From Polyangiaceae bacterium (GTDB lineage Bacteria > Myxococcota_A > Polyangia > Polyangiales > Polyangiaceae): DNA of 49,524 bases. The stretch lies in contig JAKLKA010000041.1 in NCBI GenBank assembly GCA_023150915.1, positions 1 to 49,524 on the forward strand, in the 5' to 3' direction. The notes below the pieces were generated by a model. It was not told where the DNA came from, did not search any database, and was given only the letters and a program-made list of their open reading frames with translations. A program made the translations under genes and the position numbers. Of this stretch, positions 1 through 49,524 are shown one piece after another (the stretch's first letter is position 1; each line of letters starts with the position of its first letter).

Positions 1-50
1 ACGAGAGTCGCATGCTTCAGCGAATACACGGGGCGGCCGGGAGGCGTCAA

Positions 51-1703
51 TCAGTACCCGGTGGACTTCGGCGCCGGCTGGTTGCTCTTGGCGTACCCCT
101 TGGAAACGACGTAGGTCTCGAAGGCCACGGAGTCTTGGCGCAGCACGTCGAAGAGCGCCGTGACGGCGTCGATGGCGGCGGTCGCCGAGGCGCCGGTGAG
201 GTTCGCGGTGCGACCCTTGGCGTCGTAAAGCTGGGTCGTGATGAAGTGGAAGATGTCCTGCGTCGCCTTGTATGGGAGCTCGCTCTTCGGGACCACGTTT
301 GCAAAGGCCGACTCGACGGCGGCGACGTGGGTCGGGCGCTTCTCTCGCAGGTAGGCCGTGGCCAGCTTCTTCAGCGTCGCCATGTCGGCGTACTCTTGCA
401 TGTCGTTGCCCGAGTTCAGCACGTCGGCGTACGACGGATCCCCGGGGCGCAGCTGGCTGCCGACCAGCACCTGGCCGACCACGGGTTTGCCCGTGGCGTC
501 CAGCGCGCCGGGCCGCGCCAGCGCGCGCACCACCAGGCCGTACAGCTGCACGTTGGTCATGTTGTAGCCCCAGCTGAGCGAGGGCCAGCCGAACGCCACG
601 CCGCGATAGTCTTCGATGGCCATCACCGCGAACCAGTCGGTGAGCGCCGAGCGGGCGACACCCGACAGCTGCTTGGCACGGGCGCCGTCGGTCTTGACCA
701 GCATCTCCATCAGGGTGCGGATGTAGATCGTGTCGTCGGTCGGGGCCATGGCGCCCAGATCCAGCAGCTGTCGCCCGAAGGTGCTGGCCAGCGGGCCGTG
801 GGTCGGCGTCTTCATCGCCACCAGACCGATGCGTTCGGCTCGGCTCGGGCGGTCGGTGATGAAGTAGATCATCGAGTCGTCGCCGATTGGGATGCGCACC
901 GCGCGCCCAGCGCCGGTGGAGAAGTACATGGAGAGGGTCGAGGTAGCGAGGCCCATCAGGCTCTCGTCTTTGAGGTTCGCCTTGATCGCGTCGGTGAACT
1001 TCTTCTCTTTGGTGAGTCGGCGTGGGGTGATCTTGATGCCGTCGATGGCGTCGGCAATCGAGAGCAGGTTCTGGCTCCGCTGGCTCCAGGTGTCACCCGA
1101 CATGTACTTCCACTGCAGCGACCCGCTCTTGTACAGTTCGCAGCTGGTGAGGAAGGACTTCACCTTGTAGGCCGACACCGTGGTGAACGACTCGCGATCG
1201 CGCTGGGCTGCCGGCGCCAGGTTCTGCACCAGCCACGAGCGATAGGTGCGGTCACCGGGAAGCGTGAGGGTGAGGGTCGGTTTGTTGCGGGTGTCGCGGG
1301 CCAGGGTGACGGCCTTGCCGTCGACGGTGCCCTGGAGCTTGTCGTCGTAGACGCTCCACGTACCAGCCAGGACGTCGAAGCTGGTCGGCGGCGAAGCCGC
1401 CGTGAGCTGGTCGGCGCTCCGGGTGAGCGCGCTGACGGCCGCACCGTTGGTCCAGCGGATGCCCACGGCAGGCCACGACTCGATCACCGTCGGCTCCCAG
1501 GCCAGCTGGCCTGCCACGGTGGTGCGCCACAGCCCGTTCAGATCGTCGTCCGACACCACCGGGGTGGTGGCGGCGCTGGGCGCGTCGAGATCGTGCTCCT
1601 GGTCGGTCGCGCCCTCGGACGGGGCGGGGCCTTCGGTCGCGACGGCGCAGCTGGCAAGCAGCAAGAAAGCGGGGAAGAGAGCAAGACGAGTCAGCGTGTT
1701 CAC
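51..1703 (-). CDS. Large putative lipoprotein of unknown function
   Basis: Encodes 550 residues. The N-terminus is a typical lipoprotein signal (hydrophobic run ending LLLASC, lipid-modified Cys near residue 19), followed by an acidic, Ser/Thr/Pro-rich linker to about residue 50. The body is mixed alpha/beta with no motif I recognise. A central stretch has many aromatic residues (around WPSLSWGY) and the tail is helical. It should sit on a membrane facing the periplasm or the cell surface. The start is chosen because the signal peptide begins right at the first Met. It is divergent from the threonine synthase gene with about 100 bp between them. No enzymatic role can be assigned; a myxobacterium-specific envelope protein is the best description. 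Confidence 0.8.
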
Positions 1704-1801
1704 GGCGCCTTCGTACGCAGTGCGCCCCCGCTTCTTCCCCGGGGTTTTGGGCGCAGATGCGCTCGCTTTTACCGCCCTTCCCCCCCATACTCGGGGCCGT
1801 C

Positions 1802-3127
1802 ATGAGCTCGCGATCGGAGTTCCGTTGCATTGCCGGCTGCTCCGGCGCCTGGCCGGTCACCCAGGCCATCTACCGCTGCCCCAGCTGTCACGGCTTGCTC
1901 GAGGTGCGTCACGACGTCGAGGCGCTGAAGACCCGCAGCGCCGCCGCGTGGATGAAGCTGTTCGACGATCGCTACATGCGCAGCCTCTGGCCGTATGGCT
2001 CGGGGGTGTGGGGCAAGCGCGAGTGGGTGATGCCCGACATGCCCGACGACCTGATCGTGAGCATGTACGAGGGCGGCAGCAACCTGTTCTGGGCCGAGCG
2101 CTACGGCAAACAACTGGGGCTCGACGAGCTGTGGGTGAAGCTGTGCGGCAACAGTCACAGTGGCAGCTTCAAAGATCTGGGGATGACCGTGCTGGTCAGC
2201 GTGCTGCGCTGGGCCATGCGCGACGGGCTGAAGGTCAAGGCAGTGGCGTGTGCGTCCACCGGGGACACCAGCGCGGCCCTGGCTGCCTACGGCGCGGCCG
2301 CCGGGCTTCCGGTGGTGGTGCTCTTGCCCCGGGGCAAGATCTCCACCGGGCAGCTGGTACAACCGCTGGCGCACGGGGCGCTGGTGCTCGGGCTGGACAC
2401 CGATTTCGACGGCTGCATGGCCATCGTCGAGCGCCTGGCAGAAGAAGGGATCATCTACCTCGCCAACAGCATGAACGCCTTGCGGCTCGAAGGGCAGAAG
2501 ACGGTCGCCATCGAGGTGGTGCAGCAGCTCGACTGGCAGGTGCCGGACGTGATCGTGCTGCCGAGCGGCAACCTGGGCAACGCCAGCGCGCTTCACGCCG
2601 GGTTCTCGTTGATGAAAGAGCTCGGCTTGATCGCGCGCTTTCCCCGGCTGGTGATGGCCCAGGCCCAGAACGCCAACCCGCTTTATCGGGCGTGGTCGGC
2701 CGGGAAGAAAGAGGTCGAGGCCATCAAGGCCGAGGCCACCCAGGCCACGGCCATTCAGATCGGCAACCCGGTCAGCGCTCCGCGCGCGCTCCGCGCGCTG
2801 GAAGCGATGAACGGCACGGTGGAGCAGGCCAGCGAGCAAGAGCTGGCCGACGCCGCTGCTCGGGCCGACCGCACCGGCATGTACACCTGCCCGCACACCG
2901 CGGTGGCGCTGGCAGCCATCGAGAAGCTGGTGGCGCGGGGCGAGATCTCGCGGAAGGACCGGGTGGTGTGCGTGTCTACCGCGAACGGGCTCAAGTTCAC
3001 CGAGTTCAAGGTGCGCTACCACGACGGGCAAATCCCCGGCGTCGTCAGCGCGCTGGCCAACCCGCCGGTGATGCTGAAGCCGGACTTCGGCGCGGTGGTG
3101 GACGCGATCGGCGCCCGGTTCGCGTAG
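1802..3127 (+). CDS. thrC: Threonine synthase (PLP-dependent)
   Basis: Encodes 441 residues. Threonine synthase converts O-phosphohomoserine to threonine and phosphate in the cytoplasm. The N-terminus has a Cys4-type zinc-ribbon-like segment (C9, C13, then CPSC at 26-29), often seen in this branch of the family. The PLP lysine is K124 in the SGSFKDLG motif. The phosphate-binding stretch ASTGDTSAA and the C-terminal STANGLKF region also fit. The frame stays open about 45 bp upstream, but ATG 1802 begins the protein at the conserved zinc-ribbon part. The gene is convergent with msrA, with only 6 bp between stops. A related PLP enzyme of the beta family is less likely because the phosphohomoserine-type motifs are present. 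Confidence 0.9.
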
Positions 3128-3133
3128 CGGTGG

Positions 3134-3736
3134 CTACTCTCGGATCCAGTGACAGGTGTAGCCGCCCGGGTTCTTCGCCAGGTAGTCCTGGTGATAGCCC
3201 TCGGCGGCGGTGAACGGCCCGGCTTCGACGATCTCGGTCACCACCGGGGACTTCCACTTGCCGCTGGCGTCGACCCGCGCCTTGACCGCCTCGGCGACCC
3301 GGCGCTGCTCGGGCGAAGCCACGAAGATCGCCGAGCGGTATTGGGTGCCCACGTCGTTACCTTGTCGGTTCTTGGTGGTGGGGTCGTGCATGCGGAAGAA
3401 CCACTTCTCGAGCAGCTCTTCGTAGCTGAGCTTGCTTGGGTCGAACACCACCCGCAGCGCCTCGGCGTGGCCGGTGGTGCCGGTCTTGACCGCTTCGTAC
3501 GTCGGGCTCGCGGTGCTGCCGCCGGCGTACCCCACCTCGGTGTCGATCACGCCCGGGACCTTGCGCAAGATGTCTTCCATGCCCCAGAAGCAGCCGCCAG
3601 CGAGCACGGCCGTTTCGTTGTGCGCCGCGGCAGCGGGCGCGGGCGCGCGGGATTCGGTGTCGGCGGTGGGCTTGGTCATGCAGCCTCCGACCAGGCATGA
3701 AGCGCTGATCAGCCTTGCGGTGGTCAATCGGAACAC
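3134..3736 (-). CDS. msrA: Peptide-methionine (S)-S-oxide reductase, lipoprotein form
   Basis: Encodes 200 residues and repairs oxidised methionine (S-sulfoxide) in proteins. The catalytic motif GGCFWG has its nucleophile at Cys49, and the family signatures GYAGG, GTTGHAE, YRSAIF and EGYHQDY follow in order. A C-terminal Cys196 (YTCHW) may act as a resolving cysteine. The N-terminus SCLVGGC is a lipobox (Cys19), so the enzyme probably works in the periplasm attached to a membrane, unlike the usual soluble cytoplasmic form. The first codon is GTG and lies at the edge of a strong hairpin, so a TTG three codons in is possible. It lies downstream of the TPR-PEGA gene on the same strand. Confidence 0.9.
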   Translation of the reverse strand: MFRLTTARLISASCLVGGCMTKPTADTESRAPAPAAAAHNETAVLAGGCFWGMEDILRKVPGVIDTEVGYAGGSTASPTYEAVKTGTTGHAEALRVVFDPSKLSYEELLEKWFFRMHDPTTKNRQGNDVGTQYRSAIFVASPEQRRVAEAVKARVDASGKWKSPVVTEIVEAGPFTAAEGYHQDYLAKNPGGYTCHWIRE

Positions 3737-3759
3737 GCTCCCGGACTACGCCGGGAGCG
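3736..3759 (-). terminator. Hairpin between TPR-PEGA gene and msrA
   Basis: A perfect inverted repeat with 9-bp arms (CGCTCCCGG / CCGGGAGCG) and a 6-base loop starts 20 bp after the stop of the TPR-PEGA gene and ends at the msrA start codon. There is no clear T-run, so it may be a weak terminator or an mRNA structure that limits msrA translation. Confidence 0.45.
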
Positions 3760-3778
3760 GCCCGGTGGTTTCCGAGGA

Positions 3779-4831
3779 TCAGAACACGAAGCGCGCAGCC
3801 GCGCCGCCGCCGTTCGGCGTGGCGTAGGGGGCCACGTTGAAGCGGGCCTTCTGCGGCAGGCGCTTGGCCTTGGCGGCCTTCTCCTTCGCAGGCTCCGAGT
3901 CGCCGCTGGTGAGCAAGACCACGCCGGTGACGCCCAGGGTGATCGCCACGCCGAACGCCATGTCCGCGATCAGCGCGTTGCGCTCGACCGCGTCGGCATT
4001 GTCGGTGGTCGGATCGTCGTCGAAGTCGCCCTTGGCGCCCAGCGCCTTCACGCCGAAGAATGCGCCCACGGCCGTGGCGGCGCCGGCGATGCCGAGCGTG
4101 ACGTACGCCGGGACCTTGCTCTTCGGCTGCGGCGGCGGTGCCGGCTCGGCCTTCTCGGGCTCGGCCGGGGCGGGGGCCTCGGTGGGCGCGGGTGCGGGGG
4201 TCGGCCCCAGCTCGGCGGCCTTCAGCTCGACGTTCTTGTCCAGCCGCTGACCCGCCGTGACGTCCACCTTGAGCTCTTGCTTCTCGTACCCCGGGTTCGA
4301 GATGGTGATGGTGTGCGCCCCGGGGGGCAGCTTGACGATCATCGGCGTCTCGCCGGGCTGCGCGGTGCCGTCGACGCTGACCGATGCGCCGGGCGGCGTG
4401 GTCGAGATGTTCACCTCGCCGGTCTGCTTGCCCTTCAGCTCGCCGACCCGCTTCTTGACCTGCTCGATCTTCTCGTCCCCCAGCTTGTTCACGTCGGCGT
4501 GACCCAAGAGCTTCTCGAAGGCGGCCGCGGCGTCTTCGGCCTTGCCCTGCTTGTCGAGCGCCATCGCCATCCAGTACTCGGCGTGGGGCGACGGCAAGAT
4601 CTCGTTGGCCTTCTTGAAGCCCGTGACCGCCTCGGCGTATTTGCCGGCCGCGTAGTCCTTTTCTGCCGCCTGGTACGCCTTGCGAGCGGCGTCTCGCTTC
4701 TTGGCGTCGGGGGCCGCGGCGGCGCCTTTGCCCTGCGCCATGGCCAGGGGCATTGCGCTCGTGCTCGCGAGAGTGCCCGCCACGACCAGGGCAAGAGCCT
4801 TCGAAAACGAAGCGGAAATCGTGCGTGCCAT
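3779..4831 (-). CDS. Exported TPR and PEGA domain protein
   Basis: Encodes 350 residues. A signal peptide (hydrophobic run ending about SAMPLAMAQ) leads into a tetratricopeptide-like helical region (about 40-130), then a PEGA domain (TGEVNISTTPPGASVSVDG, about 135-200), a Pro/Ala/Glu linker, and two hydrophobic segments (about 245-262 and 285-305) that could span a membrane. PEGA domains are small beta domains found in surface and envelope proteins of myxobacteria. The start at ATG 4831 is supported by a GGAGG about 9 bases upstream on the minus strand; the frame stays open for 24 more codons. It is divergent from the 2382-residue TPR gene, with 146 bp between them that probably hold both promoters. 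Exact function unknown. Confidence 0.85.
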   Translation of the reverse strand: MARTISASFSKALALVVAGTLASTSAMPLAMAQGKGAAAAPDAKKRDAARKAYQAAEKDYAAGKYAEAVTGFKKANEILPSPHAEYWMAMALDKQGKAEDAAAAFEKLLGHADVNKLGDEKIEQVKKRVGELKGKQTGEVNISTTPPGASVSVDGTAQPGETPMIVKLPPGAHTITISNPGYEKQELKVDVTAGQRLDKNVELKAAELGPTPAPAPTEAPAPAEPEKAEPAPPPQPKSKVPAYVTLGIAGAATAVGAFFGVKALGAKGDFDDDPTTDNADAVERNALIADMAFGVAITLGVTGVVLLTSGDSEPAKEKAAKAKRLPQKARFNVAPYATPNGGGAAARFVF

Positions 4832-4977
4832 GTGGGTGCCTCCGGCGCCGCGGTTCCTTGCCGCGGCCGGACAGAGGCTAGACCCGGTAGATTTCGAGGA
4901 CAAGCCCGCTCGATCCGTCTCGGAAAAGGGCAGCGGTCGCGGTAGAGGTAGGGACGGCGGCGGGGGTTCCGGCGTTC

Positions 4978-7900
4978 ATGACCACACCTTCGGACAACGG
5001 ATCGTCAAGCGGCAAGGCCCCCCCGGGCCGGTCGACGCTCAGGCCGCCGGAGTGGGTCGAGTCCCGAGAAATTCCTCGGTCGCCGGCGTCGCTCACCTTC
5101 GAGCTCACGCTGGCCGACCCGGCGGTGTCTCGCCGCACCGGTCCCCGCGCAGAGCTCACCTCGCTCGGGGCAAGGCTCTCGGCCGCCGCGGCTGCCGGGG
5201 ACACCGAGGGCGAGCGGCAGCACGCCACCGCGCTGGCGCGGGCGCTGGTCACGCGGGGGGCCGAGCTGGACACCGCCATCAAGCTGGCACGACGCGCACT
5301 GCTCTTGGGCTACGACGCCGCGCTGCGCGAAGAGCTGGCAGGCTGGTTCGCCGCGCTCGGCGAACCGGCCGTGGCCGCCACCACCCTGCGCCCGTTGGTC
5401 GCCGATGCATCGGGCGCCGAGGCGGCGCGCCTCTTGACTCGCATCGGCGTCCTGCTCGGTCGCTCGGGTGACGCGGCCGGCGCTGCGGATGCGCTGTTCG
5501 ATGCCGCCCGCGAAGATCCGTCCGATGCCGTGGCGCCCGAGCTGCAGGCCGGGGTCGGCGCGTGGGGACACGGCGCGGTCTCGCCCGAGCGCGCGGCCGA
5601 GGGGTATCTCGAGGGCTTCCGCCGGCGCGAGGCCATGGGGGATCGGGCGGCCGCGTTCGAGGACCTCTTGCGAGCGTTCGAGATGGCGCCCGGTGAGCCG
5701 CTGCCTGCGGAACGGCTGGCGGGCGCGCTGGCGGTGCGGGGCAGGGTGGGGGCGGCCGACGAAGTGCTGCGCGAGCACGCGCGTGCCGCCGGGGACCGCG
5801 AGCGCGCGGTGCATTTGCGCCGTTTGCGCGAGGCGCTGGCGGCCGACGACCTGCCTCGGGCCCTGGGTGCCGCCCTCGATGCGCACCTGGACAGCGATCT
5901 CGATCCCGCCCGCTCCCAAGGCTTCGACGCGCTGGCCGAGCGCGCTGGCCTCCACGAGCTTCGGGCGGCCCGCCAAGAGCTGGCTGCCGTCGAGCTGGGC
6001 GCGCACGAACGGGCCCTGGCCAAGACCGCCCTGGCAAAGCTGTACTCGGGCCCGCTCGCCTCGCCGGAGCGCGCCATCGACGCGTGGGTCGAGGTGCTCG
6101 CCCTCGATCCTTCTTCCGCGCCGGCCCGCGAGGCGCTCGTTGCCGAGCTCGGCGCCACGGGCGATGCCAGCCCGCTCACCAGCGCGCTCTTGCGCATCGC
6201 GCGCGCGGGGGGGCCCGATGCCCCAGCTGCGCTGGCGGATCTCGCGCGGCTCGCAGCCACCCGCCTGTCGCTGCCGGGTCTGTGCGTGTGGGCGGGTCGC
6301 GCTGCCCTGGCCTTCCGGCACGATGACGAGCTGGCCGAGTGGGTCGCTCGCGCCGAGCCCGAGGCGCGTATCGAAGACGCGCGCCTCGACCAGCTGCGCG
6401 GCTCCGGTCCAGAGGTCCTTGCCGAGCGCGCCGGCCTGTTGCGCGGGCGGCCCGACCGCGCGGACGAGTACGTCGCCGTTCTGCGCCAGTTGCTCGATCA
6501 GCCCGGCGAGCACCGCAACTGGCAACGCTCGCTCGAACGGGTGCTGATCCGGGAAGGGCGCAGCGACGACCTGCTCGCGGCGCTCGAGCGGGCCCTGGCC
6601 CGCGACCCCGGCGCGGACCACGAGCGGCTCGCCATCGCGCTCGGGCTGGGGCTCTGCGCCCGCGGCGACGAGGCCTCGGCGCTGCGGGTGCTCGAGCCGT
6701 TGCTCTCGGCAACGACCGCCCACCCTGCGGCGTGCGCCCTCGGGTTGGTGCTCGCGTCGCGGCTCAGCGAGGCTCGGCTCTGGGCGCGCGCGCTGGTTCA
6801 GCTCGCCGCACCGGTGTCGTCAGCATGTCGAGCGGTGGTGCTGGCGGCTGCAGCCGAAGCGCTCTTGGCTGCCGGATGCGTCGACGAAGCGCGCTCGGTG
6901 GCCGAGCAAGCCAGCCGCGCCGATCCATCCCAGGCCCGGCCGGTGGGCGTCCTTTCGAACGTGGCGCTGGCGCGCACGCCCGATCGCTCGGTGGCCGACG
7001 CGCTCGATCGCGCCATGGGGTTCATCGTGCCGCGCGCGGCGCTGTGCGAGGCGCTGGCCGATGCCCACGACGCGCTGGGCGACTCGGCGCTGGCGCTGGT
7101 CTGGACGCAGCGCTGGTTGGCGCTGCGCCCCGGCGACGCCCGCGCCGCGAAGACGTTGCTCGGTCGCGTGACCGAAGCCGGCGACGCGCAGCGCCTGGGC
7201 GACGCGCTGTCTTGGCTCTTGTCACAGCCGCAGCCGCTGGCGGATCTGGCGCCGGGTCTGTGCGCCGCATTGCTGCGCCTGGCCGAGATCGACACCGCCC
7301 GTGGAATCGCCATGGCGCGCCGTGCGCTCGACGTCCTCGGCCCGCGCTCGGAAGAGCTGCGCGAGACGGTGCTTGCCGTGGCCGACTCGGGCAACGAGCC
7401 GGGCCTTGCCCTGGCCTTGCTCGAGCGCACGCTGGCGGTGTGCGACCGCCCGGAAGAGCGCATCGCGCTGCTACTGGGGATCGCGGTGCGGCGTCGCGCT
7501 GCCGGTGACGCCGACGGCCTTGCTCGGGCCATCGCTCGCGCCGGGGCCGAGGGCGCCCCGGCCGATCGAATCCTGAACGCGCTTTCCGACGCGCTGCCGG
7601 CACGCAGCTCGGACGGCGAGATTGCCCTCGCCACCGCCCGGGCCGAAGCCCTTGCGCAGCACGCGGCGGCCGATGCCGAGACCCGCGGGCGTGCGTTCCG
7701 TGAGCTCGGCGCGGCCTTGTGGGACCTGGCGGGCGACGTCGAAGGCGCAGTGGTCGCGTGGCAGCGAGCCGCCGAGCTCGACCCGGCGCACGGCGTTCCG
7801 CGCCTGGCGCGGGACCTGGTCAGCTTCGCTGGGTCGGCCACGGCGCTGAGGCATCTCGAGCAGTTTGCCGCCCGGCAGAGCCACCCCCAAGACGCCGCAC

Positions 7901-10900
7901 GACTGCTGGGCGTCGCGGCGACCGTGGCGCTTGGCGCGGGGGAAAACGCCGAGGCCTTGCGCATCGCCGTCGAGGCGCTCGAGCTCGATCCGACCTTCGC
8001 CGACATGCTGGCGGTCGCCGAGCGTGCGGCCGGCCCGGGTGACGTTGCCGTTCTCGAGACGCTCTACGACAAGCTGTCGCGCGCTTCGCTGGGCACCTTC
8101 GGCGAGCGTGCAGTCCACTACCGGGCGGCCCGCTACCTCGAGCGTCGCGGCGAGGACTCGCGCGCGCTGGACCACGCCATCCGAGCGTTCCGCGCCGTGC
8201 CCGCCGAGGGCATCACCTTCGTGCTGATGGGCCGCCTGGCCGAGCGCTCGGGTCGCAGCGGCGACGTGGTCCGCGCGCTGACCGAGGTCGCGGAAGCGGC
8301 GCGGGACACCCATCAGCGCTCGACCTGGCTCAAGCGCGCGGCGGCATTTGGCGGTGCTGACGAGGACAGCACCCGCCTGCGGGTCGACGTACTCTTGCGG
8401 GCGCTGGCCGTCCGGCCCGACCCCGCGGTGCTGGTCACGCTCGGCCAAGCGCTGAGCGAGCTGGCCCGCGTGTCGCCCGAACAGCGCGAGATCGGCGTGA
8501 TGCGCTTCGAGCACGCACTGGGCTCGCTCTTGCCACGCCTCGAGGGCCCCGAGGGCGCGCGCGCGGCCATCGCCGCCGCGGGCGTGTCGCTCGATCTGGC
8601 GCAGCCCGCGCTGGCCCTGGCCGCGCTCGACCGCGCCGCGCAGTGTGACGCCGCGGTCGAGTGGTTCACCGAGCTGGTGGGTCGCGGCGCCGAGCTGGTT
8701 CACGACCCCGAGCGCGCCCGTGCCTTCGTCGACAGCGTGCAGCGCGCCAGCGCGGACAAGTACGCCAACGTAGGACGTCACCTGCTCGAGCTGACGGCCC
8801 AGGTGGCGCGCTGCCTCGACGACGCGGCCTCTGCCGGCGCGTTGATCGTCGCGGCGGCCGAGCGCGACCCCGACGATCTCGAGCTTGCCGGTCGCGCGGC
8901 GCTGGCGGCTCAGCTCAGCGGCGACGCGTCGCTGCTCGATCGCATTGCCACGGCGGTGCCCACCTCCGAGCGCGTCGACAGCTTGATGCAGGCTGCCGCC
9001 CACGCCGAGCGCGACGGAGACCCGCTGCTCGCCATCGAGGCGTTCGAGCGCGTCGAGGGCGACGGCGCGGTCGATTCCGAAGATCGAAGGCGAGCGCGGA
9101 TGCGCCTCCGCGAGCTGTACGGTCAGACCGGCAACCACGACAAGCTCGAGGGTTTGCTCGAGGCCGAGCTGTCGCGCGGCGATCTGTCAGGTGCGGCGCT
9201 GGCCCGGGCGGGGCGCGATCTGGCGGCGCTGCTTGCCACCCGGGGCAAGCCGGAACGGGCGCTCACGGTGCTGGAAGAAGCCCTGCGCAGCGTGCCGCGG
9301 GACATCGGCCTGCTGGAAGACATGGCCACCCTGGCGCGTCAGGCCCGGGACGGCGCCCGCCGCGCGGCCGCGCTGGGCACCTTGGTCGATCTGGTGTCCG
9401 ACCGCGCCCGCGCGAAGGTGCTGCGCGAGCTGGCGCCGCTGCTCGAAGAGCTGGGCGACGTCGCCGGTGCGACGGGTCGATTCCAGGAGCTGTCGGCCCT
9501 CGACCCGAACGACGTCGACGCGCTCTCTGCCCTCGAGCGCGCCGCCGAGAAGAACGGCGACTGGGAGCGCGCGGTGGCGCTGCTCGCTCGTCGCGCCACG
9601 CTGGCGTCTCGGGTGGACGACGTGCGGCGAATTCGCCTGCGTCGGGCCACCTTGCTGGAAGAGCGGCTCGGGCGCTCGGACGAGGCCCGGACCGAGCTCG
9701 AGGCGCTGCTCGCGGCCACCGGCGATCACCTCTCGGTGCTGCGCGTGCTGGCCGACCTGCACCAACGGCTCGGCGCTCCGCTTCGGGCGGCACCGCTGTG
9801 GATGCGGGCCAGTGCCGTGACCACCGACCGCGCCGAGGCGGCCGATCTCTTGCGCCGGGCCTGCGAGGCCTTCCTGGTCGGCGGCGACGTGGACGCCGCC
9901 CGCCGCGTGCTCGAGGGGCTCGAGACCTTTGCGCAGTCCGACACCGTGGCCCTGCTCGCGGTGGCGGTCGAGCGCCAGGGCAGCGACCCGCTGGCCCTGG
10001 CCCAGGCGCTGGAAGAGCTGGTGGGGCTCGGCGGTCACGCGCCCGAGCGGCACGTGGCCTTGCTGGTCGAGGCGGCGCGCGCATACGAGCGCGCCGGCCA
10101 GCTTGCCGACGCGCTCTCGGTGGCAGAGCGCGCCGCCGCGATCTTCCCGGCCGCGGCCGAGCCGCAGATCTTGGCCCGCTGGCTCGAGTACCGCGTGCTG
10201 GGCCCGACCACGCGCGAGCACGCGCGCCTGGTGGTGGCCGCGCTGCGTGGCATCGACGAGGCGTTCACGCCCGACGAGGCCGAGCTGCGCGGGTTCTTGA
10301 TTGCCGAGGCGCTGGACAGCGCGGTCGGCACGGGTGCGGGCATGCGCGAGCTGATGAAGCTGTCCGTCGATCTCGGCAACGTTCCGTTGATCGCCCTGGG
10401 CATCGCCGAGCGGCTGGTGGAAGGCGGCGAGCACGCGCAGTCGCTGCCGCTGTTCGATCTGGCGCTGGCCGGCGACCTGCGCGGCGTGCGCAATCGGGGC
10501 CGGGTCGCCATCATGGCCGCCGACGCGGCACGCGAGACCGGCGACTTCGCCCGCGCGCTGGGCTTCGTCGGTGTCGCCGCCAGCGAGGCGGCCACCCGCG
10601 ACGCGGCGGCGGCCCTGGGCGCGCAGCTCAGGGCGGAAGAGCTGGCCCGCGACGTGGCCCGCGAGCGCGCTGCCGAGCGTCGCGACGTGGCGGTGGTCAA
10701 GCGAACCGACACCGAGCCCGGGATCCCCCAGGCCCAGCCTCCGGTCGAGCTTCCGGGCCCCCGAGAGTCCACACCGCCGCCGAAGCCCGCGTCGCGGCAC
10801 CCCGAGCCGGCGCGGCCCAGCACTACCTACCACTCCACGGCACCGCCCGAGCGCATCCGTCGCACCTCGGAGCCGCCGCCGAAGCGGGCGCACACCCCGC

Positions 10901-12126
10901 CGGCCCCGGTCATCCAAGAGCGCACGCCCGACCCAGCACCTGACTCGGAGGTCGCAGCTCGGGTCGACATGCCGGTGTCCCTGCGCCGCGTGTCCGGTAC
11001 GTTTCCCGCGGCCAACCCGATGGAGGCCGATCTGGTGGGGGCGCTCGCCCAGGGCTCGCTCGACGCCGGCTTCGAGCTGGTGCGCCAGCTCGAGAACAGG
11101 CGTAGCCGGTCCCACGATCTGGTCGCGGTGTGCCGCACCATGGTCGGCCACGCCCCCGGCAACCGCGAGCTCTTGCGGCAGCTGTACGTTGCGGCGCTGG
11201 CCGACAAGAACCACGTGTATGCCCGCGCGGTCGAGCACGTGCTCGGGCTGTTCGACCCCGCCGCCGAGGCCTCGGCCCCGCCGCCGCTTTCGGAGCAGCC
11301 CGAGGACCCGGCTCGGCTCCGGGCGCTGTTGTTCCGTGATCTCGGCAGCCCGGCGTGCGAAGCGCTGGCCTTGGTCTGGGACGGCGCGAGCCACGTCTTC
11401 CGCCGCGACCCGGCGAGCTATGGCGTGGCCGGCGCGGCGCGCGTGCCGCTGACCGCGCCCACGCCCCTCGGTCGTAGCTACGCTGCGGCGGCGCGCGTGC
11501 TGGGGCTCACGCGTACTCCGCTCTTCCAGCGCAAGACCGCCGGACCGCTCACCCTGGGCGTTGCGCTCTTGAACCCGCCCGCGGTGATCGCCGGCGGCGA
11601 GGTGGCGCGCGAGACGCCGGAGCTCGCGTATCACGTGGGCGCGATGTTGATCGCCACGCTGCCCGAGCACGTGCTGCTCTTCGGCTCGACGGAAGAGCAG
11701 GCACGCGCGATCGTCAAGAGCATGCTGCTGGCGTTCGGCCCGCCCAGCGAGCACAAGGCCGACCTGGCCAGCGCCGCCAGCCTGGCCGAGGTCCTGTGGG
11801 AGCGGATCCCCGCGCGCTCTCAGCGTCGGCTGCGCGAGATCTGCCACGAACCTCAGGGCATCGATTTCGACACCGCCATGGACTACGCGCGCCGGGCGGC
11901 GCGGCGGGCGGGGCTGTTCGTCTCGGGAGATCTGGGGGTGGCGCTGCGTCAGACCTGCCGGCAACAGGGGATTGCCCCCGAGACCGTCCAGTCCCCGACG
12001 GCGCTGGCCCAGCTGGTGGCCGAGAGCGCCCCGGTCGCCGATCTGGTCCGCCTGGCGACCAGCTCGGAATACTCCGCCGCCCGCTGGCAATCGCTCCGGG
12101 CGACCCGCCCACCCGCCCGGGCCTGA
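4978..12126 (+). CDS. Very large TPR-repeat protein
   Basis: Encodes 2382 residues, very rich in Ala, Arg, Glu and Leu. No signal peptide or membrane segment is visible, so it is probably cytoplasmic. From about residue 60 to 1900 it consists of repeated helical hairpins of TPR type (for example LAEREPDD/ALELDPT-like turns recurring every 34-40 residues). A proline-rich, charged linker follows at about 1915-1985 (PPPKPASRHP, TPPAPVIQ). The C-terminal 390 residues form a separate helical domain I do not recognise. Two lipoprotein genes follow on the same strand with little spacing, so they may be co-transcribed. A scaffold role is plausible, but nothing in the sequence names a partner. The long opposite-strand frames here are a codon-bias effect. 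Confidence 0.85.
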   Translation: MTTPSDNGSSSGKAPPGRSTLRPPEWVESREIPRSPASLTFELTLADPAVSRRTGPRAELTSLGARLSAAAAAGDTEGERQHATALARALVTRGAELDTAIKLARRALLLGYDAALREELAGWFAALGEPAVAATTLRPLVADASGAEAARLLTRIGVLLGRSGDAAGAADALFDAAREDPSDAVAPELQAGVGAWGHGAVSPERAAEGYLEGFRRREAMGDRAAAFEDLLRAFEMAPGEPLPAERLAGALAVRGRVGAADEVLREHARAAGDRERAVHLRRLREALAADDLPRALGAALDAHLDSDLDPARSQGFDALAERAGLHELRAARQELAAVELGAHERALAKTALAKLYSGPLASPERAIDAWVEVLALDPSSAPAREALVAELGATGDASPLTSALLRIARAGGPDAPAALADLARLAATRLSLPGLCVWAGRAALAFRHDDELAEWVARAEPEARIEDARLDQLRGSGPEVLAERAGLLRGRPDRADEYVAVLRQLLDQPGEHRNWQRSLERVLIREGRSDDLLAALERALARDPGADHERLAIALGLGLCARGDEASALRVLEPLLSATTAHPAACALGLVLASRLSEARLWARALVQLAAPVSSACRAVVLAAAAEALLAAGCVDEARSVAEQASRADPSQARPVGVLSNVALARTPDRSVADALDRAMGFIVPRAALCEALADAHDALGDSALALVWTQRWLALRPGDARAAKTLLGRVTEAGDAQRLGDALSWLLSQPQPLADLAPGLCAALLRLAEIDTARGIAMARRALDVLGPRSEELRETVLAVADSGNEPGLALALLERTLAVCDRPEERIALLLGIAVRRRAAGDADGLARAIARAGAEGAPADRILNALSDALPARSSDGEIALATARAEALAQHAAADAETRGRAFRELGAALWDLAGDVEGAVVAWQRAAELDPAHGVPRLARDLVSFAGSATALRHLEQFAARQSHPQDAARLLGVAATVALGAGENAEALRIAVEALELDPTFADMLAVAERAAGPGDVAVLETLYDKLSRASLGTFGERAVHYRAARYLERRGEDSRALDHAIRAFRAVPAEGITFVLMGRLAERSGRSGDVVRALTEVAEAARDTHQRSTWLKRAAAFGGADEDSTRLRVDVLLRALAVRPDPAVLVTLGQALSELARVSPEQREIGVMRFEHALGSLLPRLEGPEGARAAIAAAGVSLDLAQPALALAALDRAAQCDAAVEWFTELVGRGAELVHDPERARAFVDSVQRASADKYANVGRHLLELTAQVARCLDDAASAGALIVAAAERDPDDLELAGRAALAAQLSGDASLLDRIATAVPTSERVDSLMQAAAHAERDGDPLLAIEAFERVEGDGAVDSEDRRRARMRLRELYGQTGNHDKLEGLLEAELSRGDLSGAALARAGRDLAALLATRGKPERALTVLEEALRSVPRDIGLLEDMATLARQARDGARRAAALGTLVDLVSDRARAKVLRELAPLLEELGDVAGATGRFQELSALDPNDVDALSALERAAEKNGDWERAVALLARRATLASRVDDVRRIRLRRATLLEERLGRSDEARTELEALLAATGDHLSVLRVLADLHQRLGAPLRAAPLWMRASAVTTDRAEAADLLRRACEAFLVGGDVDAARRVLEGLETFAQSDTVALLAVAVERQGSDPLALAQALEELVGLGGHAPERHVALLVEAARAYERAGQLADALSVAERAAAIFPAAAEPQILARWLEYRVLGPTTREHARLVVAALRGIDEAFTPDEAELRGFLIAEALDSAVGTGAGMRELMKLSVDLGNVPLIALGIAERLVEGGEHAQSLPLFDLALAGDLRGVRNRGRVAIMAADAARETGDFARALGFVGVAASEAATRDAAAALGAQLRAEELARDVARERAAERRDVAVVKRTDTEPGIPQAQPPVELPGPRESTPPPKPASRHPEPARPSTTYHSTAPPERIRRTSEPPPKRAHTPPAPVIQERTPDPAPDSEVAARVDMPVSLRRVSGTFPAANPMEADLVGALAQGSLDAGFELVRQLENRRSRSHDLVAVCRTMVGHAPGNRELLRQLYVAALADKNHVYARAVEHVLGLFDPAAEASAPPPLSEQPEDPARLRALLFRDLGSPACEALALVWDGASHVFRRDPASYGVAGAARVPLTAPTPLGRSYAAAARVLGLTRTPLFQRKTAGPLTLGVALLNPPAVIAGGEVARETPELAYHVGAMLIATLPEHVLLFGSTEEQARAIVKSMLLAFGPPSEHKADLASAASLAEVLWERIPARSQRRLREICHEPQGIDFDTAMDYARRAARRAGLFVSGDLGVALRQTCRQQGIAPETVQSPTALAQLVAESAPVADLVRLATSSEYSAARWQSLRATRPPARA

Positions 12127-12181
12127 CCGAATGCGGGTAGCTCTGCCCCCGTCTCGAACCCGGGCTATGGTTAGCCGGCAG

Positions 12182-12763
12182 ATGCCCCGCCGCCCCCCGG
12201 CCGCGACACCGTTGTCACACCCGAATACCGCGGGATCGCAGGGATCTCGGCGCAATCGGGGGTTGGCATGTCTGTCGCTACTGCTGGGGTTGGTGGCCCC
12301 CGCGTCGTGCATCGTTTCGGAGCCCGCCGAGTACGGCGTGGCCAAGCAAACGCCGCCCTTCTTGGACGCGAAGAACGCCGCACCCAGCGTGCTGCACACC
12401 CACAAGCTGGCACTCGGCGACACGGTGCTGGTCAACGTGCCCTTCCGCTCCGAAGACGCCGGCGAAGAGCTGCGGGCGCTGCTCTGGCTCGACAAGGGCG
12501 TGATCGGGAAGAAGACCCTGCTCAACTTCCGGGAAATTCCGCCGGGCAAGCTCGAAGACGACAAGCGCTCGATCGACATCCCCGCCGACATCCAGGTCGC
12601 CGGCTGTCACTCGATGAGCCTGGTGGTCACCCATCGCAGCAACCTGGACAACAACGAGCCCGTGAACGACGACGACACGGCCATTCTCACCTGGTGGCTC
12701 AACGTCGACGACGAGGGCCAGGCTCTGCTCGGTGACTGCCCGACCTTGGGAGGCGGAAGCTGA
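12182..12763 (+). CDS. Small putative lipoprotein
   Basis: Encodes 193 residues. A basic N-terminus and a hydrophobic stretch (LACLSLLLGLVAP) lead to a lipobox with Cys43 (APASC). The mature part is beta-rich and contains DDDTAILTWWLN near the end. ATG 12182 is chosen; ATGs at 12131 and 12167 are also in frame but lengthen an already long n-region. The TGA stop overlaps the ATG of the next lipoprotein gene by one base, which indicates translational coupling. Function unknown; it is probably an envelope partner of the following protein. Confidence 0.75.
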   Translation: MPRRPPAATPLSHPNTAGSQGSRRNRGLACLSLLLGLVAPASCIVSEPAEYGVAKQTPPFLDAKNAAPSVLHTHKLALGDTVLVNVPFRSEDAGEELRALLWLDKGVIGKKTLLNFREIPPGKLEDDKRSIDIPADIQVAGCHSMSLVVTHRSNLDNNEPVNDDDTAILTWWLNVDDEGQALLGDCPTLGGGS

Positions 12764-14601
12764 TGCGCGCGCTCTCGCTCTTGGTGGTCGCGGCGCTGTC
12801 GGCGGGCTGCTCGGTGCAGGCGCTGGAAGACACCTCGCTCGAGCCTACCGTCAACCAGTGCTCGGTCGACGAAGACTGCGGCACCGGCAAGTGCGATCCG
12901 ACCCTGAAGATGTGTCACGCCGAACAGGGCTCGTTCGCGACCGTGTTGTTCGAGGTCACGGCGCCGGCCGACGCCGACCGTTACGGTGGGCTCTCGTTCC
13001 TGATGCCGCAAGAGATCTCGCCCAGCGGCGGGCCGCTGGACCTGGCGCTGGGCGTGGTCAGCAAGGTCACCGGCACGGTCAAGCCGCAGAAGGCGGACTT
13101 CCAGGGCAGCTGCGAGATCGGCTACGGCGCCGCAAACGCCAGCGCCACGCCGGCGGTGAAGGTCACGTTCAGCTCGACCATGAAGCTGCTCGGCCTGCCG
13201 GCGCCGCGCTTCACGGCCAAGACCACCTACGACGACGTCGGGAAGAAGTACGAGTTCGAGGCCTGGCTTCCGCCCGACGAGTACGACGTGTACGTCGAGC
13301 CGCTGGAAGAGGGGCAGAACCCCGAATCGTGCTCGATCGTCCCGCAGCTGGTGCGTGGCATCCAGATCGAGGCGGGCGACGTCGAGGCACAGATCCCGCT
13401 CCAGGCGCCCAGCCTGCTTCAGATCGAAGTGCTGCTGCCGGTGGCGGCGGTGACCGCCAAAGACAAGACGCCGCTGGTGGGTTGGGAGATAGACGTCATC
13501 GATCCCAGCTCGGGGCAGCGGCTGTCGGCGCCGACCAAGCTTCAGCTGGTCGACGACCCGAGCGACGTTCAGAACCAGCACTACACCGCGGCGGTCGAGT
13601 TCTCGGAGTCGACCGGCGAGAACGTCCAGCCGGGCACCGAGCTGGTCCGCCTCAAGCCCCCGGCAGACACCGACAAGCCCACGGTGGTGATCGAGCGCGC
13701 GCACCTGGGCCTGTTCAGCACGGGCCCGGCCAAGATCGAGGCGCAGAAGCAGCTCTGGCCCGAGGCCGTGAAGCTCGATCAGATCAGCGTCTTCGGGACC
13801 AACGGGGCGCCCTTCGTGGACGCTGCCACTGCGCGCTTCGTCTCGACCAAGCTCGAGCTCGACAGCGGCAACGGCAAAGATCAGATGGGCCTGGCGTTCT
13901 TCGAGAAGACGGTCGAGATCGTCGATGGCGTGGCCAAAGACGTGCACCTGCTCGAGGGGGAGTACGACGTCTTCGTCGCGCCGCCCGCCAGCTCGGGGTT
14001 TGCCACCACGCGGACCAAGCTCACGGTCTCGAATCAGGCCAAGCAGGGCGCCACCCAGGGCGGCAAGAGCGTGACGCTCGAGCTGGTCTCGGACGTGGGG
14101 GGCAGCGTGCTCGTTCCGGGCGGCAGCAAGCCGGCCACGGGCGCCAGCGTGCAGGCCGTGGCCGCGCCGGTGGACGCCACGCCGCTCGAGATCGCGGTGG
14201 GCACCAAGCCGTTCTCGCCCAAGGCCACCTCGGGCATGGTCGGCAAAGAGGGCGAGTTCTCCTTCGAGGTCGATCCCGGCGTGTTCGACTTCTCCGTGCG
14301 GCCCCCCGACGGCACCGGCTTCGCCTGGCTGGTGCGGCCGAAGGTCGAGGTGAAGAGCGGCGTACACGACCTGGGCCCGATGACCTTGCCGTTGCCGGTG
14401 GTGTACCAGGGCAACGTGAGCGTGCCCGGCACCGCCACGCCGGCGCCGCTGCCCGGGGCGCTGATCCGGGTCTTCATCTACCTGAACGACTCGGGCTACA
14501 CCGGCGACCGCACCGGCGCGACCACCGCGGTTCAGCTGGCCGAGGCGCGGGCCGACGCGACTGGCGCCTTCCGCCTGTTCTTGCCGGCGAACCTGAACTG
14601 A
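12763..14601 (+). CDS. Large putative lipoprotein with repeated beta domains
   Basis: Encodes 612 residues. The lipobox is SAGC (Cys16). A Cys-rich motif follows (CSVDEDCGTGKCDPTLKMC, about 32-51), a type common in myxobacterial surface proteins. The remainder is a series of beta-sandwich-like segments with carboxypeptidase-regulatory-like features (for example EYDVFVAPP, FDFSVRPP and GALIRVFIY near the end). It probably sits on the outer surface or in the periplasm. Its start overlaps the stop of the preceding lipoprotein gene, so the two are likely made together. No catalytic motif seen. Confidence 0.82.
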   Translation: MRALSLLVVAALSAGCSVQALEDTSLEPTVNQCSVDEDCGTGKCDPTLKMCHAEQGSFATVLFEVTAPADADRYGGLSFLMPQEISPSGGPLDLALGVVSKVTGTVKPQKADFQGSCEIGYGAANASATPAVKVTFSSTMKLLGLPAPRFTAKTTYDDVGKKYEFEAWLPPDEYDVYVEPLEEGQNPESCSIVPQLVRGIQIEAGDVEAQIPLQAPSLLQIEVLLPVAAVTAKDKTPLVGWEIDVIDPSSGQRLSAPTKLQLVDDPSDVQNQHYTAAVEFSESTGENVQPGTELVRLKPPADTDKPTVVIERAHLGLFSTGPAKIEAQKQLWPEAVKLDQISVFGTNGAPFVDAATARFVSTKLELDSGNGKDQMGLAFFEKTVEIVDGVAKDVHLLEGEYDVFVAPPASSGFATTRTKLTVSNQAKQGATQGGKSVTLELVSDVGGSVLVPGGSKPATGASVQAVAAPVDATPLEIAVGTKPFSPKATSGMVGKEGEFSFEVDPGVFDFSVRPPDGTGFAWLVRPKVEVKSGVHDLGPMTLPLPVVYQGNVSVPGTATPAPLPGALIRVFIYLNDSGYTGDRTGATTAVQLAEARADATGAFRLFLPANLN

Positions 14602-14685
14602 CGCGAGCGCGCCGAACGTGCCGCGGGGCCCCCAACCCCCGCGCGAAGCTGGCTGTCACGCGGACCTCGTAATAACCTGGAGGTC

Positions 14686-15744
14686 GTGAAACGCCCCTCC
14701 GCGCGCGCGTCGCCGGCCGAGCTTGCCGCGGCGCTGCACGAGGTCTCCAACGCGCTGACCGTCGTGCTGGGTTGGCTCGACATTGCCGGCGGCCGCGCGG
14801 AAGACGGCCCGGCGCGGAACGCGCTGGAGGTGGCCATGAGCTACGCCCGGCTCGGTCACGGCGTGGCCCGGCGCGCCATCGGCGACCACGACGGAGGCTC
14901 CGAAGCGCAGCGCAGCGCCGCCGTGATCGCGCGCTCGGCGGTGCTTGGGATCACCCCCGCCGCCGATCGCAAGGGCGTCAGCGTGCGGTTCGAGTCGACC
15001 ACCAGCCTGGACGACTGGGTCCCCGACGGCGACGCCGTGGCCCAGGTGCTCCTGAACCTGTTGCTCAACGCCGTCGCCTTCTCACCCGCCGGGGGCACCG
15101 TCACGCTCAGCCTCGGAGAGACCGACGGCGCGGTCGTGTTTCGCGTGACCGACGAGGGGCCCGGCATCGATCCCGAGCGCGCGGCGGCGCTGTTCGTCGC
15201 CCCCGAGTCCACGCGGCCCGGTGGCACGGGGATCGGCCTGGTGAATGCGGCGGCCGCGGCGCGCGCGCGCGGCGGCGAGCTGGCGCTGGCCCGACCCGGC
15301 CCGGGCGCGTGCTTCGAGCTGTCGTGGCCCAAGCGCGACGCCCGCGCCCCCTCGCGCGCCCCCACCGAGCCCGTTCGCCTGGAGGGGGTCCGCGTGCTGG
15401 TGCTGGAAGACGATCCCGCCGTGCTCGGTCTGATCGAGCTGGCGCTCGAAGCCCGCGGCGCCAGCGTCATTGCCATCACCAGCCGTCACGACCTGGGTTC
15501 GTTCGACGCCGACGGCCCGCTGTCGGTCGCGCTCTTCGACCTCTCGCCCATCGCCGACGATCCGCGCGCCGCCCTCGCCACCCTGCGCGCCCGGGCTGGC
15601 GACGTGCCCGTGGTGCTGATCAGCGGCTCAGCCAACGGCGCCGCCGAGCTCAGCGATGCCGACGTGTGCGCCTGGATCCGCAAGCCCTTCGAGATGGGCG
15701 AGGTGATCGAGATCCTGCGGGGCCTGCTCGTCCGGGCGCCGTGA
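14686..15744 (+). CDS. Hybrid histidine kinase with receiver domain, no sensor domain
   Basis: Encodes 352 residues with no signal peptide or transmembrane segment. A short HisKA-like helix carries LHEVSNALT (phospho-acceptor His18). An ATPase domain follows with an N-box (LLNLLLNAV, Asn124/128), G1 box (DEGPG, 156-160) and G2 box (GGTGIGL, 179-185). A receiver domain begins near 234, with acidic residues D242/D243, phospho-acceptor Asp285 in ALFDLSP, Ser313 and Lys333 in RKPF. This is a soluble phosphorelay protein that must get its input from a partner, since no sensory domain is encoded. The start is GTG; a GGAGG lies only two bases before it, so the true start may differ by a few codons. 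Confidence 0.85.
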   Translation: MKRPSARASPAELAAALHEVSNALTVVLGWLDIAGGRAEDGPARNALEVAMSYARLGHGVARRAIGDHDGGSEAQRSAAVIARSAVLGITPAADRKGVSVRFESTTSLDDWVPDGDAVAQVLLNLLLNAVAFSPAGGTVTLSLGETDGAVVFRVTDEGPGIDPERAAALFVAPESTRPGGTGIGLVNAAAAARARGGELALARPGPGACFELSWPKRDARAPSRAPTEPVRLEGVRVLVLEDDPAVLGLIELALEARGASVIAITSRHDLGSFDADGPLSVALFDLSPIADDPRAALATLRARAGDVPVVLISGSANGAAELSDADVCAWIRKPFEMGEVIEILRGLLVRAP

Positions 15745-15758
15745 GGTCGCCCCTACCT

Positions 15759-15830
15759 CCCCGGACAAAATCAGAGATTGGTCTGAATTTGTCTGGACAA
15801 AATCAGAGTTTCCTCGAAACATGTCCGGGG
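15759..15830 (+). promoter_or_regulatory. Repeat-rich leader before the ATPase gene
   Basis: The leader holds two copies of GGACAAAATCAGAG (15763-15776 and 15795-15808, 32 bp apart). The second is part of a small inverted repeat, TTTGTC-TG-GACAAA (15788-15801). The outer edges, CCCCGGAC (15759-15766) and GTCCGGGG (15823-15830, touching the ATG), are also inverted copies. AT-rich sequence stands out from the surroundings, which suggests a promoter with operator sites. Confidence 0.5.
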
Positions 15831-17009
15831 ATGATCGAGCGCCGGATTGCCGTGCCGCTGGGCGTGGACCTCTCGAAGAAGATGGTGCTGCTTTCGGGGC
15901 CGCGGCAGTGCGGCAAGACGACCGTCGTGCGCGCAGTCACCGCCGAGCGCAGCGGGCGCTATTTCAACTGGGACGAACCCGCCGACCGGCACCAGATCCA
16001 GAAGCTGGAGCTCGACTTCGAGGCTCCGCTCTGGGCGTTCGACGAGCTGCACAAGTTTCGCCGCTGGCGCAACTTCCTCAAAGGGCTCTACGACAGCCAC
16101 CATCGCGGCCACCAGATCCTGGTCACGGGCAGCGCGCGCCTCGAGCTGTACGGGCACGGCGGCGATTCGCTTCAGGGGCGGTACTTCGGTCACCACCTGC
16201 ACCCGATCACCGCCTCCGAGCTCGCGCGGCGCAAGCTGGTTCCCCTCGACGAGTTGCCCGGCGTGCCACGCGAGCCCGTGCCGCGAGACGTGCTCGACTC
16301 GCTGCTCACGCTCGGCGGCTTTCCGGAGCCGCTTCTGGGGGCGAGCGAGAAGGAAGCCGCGCGCTGGCGGCTGGCATACGCCACCCGACTGGTCCGCGAG
16401 GACGTTCGCGACCTGGAGCGGATCCGTGAGCTCGAGCGGATCGAGCTGCTCTACGACCGACTGGGCGCCATTGCTGGAGGGGTGCTCTCGATCAACAGCC
16501 TGCGTGAGGATCTCGAGGTTGCCTTCGAGACCGTTCGCAGCTGGATCGGCGTGCTCGAGCGGCTCGACGCCGTGTTCCGAATCGCTCCGTACGGGCCGCC
16601 GCGCATCAAGAGCGTCAAGAAGGAGCAGAAGCTGTACTTCTGGGACTGGTGCCGAGCAGAGTCGCCGGGCGCGCGGTTCGAGAACTTGATCGCGTTGCAC
16701 CTGCTGCGGCTGGTTCACTGGGCAGCGGACGTCGAGGGCGAGCGCCTGGAGCTTCGCTACTTCCGCACGCGCATGGGGCACGAGGTCGACTTCATCCTCT
16801 TGCGGCGGGGGAAGCCGTGGATCGCCATCGAAGCAAAGCTCGCCGAGCAGCCGCTGGATACCGGCCTGCGCTATCTCCTCGAGCGCGTGCCCGTGCCTTT
16901 CGCCTTTCAGGTGCATCGCGACGGCGGCCGGGAGCGGCGCGTCGCCGACATCGGCAGGTGTCGTGTGCGCCTGGTTTCTGCCGCGCGCCTCTTGGCCAGC
17001 TTGCCTTGA
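15831..17009 (+). CDS. AAA ATPase of the DUF4143 (archaeal-type ATPase) group
   Basis: Encodes 392 residues. It has an N-terminal P-loop (GPRQCGKT, residues 23-30), a Walker B-like segment ending in FDELHK (Asp71, Glu72) and the sensor-like ILVTGSARLEL. The C-terminal half has the DUF4143 pattern, with the restriction-endonuclease-like motif GHEVDFIL...IAIEAKL. Proteins of this group are widespread and mostly uncharacterised, with suggested roles in DNA or toxin-related processes. The ATG at 15831 directly follows a structured leader with repeats. No partner gene lies next to it; the tRNA-Leu follows about 140 bp later. It may have come from an older insertion at this tRNA, which is inference only. 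Confidence 0.82.
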   Translation: MIERRIAVPLGVDLSKKMVLLSGPRQCGKTTVVRAVTAERSGRYFNWDEPADRHQIQKLELDFEAPLWAFDELHKFRRWRNFLKGLYDSHHRGHQILVTGSARLELYGHGGDSLQGRYFGHHLHPITASELARRKLVPLDELPGVPREPVPRDVLDSLLTLGGFPEPLLGASEKEAARWRLAYATRLVREDVRDLERIRELERIELLYDRLGAIAGGVLSINSLREDLEVAFETVRSWIGVLERLDAVFRIAPYGPPRIKSVKKEQKLYFWDWCRAESPGARFENLIALHLLRLVHWAADVEGERLELRYFRTRMGHEVDFILLRRGKPWIAIEAKLAEQPLDTGLRYLLERVPVPFAFQVHRDGGRERRVADIGRCRVRLVSAARLLASLP

Positions 17010-17054
17010 CGGTGGGGTTTGTCGCCGGGCTGCCGCCAGGCCATCTCGGGGCCT

Positions 17055-17075
17055 CAGGCGCTGCTTTTGCGCCTG
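17055..17075 (+). terminator. Possible terminator hairpin after the ATPase gene
   Basis: Perfect 7-bp arms (CAGGCGC / GCGCCTG) enclose a T-rich 7-base loop about 45 bp after the ATPase stop. No T-run follows, so intrinsic termination is uncertain. Confidence 0.35.
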
Positions 17076-17150
17076 CCGCGGCGGATCGAAGCCGCTCCGC
17101 AAAGGGACTTGCCGACCCCCGGGTCCTTGAGGTAGACCCCCGTCCCCCAC

Positions 17151-17237
17151 GCGAAGGTGGCGGAACTGGCAGACGCACTAGCTTGAGGTGCTAGCGGGGT
17201 AACTCCCATGGAGGTTCAAGTCCTCTCCTTCGCACCA
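17151..17237 (+). tRNA. tRNA-Leu (anticodon GAG)
   Basis: Complete 87-base tRNA. The acceptor arms are GCGAAGG and CCTTCGC, the discriminator is A and CCA is encoded. The anticodon stem CTAGC/GCTAG surrounds the loop TTGAGGT, which gives anticodon GAG reading CUU/CUC. A long variable arm (class II) and the T-arm GGTTCAAGTCC are present. The 3' part from the anticodon loop onward is the integration site used by the elements to its right, and the element sequence restores the full tRNA. Confidence 0.97.
17182..17235 (+). repeat. Attachment site copy 1 (in the tRNA-Leu 3' part)
   Basis: This 54-bp stretch from the anticodon stem-loop to the discriminator region recurs without mismatch at 27021-27074, and its last 24 bases recur at 40626-40649. 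Repetition of the 3' end of a tRNA gene, with an integrase next to a copy, is the standard sign of a tyrosine-recombinase att site. Confidence 0.92.
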
Positions 17238-17255
17238 AACGATCTCGAAGACATG

Positions 17256-17282
17256 CGGCGCGGCCCGAAAGATGGCGCGCCG
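17256..17282. repeat. Hairpin conserved at two att borders
   Basis: CGGCGCG and CGCGCCG form 7-bp arms around a 13-base loop, 19 bp after the tRNA. The same arrangement, with the flanking ATGCGGCGCGGCCCG, is found at 40666-40695 after the third att copy. This shows that the two borders share ancestry. Confidence 0.6.
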
Positions 17283-17294
17283 CTGAAGACCGAC

Positions 17295-17319
17295 CTTCCC
17301 CGAAATTCTTCCCCGAAAC
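17295..17319 (+). repeat. Tandem half-sites CTTCCCCGAAA
   Basis: Two direct copies of CTTCCCCGAAA (17295-17305 and 17308-17318) lie about 60 bp inside the left border of element 1. The same unit forms both arms of a 24-bp palindrome near the right border (26917-26940). They may be arm-type binding sites for the integrase or excisionase. Confidence 0.5.
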
Positions 17320-17335
17320 TCTGAAGCACGCGGCG

Positions 17336-17402
17336 CGGCTGCTGCCGCTGACAAGACCCCTGAGGTGGTTCCGTGCTCGGCCCCATTTTTGGGGGGCCGA
17401 GC
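17336..17402. repeat. Left copy of an inverted end repeat, with strong hairpin
   Basis: Bases 17336-17357 (CGGCTGCTGCCGCTGACAAG plus two bases) recur as a perfect inverted copy at 26885-26906 near the other end of element 1. Next to it, 17375-17402 is a hairpin with 10-bp arms (GCTCGGCCCC / GGGGCCGAGC); the right end has a comparable hairpin at 26832-26866. It could also terminate the leftward gene 17420-17974. Confidence 0.6.
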
Positions 17403-17419
17403 TACACGCGTCTTCCGCC

Positions 17420-17974
17420 TCACGCCGACTGAGTCTTGTGAGGCTCGGCGAGATCCCGCAGCGAGCTCAGGACCGCTGCGTGCTCGGTGTCGGACAAGAG
17501 CTCCCAGCGAGTGAGCGATTGGGCAATCCCAGTCAAGTCGGCGCCCCGATAGATCAACTTCTCGAACAGACGAACTGCTTCGTCGAGCGCTTCGCGTGAG
17601 GCCTCGATGTCCCTCGATCGATACGCGGCACCCGCTGACAAGTGCCTGAGGTGATCGAGCAGCTCCAGAAGGGCCGCCAGCTTCCGATTAGTGCGCCGAA
17701 TGCCTTCTTCCATCGAGATCGAGCCGACTTCCGAGGGGGAGAGCACGTCCAGATACAGCTCGTCGTCGAACGCGAATTGCTTCTGGCAATTGAGGCAGTA
17801 CCGCGTCGATTCCACGTATTGCGGCTCGCCAACGGCCACTTCGTACACATGGAACGCGGTGAAGTGGTCGAAGACGAGGAACGAGGTGACGCAAGAGCAG
17901 CTCGGGCAGACGTCGGCCACGACGCCACGACGCGCCGCTTCGGACCTGGTTCCCCACCAAACGACGACGCTCAC
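17420..17974 (-). CDS. Small zinc-ribbon protein of unknown function
   Basis: Encodes 184 residues. Two Cys pairs, CPSC (23-26) and CLNC (60-63), form a likely zinc ribbon around a segment rich in aromatics. The C-terminal half is helical and charged (EEGIRRTNRKLAALLELLDHLRHL). The GTG start at 17974 overlaps the stop of the upstream membrane gene as GTGA, with GGAAGGA about 9 bases before it, so the two are translationally coupled. The frame could begin earlier inside the upstream gene, but the coupled start is better supported. Role unknown; it is part of the element 1 cargo. Confidence 0.68.
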   Translation of the reverse strand: MSVVVWWGTRSEAARRGVVADVCPSCSCVTSFLVFDHFTAFHVYEVAVGEPQYVESTRYCLNCQKQFAFDDELYLDVLSPSEVGSISMEEGIRRTNRKLAALLELLDHLRHLSAGAAYRSRDIEASREALDEAVRLFEKLIYRGADLTGIAQSLTRWELLSDTEHAAVLSSLRDLAEPHKTQSA

Positions 17975-19152
17975 TTGGAGCCGTCCTTCCGCGTGAGCCC
18001 ACACGCTGCCGCTGCGGTCTCGAAGCACTCTTGGAACCGGGCTTCTGCGGTCGCCTGTTTTTGGCACGCGGTGAGTTCGTCGAGCACGGATTCCCTGCAG
18101 CCAAATCCCACGAGGGTCGTACAGTCTTTGTTTCGAATGAGCGCGACCCGCTTTTCACCTGGCGATGTCGAGCTCACTTGAACCGATGCCGGACTCTGGC
18201 GAAACCAGTCGTCCACCTCGGGCAGGCGGTAGAACTCACTTCGCTCCAATGCGATGTCGGTCCCTGCTTTCGCAGGAAACCAACTCTTCGCGTAAACAGT
18301 TTCCAGGCGCCAGTAGCACGCCGTCCTCCCTGGGTTGTACAGGCTCTGCGTGGTCGGGACGCCGACAACGAGACGCGATCGAGGCGTGGGTTCGTCCGCC
18401 TCTGAGTAACCCAGCTCGTGTCTTCCCGCGCGGATCCAGAGCTCGGGTGGTGGCGCGCCGTCCGCATTCGGAGCGATGACCTGGTACCGCCGGCCATCGA
18501 TCCAGATCATGAGCGGCACCTTCGATGCATTGTCGACGCGAACGAGCGCATGCGCTTCGCGCCAGCTCACGAGAGCGACCAAGAGGCCGAGCAGGGCGCA
18601 CGCCGCGATACCAACCGCGGAGAGGCGACGAAACCGCCCTACGTCTTGGAGCGTCTTTCCTCCGCTGAGCGCCGCAAGATCATTGCCCCACTTTTCGGCC
18701 ACGCAGAACAAGACCACGCTGGCCTGACTCGATGAAACGATCTGCACTGGTGGCCATGCTTGCCCCGGGCCACCAGCCGCGAGGCGCGAAAAGAGATAGA
18801 GGAGCGTTCCAGCAGCAAGAGCGGCCGCCCCCGATGCAATTGCGATCACGGCCAGGAACCGGAGCTCGACAAAAAAGCCGACGGCGCCGGCGACCACAGA
18901 GGCCACAAGTCCGGCGACCGCGAGGTTGGTGAATTTTCGCGACCACCGGCGACCGCGCAGCCAGCAGTCCCCACAACACGGAACCGAGACAAGTGGTCCC
19001 GATCGGAAACGGCGGGACACGAGCAAACGTGTCGTTGCCGGGCTGCCGCACGCCGCGCAATCGCGCGGCAGATGTAATCGCTCCAACTCGGACGAGACGA
19101 CGATCCCACGCACGCGTTCTCGACGATAATACTCACGGTGATCGCAGTCCAC
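17971..19152 (-). CDS. Membrane protein with N-terminal zinc-ribbon-like motif
   Basis: Encodes 393 residues. The Cys pairs CAAC (32-35) and CCGDC (59-63) suggest a cytoplasmic zinc ribbon. Transmembrane segments follow at about 76-96, 98-122 and 178-198. The C-terminal 190 residues are soluble and include a Cys-rich tail (DCTTLVGFGC, ELTACQKQ, CFETAAAACG), probably outside the cytoplasm. The start codon is GTG with no clear ribosome-binding site, so the N-terminus is uncertain by a few codons. It forms an operon with the zinc-ribbon gene downstream. I recognise no family; being cargo of a mobile element next to CHAT and TIR genes, a part in a defence response is possible but unproven. Confidence 0.7.
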   Translation of the reverse strand: MDCDHREYYRRERVRGIVVSSELERLHLPRDCAACGSPATTRLLVSRRFRSGPLVSVPCCGDCWLRGRRWSRKFTNLAVAGLVASVVAGAVGFFVELRFLAVIAIASGAAALAAGTLLYLFSRLAAGGPGQAWPPVQIVSSSQASVVLFCVAEKWGNDLAALSGGKTLQDVGRFRRLSAVGIAACALLGLLVALVSWREAHALVRVDNASKVPLMIWIDGRRYQVIAPNADGAPPPELWIRAGRHELGYSEADEPTPRSRLVVGVPTTQSLYNPGRTACYWRLETVYAKSWFPAKAGTDIALERSEFYRLPEVDDWFRQSPASVQVSSTSPGEKRVALIRNKDCTTLVGFGCRESVLDELTACQKQATAEARFQECFETAAAACGLTRKDGSK

Positions 19153-19296
19153 GTCGCTGGTAAGCGTGGGGAGGTTTACAGAACGTCACCGGTTCGGAAG
19201 ACGGGGCGCGGTCGTGAGTCCCGGAAAGTCGTGGGGACCGAACTACGGGCGACCTTTCGGCCCTTCCTCACGGAAGGCAGGGTACATTCGTGCGGC

Positions 19297-19548
19297 GTGG
19301 CCTGGCCGACTTGGTGGGAGTGGGAGCTCGAGCTGACGTCGCATGTCCAGCGGCGGATGGTGGACCGCGAGTTCACCGAGGTCGAGCTCCGGCGCATGCT
19401 CGAGGTGGCGACCGCCTATCGAGACGATCCCCTCATCGAGGGGCGCTTTGTCGTCGAAACCAGGCATCGCGGTGCGGACTGGGAAGTCGTCGTCGAGCCG
19501 GATGAAGGCGACCATTGGCTTGTCGTCGTAACGGCGTATCCTTTGTGA
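19297..19548 (+). CDS. Small DUF4258-like protein
   Basis: Encodes about 83 residues. The pattern LTSHVQRRMVDREFTEVELRRML...WEVVVEPDEGDHWLVVVTAYPL matches the alpha+beta fold of DUF4258-type proteins: a helix with a His, strands with a Glu/Asp pair, and a C-terminal VVTAY strand. Such genes often lie directly before a DUF2283 gene, as here (10 bp away), and the pair resembles a toxin-antitoxin arrangement. GTG 19297 is my choice for the start; the frame is open up to 19138. Confidence 0.6.
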   Translation: MAWPTWWEWELELTSHVQRRMVDREFTEVELRRMLEVATAYRDDPLIEGRFVVETRHRGADWEVVVEPDEGDHWLVVVTAYPL

Positions 19549-19558
19549 GCAAGGTCCG

Positions 19559-19828
19559 ATGAAGCAGCGATATCTGGAGGTCACCTACCGCAAGGGCAAG
19601 CCGCTCGCTGCGTACTTGTACCTGCCGCGAGAGGTTGGGGCCCGCGCGGCGCGAACCGAGGATGGCGGACCGGGGCTCCGAGTCGACTACGACGCGAGTG
19701 GCAAGCCCATCGGCCTCGAGATCACAGCGCCCTCGGCTGTAACCATCGCGGACGTGAACGCCGTCCTGACCAGGATTGGCGTCGCGGAGCTCGCCGCCGA
19801 GGATTGGGCGCCGCTGCGCGCGGCCTGA
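19559..19828 (+). CDS. DUF2283-like small protein
   Basis: Encodes 89 residues. YLEVTYRKGKPLAAYLYLPRE...GLRVDYDASGKPIGLEITAPS is the DUF2283 signature: a compact beta-rich fold around DYDxxGxxxGLEI. It follows the DUF4258-like gene by 10 bp, and such pairs are proposed to be toxin-antitoxin modules; this is family knowledge, not shown here. A close paralogue (most residues identical) lies at 40710-40979 in the third element stub, so the gene appears to belong to the conserved part of this element family. Confidence 0.75.
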   Translation: MKQRYLEVTYRKGKPLAAYLYLPREVGARAARTEDGGPGLRVDYDASGKPIGLEITAPSAVTIADVNAVLTRIGVAELAAEDWAPLRAA

Positions 19829-19888
19829 TCCACACTGCAGCGCGTACCCCGCAGCAGGATTGGTGCAAGCGTCGGTCGCCGAAAGACG

Positions 19889-22633
19889 TCACCAGAGCGC
19901 GCGACCACTCACCACGGTTGCTGTCGCATCACCGTAGAAACAATACGCGAGCACGCTGTCCCGTTCGCGCCATCGCTTCGCACGGGAGCGACGCATCGCG
20001 CCTGCGATCGGGAGGCCCTCAAGTGTCGAGCGTACAACGTCGACAACGAACTCGCGTGAGTGCGAATCAACCGTCTGCCAGAGCGGTGCGACGAAAGCAC
20101 TACATCCGCTTCGTTGGATGCTTTCTTCCCAACCTCCGAAGACTCGAATGGCGCGACGACCATCACCCACCTCGCAGGCGCTCAGCACGATGAGAGTCCT
20201 TTCCAGCTTTCCTTCGGCCGCGGCCTCGAAGGCAAGGGCAGTGACGACGCCATCGTCGAGGTCAATTGCCGAGCAGAAAGGTGCCTGTTTGATGCATTGG
20301 CCATGCCCGGCGAAGTGGAGGATTCCTCCGCCGGTGGTCGCGAGCCGGCGCACGCAAGCAAGGAAGTTTTGTTTCGTCGCAGGGAGAATCATCTCGGCTC
20401 CAAGACCTTGTAGGTGACTGGATTCCTCCTGCGCTTCCGGTAACTCCCGCGGCTCGGGGTACGACGGCGCCATGGTGAGAAACGTGTCACCATTGATCGA
20501 GGAAGCCAGCGCACCCTCGTGCTCAACCGACCAACGCGCAACATCACACAAGACGTGCATCGGCACGCGAACACCGTCGCGATCCCGAATGGTCATCAAT
20601 TCCCAGGGGACATCGCTGCGATCGACCAGAAGCTGAATCGCGGGATTCGCGCGAGCGCCTAGCACCGCCGAGAGCGCCGCGGTCAGTTCGGGCGGAGCCA
20701 ACTTCGCGATTCGATCGCCAATTGCCAGAGCCACCTCCGGCCATTCCTCCGAACCCGCATCGATGAACTCCTGAAAGGCCGCGTCGAAGATCACGACCGC
20801 ACCTTCGTCGAGCCGACTGGTTCCATGAAGGCGCAGACTGTGCTGCCCAATTGCAGTTCGGATCTGAGGACCAAGAACGAAGTGCCAAGCCAGCGAAGAT
20901 TCGCCGGTCCGCGCAACTGCAATGCAAAGGTCAGGCGAGCGAGCCTCAGAATCCACTAGAACTTGGCCCGTCGCTGCAACGGGCTGGCTCGCCTCGAGTC
21001 GGTAGCCGAGTGATCCGCAAAATCGTCCCTCGTGCATGAAGAGTGCGCGGACTGCGACTGCTTCGGGGAGAACACCAGAAGCGACGAATAGTTTGAAGGT
21101 GCACGAGCCTCTGCGTGACGCGCGTCCAATGACGAGCTCGATTTCTGCCTTCTCCGCCAAGCCGCCGGACACGCACAGCAACACATTGACGCGCAACTCG
21201 TCCCAGTCCGGTGCCAAGTCTCGCACTACGACACCGCCCTCGTCGTCCAGCGTCAGCGTGATCGCGACATCAAACCAAGTGTCAACCGGAGCGACTTCAG
21301 GGCCCTCGGCTGCGGCGAAGAACCGAGCTGTCTGGTTCTCCTGCTCCTGGTGGCTAGGTGATGTGAGGGGAACGTCGTCTGGGTCGCCCCCGCCGCCCCA
21401 TGTTGGAATAGCGGCACCTACTCTGTTGTAGCGAAGGTAGTACTCGACAAACTCGGCGGCGAGCCTTCGCCGCCTTGACGAAGGCTCCTGCACAACACGC
21501 GAAACCTCGCGCATGAGCGCAGCTAGATCGTCACTGTATGCGGCGGCAGCTGCTGCCTGAAGCTGGACCGCACGATCGGCCTCTTCGTGTAGGAAGACCT
21601 CGAGAAGCCCGGGAAAGTCTGGCTCGAACCTCCCCAGCGACCAAATGGGCATCGCGGACAGCATTCCGCCGTCCAAGAGGAATTCGAATTCCGGGTGGCG
21701 ATAGCCGATACGCTCGCGGAGGATGTGCGTAGCGACAAGCCCGGCTAACCTTGGGTTCATTCTCGACAGCCAAACGGTGTTCGGCCATTCCGCTGGCGGT
21801 GGGTCGTGCTGATCCAACCAGGGGCTCTGGGTTAGCCACGCACGACCCACCGCGTCCGCTTGCTCCGATGTCAGGACATCCATCACTGGTTCCTCCTGAA
21901 CGGAGTCGGCCTGTTCGTCTTGTGCGGTTAGAGGCAATTCAGGGGCGGCGCGAGCAGCTGCGAGAATCGCGTCCCGCAAGCGACTCGGTGGGGCCGATTG
22001 GTCCAACTCCTGCAACACTCCCGCTGGAAGCCGACGAGCAGCCTCTCTGAGGTTGGCGTGCCGAGGATCCTCGCATCCTTCGCCGTCGGTGAGCTTCAGG
22101 TCGGCGAGAGTGAGACCAACGAGCGCTTCCATCAGTTGCCTTGCGTCGCCCGATCGACCCAAGGCGAACGCAAGCCAGAATCGCACGGTGACGTCCGCTT
22201 CAGCATCATGCAACTCGCGTATCATCGACTTTGGTGCGGGTGTTTGTGACAAACTCAGGAGGCGCGCAGCGCAGAGTCGGCGGGGTTCTTTCCATGCCCA
22301 CTCATCCCAACCGTCTTCAGCGGTTACGGCGGATTTCGGCTCGTCTGCGCGATGTAATTCCGCGAGGCACATCGTGGACAAGGAACGGCGTGCGGAGCTC
22401 AGTGGCACCGACGAGAGCGCCGCGAGCAATTCGGCAACGTATCGATCGCCAATGTGCTCGCGGTCCGCGAGCACGACCTGCAACGCACTGCCTACGCTCC
22501 TCCAACCAGTGAGGGTGAGTGGCAGGCGAACGCTTGCGCGAGCGAAAGCTACTGCCTCCTCATCGCGTGCGTGCGACAGCGCAGCCAAGAACGCGGCCAT
22601 GGAGTCTGCCTCGAGGGCGATGCTGACGGCCAT
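19889..22633 (-). CDS. CHAT-domain protein with HEAT-like N-terminal region
   Basis: Encodes 914 residues. The C-terminal domain is a CHAT (caspase-like) peptidase fold. It shows DVPWELMTI (about 680), then the catalytic His777 in HFAGHGQ and Cys820 in VLSACEVGDG, followed by APLWQTVD. The N-terminal 430 residues are helical hairpins, HEAT- or TPR-like, and the middle (about 480-640) is beta-rich. CHAT proteins act as proteases in bacterial immunity, for example as the partner of type III-E CRISPR effectors or as gasdermin activators. No CRISPR or gasdermin gene is nearby. The start at ATG 22633 is chosen because the frame upstream only reads through intergenic and antisense-integrase sequence. 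Confidence 0.85.
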   Translation of the reverse strand: MAVSIALEADSMAAFLAALSHARDEEAVAFARASVRLPLTLTGWRSVGSALQVVLADREHIGDRYVAELLAALSSVPLSSARRSLSTMCLAELHRADEPKSAVTAEDGWDEWAWKEPRRLCAARLLSLSQTPAPKSMIRELHDAEADVTVRFWLAFALGRSGDARQLMEALVGLTLADLKLTDGEGCEDPRHANLREAARRLPAGVLQELDQSAPPSRLRDAILAAARAAPELPLTAQDEQADSVQEEPVMDVLTSEQADAVGRAWLTQSPWLDQHDPPPAEWPNTVWLSRMNPRLAGLVATHILRERIGYRHPEFEFLLDGGMLSAMPIWSLGRFEPDFPGLLEVFLHEEADRAVQLQAAAAAAYSDDLAALMREVSRVVQEPSSRRRRLAAEFVEYYLRYNRVGAAIPTWGGGGDPDDVPLTSPSHQEQENQTARFFAAAEGPEVAPVDTWFDVAITLTLDDEGGVVVRDLAPDWDELRVNVLLCVSGGLAEKAEIELVIGRASRRGSCTFKLFVASGVLPEAVAVRALFMHEGRFCGSLGYRLEASQPVAATGQVLVDSEARSPDLCIAVARTGESSLAWHFVLGPQIRTAIGQHSLRLHGTSRLDEGAVVIFDAAFQEFIDAGSEEWPEVALAIGDRIAKLAPPELTAALSAVLGARANPAIQLLVDRSDVPWELMTIRDRDGVRVPMHVLCDVARWSVEHEGALASSINGDTFLTMAPSYPEPRELPEAQEESSHLQGLGAEMILPATKQNFLACVRRLATTGGGILHFAGHGQCIKQAPFCSAIDLDDGVVTALAFEAAAEGKLERTLIVLSACEVGDGRRAIRVFGGWEESIQRSGCSAFVAPLWQTVDSHSREFVVDVVRSTLEGLPIAGAMRRSRAKRWRERDSVLAYCFYGDATATVVSGRALW

Positions 22634-22884
22634 TAGGGTCGTGCAGTGTACGCTGGTCCAAGCTTGTGAGCCACGCGCGGAGGCACGCTGGCAGAGACGC
22701 CGAGCAAGGCGGAAGCCGATGGTTGCGGGGATGGGTTGTTCGTCGCGTACCGGGGAAGCCCAGTCGCCGGAGTCGCCGCGTTTCGCCTCATCGCTGACTA
22801 TCTCGTGCGCCTCCACCGGCCTGGGAACTGGAAAGGCGCGATTGGGGCGTGTGTGGACAGTTCGTGGACCTGGCGCCGTGCGCT

Positions 22885-23997
22885 CTATGCGGCCTTCCCA
22901 AAATCGTCCGAAGCCGTTTCCCAAACAGTGTGCGAACAGTCCTTGACCACCAGCAACACCCGCTCTGCGGCCGCACGATTCGGGCGCGCGTACTTGTTCG
23001 TCGTCGTGATCTGCTTGTGCCCGAGCAAGTACGCCACTCCCACCAGGTTGCCCGACTCCGCCCATTGCGTCGCCCGGGCGTGACGCAGGTCGTACCCCGC
23101 GAACGTCTTCGCCTTCTCGGGCGGCAGGGTGACCGCCGCAGCCTTCTCGAGCTGGTCGCGGTAATCGTGCTTGCCGAAGATGATCCCCGCCTCTGGGCAT
23201 ACGGACTCGAGAGCGCCGCGAGCGGCCTCGGTGAGCGGCAACTCCCGCCCGAACCGCACCTTGTCGATCTCGTCAGTGACGACCAGCACCGAGCTGCCGC
23301 GGACGAAGTTCTCTGGCACCGAGAGCCGATCAATGGTCTTTGGTCGGAGCGCGGTCTCGAAGGCGAAGCGGAATCGAGCGCGCACCGGGAACGGGTCGAC
23401 CTTCTTGCTCGCCGACCATTCCGGCAGCGCGGCGATGACCGCCAGCGCTTCTTCGGCGGAGAGGGGAGTGGGGTTCGAGCGGCGCGGCAGCCTGAACGGA
23501 GTTCCGGTCGCTCGCTTCGCTAGTGGCGGGACGCGAGGCGCGCGGGTGAGCATGCTCTGTTCCTCGCACCATCCCACGAACCGCCGAAGCGCGCTGAGCT
23601 CCTTCTGGACCGTCGGTCGCTTCACCGAGCCGAGTCGTTCTCGCGCATACCGCGCGCACGACGCATCCGTGATCTGCCCGAAGGTGCCGAAGAAGGCCTC
23701 GAAGTGCCGCACGTACACCATGAGCGTGGCGACGGTGCCTTCGTCGAGCTCGCGCTCGACGTCGGCGAGCCACAGCGCTGCGACATCCGCCACCGGCGAC
23801 TGCGGGTCCGCCGCCTTCACCCGGACTGGCGGCTTGCCGGTGTGATACTCGGCGTACAGCTTCGCGGCACGCTCCGCAGCTTCTTCAGGATCTCCCGAGC
23901 CCGTGGGGAGCTCAACCCGCTGACCGTCGTGGGTGAAGCGCACGAAGTAGCGGTTCCAGTGCTTGCGAAGTCTCCAACCCTGCTTCGGTCGAGCCAT
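22885..23997 (-). CDS. int: Tyrosine recombinase (integrase of element 1)
   Basis: Encodes 370 residues. An N-terminal arm-type domain (WNRYFVRFTHDGQRVELPTG) and a SAM-like core-binding domain (about 70-160) precede the catalytic domain. Catalytic residues are Arg218 (ALRPKT), Arg305 and His306 (YDLRHARAT, Tyr in place of the usual first His), His327 (LGHKQI) and nucleophile Tyr336 (NKYAR). It should integrate and excise the element at the tRNA-Leu 3' end. It lies in the middle of the element rather than at its end, about 3 kb from the right att. A fragment with 87 of 89 identical bases is found at 41011-41099. The excisionase-like gene overlaps its 5' end in another frame. Confidence 0.93.
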   Translation of the reverse strand: MARPKQGWRLRKHWNRYFVRFTHDGQRVELPTGSGDPEEAAERAAKLYAEYHTGKPPVRVKAADPQSPVADVAALWLADVERELDEGTVATLMVYVRHFEAFFGTFGQITDASCARYARERLGSVKRPTVQKELSALRRFVGWCEEQSMLTRAPRVPPLAKRATGTPFRLPRRSNPTPLSAEEALAVIAALPEWSASKKVDPFPVRARFRFAFETALRPKTIDRLSVPENFVRGSSVLVVTDEIDKVRFGRELPLTEAARGALESVCPEAGIIFGKHDYRDQLEKAAAVTLPPEKAKTFAGYDLRHARATQWAESGNLVGVAYLLGHKQITTTNKYARPNRAAAERVLLVVKDCSHTVWETASDDFGKAA

Positions 23998-24245
23998 GTG
24001 TCCAGGTCTGCCTTTCGAAAAAGCGGTTTGCGCCCGACGCGATGCTCCGGGACGAGAGCGCGGACGTGGGTGTCGAACGCCCGGACGCTGATCCGGAGGT
24101 ATCGGGCAGCCTCGACGCGCGTCAGGATGGCGTGGCCGTTGCCGGCGCTGGTCTCCTCACGGCACCAAAGCAGGCGTATCGCGCTGGAAGGCGCCCGGCC
24201 GCGAAGCCATGGCCTGCGCAAGCGTTCGGCTGCTATCCCCATCAT
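23817..24245 (-). CDS. Excisionase-like helix-turn-helix protein
   Basis: Encodes about 142 residues. The core LTRVEAARYLRISVRAFDTHVRALVPEHRVGRKPLFRKADLDTWLD is an AlpA/Xis-type winged helix-turn-helix. The last 60 residues are read in a different frame from the integrase gene, which starts inside the final helix codons, so the two genes overlap by 181 bp. The tail is low in complexity and probably has no function. The start is not certain: ATG 24245 is inside a 17-bp palindrome, and GTG 24254 is also possible. It likely directs excision or represses its own promoter. Confidence 0.65.
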   Translation of the reverse strand: MMGIAAERLRRPWLRGRAPSSAIRLLWCREETSAGNGHAILTRVEAARYLRISVRAFDTHVRALVPEHRVGRKPLFRKADLDTWLDRSRVGDFASTGTATSCASPTTVSGLSSPRAREILKKLRSVPRSCTPSITPASRQSG

Positions 24246-24260
24246 ACTGGTCACCAGTAT
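24244..24260. promoter_or_regulatory. Palindromic operator between divergent genes
   Basis: ATACTGGTCACCAGTAT has perfect 8-bp arms around one centre base. It overlaps the start of the leftward excisionase-like gene and lies 41 bp before the rightward ribbon-helix-helix gene. Position and symmetry suggest a dimeric repressor site, with either neighbouring DNA-binding protein as candidate. Confidence 0.65.
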
Positions 24261-24301
24261 AGTGGTTGAGATTAGCCAGTCAAGTGGATAGAACAGTGGT
24301 C

Positions 24302-24541
24302 ATGGCGAAGAAGCGCGCACCGAGAATCGACGTCGACATCAGCGCCCCCGCGCCTACGAAGACCCGACTCTACGTGGACGAGGACGTTGCCAACGTGCTG
24401 CGCAAGGTCGCGCGTGCCGAGCGCATGGAGCTCGGCCCTTTCATCGAGATGCTGCTCCGGCATTGGCTCGCGCACGAACGGCCTCAGTGGAAGGTGATCG
24501 GGGCTGAACACGATCGGGGTGCTGGTGTCCGTGGTCGCTAG
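24302..24541 (+). CDS. Ribbon-helix-helix-like small protein
   Basis: Encodes 79 residues. TRLYVDEDVANVLRKVARAERMELGPFIEMLLRHWLAHE reads as one strand followed by two helices, the layout of CopG/Arc-type DNA-binding proteins. A basic N-terminus (MAKKRAPR) precedes it. It is divergent from the excisionase-like gene across a perfect palindrome, so autoregulation is plausible. A frameshifted remnant of the same gene lies at 26710-26800 near the right border of the element. Confidence 0.68.
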   Translation: MAKKRAPRIDVDISAPAPTKTRLYVDEDVANVLRKVARAERMELGPFIEMLLRHWLAHERPQWKVIGAEHDRGAGVRGR

Positions 24542-24819
24542 GTCGCCGTGTCCTGCTCGACATTGAGGTCGGCACCGCCGACGCAGCGTTTGATCAATGG
24601 TCGTGCGGACCGCGCTCGCCGCCGTAGCGCAGCGGCAAACCGACAACTCACGAGCCGAACCCCCAGGGAGTCCTCCGCCGACGTGGAATGGGAACATCCG
24701 CCGCAAGTGTGCCGAATCGGGACCCGGCACGCCTAGCTGATTACTGAAGTGCCTTCGTGCGTGCCTTGCCTGGGGGCATCTGAGAGCGTGTGGCTCTCCT
24801 TTCGGATAAGATCGGGCTC
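24542..24819. other. Intergenic stretch before the TIR gene
   Basis: About 280 bp without a convincing gene on either strand. It must contain the promoter of the TIR-TPR gene; no clear -35/-10 pair, repeat or hairpin stands out. Confidence 0.5.
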
Positions 24820-26637
24820 ATGGCCGAAGTCGAACCTGGGGCTGCACCCGACGTGCGGGAACACGCCGAATCGGATCCACTTGCTGCGCTTGGGGCCGAC
24901 AAGGATTCGTCAGGTGCCGGTGTCGGTGACGAGCTGGACACCGAAGCCCCGGAGTGCGAGCCGCCGCGCACCAAAGTCGACATTTTTGTCTCGTACAGAG
25001 TGATTCCAGATGAACGAAAAGCAGAGGCGCTCAAGCGGCTTATCCAAACGAGCCTCAAGCCGACACCGAACGTGTTCGTCGCCAGTGTGGGGGGCGTCAA
25101 GCCTGCGAACATCGGACTCAAACCGCAACTCCAGAAAGCGGTCACTTCTGCAGGGGCCGTCGTCGCTCTGATTACCCCTGAGTCGAAGGAACGGGAATGG
25201 CTGGTTTTTGAAGCTGGCGCGGCCTGGGGCCGCGAGCAGGTGTACGCGCCCGTTCTCTTGGGTGTGGAGCCACATGAGCTCGGTGTGACGATCGCCGACA
25301 ATGTCGCAACCAAAGCATCGGATCGAGAGCAGATGGATCGTTTGATCCAGGCGCTCGGTGAAGAGCTCGGGCTGGCACGACGCGGTTCATTTGCGAACCG
25401 CTACCGGGCCTTCGAAAGGCAGCTGAAGCTGATCGCTGAGCCTCAAGCTGAAGCAGTCGATGACAGCGATGCAATTGACCGAGTCTTCCGGTTGCGTGCG
25501 TCCGGCGAAAGAGAAAAGGCAGAGGAGCTACTCAAGTCCCTGGTTGAGCAGACGAACGACGACGAGCGAAAAGCCCACCTGTTAGGCCTTGGTGTCGTTC
25601 TCAACCACAAGAAAGACGGAGAAATTCGCGCTGGCCTCGAGAAGTTGCCGGACACCGTCAAGGGGACATCGTCATACAACTACTGGCTGTCAACGACAGC
25701 AGACAGTGAACAGCAGAAGCTCAAGTTCGTGGAACGGATGATCGAGGTCGAAAAGAACGCAGGAAAGCCGAATGCGTTTTCGATCGCGCTCCGCGGTGAA
25801 ATTCTCATCAAGACGGGCCGTTTGGCCGAAGGCGTTGAACTCCTTACGACCTCTCTGGCTGATCAGACGCGGAGGAGACGATTTCTCCTCATTGAACCGC
25901 TGATTCGTCACGGCAACCTCGGTGCTGTCGCTCGGTTGGTCGCTTTGGCAACGGGTCCCACGCGCGGGGATGGAGTCTTGTTCCGCGAGCTAGCGGACGT
26001 CGCCATCGAACACGGCTGGCACGCGTTGGCGATCTTTGCCGCACAGCGTGCGCAGGGCGATGCCGACAATGGGACGTCGCGAAACAACCTGGGACGGGCA
26101 TACGCAGGACCAGATCTACGGTCCTTGGCATACGAGTCCTTCAAGGCCGCAGCCGCCGCGGGTGTTTCAGTTGGAAGAGTCAATATGGCGAATCAGGTTC
26201 TGTACGGCGCGGTTCCGTCGATTGCCCTTGAATTCTTGCGCGATCACCAGGGCGAATTTGATGCATCTGATCCATCGTACCCGTTCCAAATTCGGTGTCG
26301 GGCCGAAGAGGCCGTCGCCGACCAGCGCAAGAAGGCGAGCGAGTACAGGGACCGCGGTGCGCTTACACTCGCGATGCTCGGCGAGTTGGCCGAGCAAGCC
26401 ATAGGTAAGCCATCGATCACCGCGGATGGTCTGAGGGTCGTGCTCGCGGACGGCAGAAGATATGACCTGCAGCGAATCCAACCCTTTCCGAACGCGTGGA
26501 TGGCCAGCGGTGCGCCGGCTAGCGTCTTTGTGAGCGATGCTGATGAGCCACGCTTGAGGGGTATGGTTGCAGACCTAACGGGCGCCGAAGATCCATCGTG
26601 GATTAGTGCTTCTGAGATTTCGCACGAGGTGGTCTAA
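24820..26637 (+). CDS. TIR-domain protein with TPR-like C-terminal region
   Basis: Encodes 605 residues. After an acidic, probably flexible first 50 residues comes a TIR domain (about 52-185): VDIFVSYR (strand A), then VVALITPES and WLVFEAGAAWG. Glu131 in that last motif is the position of the catalytic glutamate in NAD-cleaving TIR proteins. The remaining 400 residues are TPR/Sel1-like helical repeats (for example GRLAEGVELL, SLAYESFKAAAAAG). Bacterial TIR-TPR proteins are often abortive-infection effectors that deplete NAD+, with the repeats sensing infection. ATG 24820 is preferred over GTG 24790 because GGATAAG precedes it. GC and codon use are lower than in core genes, a sign of transfer. 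Confidence 0.87.
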   Translation: MAEVEPGAAPDVREHAESDPLAALGADKDSSGAGVGDELDTEAPECEPPRTKVDIFVSYRVIPDERKAEALKRLIQTSLKPTPNVFVASVGGVKPANIGLKPQLQKAVTSAGAVVALITPESKEREWLVFEAGAAWGREQVYAPVLLGVEPHELGVTIADNVATKASDREQMDRLIQALGEELGLARRGSFANRYRAFERQLKLIAEPQAEAVDDSDAIDRVFRLRASGEREKAEELLKSLVEQTNDDERKAHLLGLGVVLNHKKDGEIRAGLEKLPDTVKGTSSYNYWLSTTADSEQQKLKFVERMIEVEKNAGKPNAFSIALRGEILIKTGRLAEGVELLTTSLADQTRRRRFLLIEPLIRHGNLGAVARLVALATGPTRGDGVLFRELADVAIEHGWHALAIFAAQRAQGDADNGTSRNNLGRAYAGPDLRSLAYESFKAAAAAGVSVGRVNMANQVLYGAVPSIALEFLRDHQGEFDASDPSYPFQIRCRAEEAVADQRKKASEYRDRGALTLAMLGELAEQAIGKPSITADGLRVVLADGRRYDLQRIQPFPNAWMASGAPASVFVSDADEPRLRGMVADLTGAEDPSWISASEISHEVV

Positions 26638-26709
26638 GCATGCGTACGGGAGGGCCGAAAGCCCTGAGCGACCGCTCGTCGCGTGTTGTTCCCGTCCCAC
26701 GCCTCAAGG

Positions 26710-26800
26710 CATCGACATCAGCGCCTCCGCCCCCACAGAACCCGACTCTACGTGGACGAGCACGTCGCCTGCGCCGCGCTTGTCGGCGCGGCCGGCGTCA
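26710..26800 (+). pseudogene. Remnant of a ribbon-helix-helix-like gene
   Basis: This stretch matches 24334-24392 of the intact small gene over about 60 bp with few mismatches. Translation gives IDISASAPT in one frame and TRLYVDEHVA in the next, so a one-base shift breaks the gene, and the match fades after about 26800. No start codon with a ribosome-binding site is present. It shows that a second related element once lay at this end. Confidence 0.72.
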
Positions 26801-26831
26801 CCATGAAAAGCGTCGGCTCGCCGGCGCCATT

Positions 26832-26906
26832 GGCACGGCCCCCACAAAAACCACAAAAGGGCCGTGCACGGCACCACGCCCGAAGTCTTGTCAGCGGCAG
26901 CAGCCG
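26832..26906. repeat. Right copy of an inverted end repeat, with hairpin
   Basis: Bases 26885-26906 are the perfect reverse complement of 17336-17357. Beside them, 26832-26866 forms a hairpin with 9-bp arms (GCACGGCCC / GGGCCGTGC) whose loop is A-rich, matching the hairpin at 17375-17402 in position and flanks. The two ends of element 1 are therefore inverted relatives. Confidence 0.6.
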
Positions 26907-26916
26907 TGCGGTGTGT

Positions 26917-26940
26917 GTTTCGGGGAAGCTTCCCCGAAAC
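26917..26940. repeat. Perfect 24-bp palindrome
   Basis: GTTTCGGGGAAG is followed directly by its exact reverse complement, giving a 24-bp palindrome with no spacer, about 80 bp before att copy 2. Its arm is the CTTCCCCGAAA half-site present twice at the left end of the element. It may bind a dimeric recombination protein or be the joint left by an inversion. Confidence 0.7.
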
Positions 26941-27020
26941 CCATGCCTCAGCTCGCGTTCTTAGACACCGTCGTGCATCGAACCCCGCGGAAATCCCGCT
27001 GCGCTGCGCGACGCCGCCGC

Positions 27021-27074
27021 CTTGAGGTGCTAGCGGGGTAACTCCCATGGAGGTTCAAGTCCTCTCCTTCGCAC
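27021..27074 (+). repeat. Attachment site copy 2 (between elements 1 and 2)
   Basis: Identical over 54 bp to the tRNA-Leu 3' part at 17182-17235. The 5' half of the tRNA and the encoded CCA are missing, so it is not a tRNA gene. It overlaps the 3' end of the element 2 integrase gene. Its last 24 bases plus the next 12 recur at 40626-40661. Confidence 0.93.
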
Positions 27075-28352
27075 TCTGATTTCGTGAACTTGCGCCGCTC
27101 GTGACGATTGCCGTGACGATTGAGCGCCCGCGGCGGGCTCCAAGAGCTTGATCGTGACGCTGGGCATGAGCACCGCCGGCAGCGGCGGGAAGGGCACGCC
27201 GAAGCCCTCGCGCACCGCCTCCGCCGTCCTGATGTAGCCCTGGGTGGTCGAGAAGTTCTGGTGCCCGGCCCGCTGCATGATCTTGAGCGGCTCGTCACCC
27301 CGCACCGCCATCCAGGTGATTCCCGTCGCCCGGAGGTCGTAGAACGTGATCGCCTTCCTGGTGGCCGTGGTCTCGTGCAGCTCGGGCCGCGTGATGCCGG
27401 CGCGGAGCAGCATCTTCTTGAGCATGACCGAGAGGTTCTGCGTCCTGGCCGGAAGCTCCACGCGAGCAGTGCCTGCGCGATGGAGCGCAATCAGAAGCGG
27501 GATCAGCTCCGGCTCGATGGCAAACCGCCGCGGGGTCTTCGTCTTCGTGGGCTTGGCGTTGCCGTCGCCGTCGAGACTCCGGTGGACGTGGACGGCGCCG
27601 TGGTCAAGGTCAACGTCGTCGCCGAGCACCAGGGCCCTAAGCTCGCTCGGCCGCGGGTACAGGTAGACCGCAACTGCCACCGCCTGGCGCCACGCAAGCG
27701 GCACAGCCTCGCAGGTCACCAAGCGCAGGAACTCGCTGGGGTAGAGGAACTGCTTCTCCTTGCGAACGCCTCGGTCGGGCCCGGCCACCCCGAGGGCGGG
27801 GTTGTCGTCGCGCACGCGCAAGGACTCGACCTTAGACGAGCACGCGTCGCGGCACATGCGGGTGGCCGTGCCCCAGATGTTGGTCGCAGTCTTCCAGGAA
27901 ATTTCGCCGCCTTGCACCTTGGCGTCGAGCAGGCGCACGAGCGCGCGCAGATCTTCGGGCGTCCACTCTCGGAGGTGTCGGTTCGCGGTTGCCGGCGCGA
28001 TGTACAGTTCGATGTTGCTCGCCACCGAGCGGACCAACCCGCGGCGCTCGCGATCCGACAGCCAGGCAGCCACCCATTCTGCCTGCCGTGAGCCGTCGCT
28101 CTGCGATGTCGCGCGGCTCGCCTGTCGCCGGGCGGGGGCAGCGCCCAGCCCGCGCGCCCAGAGCTGCTCGCTGATGCCGGCCGCGGTCTCGCGAGCCCGA
28201 GCTTCAGCCTGGGCGCTCTTGGGCGAAGGGGCCAGGTGGAACAGCGGCCGCGAACCGTCCGGCGCCGAACACCGGACCACGTAGTGCCCTTGGCTCTCGC
28301 CGACCTTCGCCGGTTCGTACCGTACGATGGTGCCTGTGCGTGCTCGGGCCAT
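27030..28352 (-). CDS. int: Tyrosine recombinase (integrase of element 2)
   Basis: Encodes 440 residues. Catalytic residues are Arg234 (YPRPSELR), Arg341 (FYDLRATGI), His364 (AGHQNF) and nucleophile Tyr373 (TTQGYIR). A core-binding domain precedes them at about 90-180. The last 20 residues (HEIRVRRRGLEPPWELPR) are encoded by the att copy, so the C-terminus changes with the integration state. It is only distantly similar to the element 1 integrase, though both use the same tRNA site. Its start overlaps the stop of the excisionase-like gene by one base, so the two are translated together at the end of a leftward early operon. Confidence 0.93.
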   Translation of the reverse strand: MARARTGTIVRYEPAKVGESQGHYVVRCSAPDGSRPLFHLAPSPKSAQAEARARETAAGISEQLWARGLGAAPARRQASRATSQSDGSRQAEWVAAWLSDRERRGLVRSVASNIELYIAPATANRHLREWTPEDLRALVRLLDAKVQGGEISWKTATNIWGTATRMCRDACSSKVESLRVRDDNPALGVAGPDRGVRKEKQFLYPSEFLRLVTCEAVPLAWRQAVAVAVYLYPRPSELRALVLGDDVDLDHGAVHVHRSLDGDGNAKPTKTKTPRRFAIEPELIPLLIALHRAGTARVELPARTQNLSVMLKKMLLRAGITRPELHETTATRKAITFYDLRATGITWMAVRGDEPLKIMQRAGHQNFSTTQGYIRTAEAVREGFGVPFPPLPAVLMPSVTIKLLEPAAGAQSSRQSSRAAQVHEIRVRRRGLEPPWELPR

Positions 28353-28819
28353 CAGCGTTTGCCTTTCGGCGTAGTGGTCTGAAGGTGGCCGGCTGAAAGC
28401 GCTTGATCGACAGCGGCTGTCGCAGGGTCGAGCCGCCGACTACGGGGCCCTCGCGGGCGTGGCACCACCTGGCGCGCGGCAAGGAAGGCATCGAAGGCAG
28501 CTTCGGTCGCCACGTAGGCACGGCCGATCTTCGCCGCGCGAAGCTCGCCGCGGTGGATCGCGTTTCGCCACTCTCGCTCGGTCATGCCTACATCCTCTGG
28601 GCGGAGCAGCCGTCCGCGCCCTTTTGATTCTGCGCCAATGTCTTCCACATGGACAGGGGCTTCAGGGTTCACCTGCCTGTTCAAGGGCTTCGGGACTTCG
28701 CCGGGCTCGACCGCGACCCGCGCCAGCGCGTCCCGCAGCTCCGCCAGCTCCGCGACCAAAGGCCGCTGCGCCTCCGCCACGGCGGAGGCAACGAGCTGGG
28801 CGAGGTCGTGGTCGTCCAT
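28352..28819 (-). CDS. Putative excisionase-like DNA-binding protein
   Basis: Encodes 155 residues. The N-terminal third is a predicted helix with heptad-like spacing (LVAELAELRDALARV). The segment LRPEDVGMTEREWRNAIHRGELRAAKIGRAYVATEAAFDAFLAA (about 92-135) resembles the excisionase-type winged helix that reads a short binding site. The C-terminus is basic. An AGGAAAAG precedes the start. It ends one base into the integrase start codon, which fits a joint int/xis unit. Confidence 0.7.
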   Translation of the reverse strand: MDDHDLAQLVASAVAEAQRPLVAELAELRDALARVAVEPGEVPKPLNRQVNPEAPVHVEDIGAESKGRGRLLRPEDVGMTEREWRNAIHRGELRAAKIGRAYVATEAAFDAFLAARQVVPRPRGPRSRRLDPATAAVDQALSAGHLQTTTPKGKR

Positions 28820-28825
28820 CTTTTC

Positions 28826-29104
28826 CTAGGGGGCGAGCGTGTCCGCGGTGTGCTCCGCCACCGCCTCCAGCTCCTCGATGGCGTTCCTGAGCTGCGCCAA
28901 CGCCGACATCGTTCGCGCGAGCGGGTGCTCCACGAGCGGCAGCTCGCCGTCGATCTCCGCTGCAGTGGCCTGCAAGCGCTGCCGAAGCTCGGCGAGCTGT
29001 TCCAGGGCTCGGGCGGCCTCGTAGACGACACCCAGCGCGAACTGCTCACGGTCAGCGTCGGTGACCCGGCCACGGAGGGCGTGGAGGATTTCCTCCTCCG
29101 TCAC
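28826..29104 (-). CDS. Small helical protein of unknown function
   Basis: Encodes 92 residues, almost entirely helical and acidic, with leucine/alanine spacing that suggests a coiled coil (ARALEQLAELRQRLQATAAEI; TMSALAQLRNAIEELEAVAEH). The start is GTG. It lies 6 bp before the excisionase-like gene and about 145 bp after the ATPase gene in the same leftward unit. Function unknown. Confidence 0.6.
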   Translation of the reverse strand: MTEEEILHALRGRVTDADREQFALGVVYEAARALEQLAELRQRLQATAAEIDGELPLVEHPLARTMSALAQLRNAIEELEAVAEHTADTLAP

Positions 29105-29150
29105 GCGTGCCCCTCGTGCTGTGTCGGCACTGTTGATTCAACCCCCGTCC

Positions 29151-29263
29151 CATTCGCGTCCCAATCACGTCCAGGGACGTGATTCGGATTCGCGTCCGCG
29201 TCCCGCCCCCCTAAGGGGGCGGACGTGAATCGATCCGCTCGGACGGGAGTCATTCGCGTCCCA
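29151..29263. repeat. Iteron-like repeat cluster with two perfect palindromes
   Basis: CATTCGCGTCCCA occurs at 29151-29163 and 29251-29263, and GATTCGCGTCC at 29187-29197. Between them are two perfect palindromes: ATCACGTCC-AG-GGACGTGAT (29164-29183) and CCGCCCCC-CTAA-GGGGGCGG (29203-29222). The last repeat runs into the end of the ATPase gene. Repeats like these beside a RepA/RecA-like ATPase fit a replication origin or an operator set. Confidence 0.62.
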
Positions 29264-30440
29264 CCCATCGGTGTCTCCGATCCCGGCTCTTGCCGGTGGC
29301 GGTTAGCTCGCCGTTGTCGAGCATCACGGTCAGGGCAGCTCGCACGTCGGCCGCCTTCCGGCCGAGCTGGACGGCGATGCTGTCGGCGCCCCCCTGCTCT
29401 GGCGCCCGACGGAACAGATCCCGCAGCTCTCCCGCGATGCGCTCCGTGCGCTCTCGTTGCCGAGCGGCCCGGGCGTCGTCGGCGGCGTCCTCCCGCGACG
29501 GTGCGGCGCTGGCGGTCACGAGGACGCCGGCTCGGGGGTCGCTCCCGATTTCCGCGTCACTGATGCTCAGGGTGAAGTCCTCCACCAGCCGTCCGCTGAC
29601 GCGGGCCTTCTCGTGGCTGACCCTCGTGGCCTGCCCCTTGTCGCCCTCGAACACCAGGACGGAGCCGCACGCGTCGAAGATCGCGCCCGATCCCCGAATC
29701 GCCATCTTCGCACCACCGGCGGAATCACGCTGCGGCTTGCGGGCATGGTGGATCACGATCACCACGCACCCCGTCCGCTCCGATGCGCGCGTGAGCAGGT
29801 CCAGGACGCGGCGCACGCCCGAGTCGTTTTCGTCGATCGTCGGGCACGCCGCCCGGAGCGAGTCGAGGATCGCCAGGTCGAACCCGTCGAGCCGAGCGGC
29901 GAGTGCGTCCTCGCTCATGCCGTCGAGGTAGATCCGCGGCATCGAGACGAGCGCGAGCCGATCTCCGAGGTCACTCGGCCCGACGGACATGCCGAGGGCG
30001 AGGCGCTGGTAGCGCTCGCGCGTGAGGCGCTTGCCCTGCTCGAAGTCGATGTGGAGCACGCGGCCTTGGGTCGCCGCGAAGGCGCCCCACACACGGTCAC
30101 CTGCGGCGACCGCGAGCCCCATCGACTGAGCAGCCAGGGTCTTTCCCGAGTAGCCGTAGCCTGCGAGCAGGCCCGGCGCTCCCGGACAGAGGTCGAGCGC
30201 CGCGACGAGGAACCGGATCGGGTCGAGGGCAGCGAAGATGGCGGCCACGCCGAGCACGGGCCACACCACCGGGGCGTCCTCGGATGCGCGCTCGGGCGCC
30301 GCGTCCGGCGCGTCGTCGTCATCGGGCGTCCAGTCGTCCCAGTCGTCGTCCGGCGGCGGCGACCCGGACCGGCGGCAGTGTTCGACCTGCATCGCATCAA
30401 CTGCGGCGAGCGCGATGCGCTGTGCGGCGGTCGCTGTCAC
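29250..30440 (-). CDS. RecA/RepA-like AAA ATPase (AAA_25 type), putative replicative helicase
   Basis: Encodes 396 residues. An acidic N-terminus (DDDWDDWTPDDDD, about 31-43) leads to a RecA-fold ATPase: P-loop GYGYSGKT (94-101), LHIDFEQGK, a Walker B segment DLAILDSL, and IVIHHARKP. The pattern is that of RepA-type helicases and AAA_25 proteins of plasmids, phages and islands. A C-terminal winged helix is likely (SIAVQLGRKAADVRAALTVMLDNGELTATG). The GTG start at 30440 overlaps the stop of the upstream small gene as GTGA. The stop lies within an iteron-like repeat. It probably helps the element replicate after excision, but no primase is seen. Confidence 0.83.
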   Translation of the reverse strand: MTATAAQRIALAAVDAMQVEHCRRSGSPPPDDDWDDWTPDDDDAPDAAPERASEDAPVVWPVLGVAAIFAALDPIRFLVAALDLCPGAPGLLAGYGYSGKTLAAQSMGLAVAAGDRVWGAFAATQGRVLHIDFEQGKRLTRERYQRLALGMSVGPSDLGDRLALVSMPRIYLDGMSEDALAARLDGFDLAILDSLRAACPTIDENDSGVRRVLDLLTRASERTGCVVIVIHHARKPQRDSAGGAKMAIRGSGAIFDACGSVLVFEGDKGQATRVSHEKARVSGRLVEDFTLSISDAEIGSDPRAGVLVTASAAPSREDAADDARAARQRERTERIAGELRDLFRRAPEQGGADSIAVQLGRKAADVRAALTVMLDNGELTATGKSRDRRHRWVGRE

Positions 30441-30811
30441 TCCACGCCCCCGAGACGCGCACGCAGCAGGTCGATCACGAGCAGCGCAGCCACGCACCGC
30501 ACGTCGTATGCATCGGCATCCAGCCCGAGCACCGCTGCGGCGTCGTCGCGCGCGGCGTCCAGGATCATGTTCGCGTCGCCGGCTGACGTACCGAGGGCGC
30601 GCAGTACCGCTACAGCTCGCGCCTCCGCGATGAACGCGCGCCCCTCTGCATCGCTCGCGGCGGCTACTCCGGCCCGGAATCCGCGGCAGTGTGCGCGCAG
30701 CGCGTGGAGCGGATCGTCCGGCGTGCTGCGGATTTCGGAGTACTCGTGCGAGACTCCGGACAAACGGGGGACATTCGATCGCGCTAGACGCGCGACCGCG
30801 CTCTTCGCCAT
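30437..30811 (-). CDS. Small alanine-rich protein of unknown function
   Basis: Encodes 124 residues, helical and Ala-rich, without recognisable motif. A GGAGG sits about 5 bases before the ATG. Its stop overlaps the GTG of the ATPase gene by 4 bases, so translation is coupled, which marks it as part of the replication operon. It may be the first gene of that unit. Confidence 0.68.
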   Translation of the reverse strand: MAKSAVARLARSNVPRLSGVSHEYSEIRSTPDDPLHALRAHCRGFRAGVAAASDAEGRAFIAEARAVAVLRALGTSAGDANMILDAARDDAAAVLGLDADAYDVRCVAALLVIDLLRARLGGVE

Positions 30812-30880
30812 GGGGCCTCCATCGCGCTCCCCGCGGCTCAGACCCGCGGCGATGGGCGCGTCAAGGGTTTGGTGGGTGGT

Positions 30881-31090
30881 CTAGGTGCTCAGACGGACGC
30901 GCCAGTGCGCCCCGAGCTTGCGGCCCTCGACGCCCAGCCCAGGGTGGGAGACCAGGTGGGCTCCCTCCTGCCGTGCGTTCCGGCAGAGTCGCGCTCGCAG
31001 TGCACTCGCTGTCAGGCCGAGGCGAGGCGCCGCCTCGCGGAGCCGGAGCCAGCGTTCGGACCCGGGACCGATGTGCTCAGTGATCGACAT
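30881..31090 (-). CDS. Small helix-turn-helix protein
   Basis: Encodes 69 residues. WLRLREAAPRLGLTASALRARLCRNAR is a helix-turn-helix, followed by the strand-like end GRKLGAHWRVRLS. The same layout, including the G-x-HWRVRL ending, is seen in the gene at 32243, so both belong to one family of small DNA-binding proteins. ATG 31090 is chosen; the frame opens at 31108. Confidence 0.6.
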   Translation of the reverse strand: MSITEHIGPGSERWLRLREAAPRLGLTASALRARLCRNARQEGAHLVSHPGLGVEGRKLGAHWRVRLST

Positions 31091-31170
31091 CTCGCGTCCA
31101 TGATGCACGCGCCGTTCAGCGTGCGCCAGCTCGAACAGCCTTCAGCGCCGAGTGAACTCTAAGCGCCAAA

Positions 31171-32124
31171 TTAGGGACGCGCGGTGCGAAGCTCCTGAGC
31201 GATCCGCTGTGCTGCGCGTGCGCGAGATTCACCGTCGCGCACCGAGCATCCGAGCGCTCCGCAGTCGAGGCCCAACTCGGCGACCAGCCACGCAGGCCCG
31301 AACTGGCCTTGCCCACCGGGCTGGCGCGCCAGCTTCGCAAGCTTGGCTTCGACGCGGTCGAGTGTCAGCCCTTCGAACGACGGGTCACAGGCGATGAGGC
31401 GAAGCCGGATTTCCGCGGCATAATCAGCCGGCTCGATGGTAGCCAGCACATCGCGGACTTCGGTGAGAGCCAACGCGCGCCGCTCCGTCATCGGCAAGAC
31501 CGCGTCGTACGCTGCCTCAAGGCGGCGCTGGTCACCGGAGAGCGCAGCGGCGATAGCTGAGGCCGCGCCTATCGCGCAATTCAGCGTCCACGGGGTCGTT
31601 GGCATGTTCAGCAGAAACCGCTGAATGAGATGGAGCCGACGCTGCAGGCTCTCCTCGCGCTTGAGCTTGGCCATCGCCGAATCGATCAGCGCGCGCTCCC
31701 TCCCGATGGCCGAGGCCGCGCCGAATCCCACTAGGCCCAGAACAGCCGCACCTTGGCGCGGGTTGGGCTCTGCAACTGCGCGCGAATAGTCGCCCACAAG
31801 CACGCCCTGGAAGCCATCGCCCAGCAGGAGCGCGGCGCCCTGCAACTCCTCCCTCGGGCGCTTCGCTTGCGCCGCCAGTCTGACCAAATCGACGAGCGCT
31901 CTCCGACGGGCCTGCATCGGCCACGCCGCTTCGGCAAAGCTGCGCGCCCTGCCCTCCGAGCCAACTGCAGCGATGCGCACGCCGGCCGCGGCGACCCGTA
32001 GCGCCGCTTCGCGCAGCGGCCCAAGAAGCTCCGCACCCTCGTGTTCCACCATCGCCTCGGCCACCTTCCAGGCATGGCGCGCGGCCCTGTAGTTCGCTTC
32101 GACGTAGCTCGACATGGCGCTCAT
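31171..32124 (-). CDS. Uncharacterised helical protein of element 2
   Basis: Encodes 317 residues, almost all helical. It has Ala-rich hydrophobic stretches (GAAVLGLVGFGAASAIG, about 126-142) that are too polar-flanked for certain membrane segments. No catalytic motif is seen. A hairpin with arms GTAGCG/CGCTAC lies immediately before the ATG (32126-32142) and could act on translation. It is divergent from the HTH gene at 32243 across a palindrome. Function unknown. Confidence 0.62.
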   Translation of the reverse strand: MSAMSSYVEANYRAARHAWKVAEAMVEHEGAELLGPLREAALRVAAAGVRIAAVGSEGRARSFAEAAWPMQARRRALVDLVRLAAQAKRPREELQGAALLLGDGFQGVLVGDYSRAVAEPNPRQGAAVLGLVGFGAASAIGRERALIDSAMAKLKREESLQRRLHLIQRFLLNMPTTPWTLNCAIGAASAIAAALSGDQRRLEAAYDAVLPMTERRALALTEVRDVLATIEPADYAAEIRLRLIACDPSFEGLTLDRVEAKLAKLARQPGGQGQFGPAWLVAELGLDCGALGCSVRDGESRARAAQRIAQELRTARP

Positions 32125-32173
32125 TGTAGCGCAGCTCGCTACGGGGGCGACCGTGACCGCCCAGACCTTGTTG

Positions 32174-32185
32174 CAGCATATGCTG
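32174..32185. promoter_or_regulatory. Palindrome in a divergent promoter region
   Basis: CAGCATATGCTG is a perfect 12-bp palindrome between the divergent genes at 32124 (leftward) and 32243 (rightward, HTH). It is a candidate binding site for the HTH protein. Confidence 0.45.
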
Positions 32186-32242
32186 TGGAATGAGCAACGT
32201 CTGCCTCTGGTCGCGTCACCCGCTGGTCGCTAGAGTTCACAG

Positions 32243-32602
32243 GTGCGCGAGCCCATCAGAGTAGTCCTGACCGACTTCGTCGCGGCGGCCGAGCGCGTGA
32301 TCGCGCTAAAGGACATGAACTTGCATCAGGTCCAGAGCACAAACACACCAGGCATGCGGGCCGCCAGCGAGCCTGCTTGGTCGCGTCGCATGCGAACGGC
32401 CGAAGCAGCGCGAGTTCTGTGCATCAGCGAACACGCGCTCCGGCGCCAAATACGCGCGCATATGCGTGCCGACGGGACCGCGCTGTTCGACGGGATCTGC
32501 GCCGAACGGGTGGGGTCGCACTACCGGGTCCGCTTGGCCCGCCGTTGGCTCACTGAGCCCGCCGGGGAAGACGGCGCGGGCGGCCCACCGACGGCGCGCT
32601 GA
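32243..32602 (+). CDS. Helix-turn-helix protein of element 2
   Basis: Encodes up to 119 residues from a GTG start. The motif MRTAEAARVLCISEHALRRQIRAHMR (about 50-75) is an AlpA/excisionase-like HTH, followed by a beta-wing ending VGSHYRVRLARRW. The first 45 residues have no clear fold, and a shorter start at ATG 32315 is possible. The 3' end overlaps the convergent gene at 32550-32888. Likely a regulator of the element. Confidence 0.6.
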   Translation: MREPIRVVLTDFVAAAERVIALKDMNLHQVQSTNTPGMRAASEPAWSRRMRTAEAARVLCISEHALRRQIRAHMRADGTALFDGICAERVGSHYRVRLARRWLTEPAGEDGAGGPPTAR

Positions 32603-32888
32603 ACGAACCAGCGCCGCGATTGGCTCGGTGGCGGGCGGCACCAAGAGCACCGCGTGCGAGCAACCCGGCAAGCTCATGGGTGGTGACGGTCTGCAACTCG
32701 TAGACCGACATGTTCAACATGCAGACGCGTAGGTACCGGCGGGCAGCCTCCAAGTCACCAGCTCCTAACTCTGGGTCCCCGGCGCCGACCAGGCGCTCTG
32801 CCATCTGCCAGGCGAGGCCCTTGATCTTCGAGTCGGAGACCGCCCGCTCGTACATCGCCTGCTTCCACTCTCGCTCGTCGTCGTCCAT
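32550..32888 (-). CDS. Small protein of unknown function
   Basis: Encodes 112 residues. The first 80 are helical and acidic (MDDDEREWKQAMYERAVSDSKIKG, then LEAARRYLRVCMLNMSVYELQ). The last 30 are Arg-rich, low in complexity and overlap the convergent HTH gene, so the true functional part may end near residue 85. No family recognised. Confidence 0.5.
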   Translation of the reverse strand: MDDDEREWKQAMYERAVSDSKIKGLAWQMAERLVGAGDPELGAGDLEAARRYLRVCMLNMSVYELQTVTTHELAGLLARGALGAARHRANRGAGSFSAPSVGRPRRLPRRAQ

Positions 32889-33057
32889 GGACTATTGCAG
32901 TAGTAATTAGTGCCACCAGCACGGCCTGCTTGTCGATCTTGAAGAACGTACGCATCGGCCGCTTGTGCACGGCCTGCTCGCGGATCGCCTTCGACACCGA
33001 TGACCGCCGTGGCGCTGCACACGTCCGTGAGCAAGATCGGCCGTGGAGGTCATGGAA

Positions 33058-33363
33058 ATGGCACAAGACGACAAATTGTTGGGAGTGACCGATGTTGCTG
33101 CAGAGCTGGGGCTGACCGAGGCCGACGTTCGGCAGTGGGCGCGCAACGACGGAGATGTTGCGAGGATCGGCACGACTTGGGTGTTCCGCAGCGACGACGT
33201 GGCTCGGCTCGCCGCAGACTTGGACGAGTACGACAGCAACCCGGACGACGATGACGATGACGATGACGACGGCGACGGCGACGACGACAGCGACGGCGAC
33301 GACGACAGCGACGGCGACGACGACAGCGACGGCGACGACGACAGCGACGACGAGGACGAATGA
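33058..33363 (+). CDS. MerR/excisionase-like HTH protein with polyacidic tail
   Basis: Encodes 101 residues. The first 55 form a helix-turn-helix (LGVTDVAAELGLTEADVRQWARNDGDVARIGTTWVFRSDDVARL). The last 40 are nearly all Asp, with Gly and Ser, encoded by an 18-bp tandem repeat. A GGAGG 8 bases before ATG 33058 decides the start; the frame opens at 33043. The acidic tail resembles that of DNA-mimic or histone-like partner proteins. The stop overlaps the next start as ATGA. The tail probably changes length by repeat slippage. Confidence 0.68.
   Translation: MAQDDKLLGVTDVAAELGLTEADVRQWARNDGDVARIGTTWVFRSDDVARLAADLDEYDSNPDDDDDDDDDGDGDDDSDGDDDSDGDDDSDGDDDSDDEDE
33280..33351 (+). repeat. Four tandem 18-bp repeats coding DDDSDG
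   Basis: Unit GACGACGACAGCGACGGC is present three times without change, then once with GAC in place of the last GGC. The unit length is a multiple of three, so copy-number changes keep the frame. Confidence 0.85.
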
Positions 33364-33635
33364 CCCCGGCCGACCGGGAGGTCGCTTCGTTACTGTCCGA
33401 CGTGATCGACCTCTGCCTGCGCCGCGCCTGCGCGGACGACAACGCGGCTGACGCTCTTGCCGTCGTCCGCGACGTCGTGGCTCGATGGGCGGGCGCCGAC
33501 ATCGAACGTAAGCGGGTTCACGCAACCCTGTACGCGGTGCTGCGGGCGCTGCGGACAACAGCCACGGATGCCACGGCGGGCACCTTCGAGCGGCGTTACG
33601 CCGGTTTGTCAGTCAGCGGCGGCGCGCGGGAGTGA
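33360..33635 (+). CDS. Small protein coupled to the polyacidic HTH gene
   Basis: Encodes 91 helical residues, with Arg and Asp alternating (VIDLCLRRACADDNAADALAVVRDVVARW). Its ATG overlaps the TGA of the HTH gene as ATGA, so the two are co-translated. The 3' end overlaps the convergent XRE-type gene by 23 bp. No motif recognised; a partner or anti-regulator of the HTH protein is plausible. Confidence 0.55.
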   Translation: MTPADREVASLLSDVIDLCLRRACADDNAADALAVVRDVVARWAGADIERKRVHATLYAVLRALRTTATDATAGTFERRYAGLSVSGGARE

Positions 33636-33852
33636 GAAGCGCAAGCGGTTCAACTTCGAGAACAACTGCCAGGCGCTGAACCATCGCCAGCGTCGCGCTC
33701 CGCTCCGCGCGAAGCAACGCCCAGATGTGTGACCGTGCAATTCCTGCCCGGTCAGCGACGTGACTCATCGGGAGCCCGCGCGCCTCCGCCATCTGTCGCA
33801 GGCGACCGGCGAGAACCCGCTCCAGGGAGCCTGTCCGCGCGGCCTTTTCCAC
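33613..33852 (-). CDS. XRE-type transcriptional regulator
   Basis: Encodes about 79 residues. GRLRQMAEARGLPMSHVADRAGIARSHIWALLRAERSATLAMVQRLAVVLEVEPLALL is a complete Cro/CI-type helix-turn-helix. The start is uncertain: GTG 33852 gives a compact protein; the frame remains open far upstream but that part reads antisense to the Cys-rich lipoprotein gene. A 10-bp palindrome (CTGTATACAG, 33889-33898) lies upstream and could be its operator. Confidence 0.65.
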   Translation of the reverse strand: MEKAARTGSLERVLAGRLRQMAEARGLPMSHVADRAGIARSHIWALLRAERSATLAMVQRLAVVLEVEPLALLTPARRR

Positions 33853-33888
33853 GGCCGGATCATGGGTCGCCAGAACCTGGCAGCTGTC

Positions 33889-33898
33889 CTGTATACAG
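33889..33898. promoter_or_regulatory. Palindrome in the XRE/lipoprotein promoter region
   Basis: CTGTATACAG is a perfect 10-bp palindrome between the leftward XRE-type gene and the rightward Cys-rich lipoprotein gene, within an AT-richer stretch (TATTCTGAAT follows). It may bind the XRE protein. Confidence 0.45.
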
Positions 33899-33936
33899 AG
33901 TATTCTGAATAGAGCACAGCGGTCCTGGGAGGCATC

Positions 33937-35064
33937 ATGCGACGGTTTTCGATCTTGGCGATGGGCATCTTCTTGGCGGCAGTCGCCGCGTCTTGTGGCG
34001 GCGACGACGGCGGTGGGGGCACCGAGGCGTGCGGTGCGAGCAACTGCGCTGGGTGTTGCGACAAGGGGGTCTGCAAAGCGGGGACGGACATGGCAGGGTG
34101 CGGCGTTCAGGGCGCACAGTGCGCGACGTGCACGGCGGGACAGACTTGCGCAGCGGGCAAGTGCGAGGCCTCGTCCACTGGCTGTGGTCCGGGGAACTGC
34201 CCGACCGGTTGCTGCGTTGGTGACACTTGTCGGAGCGGCCTCGACAGCGACGCCTGCGGCCAGGGCGGCGGCGCCTGCTCGCCGTGCAATGCCGGTGAGT
34301 CTTGCGAGGCAGCTTCGCGGAGCTGCATTCCGCCCACCAGCGGTTGCAGCAGCACTTGCGCTGGATGCTGCGCGGGCAACGCCTGCAACGCAGGCACGAC
34401 AGCCGCGGCGTGCGGGCAGGGCGGTGCCGCGTGCACGACGTGCGGGACCGGGCAGGCCTGCGTGAACGGACAATGCGCGAGCGCTACCGAGTGCAGCCCG
34501 ACGAACCCGGCGGGCGCGTGCGGAACTGGGGAAACATGCGTTGCCGGTTCGTGCTGCGCGAATGCACTGGCGTGTGGCACCAAGTGCTGCGGAGCCGGCC
34601 AGCTCTGCATGGATGATGGTCAGGGCAACTACAGTTGCCAGCAGGCTTGCACGACCAACGCCCAGTGCTCCGGGGCGAACGGCTGCTGCGCGCTCCTGGC
34701 GAACGGGACCGGGGCCTGCCAGCCGCCGTCAGCGAATGTGCGCTGCCGGTGCGGCACGAGCGCCGACTGCACGGCCATCACCGGCAAGTCGGCCTGCGTT
34801 CCGTCGGTGGACAACGGGGTGGTCGTCGCCAAGAGCTACGAATGCCGCCCCAACGACGGCAAAGCGGGCAACGGCTGCAACGGGAGCACTACCTGCGGCT
34901 CGGGGTACGACTGCATGGTGGACACCAGCAAGAACCAGTTTTGCACCCTAGGCTGCGCGACCGACGCGACCTGCGGCAACCCGGGCGTCGGCTGCTGCAA
35001 GCCGGCGGGATGCGACAACGCGATTTCGAGCTGCAAGTTTCCAAACGCTTGCATGCCCTGTTAG
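33937..35064 (+). CDS. Cys-rich repeat lipoprotein
   Basis: Encodes 375 residues. The signal peptide ends at AASC (lipid-modified Cys20), followed by a short Gly/Asp linker. The mature part has about 60 Cys in repeated units such as CGxxxCAGCC...GxxCxxC(T/S)xGxxC, probably cross-linked by disulfides, and no catalytic site is visible. Such proteins are numerous in Polyangiales and are thought to be exposed on the surface. GGGAGG four bases before the ATG supports the start. It lies within element 2, next to an XRE-type gene and a serine recombinase gene. Confidence 0.85.
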   Translation: MRRFSILAMGIFLAAVAASCGGDDGGGGTEACGASNCAGCCDKGVCKAGTDMAGCGVQGAQCATCTAGQTCAAGKCEASSTGCGPGNCPTGCCVGDTCRSGLDSDACGQGGGACSPCNAGESCEAASRSCIPPTSGCSSTCAGCCAGNACNAGTTAAACGQGGAACTTCGTGQACVNGQCASATECSPTNPAGACGTGETCVAGSCCANALACGTKCCGAGQLCMDDGQGNYSCQQACTTNAQCSGANGCCALLANGTGACQPPSANVRCRCGTSADCTAITGKSACVPSVDNGVVVAKSYECRPNDGKAGNGCNGSTTCGSGYDCMVDTSKNQFCTLGCATDATCGNPGVGCCKPAGCDNAISSCKFPNACMPC

Positions 35065-35112
35065 CCGCGCCATGGATGGACAACGCGGAGATCCGGCCGC
35101 AACCTTCGGGGC

Positions 35113-35760
35113 ATGCACCGAAGTGCCGCCTACGTTCGCGTCAGCTCCAAGAGCCAGGATCATGCAACCCAGCGGGCGGCGATAGCGCGAGCCGCAGCAG
35201 CCCGTGGCGATGCCATCGAGTGCTGGTACTCCGAGAAGCAGAGCGGCAAGAACATGGCCCGCATCGAGCTGCAGCGCTTGCGCGGCGATGCCCGAGCGGG
35301 GGACCTGCGACGGCTCTACGTCTTTCGGCTCGACCGCCTGACCCGCTCGGGCATCAGGGACACCCTCGACTTGATCGAGGAGCTGCGGGCGCATGGCGTG
35401 GACGTCGTCAGCGTAGCCGACGGCTTCGACCTCAACGGCCCCGCGGCCGAAGTCGTGTTGGCGGTGATGGCCTGGGCCGCCAAGATGGAGCGCATCGCCA
35501 TCAACGAGCGGATCGCCGCCGCTCGGGAGCGTGTCGAGGCCGCTGGCGGGCGCTGGGGCCGCCAGCGGCGCATGGCACGGGACGAGGTGAGCCGAGCCGC
35601 GGCGATGCGTGCAGACGGGCGCAGTGTCCGAGAGATCGCCGTCGCGCTCAAGGTGCCGCGGTCCACCGTCGGCAGGGCGCTCGCGTCCCAAAATGGTGGG
35701 CTCGTCGAGCAGCGCTCGTGCCCGTCAGATCCGCCCCCCGAGCCCCCCTCGGCCCAGTAG
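35113..35760 (+). CDS. Serine recombinase (resolvase/invertase family)
   Basis: Encodes 215 residues. The catalytic domain has YVRVSSKSQD (nucleophile Ser11) and FRLDRLTRSG, both typical of resolvases and invertases. The C-terminal HTH (DEVSRAAAMRADGRSVREIAVALKVPRSTVGRAL) recognises DNA. The last 15 residues are Pro-rich and variable. It may resolve or invert DNA within the element; no matching crossover repeats were seen next to it. GC is high and similar to the neighbours. Confidence 0.9.
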   Translation: MHRSAAYVRVSSKSQDHATQRAAIARAAAARGDAIECWYSEKQSGKNMARIELQRLRGDARAGDLRRLYVFRLDRLTRSGIRDTLDLIEELRAHGVDVVSVADGFDLNGPAAEVVLAVMAWAAKMERIAINERIAAARERVEAAGGRWGRQRRMARDEVSRAAAMRADGRSVREIAVALKVPRSTVGRALASQNGGLVEQRSCPSDPPPEPPSAQ

Positions 35761-35820
35761 TCTGCTTGTGGGACAGTTGTGGCGTAGCGCTCAGCGCTCT
35801 CTCGGGCACCGCCGCGACGA

Positions 35821-38800
35821 TCAGAACATGCAGATCGGAGCCCCTTTCGCCGCGAACATGGAGTTGGGGAGAGCCGGGCAACCGGCCGACGCATCGTGCG
35901 GGACTTTGACCACAAACGACGACGTGGAAGCGTTGCCGCTGGCGTCGCGAGCTTCGACCGTAACGGTATAGGCGCGCCCATCGCCACCGCCGTTTCGATC
36001 CGCTTTGAGGCACACACCGGTGGCACCGAAAGCGGAACTTCCGGGCGCAGGTTCGTCGCTGTCGACGGCGACAATTCGGACCGTGGGGGACGGGTCACAA
36101 TCGAACACTGACACGTTGACGTTTTCACCGAGAATGAATGGCACGTGCTTGCCGTTTGGTGGCCACAGGCAGGTGGGCGAGAAGTCGATTGCGTCGAACA
36201 CGGGTGGCGAAGAATCGACGCCGCTGCAAATGACGCTTCGGTTTCCACTGGCGGAGAAATTCACTGAGCCAAAGTACCGTTGTGGCTTCGCACTGACCGC
36301 TACGAATGCTGGACGGGCGGCACTGAGCCCCGAACCGAAGAACGCGTCTTCGCGCAGGCCCGGTGCATTCGGGGCCGCGCTGAACGCTAACTCGCTCGCT
36401 TCGAACACCGCCAGCTTCGGGGGTGTTGGCGGAGTTGTGGGCGGCTCCAGAGCGATGCTGATGGGCGAGGAATCAGTCACGCGAATCAGGGCGGCCCATC
36501 CTGTGTTCTCGACGCCGCTGTTGCACCCGGTGCCCTGTCCGCCCGTTGCCAGCAGGTCTTCGAACGGCGCAGAGACGATGATCGCCCCGTTGCTCGTGCC
36601 GCCTACGTTCCAGCCGAAGTTGTCGCCGTTGGCAAGCGGGTTCCCCGGGGCCCCACAGGTCTCCGCTGGCCCTGGGATCTTGCCGTCACCTTGACGCCAG
36701 AATGCTTGCCCCACCGCTGTGACGCCGGTCGCGCTGCCGCGCAGGACGTGTGCCGCCCCCCTGCCTGTGTCTTCGTTCCAAGCTCCAACGATGAGGTCGT
36801 CGAAGCCATCGTCATCCGCGCTCGTTATTGCCAGCGAGCCCCCGAAGGCGTCGAACGGACCGGCACTTCCGGCCACAGCCACTCCACCGAGGACGGTGCC
36901 CTCTTGAATGAACTGGCTGCCCGTCGGAGTCAGGCCACCTGACGAGCCGCTGATGATGGTGACGGCACCTTTTCCGATAACTCCTCCCTCGTTGCTTTTT
37001 GCTGCGAGGTCGATGCAGGGCCGTCCGTAAGACGAATCGCCGTTGAAGTTGCCCGCGGCGAGCTTCCCGCCGAACGCATCCAGTTGATTCGGACCGTTAC
37101 CGATTCCAGGGATCGATTGATCTATCCGCTGCCAGCGTTTTGGCTGAGTACCGGCCGTCGGCACTTCAAGCCCGGATGCCGAGCCGTACGCGACCTGCAC
37201 GACGCCAGCGAACAGGGTCGTTCCCACCGTCGCCGTCGCGAGACCGATCGCCAAGTCCTCATAGCCATCGCAGTTGAAGTCGCCAGCCGTGACCGCGGTG
37301 GGCAGCGCGCCTGCGCCGGTCATCCCGAGCGCCGTCATCGGCAGGGTGACTTTCTTGTTTCCGGGGTCGAGCCCAATGCCCGTCTTGCCGTGCACAACAT
37401 AGACGCTGTCCCGACCCGCGATCGCCAGATCGTCAAAGCCGTCTCCGTCGAAGTCGCCAGCCGCCATCTGGCGCCCGAAGGAGTCCGATGACTGCGGGGC
37501 CCCGCCAAACGTCTTGACGTCGAAGTTCTTCCTGACCAAGTCGAACCCGGTGGGACCCGGCGCAAACTTCACGTAGCTGACCACGCCAGCGAGTGGAATC
37601 TGAATATCAGGCTTCCCCACACCGCCTGGCACGGCGAGCGTCTTCCCCGGGGCGCCGAACGCGACACCGTCACGGCCCGCGTCCCCATCGAACTTTCCCC
37701 AACCTATGGCTGCGCCGAAGCGATCGCCGAATTCGTCCGCGGGGCCTCCGGGACTGAGTATGTTCAGTATCTCCAGGTCCAGGACGTCCAGGTAGGCCTT
37801 GTTGGTCGTATCGCGACTGAGTACGTAGCTGACCCCAACCCGCGGGTTGAAGTTGCCGCCGGGGTTGTTGCCAGGCGCACTGATGACCATCGTTTCGTGC
37901 TCGGCCTTGTCGAAGAGGTGCAAACCGCGAGGAACCAAGTGCGCGGCGTTCTTGAGTCCCGTCGCAGCGCCCAAGTAGACCGTCTCGTTGCCATCCGCTC
38001 GGACGAGGGCCACGTCTGACATGGTGTCCTTGTTGAAGTCACCCACGACAAAGTAGCTGAGCGGGTTAGACACGGACGCGCCGATGTTCCAGCCACCCGG
38101 CCCGATGGACGACACTGCACCTGGGAATGTGAACTGGCTCTCTGCCATGCCCTTGAAGTAGAGAGGAACACCAGCGACGTGTCCCACGACGTCTCCTTTG
38201 CCGTCTCCGTTGAAGTCGCCCGAGAAGAATCCGGCGAGGGCCGTCGCTGAGACCGGCAAGAATGTGTCATAGGGTCCGATGACGGTTCCCGAGCCGAAGG
38301 TAAGCTGCAGAACCGCCGTGTTGCTCGCCGAGATCAGGAAGTCCAGTGACTCTTCTTTGCCATCGCCGTCGAGGTCGAACTTGACGCTTGGGGCGTTGTA
38401 GCTCAACACCACGCGGGCAAAATCTCGAAAGCCGGATGCCGCCGAGAAGAACGCGATTTCGGGATTTGGAATACCGCTGGAAGTGGTCTCGCCGTCCCCG
38501 CTCTCCAGGATCCCCAGGATGTCGCCGGTGAGTGCAGTTGGGCTTGCGTGATCGATGATCGGTCCGCCCGAGTCGCCGGGGATCGGAATCACTCCGGTCG
38601 ACGTCGGGAAGAAACCGCCCCCGCGAAGAACGGCGAACTCGTGCGGTGACGGGCCTCGCTGAAGAAGCGCCGCAACCTTCTGCGGATCCGCAGTCAGTCC
38701 AGGGAACGGCACGACTGTGAATCCCGCCCACTCAGGCGTGCCGAACAGCGAGTCGTCGGGAGGCCAGGTGGCGGGGGCCGCCGTCAGGCTATAGCCATAG

Positions 38801-39330
38801 AACGCTTTCTTTCCAGACAAGACGAACTCCGTCGCACCTTTCGAGGTGAGCCATCGACGAAATCCGCTGCCGGAGCCATTGACGATGAGGGGCGAGATCT
38901 TCATCAGCGCGGCGTCCCAGCCCTCGTTGTCACGCGCGCTGCCGGCGACGTACCGCGGGTGCGTGAACACCTTGGGGAAGGGCTTGCCATAGACGATGCT
39001 CTGGTCGAAGGGGCTTCCCTTCATTGTGATGTACATCTTCTCGGCCGGCGGGACACAGGGCTCCAGCACGTGAGCCGCCGAGAGGAGCCATTCGTTTGTG
39101 AGCATCACGCCTGTCCCTACGCTGCAGAACTTGCCGGTCAGACCGTCCGTCTGCGCGATTTGAACAACTCCGATCTTGGCGGCATCGACCGTCGTCCCAC
39201 CGTAGATCTCGGACTGTTGGCCGGCGGTGTCTTCGAAATCGCGGCCCGTGCAACCGGCGAGCTGAGCGAGCGCCCAAACGGCGATAACGCAAAACAGCAC
39301 ATGGGCGGCTGAGCGAAATGGTCGAGTCAT
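35821..39330 (-). CDS. Trypsin-like serine protease lipoprotein with FG-GAP repeats
   Basis: Encodes 1169 residues. The lipobox is AQLAGC (Cys27). The S1 protease domain begins at SEIYGG and has His87 (LSAAHV), Asp139 (WDAALMKI) and Ser254 (GDSGGP). It is followed by many FG-GAP/VCBS-type calcium-binding repeats (DFNGDGKGD, DFDGDGFDDLAI, DFNCDGYEDLAIG) from about 350 to 950. The C-terminus is an Ig-like/HYR-type domain (VTVEARDASGNAS). The start at ATG 39330 is supported by GGAGG six bases before; the frame opens 11 codons earlier. It overlaps the stop of the next upstream gene as ATGA. It probably digests or binds extracellular protein. Confidence 0.9.
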   Translation of the reverse strand: MTRPFRSAAHVLFCVIAVWALAQLAGCTGRDFEDTAGQQSEIYGGTTVDAAKIGVVQIAQTDGLTGKFCSVGTGVMLTNEWLLSAAHVLEPCVPPAEKMYITMKGSPFDQSIVYGKPFPKVFTHPRYVAGSARDNEGWDAALMKISPLIVNGSGSGFRRWLTSKGATEFVLSGKKAFYGYSLTAAPATWPPDDSLFGTPEWAGFTVVPFPGLTADPQKVAALLQRGPSPHEFAVLRGGGFFPTSTGVIPIPGDSGGPIIDHASPTALTGDILGILESGDGETTSSGIPNPEIAFFSAASGFRDFARVVLSYNAPSVKFDLDGDGKEESLDFLISASNTAVLQLTFGSGTVIGPYDTFLPVSATALAGFFSGDFNGDGKGDVVGHVAGVPLYFKGMAESQFTFPGAVSSIGPGGWNIGASVSNPLSYFVVGDFNKDTMSDVALVRADGNETVYLGAATGLKNAAHLVPRGLHLFDKAEHETMVISAPGNNPGGNFNPRVGVSYVLSRDTTNKAYLDVLDLEILNILSPGGPADEFGDRFGAAIGWGKFDGDAGRDGVAFGAPGKTLAVPGGVGKPDIQIPLAGVVSYVKFAPGPTGFDLVRKNFDVKTFGGAPQSSDSFGRQMAAGDFDGDGFDDLAIAGRDSVYVVHGKTGIGLDPGNKKVTLPMTALGMTGAGALPTAVTAGDFNCDGYEDLAIGLATATVGTTLFAGVVQVAYGSASGLEVPTAGTQPKRWQRIDQSIPGIGNGPNQLDAFGGKLAAGNFNGDSSYGRPCIDLAAKSNEGGVIGKGAVTIISGSSGGLTPTGSQFIQEGTVLGGVAVAGSAGPFDAFGGSLAITSADDDGFDDLIVGAWNEDTGRGAAHVLRGSATGVTAVGQAFWRQGDGKIPGPAETCGAPGNPLANGDNFGWNVGGTSNGAIIVSAPFEDLLATGGQGTGCNSGVENTGWAALIRVTDSSPISIALEPPTTPPTPPKLAVFEASELAFSAAPNAPGLREDAFFGSGLSAARPAFVAVSAKPQRYFGSVNFSASGNRSVICSGVDSSPPVFDAIDFSPTCLWPPNGKHVPFILGENVNVSVFDCDPSPTVRIVAVDSDEPAPGSSAFGATGVCLKADRNGGGDGRAYTVTVEARDASGNASTSSFVVKVPHDASAGCPALPNSMFAAKGAPICMF

Positions 39331-39860
39331 CGCGATCCTCCAGGCCTCGTGGGCGGCAAACAATCATCCGCACTGGCTTTCGTCCGTCGAGCGGAGCTGC
39401 TCAACCACAGTGCGAGGGGCCCGTCAGCATGCACCACGCCGACTACCTCGTGGAACGTACCGTCGGTCAGCAGGGATGGATGCGCTCCAGGAGTGCGGTC
39501 AATCGGTGAGCCATCTGCGCTCCGGAGTTCAAGCACGACCACCGCGGGCCTGTCGACCGTGACCTGCTCCGAAGTCGCCCGCTCGCACGCGAGTATGCGC
39601 GGTGGATCCGCGCAACGCCGGCCAGAGAAGTTGCACTCGCGGAATCCAGTGCCCGTCCAGCCTCGAACTCGGACCGCGACGCCGCGGTAGCTTGCGGGGT
39701 GATCGAAGATCGCCGTAATACCCACGGACAGAGGCTCGCCCTTCGGCGGCATACCCTTCGGCGCGCCCGAAGGGCTGCACGTGGCCAGACAGGGAAGTGC
39801 TGCAGCGAGCGCGCCGAGTCTGCGGGCTCGAACGCTGAACGTAGGCGTTCGTTCGCTCAC
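39327..39860 (-). CDS. Small putative lipoprotein
   Basis: Encodes 177 residues. An N-terminal hydrophobic segment (LGALAAALPCLATC) ends at a possible lipobox Cys. The body is an OB-like beta fold, with ITAIFDHPASYRGVAVRVRGW and later VVVLELRSADGS, of the kind seen in small exported proteins. The stop overlaps the protease start (ATGA), so both genes are in one leftward unit. Function unknown. Confidence 0.7.
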   Translation of the reverse strand: MSERTPTFSVRARRLGALAAALPCLATCSPSGAPKGMPPKGEPLSVGITAIFDHPASYRGVAVRVRGWTGTGFRECNFSGRRCADPPRILACERATSEQVTVDRPAVVVLELRSADGSPIDRTPGAHPSLLTDGTFHEVVGVVHADGPLALWLSSSARRTKASADDCLPPTRPGGSR

Positions 39861-40177
39861 AGCATCCTCATCACGCTCTCCCAGACCACGGGCGCACGGA
39901 ACCCCGTGGTGGATGTCGTATCCGGCGCGACGCCAGCGCCGTAGATCTCCTGCGCGTTGGTCGCGCTGGGTCCATCCACGGGCAGCTCACGAGTCGAGCA
40001 GCCGACTGCGGCTGCGCTGAGTGCAGCGAGGGCGGGTCGTCCCGCTCGCGATGCCCCCCCGCGAACGCCGTGCCACGACTCGCAACCCGTCCGCCCGTGC
40101 CATGCTCCACCTCCCTGCACCGTGCGATCCAATTCGCCCAACTCAACGCGAGCCGTCAAGGGTGTGAATCGACGCAT
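39857..40177 (-). CDS. Short protein like a truncated protease precursor
   Basis: Encodes about 106 residues. Only the last 60 look meaningful: a hydrophobic segment with a Cys (ALAALSAAAVGC), then NAQEIYGAGVAPDTTSTTGFRAPVV. This matches the start of S1 proteases in this genome (compare QQSEIYGGTT in the next gene), yet the protein ends soon after. Its stop overlaps the next start as ATGA. It may be a remnant of a duplicated protease or a short lipoprotein. The start is very uncertain. Confidence 0.4.
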   Translation of the reverse strand: MRRFTPLTARVELGELDRTVQGGGAWHGRTGCESWHGVRGGASRAGRPALAALSAAAVGCSTRELPVDGPSATNAQEIYGAGVAPDTTSTTGFRAPVVWESVMRML

Positions 40178-40256
40178 GCCTCCCCACATGCCGTTACGGC
40201 AGCTCTCGCTGCGCGGGAGCCGCGCTCCACGCATCGCGATCGGGCGCGCCGCCGTT

Positions 40257-40520
40257 TCATTTGCGACCGCGCCGGGAGCGCGCGACGTCGAGCTGGATGG
40301 TGCTCGCGCGCGCCTTGCGGCGGCCCTCCAGGTCGTGGGCCAGCGCGGCCACGTCGGACCAGCGGCCTTCGACGGTCGCAGCCACGAGCGCTTCGCACAG
40401 CGCCTTCTCGACGGCGTCCGCAGGCAGGGTCGCGGCCAGTTCGGTGGCGCGCGCTACGAGCGCGTGGTGCAGGGCCCGGTCCCACTCGGCGCGCACAAAC
40501 GAATCGTCGCCATTCGTCAC
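40257..40520 (-). CDS. Small helical protein near the right border of element 2
   Basis: Encodes 87 residues from GTG 40520. It is mostly helical and Ala-rich, with alternating charge (WDRALHHALVARATELAATLPADAVEKALCEALVAATVEG). The frame stays open far to the right, but that part reads the att copy and the DUF2283 gene in antisense. No motif recognised. Confidence 0.45.
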   Translation of the reverse strand: MTNGDDSFVRAEWDRALHHALVARATELAATLPADAVEKALCEALVAATVEGRWSDVAALAHDLEGRRKARASTIQLDVARSRRGRK

Positions 40521-40625
40521 GGCGTGACGCGCGATCACGCACTTAGCGTCGCTATCCGTCGGCGTCGCCGGCCTGCGATCATGCTGAATACCTGCGGAAG
40601 GCGACGAGTCGGTCGCCCCGAGGTC

Positions 40626-40661
40626 AGGTTCAAGTCCTCTCCTTCGCACTCTGATTTCGTG
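40626..40661 (+). repeat. Attachment site copy 3
   Basis: 36 bp identical to 27051-27086: 24 bases of the tRNA-Leu 3' end plus 12 bases (TCTGATTTCGTG) that encode the C-terminal residues of the element 2 integrase. The upstream 30 bases of the full att are missing, so this copy is truncated. Confidence 0.88.
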
Positions 40662-40709
40662 GATGATGCGGCGCGGCCCGGCGAGTGGCGCGCCGGGGGT
40701 GGGCGGCGC

Positions 40710-40979
40710 ATGAAGGCGAGATACGTCGAGGTGACCTACAGCAAGGGGAAGCCGCTGGCCGCGTACCTGTACTTGCCGCGCGAGACGGGTGCTCGGGCGG
40801 TGCGGACTGAGGACGGTGGGCCTGGGCTCCGAGTGGACTACGACGCGAGCGGGAAACCGATCGGGTTGGAGCTCACGGCGCCCTCGGAGGTGACCCTTGC
40901 TGACGTGAACGCCGTGCTTGGCCGGATTGGTGAGCCGCAGCTCGCGCCGGAGGAGCGGGCCCCGCTCTGCAACGTGTGA
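40710..40979 (+). CDS. DUF2283-like small protein (paralogue)
   Basis: Encodes 89 residues, most of them identical to the protein at 19559-19828 (same YLYLPRE, GLRVDYDASGKPIGLE and ADVNAVL motifs). Here no DUF4258-like partner precedes it, so if the pair is a toxin-antitoxin module, this would be an orphan antitoxin-type gene. It lies directly after the third att copy. Confidence 0.72.
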   Translation: MKARYVEVTYSKGKPLAAYLYLPRETGARAVRTEDGGPGLRVDYDASGKPIGLELTAPSEVTLADVNAVLGRIGEPQLAPEERAPLCNV

Positions 40980-41010
40980 CCGCCGGCGAGGGGCTTTCTC
41001 TGCGTGGCGA

Positions 41011-41099
41011 CCGGCGACTGCGGGTCGGCCGCCTTCACCCGGACTGGCGGCTTGCCGGTGTGATACTCGGCGTAGAGCTTCGCGGCACGCTCCGCAGCT
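41011..41099 (-). pseudogene. Integrase fragment
   Basis: 89 bp match 23792-23880 with two mismatches and encode AERAAKLYAEYHTGKPPVRV from the integrase N-terminal region. Upstream, the similarity weakens with indels (GLNFPRSCG versus VELPTGSGD); downstream it stops abruptly. No start or catalytic domain remains, so it is a remnant. Confidence 0.85.
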
Positions 41100-41205
41100 C
41101 CACAAGACCGGGGGAAGTTCAGACCTACGGTCCCGGGGCGCGGGCTGGATCGAAGCGACCACGATGTCGCCACAGGCGAGTGCGCACTGAGCCGCCAGGA
41201 CCAGG

Positions 41206-41892
41206 TCAGCGTTCGGGCTTCTCCGCCGCGACTGCGAAGAACGCAGCGCCTGGGGCATGAAGCCGCCCCAGCAGCGGGTCCAGCGGAGCCATGGCGCGAG
41301 CTGCGAGGCCGCTCGGCGGAAAGAACACGGCAGCGCGCATGCGGGCTGCCTTCAGACCGGCACCTTGCACTAGCTGCTCGAGCTCGCTCAGCGACCAAAA
41401 GCGAGCGCTGCGCCAGCTCTGGGCGCCAAGCCAACCGCGCAAGCGTCGCTTGGCTGCCCAGACGCTGCGTCGATTGAGCTCGCCGAGGACCAGTCGCCCG
41501 CCGGGTGCGAGGACGCGCGCCATCTCACCGATGGCCGCCGGCGCGTCCGATACGAAGCAGAGCACGGTCACCGCGAGCACGACGTCGAGCTCGGCGTCGC
41601 CGAGCGGGAGCGCTTCCGCCCGACCTCGTTGGAGGGCGACCGAGAGCCCCCGGCTCGCCGCCCGAGCTCGAGCCGCGTCGAGCATCACCTGCTCGGCATC
41701 GAGCGCCGTCACGCTTGCCCCGCGCGACGCGGCTTCCAGGGCGTAGGTGCCGTCGCCCGCGCCCACGTCGAGCACACGCTTGCCGCGGAGCGGTCCCGTG
41801 ATGTCGAAGATGGCTGCGATCTCGGCGCGCTCCGTGAGCTGGCCGAGCAGAGTGGCCCTCCACCGCGCATACGTTTCTGGAGTGACGTTCAC
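41206..41892 (-). CDS. Class I SAM-dependent methyltransferase
   Basis: Encodes 228 residues. SAM-binding motif I is LDVGAGDGTY (41-50). An acidic residue follows strand 2 (ALDAEQ), then the motif AEALPLGDAELDVVLAV and the post-motif ARVLAPGGRLVLGEL. This is the UbiE/methyltransferase-11 type. No Cys triad of the arsenite methyltransferase kind is visible. It lies 57 bp after the PLP-enzyme gene on the same strand, so it is probably the last gene of the MFS/PLP/methyltransferase unit. The substrate is unknown; a thiol, metalloid or small-molecule detoxification role is inferred from neighbours. Confidence 0.85.
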   Translation of the reverse strand: MNVTPETYARWRATLLGQLTERAEIAAIFDITGPLRGKRVLDVGAGDGTYALEAASRGASVTALDAEQVMLDAARARAASRGLSVALQRGRAEALPLGDAELDVVLAVTVLCFVSDAPAAIGEMARVLAPGGRLVLGELNRRSVWAAKRRLRGWLGAQSWRSARFWSLSELEQLVQGAGLKAARMRAAVFFPPSGLAARAMAPLDPLLGRLHAPGAAFFAVAAEKPER

Positions 41893-41949
41893 CTCAGGAC
41901 GAGCTCCTGGCGTCGGCTCTCGCCCCGAGACCTGGGTGGGCGGCGGCGG

Positions 41950-42948
41950 TCACTGCGCCCACGCTCTCAGCCAGGGTTGCGCGCGGTATCGATCCCACGA
42001 GTCTGGCAGGACCGTGACCACCGGCCCTCGAAGGTCGCGCCGGGCGGCGACGCGGAGCGCGGCGACCACGTTCGTGCCGGACGAGCCGCCGACGAGGAGC
42101 CCTTCCTCGTGCACCAGGCGCTTCACCATCGCGAAGCTCTCGGCGTCGCTGACGCGTTCGGCGCCGTCCAGCACGTCGCGGTGCAGGTTTTCGGGCGCCT
42201 CGCTGCCGCCGATGCCTTCCACCGCATACGCAGCGTCGGCCCCCAGCACTCCCGTTTCGACCCAGTCGGCGAGCCCGGAGCCGAGGGGGTCGGCCAGCAC
42301 CACGCGGACGTGCGGGAGCGTACGCTTCAGGCGCTGCCCGACTCCGGTCAGCGTCCCGCCGGTGCCCGCACCGCAGACGAACGCCCCGACCTCGCCGCCG
42401 GTCTGCTCCAGGATTTCTGCGCCGGTCGTCTCGTGGTGGGCCCGGACGTTGGCCGGGTTCTTGAATTGGTCGGTCAAGAACCAGCCGCGCTCTTCCGCCA
42501 TGCGTTGGGCCACGTTGCGGAAGTTTTCCGGGCTCGACGGCGGCGCGTTGGGAGTGATCACGACCTGGGCACCGAGCGACGCGAGCGCCACGCGCTTGTC
42601 GAGTGACATCTTCTCCGGCATCACGCACACCAGGCCATAGCCGCGGGCGGCGGCCACGAGCGCCAGCCCGACGCCCGTGTTGCCAGCGGTCGCCTCCACC
42701 AGCGTCATTCCGGGGCGCAGCACGCCGCGGAGCTCTGCGTCCTCGACGATGGCGACGGCGATGCGATCCTTGATCGAGCCGCCCGGGTTCAGGTGCTCGC
42801 ACTTCGCGAGCACCGGGACCGCGAGGCCCTTGCCCACGCGCCCGAGCGCCACCAGCGGCGTGTGGCCGATGTGCTGCAAGATGCCGGAACGCTCGACTTC
42901 CACGTCTTTTCTCACAGCTTCGAGTACACCGCGGGGGCGTTCGAACAT
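41950..42948 (-). CDS. Cysteine synthase / cystathionine beta-synthase-like PLP enzyme
   Basis: Encodes 332 residues. It is a beta-family PLP enzyme: Lys60 in NPGGSIKDR binds PLP, ATAGNTG binds the substrate, and GAGTGGTLTG holds the cofactor phosphate. There are no C-terminal CBS regulatory domains. Such enzymes make cysteine or cystathionine from serine-type substrates. The ATG at 42948 overlaps the TGA of the MFS gene by one base, which decides the start over an upstream reading. Linked to an MFS transporter and a methyltransferase, it may supply cysteine or thiols under metal or metalloid stress. Confidence 0.88.
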   Translation of the reverse strand: MFERPRGVLEAVRKDVEVERSGILQHIGHTPLVALGRVGKGLAVPVLAKCEHLNPGGSIKDRIAVAIVEDAELRGVLRPGMTLVEATAGNTGVGLALVAAARGYGLVCVMPEKMSLDKRVALASLGAQVVITPNAPPSSPENFRNVAQRMAEERGWFLTDQFKNPANVRAHHETTGAEILEQTGGEVGAFVCGAGTGGTLTGVGQRLKRTLPHVRVVLADPLGSGLADWVETGVLGADAAYAVEGIGGSEAPENLHRDVLDGAERVSDAESFAMVKRLVHEEGLLVGGSSGTNVVAALRVAARRDLRGPVVTVLPDSWDRYRAQPWLRAWAQ

Positions 42949-44222
42949 CAACCTGCCGCGGCCCGAGCGGGCGCCAGGGGGCTGCCCCGAAGCGTCTCGC
43001 GCATGCGCACGGCGACGACCAGCCCGGAAGCGAAGGTCAGTGCTGCGACGATCCACATCGCGGCAGGAAGGCCGAGCGCGTCGGCCGTGGCGCCGGCGAG
43101 CAGCGCACCGATGGCGTAGCCCAGATCACGCCACAGTCGGTACACTCCGACGGAAGACGCCCGCCACGACGGGTGCGCCACGTCACCGATCGCCGCGAGC
43201 AAGGTCGGATAGACCATCGCGGTGCCGACACCGAGCAGCGCCGCGCCGGCGGCAAAGCCTGCGAAGCCCTGCGCGAGAACGACGCAAGCGATGCCCGCCG
43301 CCTGGACCCACATGCCGGAGGCGATGAGCCACTTGCGCCCTACGCGATCCGACCAGGCGCCGGTGAAGAGCTGTGCCACGCCCCAGGTGGCCGGGTAGAT
43401 GGCGGCGAGCGTGCCGATCGTGGAAAGGTTCATGCGCGCGGCCGCAAAGAACAGGGGGAACAGGCCCCACGCCATGCCGTCGTTCAGGTTGTTCACCAGG
43501 CCTGCTTGGCTGACGCTCGACAGGTTCCGGTCGAAGAGCGTCGTGTTCCAGAAGACCTCGCGCTGCGTGGGCAGGCCGCCAAGTGGCAGCTCCCCGTGGA
43601 GCTTCGACTCGGCGGCGACGTGGTGCTTGGTCTCGCGCACGGCGAGCGACGAGAGCAAGAGACCGACGGCGACGAAGACCACGCCCAGATAGAACGGCTC
43701 CGGGCGCAGCCCGTAGCGCGCAGCGACGAAGCCGGTGGCGAGCGCGCTTCCGGCCACCGCGAAGTAGCCGGCGAACTCGTTGAGCCCCATCGCCAGGCCG
43801 CGCTTCTCCGGCCCGGCCAGGTCGATCTTCATGATGACCGTGGTCGACCAGGTGAGGCCCTGGCTCACCCCGAGCAGCGCGTTGGCGAACAGCACCCACG
43901 ACCAACTTGGCGCCCACATCAAGAGAAACGGCACGGGCGCCGCGACGAGCCAGCCTCCGATCAGGACCTGCTTGCGCCCAAGCCGGTCCGAGAGGCGTCC
44001 GGCCAGGTAATTGGTCAGCGCCTTCGTCACACCGAAGACGACGATGAACGAGAGCACCGCGGTCTTCGCGGCAAGGTGGAAGTCCTGCTCGGCGATCGGC
44101 GGCAGGATGGTGCGCTCCATCCCGACCATTGCGCCGACGAAGGCGTTGACGACCACCAGCAGCGAGAACTGCGCGAGGTTGTCGCGAATGCCCAGGCGAA
44201 CGAAGCGGCGGGGGGGCATCAT
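42948..44222 (-). CDS. MFS transporter
   Basis: Encodes 424 residues with about 12 transmembrane segments. The MFS signature AGRLSDRLGRKQVLIGG lies between segments 2 and 3, and its counterpart GAWSDRVGRKWLIASG sits in the second half. Charged cytoplasmic loops surround residues 195-230. It probably exports a small toxic compound or metalloid, but the substrate cannot be read from sequence. It is the first gene of a leftward unit with the PLP enzyme (1-bp overlap) and the methyltransferase. A perfect 8-8-8 inverted repeat lies 9 bp before the start. Confidence 0.9.
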   Translation of the reverse strand: MMPPRRFVRLGIRDNLAQFSLLVVVNAFVGAMVGMERTILPPIAEQDFHLAAKTAVLSFIVVFGVTKALTNYLAGRLSDRLGRKQVLIGGWLVAAPVPFLLMWAPSWSWVLFANALLGVSQGLTWSTTVIMKIDLAGPEKRGLAMGLNEFAGYFAVAGSALATGFVAARYGLRPEPFYLGVVFVAVGLLLSSLAVRETKHHVAAESKLHGELPLGGLPTQREVFWNTTLFDRNLSSVSQAGLVNNLNDGMAWGLFPLFFAAARMNLSTIGTLAAIYPATWGVAQLFTGAWSDRVGRKWLIASGMWVQAAGIACVVLAQGFAGFAAGAALLGVGTAMVYPTLLAAIGDVAHPSWRASSVGVYRLWRDLGYAIGALLAGATADALGLPAAMWIVAALTFASGLVVAVRMRETLRGSPLAPARAAAG

Positions 44223-44230
44223 CGAATCAA

Positions 44231-44254
44231 CTATTCAACCAGATGCTTGAATAG
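44231..44254. promoter_or_regulatory. ArsR/SmtB-like operator
   Basis: CTATTCAA and TTGAATAG form perfect 8-bp arms with an 8-base spacer, 9 bp before the MFS gene and 15 bp before the divergent gene. ATTCAA/TTGAAT half-sites are typical of ArsR/SmtB repressors. The AT-rich sequence is exceptional here. No such repressor gene is in the window. Confidence 0.72.
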
Positions 44255-44268
44255 TCAAGCGGCAGGGA

Positions 44269-45093
44269 ATGTCCCGACCCCCGCCGCCGTACCAGGGGGC
44301 GATGTGGTGCCGAGTGCTGGCTGTCGGTGCGTTGGCGGTGGGGTGCGGTGGGCCGGCACGGTCCGCGGCTGAGCCGGCTCCGGGGCAGCGCTCGCTGTCG
44401 GTGCTCACCTACAACGTCAACTTCGGTCTGGCGGGTGATCCGGCGGGCATCGCCGCCATTCGTGAGGCCAAGGCCGACGTGGTGCTGCTGCAAGAGACCA
44501 CGCCGGACTGGCAGCGCGCCATCGAGGCCGAGCTCGCCGGTACCTATTCGACGCGCAAGTACCTGACGGCGTCGGCCGCCGGCGGGCTGGCGGTGCTCTC
44601 GCGCTTCGAGGTGCTCGAGGACGAGACCATTCCGCCTCCCGAGCGCGGTTGGTTCGCGGCGTGGCGCCTCACGCTGCGCACCGATCTGGGCGTGGTGCAG
44701 TGCCTGAACGTGCACCTCAGGCCGCAGATCTCCGACTCGGGCAGCGTGGTCTCGGGCGTGTTCACCACCGGCAAGGTGCGCCGAGCCGAGATCGACAAGT
44801 ACTTCGCGCACCTCCACCCCGGGCTGCCGACGCTGATCGCCGGCGACTTCAACGAGGGTCAGGGCGGCAGCGCCATCGCCTTCCTCGAGCAGCGCGGCTT
44901 CAAGAGCGCGCTCGGCGAGCTCTCGTCCGACACCGACACCTGGCGGTGGAACACCAGCCTGGGCACCGTGCGCACCGAGCTCGACCACATCGTGTACGAT
45001 CGGCGCCTCGAGCCGCTCTCGGTGCGGGTGATCGCCCGGGGCCGCTCGGACCACTTGCCGGTGGTGGGGCGCTTCGTGCTGGCGCCGGGCTGA
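44269..45093 (+). CDS. Endonuclease/exonuclease/phosphatase-fold lipoprotein
   Basis: Encodes 274 residues. The signal segment (MWCRVLAVGALAVGC) has a lipobox. The fold motifs are all present: LTYNVNFG, VLLQE (metal-binding Glu), CLNVHLRP (catalytic His), GDFNE (Asp/Asn), LDHIVYD and SDHLPVVG (final Asp-His). The enzyme cuts a phosphodiester or phosphate ester outside the cytoplasm; substrate unknown. ATG 44302 starts directly at the signal peptide and is an alternative to ATG 44269. The gene is divergent from the MFS gene, so the ArsR-like operator may influence it too. It is convergent with pfkA. Confidence 0.88.
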   Translation: MSRPPPPYQGAMWCRVLAVGALAVGCGGPARSAAEPAPGQRSLSVLTYNVNFGLAGDPAGIAAIREAKADVVLLQETTPDWQRAIEAELAGTYSTRKYLTASAAGGLAVLSRFEVLEDETIPPPERGWFAAWRLTLRTDLGVVQCLNVHLRPQISDSGSVVSGVFTTGKVRRAEIDKYFAHLHPGLPTLIAGDFNEGQGGSAIAFLEQRGFKSALGELSSDTDTWRWNTSLGTVRTELDHIVYDRRLEPLSVRVIARGRSDHLPVVGRFVLAPG

Positions 45094-45102
45094 GCGCGCG
45101 CC

Positions 45103-46188
45103 TCACAGCGACAGCGCGCCCTCGAGCTTCTCGAGCATGCCCACGCGCCAGCGTGTGACGGCGCTGGTGCCGTCGAGCAGCGCGCGGGTCTCGTCGAGCA
45201 CGCGTTCGAGGGTGAAGCGCTGAATGGCCGGGTCCGAGGTCTGAACGCCGCCCTCGACCTGCTGGGGCAGCCAGGCCACCATCTGATCCGTCTCGCCGTG
45301 GAGCAGCGCATCGAGGGCAGCGAGCCCCAGGCGCCCGCCGACCATGCGGTCTTGATAGGTGGGGTTGCCGCCGCGCACCAGGTGGCCGAGCACCGTGGCG
45401 CGCACCTCGACCCCGGGCAGCTCGGCGGCGAGCTCGTCTTGGACGAGCCGCACCAGGCGAGTGCATGGGATCTCGACGCCCTCGGCCTTGATCACCAGCA
45501 CTCGCCGCTTGTCGCCCTTCTGGGCGAACCCCCGCCGCAACAGGTTGGCCACGGTGGTGACCAGCTCGGCTTCGCTGCGGCCTTGCTCGCGGAACAGGAT
45601 ACCGTCGGCACCCACGGCCACGGCCGAGGCCATGGCCAGGTAGCCCGAGTGCCGCCCCATCACCTCGATGATGAACGCACGGCGGTGCGAGCGGGCCGTG
45701 TCGCTGATGCGATCGCATGCTTCGGTGATCACGTTCAGCGCGGTGTCGACGCCGATGGCCGTCGAGGTGCAGCCCACGTCGTTGTCGATCGATGCCGGGA
45801 CGCCCATCACCTTGACGCCCGTCTCTTGGGCCAGCTTGTGGGCGCCGGTCAGCGAGCCGTTGCCGCCGATCACGATCAGGCCGGTGAAGCCGTCGAGGCG
45901 GGCGGCGGCGGCGGCCCGGCCCTCGGGCGTGACGAAGCGGGCGCAGCGCGAGCTGCCCAGGAACGTGCCGCCCAGGTTGCCGGCCAGGCCCACCTCTGCG
46001 GTGGTGGTCAGCCCGCCGTCGGCCTTGCGCGTGAGCGCCCGGGTGCGACCGTCAATCAGGCCGTCGTAGCCGTCTTCGAAGCCGATCACCTCGACGCCGT
46101 GGATGGCAGCCACCTTCGCAATGGTGCGAAGCGCTGCGTTCATTCCCGGGGCGTCGCCACCCGATGTCAGTACCGCGATGCGGGGCAT
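45103..46188 (-). CDS. pfkA: ATP-dependent 6-phosphofructokinase
   Basis: Encodes 361 residues. It phosphorylates fructose 6-phosphate in glycolysis. Motifs: SGGDAPGMN at the start, GSSRC (ATP loop), IGGNGS (the Gly at the position that distinguishes ATP from pyrophosphate use), PASIDNDV with the catalytic Asp, and MGRHSGYLA (substrate binding). Asn replaces the usual Asp in GGDGS, a small but notable change. The start at ATG 46188 has GAGGAGA a few bases before; the frame opens 46 codons upstream without signal. The protein is about 40 residues longer than the classic bacterial enzyme, as in other long-type A2/B2 forms. Confidence 0.92.
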   Translation of the reverse strand: MPRIAVLTSGGDAPGMNAALRTIAKVAAIHGVEVIGFEDGYDGLIDGRTRALTRKADGGLTTTAEVGLAGNLGGTFLGSSRCARFVTPEGRAAAAARLDGFTGLIVIGGNGSLTGAHKLAQETGVKVMGVPASIDNDVGCTSTAIGVDTALNVITEACDRISDTARSHRRAFIIEVMGRHSGYLAMASAVAVGADGILFREQGRSEAELVTTVANLLRRGFAQKGDKRRVLVIKAEGVEIPCTRLVRLVQDELAAELPGVEVRATVLGHLVRGGNPTYQDRMVGGRLGLAALDALLHGETDQMVAWLPQQVEGGVQTSDPAIQRFTLERVLDETRALLDGTSAVTRWRVGMLEKLEGALSL

Positions 46189-46225
46189 GCCATCTCCTCT
46201 GCCGGCGACTTTCGCACAATCGCCG

Positions 46226-47062
46226 TCAGTATTCGACCACCAGCTCCGGACCGTTGGCGCCGTTCTCGGTGGCCACGATGCCATACCAGCGGGACTTGCC
46301 GGCCGGGTCTTGGCCCTCGGCGTCATAGCGCAGCTCGAAGGCCACGCCGCCGCCCGCCCCGAGGGCGGCCTTCACGTGGCCGGTGACCTCGGTCACCACC
46401 CAGCCCACCGGCGTGGTGGGCGCGATCACCGTGCCGAAGTTTGCCGCCGTGGGCTGGCCCCAGGCCGACGTGGTCAGCTGCTGGAAGTCCGTGATCCCCA
46501 GCAGCTGCACGCCGCCGGTCGGGTCCTGCTTCTGGGCATAGTGGAAGCGCAGCGTCGCCTTCTTCACCGGGCCCGGCAGGGTGGGGGCGGCGAAGCGCAC
46601 GTACGCGCGGTAGGTGGCCACATTGCCGCAGGGCACGTCGCGACCGACGTGGATGGCCTTGTATGAAGGCTGGCTGTACGAGTCGATCACCTGATCGCCA
46701 CACAGCGACGGCTGCGCCAGGAAGCCGTCACCGGCCAGCGCGAGGCCAGGCTTCAACGTCACGCTGCCGCCCGTGCTGCCGCCGGTTGCGCCGGCCCCGC
46801 CGCTGCCGGTGCCGCCGGTGCCGCCGCTGCCACCGCTGCCACCGCTGCCGCCGATCGACGGGGCGTCGGAGTTGGCGGCGTCTTGCACACCGCCGGCGCC
46901 GCCTGCGCCCGGAAAGCCCCCGCCCCCGTCGATGCCGGCGCCTCCGACGCCGCCCGCTGCACTGCCGCCCGTGCCGCCATCGACCTCGGCGATGCCCAGG
47001 CACGCACCCGGGGCGACCGCCAGGGCGGCCCCGGCAATTCGCCAGTAGAACGCGGGTTTCAA
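46226..47062 (-). CDS. Gly-rich secreted lipoprotein-like protein
   Basis: Encodes 278 residues from TTG 47062, preceded by AGGA. The signal segment (FYWRIAGAALAVAPGACLG) may contain a lipobox Cys. A long Gly/Ala/Ser-rich linker (about 35-105) precedes a beta-sandwich domain of DNRLRE type (YRAYVRFAAPTLPGPVKKATLRFHY...GWVVTEVTGHVKAAL) that is common in secreted enzymes and adhesins. No catalytic residues are recognised. It may bind carbohydrate or another surface. Confidence 0.75.
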   Translation of the reverse strand: MKPAFYWRIAGAALAVAPGACLGIAEVDGGTGGSAAGGVGGAGIDGGGGFPGAGGAGGVQDAANSDAPSIGGSGGSGGSGGTGGTGSGGAGATGGSTGGSVTLKPGLALAGDGFLAQPSLCGDQVIDSYSQPSYKAIHVGRDVPCGNVATYRAYVRFAAPTLPGPVKKATLRFHYAQKQDPTGGVQLLGITDFQQLTTSAWGQPTAANFGTVIAPTTPVGWVVTEVTGHVKAALGAGGGVAFELRYDAEGQDPAGKSRWYGIVATENGANGPELVVEY

Positions 47063-47159
47063 GGGGTTTTCCTGCTCGAGCCGCCAGTATAGCGCGGCGC
47101 GGCGCCGGCGCCGGCGTTCGTCAGGGCGGCTCCGCAGGCGCTCGGGTATAGTTTTCGCG

Positions 47160-48884
47160 GTGTCCAAGATCTCGGCTCCCTTTCCGGAGCGCGTGGGTTG
47201 GTACGAGCTGCTCGCGCCGATTGGCGCGGGCGGCATGGCCACCGTGTATCTGGGCATCGCCGCGCGCGAGGGCGGGTTTCAACGCCATGTCGCCGTGAAG
47301 ATGATCCACGGCACTGCCGAGTCCGACTCGCACCTGGCGAACGACCTGCTCAAAGAAGCCAAGCTCGCCGCCAAGATCTGTCACCCCAACGTGGTTCCGG
47401 TGCTCGACGTGGGCGAAGACCCTTATGGGCTCTTCCTGGTGATGGAATACGTCGAGGGCGACACGCTGGCGGGGCTCCGGCGCGCCACCAAGCGCCTGGG
47501 TGAGCGCATTCCTCTGGAGATCGGGCTCCGTATCGTCACGGATGCTCTGGCGGGGCTGGGCGCGGCGCACGACTTGAAGGGCAAGCACGGCGAGAGCCTG
47601 GGGGTGGTGCACCGCGACTTCTCACCCCACAACATCTTGGTTGGCACCGACGGTGTGAGCCGGCTCACCGACTTCGGCATCGCCAAGGTCGCGTATACGG
47701 CGGGCCACACGCGCACTGGGAAGATCAAAGGCAAGATCGCCTACATGGCGCCCGAGCAGGCGCGTGGCGTGAAGGTCGACCAGCGCTGCGACGTGTGGGC
47801 GGCCGGGGCCGTGGCCTGGGAGGCGATCGTCGGGGAACGCCTGTACGACACCGAGGACGAGATCGGCGCGTTGCTCAAGATCGTCAACGAGGACCCTCCG
47901 CGCTTGCGCAGCGTTCGCCCGGACCTGTCCGAAGAGCTGGACGAGGCGCTGAGCTGGGCTCTGACTCGCGAGCTGGAGCAGCGGTGCCCCAGCGCCGACG
48001 CCTTGCGCCGCCGCCTGCTGGCCGCGCACACCGTCGCGGACACCGCCGACGTGGCCGAGTTCGTGCGGCGCATCGTGGGTCCGAAGCTTGCCGACCGCGA
48101 GAAGAAGATCGAAGAGATCCGCCGGCTGCGGGGCCGCGCGGGCGAGCTCGCGGGGGCGTTGCGCGAGGCCGCCACCACGCAGTCGCCTTCGTCGTGGACG
48201 CCGCCCGTGGAGCTGCACTCCGAGAGCGCGGCGGGCGAGCCCGAGTCCGCACACCAGGCCGTGCGCGAGGACACCACGGGCGCCACGGTCGCGTGGAAAG
48301 AGCAGGGCCGCCCGGTGCCGGTGCCGGGCGGCAGCGGCGTGACCGACGCCGTTCAGCGCAGCATCAGCGCCATCTTGGCCGATCGACGCCATCGCGCCGC
48401 CATCATCGGCATCGCCAGCGGGGTCAGCATCGCGGTGGTGCTGATCAGCGTGATCGTGCTCTCGGTGCGCGGGCACCGCGAAAACCCTGCTGCCGCGCCG
48501 GGCGCGTCGGGGTCGGCCGCGCCGACGCTGCCGCTGCCGGCGCCCGAGCCCTCGCCCGCGCTCGAGCCCACGGCGGTGGTGCCCGAGGCCAAGCCCGCCA
48601 GCTTCACCATTCGGGCCAACGCCGACATTGCGCGGCTGAAGGTCGGAACGCGCGTGATCTCGATCAAGCCCGCGTCCCCCGAGGTGGGGCTGGACGCCTG
48701 GCCCGAGCCGGGGGCGCCGGTGGACGCGATGTCTGCCGACGGTCGCACCGTACGCACCAAGATCCCGGCCGGGGCCAGCGATCTCACGCTCGACTTCGGA
48801 CGGCGACCCGCGGCGGGCGGCGGCGCCAAGCCGGGCGGCACGACCGGCGGCGGGTTCGCGGCAAACCCGTACACCAAGAAGTGA
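47160..48884 (+). CDS. Hanks-type Ser/Thr protein kinase, membrane-bound
   Basis: Encodes 574 residues. Kinase domain at about 14-290: Gly loop GAGGMATVY (22-30), Lys47 (VAVKM), Glu66, catalytic loop HRDFSPHN (Asp153), DFG at 171-173 and APEQ. Ser takes the usual Lys place in the loop (HRDxSPxN), a known variant in myxobacterial kinases. A linker and one transmembrane helix (413-437) lead to an extracytoplasmic Pro/Ala-rich stretch and a small beta domain (about 480-550). It phosphorylates cytoplasmic proteins in response to an outside signal. Start is GTG 47160. Confidence 0.92.
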   Translation: MSKISAPFPERVGWYELLAPIGAGGMATVYLGIAAREGGFQRHVAVKMIHGTAESDSHLANDLLKEAKLAAKICHPNVVPVLDVGEDPYGLFLVMEYVEGDTLAGLRRATKRLGERIPLEIGLRIVTDALAGLGAAHDLKGKHGESLGVVHRDFSPHNILVGTDGVSRLTDFGIAKVAYTAGHTRTGKIKGKIAYMAPEQARGVKVDQRCDVWAAGAVAWEAIVGERLYDTEDEIGALLKIVNEDPPRLRSVRPDLSEELDEALSWALTRELEQRCPSADALRRRLLAAHTVADTADVAEFVRRIVGPKLADREKKIEEIRRLRGRAGELAGALREAATTQSPSSWTPPVELHSESAAGEPESAHQAVREDTTGATVAWKEQGRPVPVPGGSGVTDAVQRSISAILADRRHRAAIIGIASGVSIAVVLISVIVLSVRGHRENPAAAPGASGSAAPTLPLPAPEPSPALEPTAVVPEAKPASFTIRANADIARLKVGTRVISIKPASPEVGLDAWPEPGAPVDAMSADGRTVRTKIPAGASDLTLDFGRRPAAGGGAKPGGTTGGGFAANPYTKK

Positions 48885-48891
48885 GCGCGCC

Positions 48892-49332
48892 TCAGCCGTA
48901 GTCGCGCAGCATCTTCTTCAGCTCGAGCTGGTGGCGCTCTTCGGAGCCGATCATGGTGCGCGCGAACTCTTCCAGGTAGACGCTCGCGTTCTCCACCGTC
49001 GCGAGCAGCGCCTTGTAGTGCTTCACCGCTTCGAGCTCGTGATTCAGGCTTTCGCGGAGCAAGGCCTGCGTCGAGTGCTGGTTCGACTCTTCCAGCGGCC
49101 CGATGCGCATCGACGGATGCCCCTCGAGCCCGGTGAGCAGCTCGCCGACCTGCTGCGCGTGGAGCAACGACTCCTGAGCTTGGGCCGTCAGAAACGCCAC
49201 GATCGGGATGCGATTGGGACCGGTCACCATCAAGGCATAGTGCGTGTAACGCACCACGCCGGCGAGCTCGTGCTCCAGGATGGTGTTCAAGATGGCCGTG
49301 GTCTTCGGTACGTCGAGGTCGCGCATCGGCAT
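48892..49332 (-). CDS. Ferritin-like / bacterioferritin-type protein
   Basis: Encodes 146 residues. It is a four-helix bundle with the di-iron pattern: EHELAGVVRYTHY (helix 1), AQESLLHAQQ (Glu-x-x-His type), NHELEAVKHYKAL (helix 3) and SEERHQLELKKM (helix 4). Bacterioferritins store or oxidise iron; the haem-binding Met is not clear. ATG 49332 begins with a short n-terminus, and a Met two codons in is an alternative. It is convergent with the kinase, with 8 bp between stops. Confidence 0.85.
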   Translation of the reverse strand: MPMRDLDVPKTTAILNTILEHELAGVVRYTHYALMVTGPNRIPIVAFLTAQAQESLLHAQQVGELLTGLEGHPSMRIGPLEESNQHSTQALLRESLNHELEAVKHYKALLATVENASVYLEEFARTMIGSEERHQLELKKMLRDYG

Positions 49333-49524
49333 GGCGGCAGTTAGGGCGCGCCGCTCCGCGGCGTCAAGCGCACGGCGCCGCGCACCACTCCCGATCGGTT
49401 CTCGTCAGGGCGACCTGCAGCGTCCGGCTCAGGAGCGAGGCGACCGGACCGGGGTCGAGGCGCGAGGCCCGTCTCTTGCCGCCACGGGCGCATCACGCCG
49501 CGGCCATCGGGGGCGGTGACCGGG

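Follow-up and report, generated by a model that had tools for sequence, protein, structure and literature searches.

What is the short stretch of DNA that follows the second of two islands behind a tRNA-Leu(GAG) gene in this Polyangiaceae bacterium, and how did it come to lie there? The window, by which we mean the whole stretch of DNA analyzed (49,524 nt), is contig C259 of the draft genome G000 (295 contigs, 8.0 Mb). A first-pass annotation had described positions 40626-41100 as the stub of a third element. We agree and go further: the stub is very probably a broken remnant of the island that occupied the tRNA-Leu(GAG) site first, with two islands now located between the remnant and the tRNA gene. 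The relevant features of the window are as follows.

17151-17237, plus strand: tRNA-Leu(GAG) gene (ARAGORN), the integration target of the array
17238-27074, plus strand: element 1, adjoining the tRNA gene, its ends common to the element of G001
17182-17235 and 27021-27074: 54-bp direct repeats of element 1
19300-19548, plus strand: DUF4258 gene of element 1 (Pfam PF14076)
19559-19828, plus strand: DUF2283 gene of element 1, type A (Pfam PF10049), directly 3' of the DUF4258 gene
22885-23997, minus strand: tyrosine integrase gene of element 1, 370 aa (Pfam PF00589)
23789-23881, minus strand: portion of this integrase gene matched by the stub
27075-40649, plus strand: element 2; G002 has a relative of it behind this tRNA gene
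27030-28352, minus strand: element 2's own tyrosine integrase gene (int2), overlapping att
28352-28819, minus strand: excisionase-like gene of element 2
40626-40661, plus strand: att copy at which element 2 ends and the stub begins
40666-40695, plus strand: inverted-repeat sequence beside att, 25/30 identical to 17253-17282 of element 1
40710-40979, plus strand: DUF2283 gene, type B, open, 89 aa, without a DUF4258 partner
40980-41005, plus strand: 26-nt 3' flank of the DUF2283 gene, ending at the left deletion junction
41007-41099, minus strand: scrap of an integrase gene with 30 whole codons (69 down to 40 of the integrase), a 90/93 match to element 1
41100-41205: right side of the junction, 106 nt, origin not assigned
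41206-41892, minus strand: methyltransferase gene

Layout of the tRNA-Leu(GAG) array

The tRNA 3' end is repeated at 27051 and 40626, and these copies delimit elements 1 and 2; by its position element 1 is probably the newest arrival in the array. To the right of the stub lies a methyltransferase-CysK-MFS block (41206-44222). The block might be cargo of the stub, but relatives carry similar genes elsewhere, and the parts of G001 and G002 that were compared gave no match to the three genes beside the tRNA gene. A PFK gene at 45103 of the window is shared; between the stub and PFK the three species differ.

The two full elements carry cargo of their own. Element 1, within 19889-23200 and 24790-26637, has a frame with a CHAT domain and a protein whose TIR_2 match falls below the cut-off. 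This possibly represents undescribed defence cargo; PADLOC returned zero matches for eight proteins. In element 2, a primase/helicase-like protein (29250-30497) lies beside the integrase and excisionase-like genes, an arrangement known from satellites or integrative plasmids. A PHROGs scan of nine proteins matched four (both integrases and the excisionase-like and primase/helicase-like proteins of element 2) and left five unmatched. We rejected a phage origin of element 1, as the viral contigs scanned held no close relative of its integrase.

Element 1 also has subterminal inverted repeats of 57 nt, 82% complementary, near both of its ends (17327-17383 and 26859-26915). They recur in the element of G001, with shorter relatives in L053 (G001, ~2.03 Mb) and, weakly, in L052 (G000, contig C57). 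Such repeats would not be expected of a tyrosine-integrase island. In each of these two loci, a related integrase lies near two more att copies (L053 6508-10686 and L052 10434-13607), which are spaced ~4.1 kb and ~3.1 kb apart, respectively; in G001 a tRNA-Leu(CAG) gene with the same 3' end lies ~24 kb from the L053 att pair. The att pairs with their integrases possibly constitute a second array.

Anatomy of the stub

The stub begins with an att copy, as the first-pass annotation had reported: 40626-40661 is identical to 27051-27086 in 36/36 positions, and 24 nt of it are common to the tRNA 3' end at 17212. The border of the stub thus carries the att expected of an island remnant at this tRNA gene. 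Between the end of the att core and the DUF2283 gene lie 60 nt. No second att was found to the right of 40626 in the window at up to 6 mismatches.

The sequence that follows att had been called a hairpin. Its likeness to element 1 over 30 nt stands (25/30), but its folding does not. The 59-nt stub stretch folded as RNA gave z = 0.58, and 135 of 200 shuffles folded equally well or better; the corresponding stretch of element 1 gave z = -2.0 (9/200). Rfam had no match at gathering score within 38000-42500, and no terminator-like or promoter-like site (the scan covering the sigma-70 type) was seen in 40500-41250. A functional hairpin or known RNA at the stub was rejected on the fold and Rfam results. 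Between the hairpin sequence and the DUF2283 gene, the stubs of G000 and G002 lack a stretch of more than 100 nt that is common to element 1 and G001.

The open reading frame at 40710-40979 (89 aa) has no internal stop and matches PF10049, in keeping with the earlier assignment to DUF2283. The match is marginal (E = 6.7e-5; 23.4 bits, gathering cut-off 23), and NCBIfam at E = 0.01 returned nothing for DUF2283, DUF4258, DUF433 or DUF5615. At the DNA level, the resemblance of the gene to other sequence in its own genome is not due to chance (E = 1e-50), nor is that of the integrase scrap (E = 9e-38). The scrap retains 93 nt of a 1113-nt gene, so the integrase is disrupted. The order and orientation of att, DUF2283 gene and integrase fragment are those of element 1, as had been noted. 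What the annotation had omitted is that the DUF4258 gene that immediately precedes DUF2283 in element 1 is absent at the stub: no DUF4258 match was found there, that of element 1 being the only one in the G000 genome. The stub consequently does not hold a DUF4258-DUF2283 pair.

Relatives of the stub and the deletion junction

The stub DNA was searched in 116 genomes and matched in 31, its own included. The matches in G001 and G002 run through the DUF2283 gene to 41008, G018 matches 201 nt of the gene at 69%, and each of the remaining matches listed is shorter than 80 nt, many being the tRNA 3' end.

G001 has a compact element (L048 12401-14926, ~2.5 kb) at tRNA-Leu(GAG), in the order tRNA, left end, DUF2283, DUF433, DUF5615, integrase (minus strand), right end and second att. 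Its left end is 91% identical to that of element 1, its DUF2283 gene 91% to that of the stub, and its integrase gene 90% to that of element 1; over 40709-41008 the nucleotide identity of stub and G001 is likewise 91%. Like the stub, the compact element has att, a type B DUF2283 gene with the same 26-nt 3' flank and a minus-strand integrase of the same family. Unlike the stub, it keeps DUF433-DUF5615, a longer left end with the subterminal repeat, and both att copies. The G001 integrase lacks its N-terminal 107 codons (L048 14373-14636 compared with 23676-26779 of the window), and relative to element 1 the sequence between those codons and the right end is lost also. The compact element, too, is probably dead.

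In G002, an array behind the same tRNA gene has one stretch homologous to 40320-41008 of the window (76%), which spans the end of element 2, att and the stub junction. The att equivalent has 1 mismatch to the core, and the 26-nt 3' flank, identical in G001, also has 1 mismatch. The DUF2283 gene of G002 is damaged, and DUF433 and a shortened DUF5615 come after it. Fuller homologous elements at the same tRNA gene thus exist in both relatives: G001 has a fuller version with two att copies, and G002 has the same left end behind a relative of element 2. This supports the earlier description of the stub as that of a third element. By family, the DUF433-DUF5615 pair is of the PIN-COG2442 (DUF433) kind, listed in one study among predicted toxin-antitoxin pairs (PMC2701414). 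The stub of the window lacks this pair, unlike G001 and G002.

A further sequence, SJ457 (JADLGX010000427.1), is titled an Eisenbacteria MAG and is possibly misbinned. The tRNA recurs there, and beside att lies a type B DUF2283 gene (90% identical to that of the stub); the contig also holds an open type A pair of DUF4258 and DUF2283 and an integrase of full length.

The homology of G001 and of G002 to the window stops at 41005-41008, where the integrase scrap starts. Two nucleotides (GC, 41007-41008) fit both sides of this left junction. On its other side, the scrap now adjoins the 106 nt and then the methyltransferase-CysK-MFS block. As the genome is a draft in 295 contigs, and neither fragment junction was seen in the other genomes examined, the joins at 41005/41006 and 41099/41100 might be artefacts of a chimeric assembly. 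Yet the left part up to 41005 is matched behind the same tRNA gene in the separate assembly of G002. Stub and element 1 share no exact match longer than 47 nt, a small length for a bridging repeat, and three bases set the scrap apart from the one other close copy that the search of the G000 genome gave. An assembly error at the two junctions is unlikely, and we give a chimera very little credence.

The integrase scrap and its identity to element 1

The scrap (41007-41099) is identical to 23789-23881 of element 1 at 90/93 positions (97%). The annotation had counted 87/89, which is the same match less its first four bases, and had taken the high identity as a sign of recent common origin or gene conversion. 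According to such a reading, a recent copy of, or conversion from, element 1 landed beside an unrelated old DUF2283 end. The identity of the scrap does stand out against the 77% of the neighboring DUF2283 gene, and 93-nt windows with at least 90/93 identities are uncommon: they make up 14.6% for element 1 and SJ457 (979/1061 over the integrase coding part compared) and 4.5% for element 1 and G001 in the part of the gene that G001 keeps, the fragment region being excluded. The comparison with SJ457 weighs against this reading. Over this very stretch, element 1 and SJ457 agree at 91/93 positions and the stub and SJ457 at 88/93. The piece is therefore locally conserved, and its high identity calls for no recent copying. 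The three differences from element 1 are private to the stub and are all C/G, third-position and silent (codons 47, 63 and 69, the last located 2 nt inside the junction), whereas a recent dead copy should show none or random ones. They look as if the scrap had diverged while it was still coding. In addition, the DUF2283 gene of the stub, 77% identical in nucleotides to that of element 1 with dS about 1.1, belongs to a different lineage (type B as opposed to type A); element 1 was thus not the recent donor of the whole stub. The SJ457 control led us to reject both gene conversion and recent copying with element 1 as the source; for the scrap by itself we hold such an origin improbable.

The DUF2283 gene: decay or a kept antitoxin

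Could the stub have been kept because its DUF2283 gene works as an orphan antitoxin against the DUF4258 toxin of element 1? A scan of genome contigs gave 35 DUF2283 loci, and in 21 of them a DUF4258 relative lies just upstream (17 long and 4 partial matches). One study lists DUF4258 as a toxin family of the RelE/ParE superfamily, its activity not known (PMC11980606), and another discusses orphan antitoxins as possible anti-addiction factors (PMC7354431). Four type B copies (the stub, G001, G002 and SJ457) sit beside att without DUF4258 upstream, and SJ457 has the open type A pair as well. The att-abutting gene would then be a standing orphan antitoxin retained next to the tRNA gene, with which a resident remnant would neutralize the DUF4258 of later relatives and weaken their addiction. 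The literature search found no paper with the word DUF2283.

The substitutions point the other way. With changes assigned by the majority of three (stub, G001 and SJ457), 4 silent and 10 replacement changes fall on the stub branch, though this branch may include time before decay; the G001 branch has 7 and 4. The replacement share predicted from the site counts without constraint is ~73%, and that of the stub branch (10/14) is close to it. For stub and G001, dS is 0.19-0.20 and dN 0.08, and the test of dS over dN indicates mild constraint (P = 0.028); the same test gave P = 0.28 for stub and SJ457 and P = 0.0036 for G001 and SJ457. These small numbers favor decay over kept function without proving it, and in so small a sample no clear constraint is apparent on the stub branch. 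Moreover, the G002 copy is broken, G001 and G002 carry the type B gene without any DUF4258 match, and the scan for sigma-70-type sites gave the gene no promoter-like site. Both the retention of the stub as a working antitoxin and the weakening of addiction by such remnants appear highly unlikely. Among the points against our own reading of the stub as a deletion relic are that its DUF2283 gene is still open and that the stub-G001 pair, unlike stub and SJ457, is mildly constrained.

Age and inheritance

Between G000 and G002, dS is 0.39 for the DUF2283 gene (76 aligned codons, dN 0.26; the G002 gene being the damaged one), 0.37 for PFK, and 0.45 and 0.56 for two other flanking frames. In element 2 it is 0.61 for int2, 0.36 for the excisionase-like gene and 0.30 for the frame 31171-32124. 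Other, partly overlapping frames gave 0.09 in the flank and 0.14, 0.30, 0.35 and 0.30/0.83 (one frame in two pieces) in element 2. The scatter is wide (0.14-0.83 for pieces of element 2, 0.09-0.56 for the flank), and some of the overlapping frames are probably not genes. The DUF2283 value resembles that of PFK and of several element 2 frames and so fits vertical inheritance of the junction. Judged from these rates, the junction of element 2, att and stub was probably inherited by both G000 and G002 and then decayed separately, and the stub island is probably older than their split.

G001 differs. Between G000 and G001, dS is about 0.19-0.20 for DUF2283 and 0.65-0.66 for PFK. The G001 copy is thus closer to the stub than PFK is, which makes horizontal exchange of that copy probable. 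We therefore did not adopt, for G001, a common occupant inherited vertically in all three species.

A probable deletion relic in a tandem array

From these observations we infer the following history. A parent of the family of element 1, with an integrase and a left end carrying a type B DUF2283 gene, would have integrated at the tRNA 3' end; its left end, like those of G001 and G002, probably also carried DUF433-DUF5615. Element 2, and after it element 1, would have integrated into the tRNA-proximal att and pushed the old element outward by tandem accretion. In this species, a deletion would then have joined the 3' flank of DUF2283 (41005) to integrase codon 69, and with a second break at 41099 the start of the integrase gene would have been lost together with the right end and its att. 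The att of the stub now serves as the right boundary of element 2. Without an integrase or a right att, the stub is not expected to excise itself. The parent may not have been a single element: the scrap could derive from an element other than the one that supplied the DUF2283 end. No intermediate was found, and the G001 integrase, without its first 107 codons, is not comparable over the scrap.

A similar route has been described for CIMEs (cis-mobilizable elements), in which integration is followed by loss of the integration genes and an incoming element accretes into the shared att (PMC5704250). The stub resembles this route in its decay with loss of integration genes, followed by accretion at a shared att. 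A CIME keeps attL and attR, whereas the stub keeps the shared left att only and is not a CIME. The likeness concerns the route of decay and accretion and not an ICE or IME class of the parent; among the matches of the selected proteins scanned there was no relaxase or conjugation gene.

The stub is thus a case of ordinary decay in a tandem island array, a known kind of island fate. Three genomes of the same genus and one contig show an island at a tRNA gene that was buried by later arrivals and broken differently in each lineage. The scrap also carries a caution, in that 97% identity over a short piece may reflect local conservation and not recent copying. Finally, the DUF4258-DUF2283 pair, which recurs across loci, is a candidate toxin-antitoxin system that lends itself to testing.
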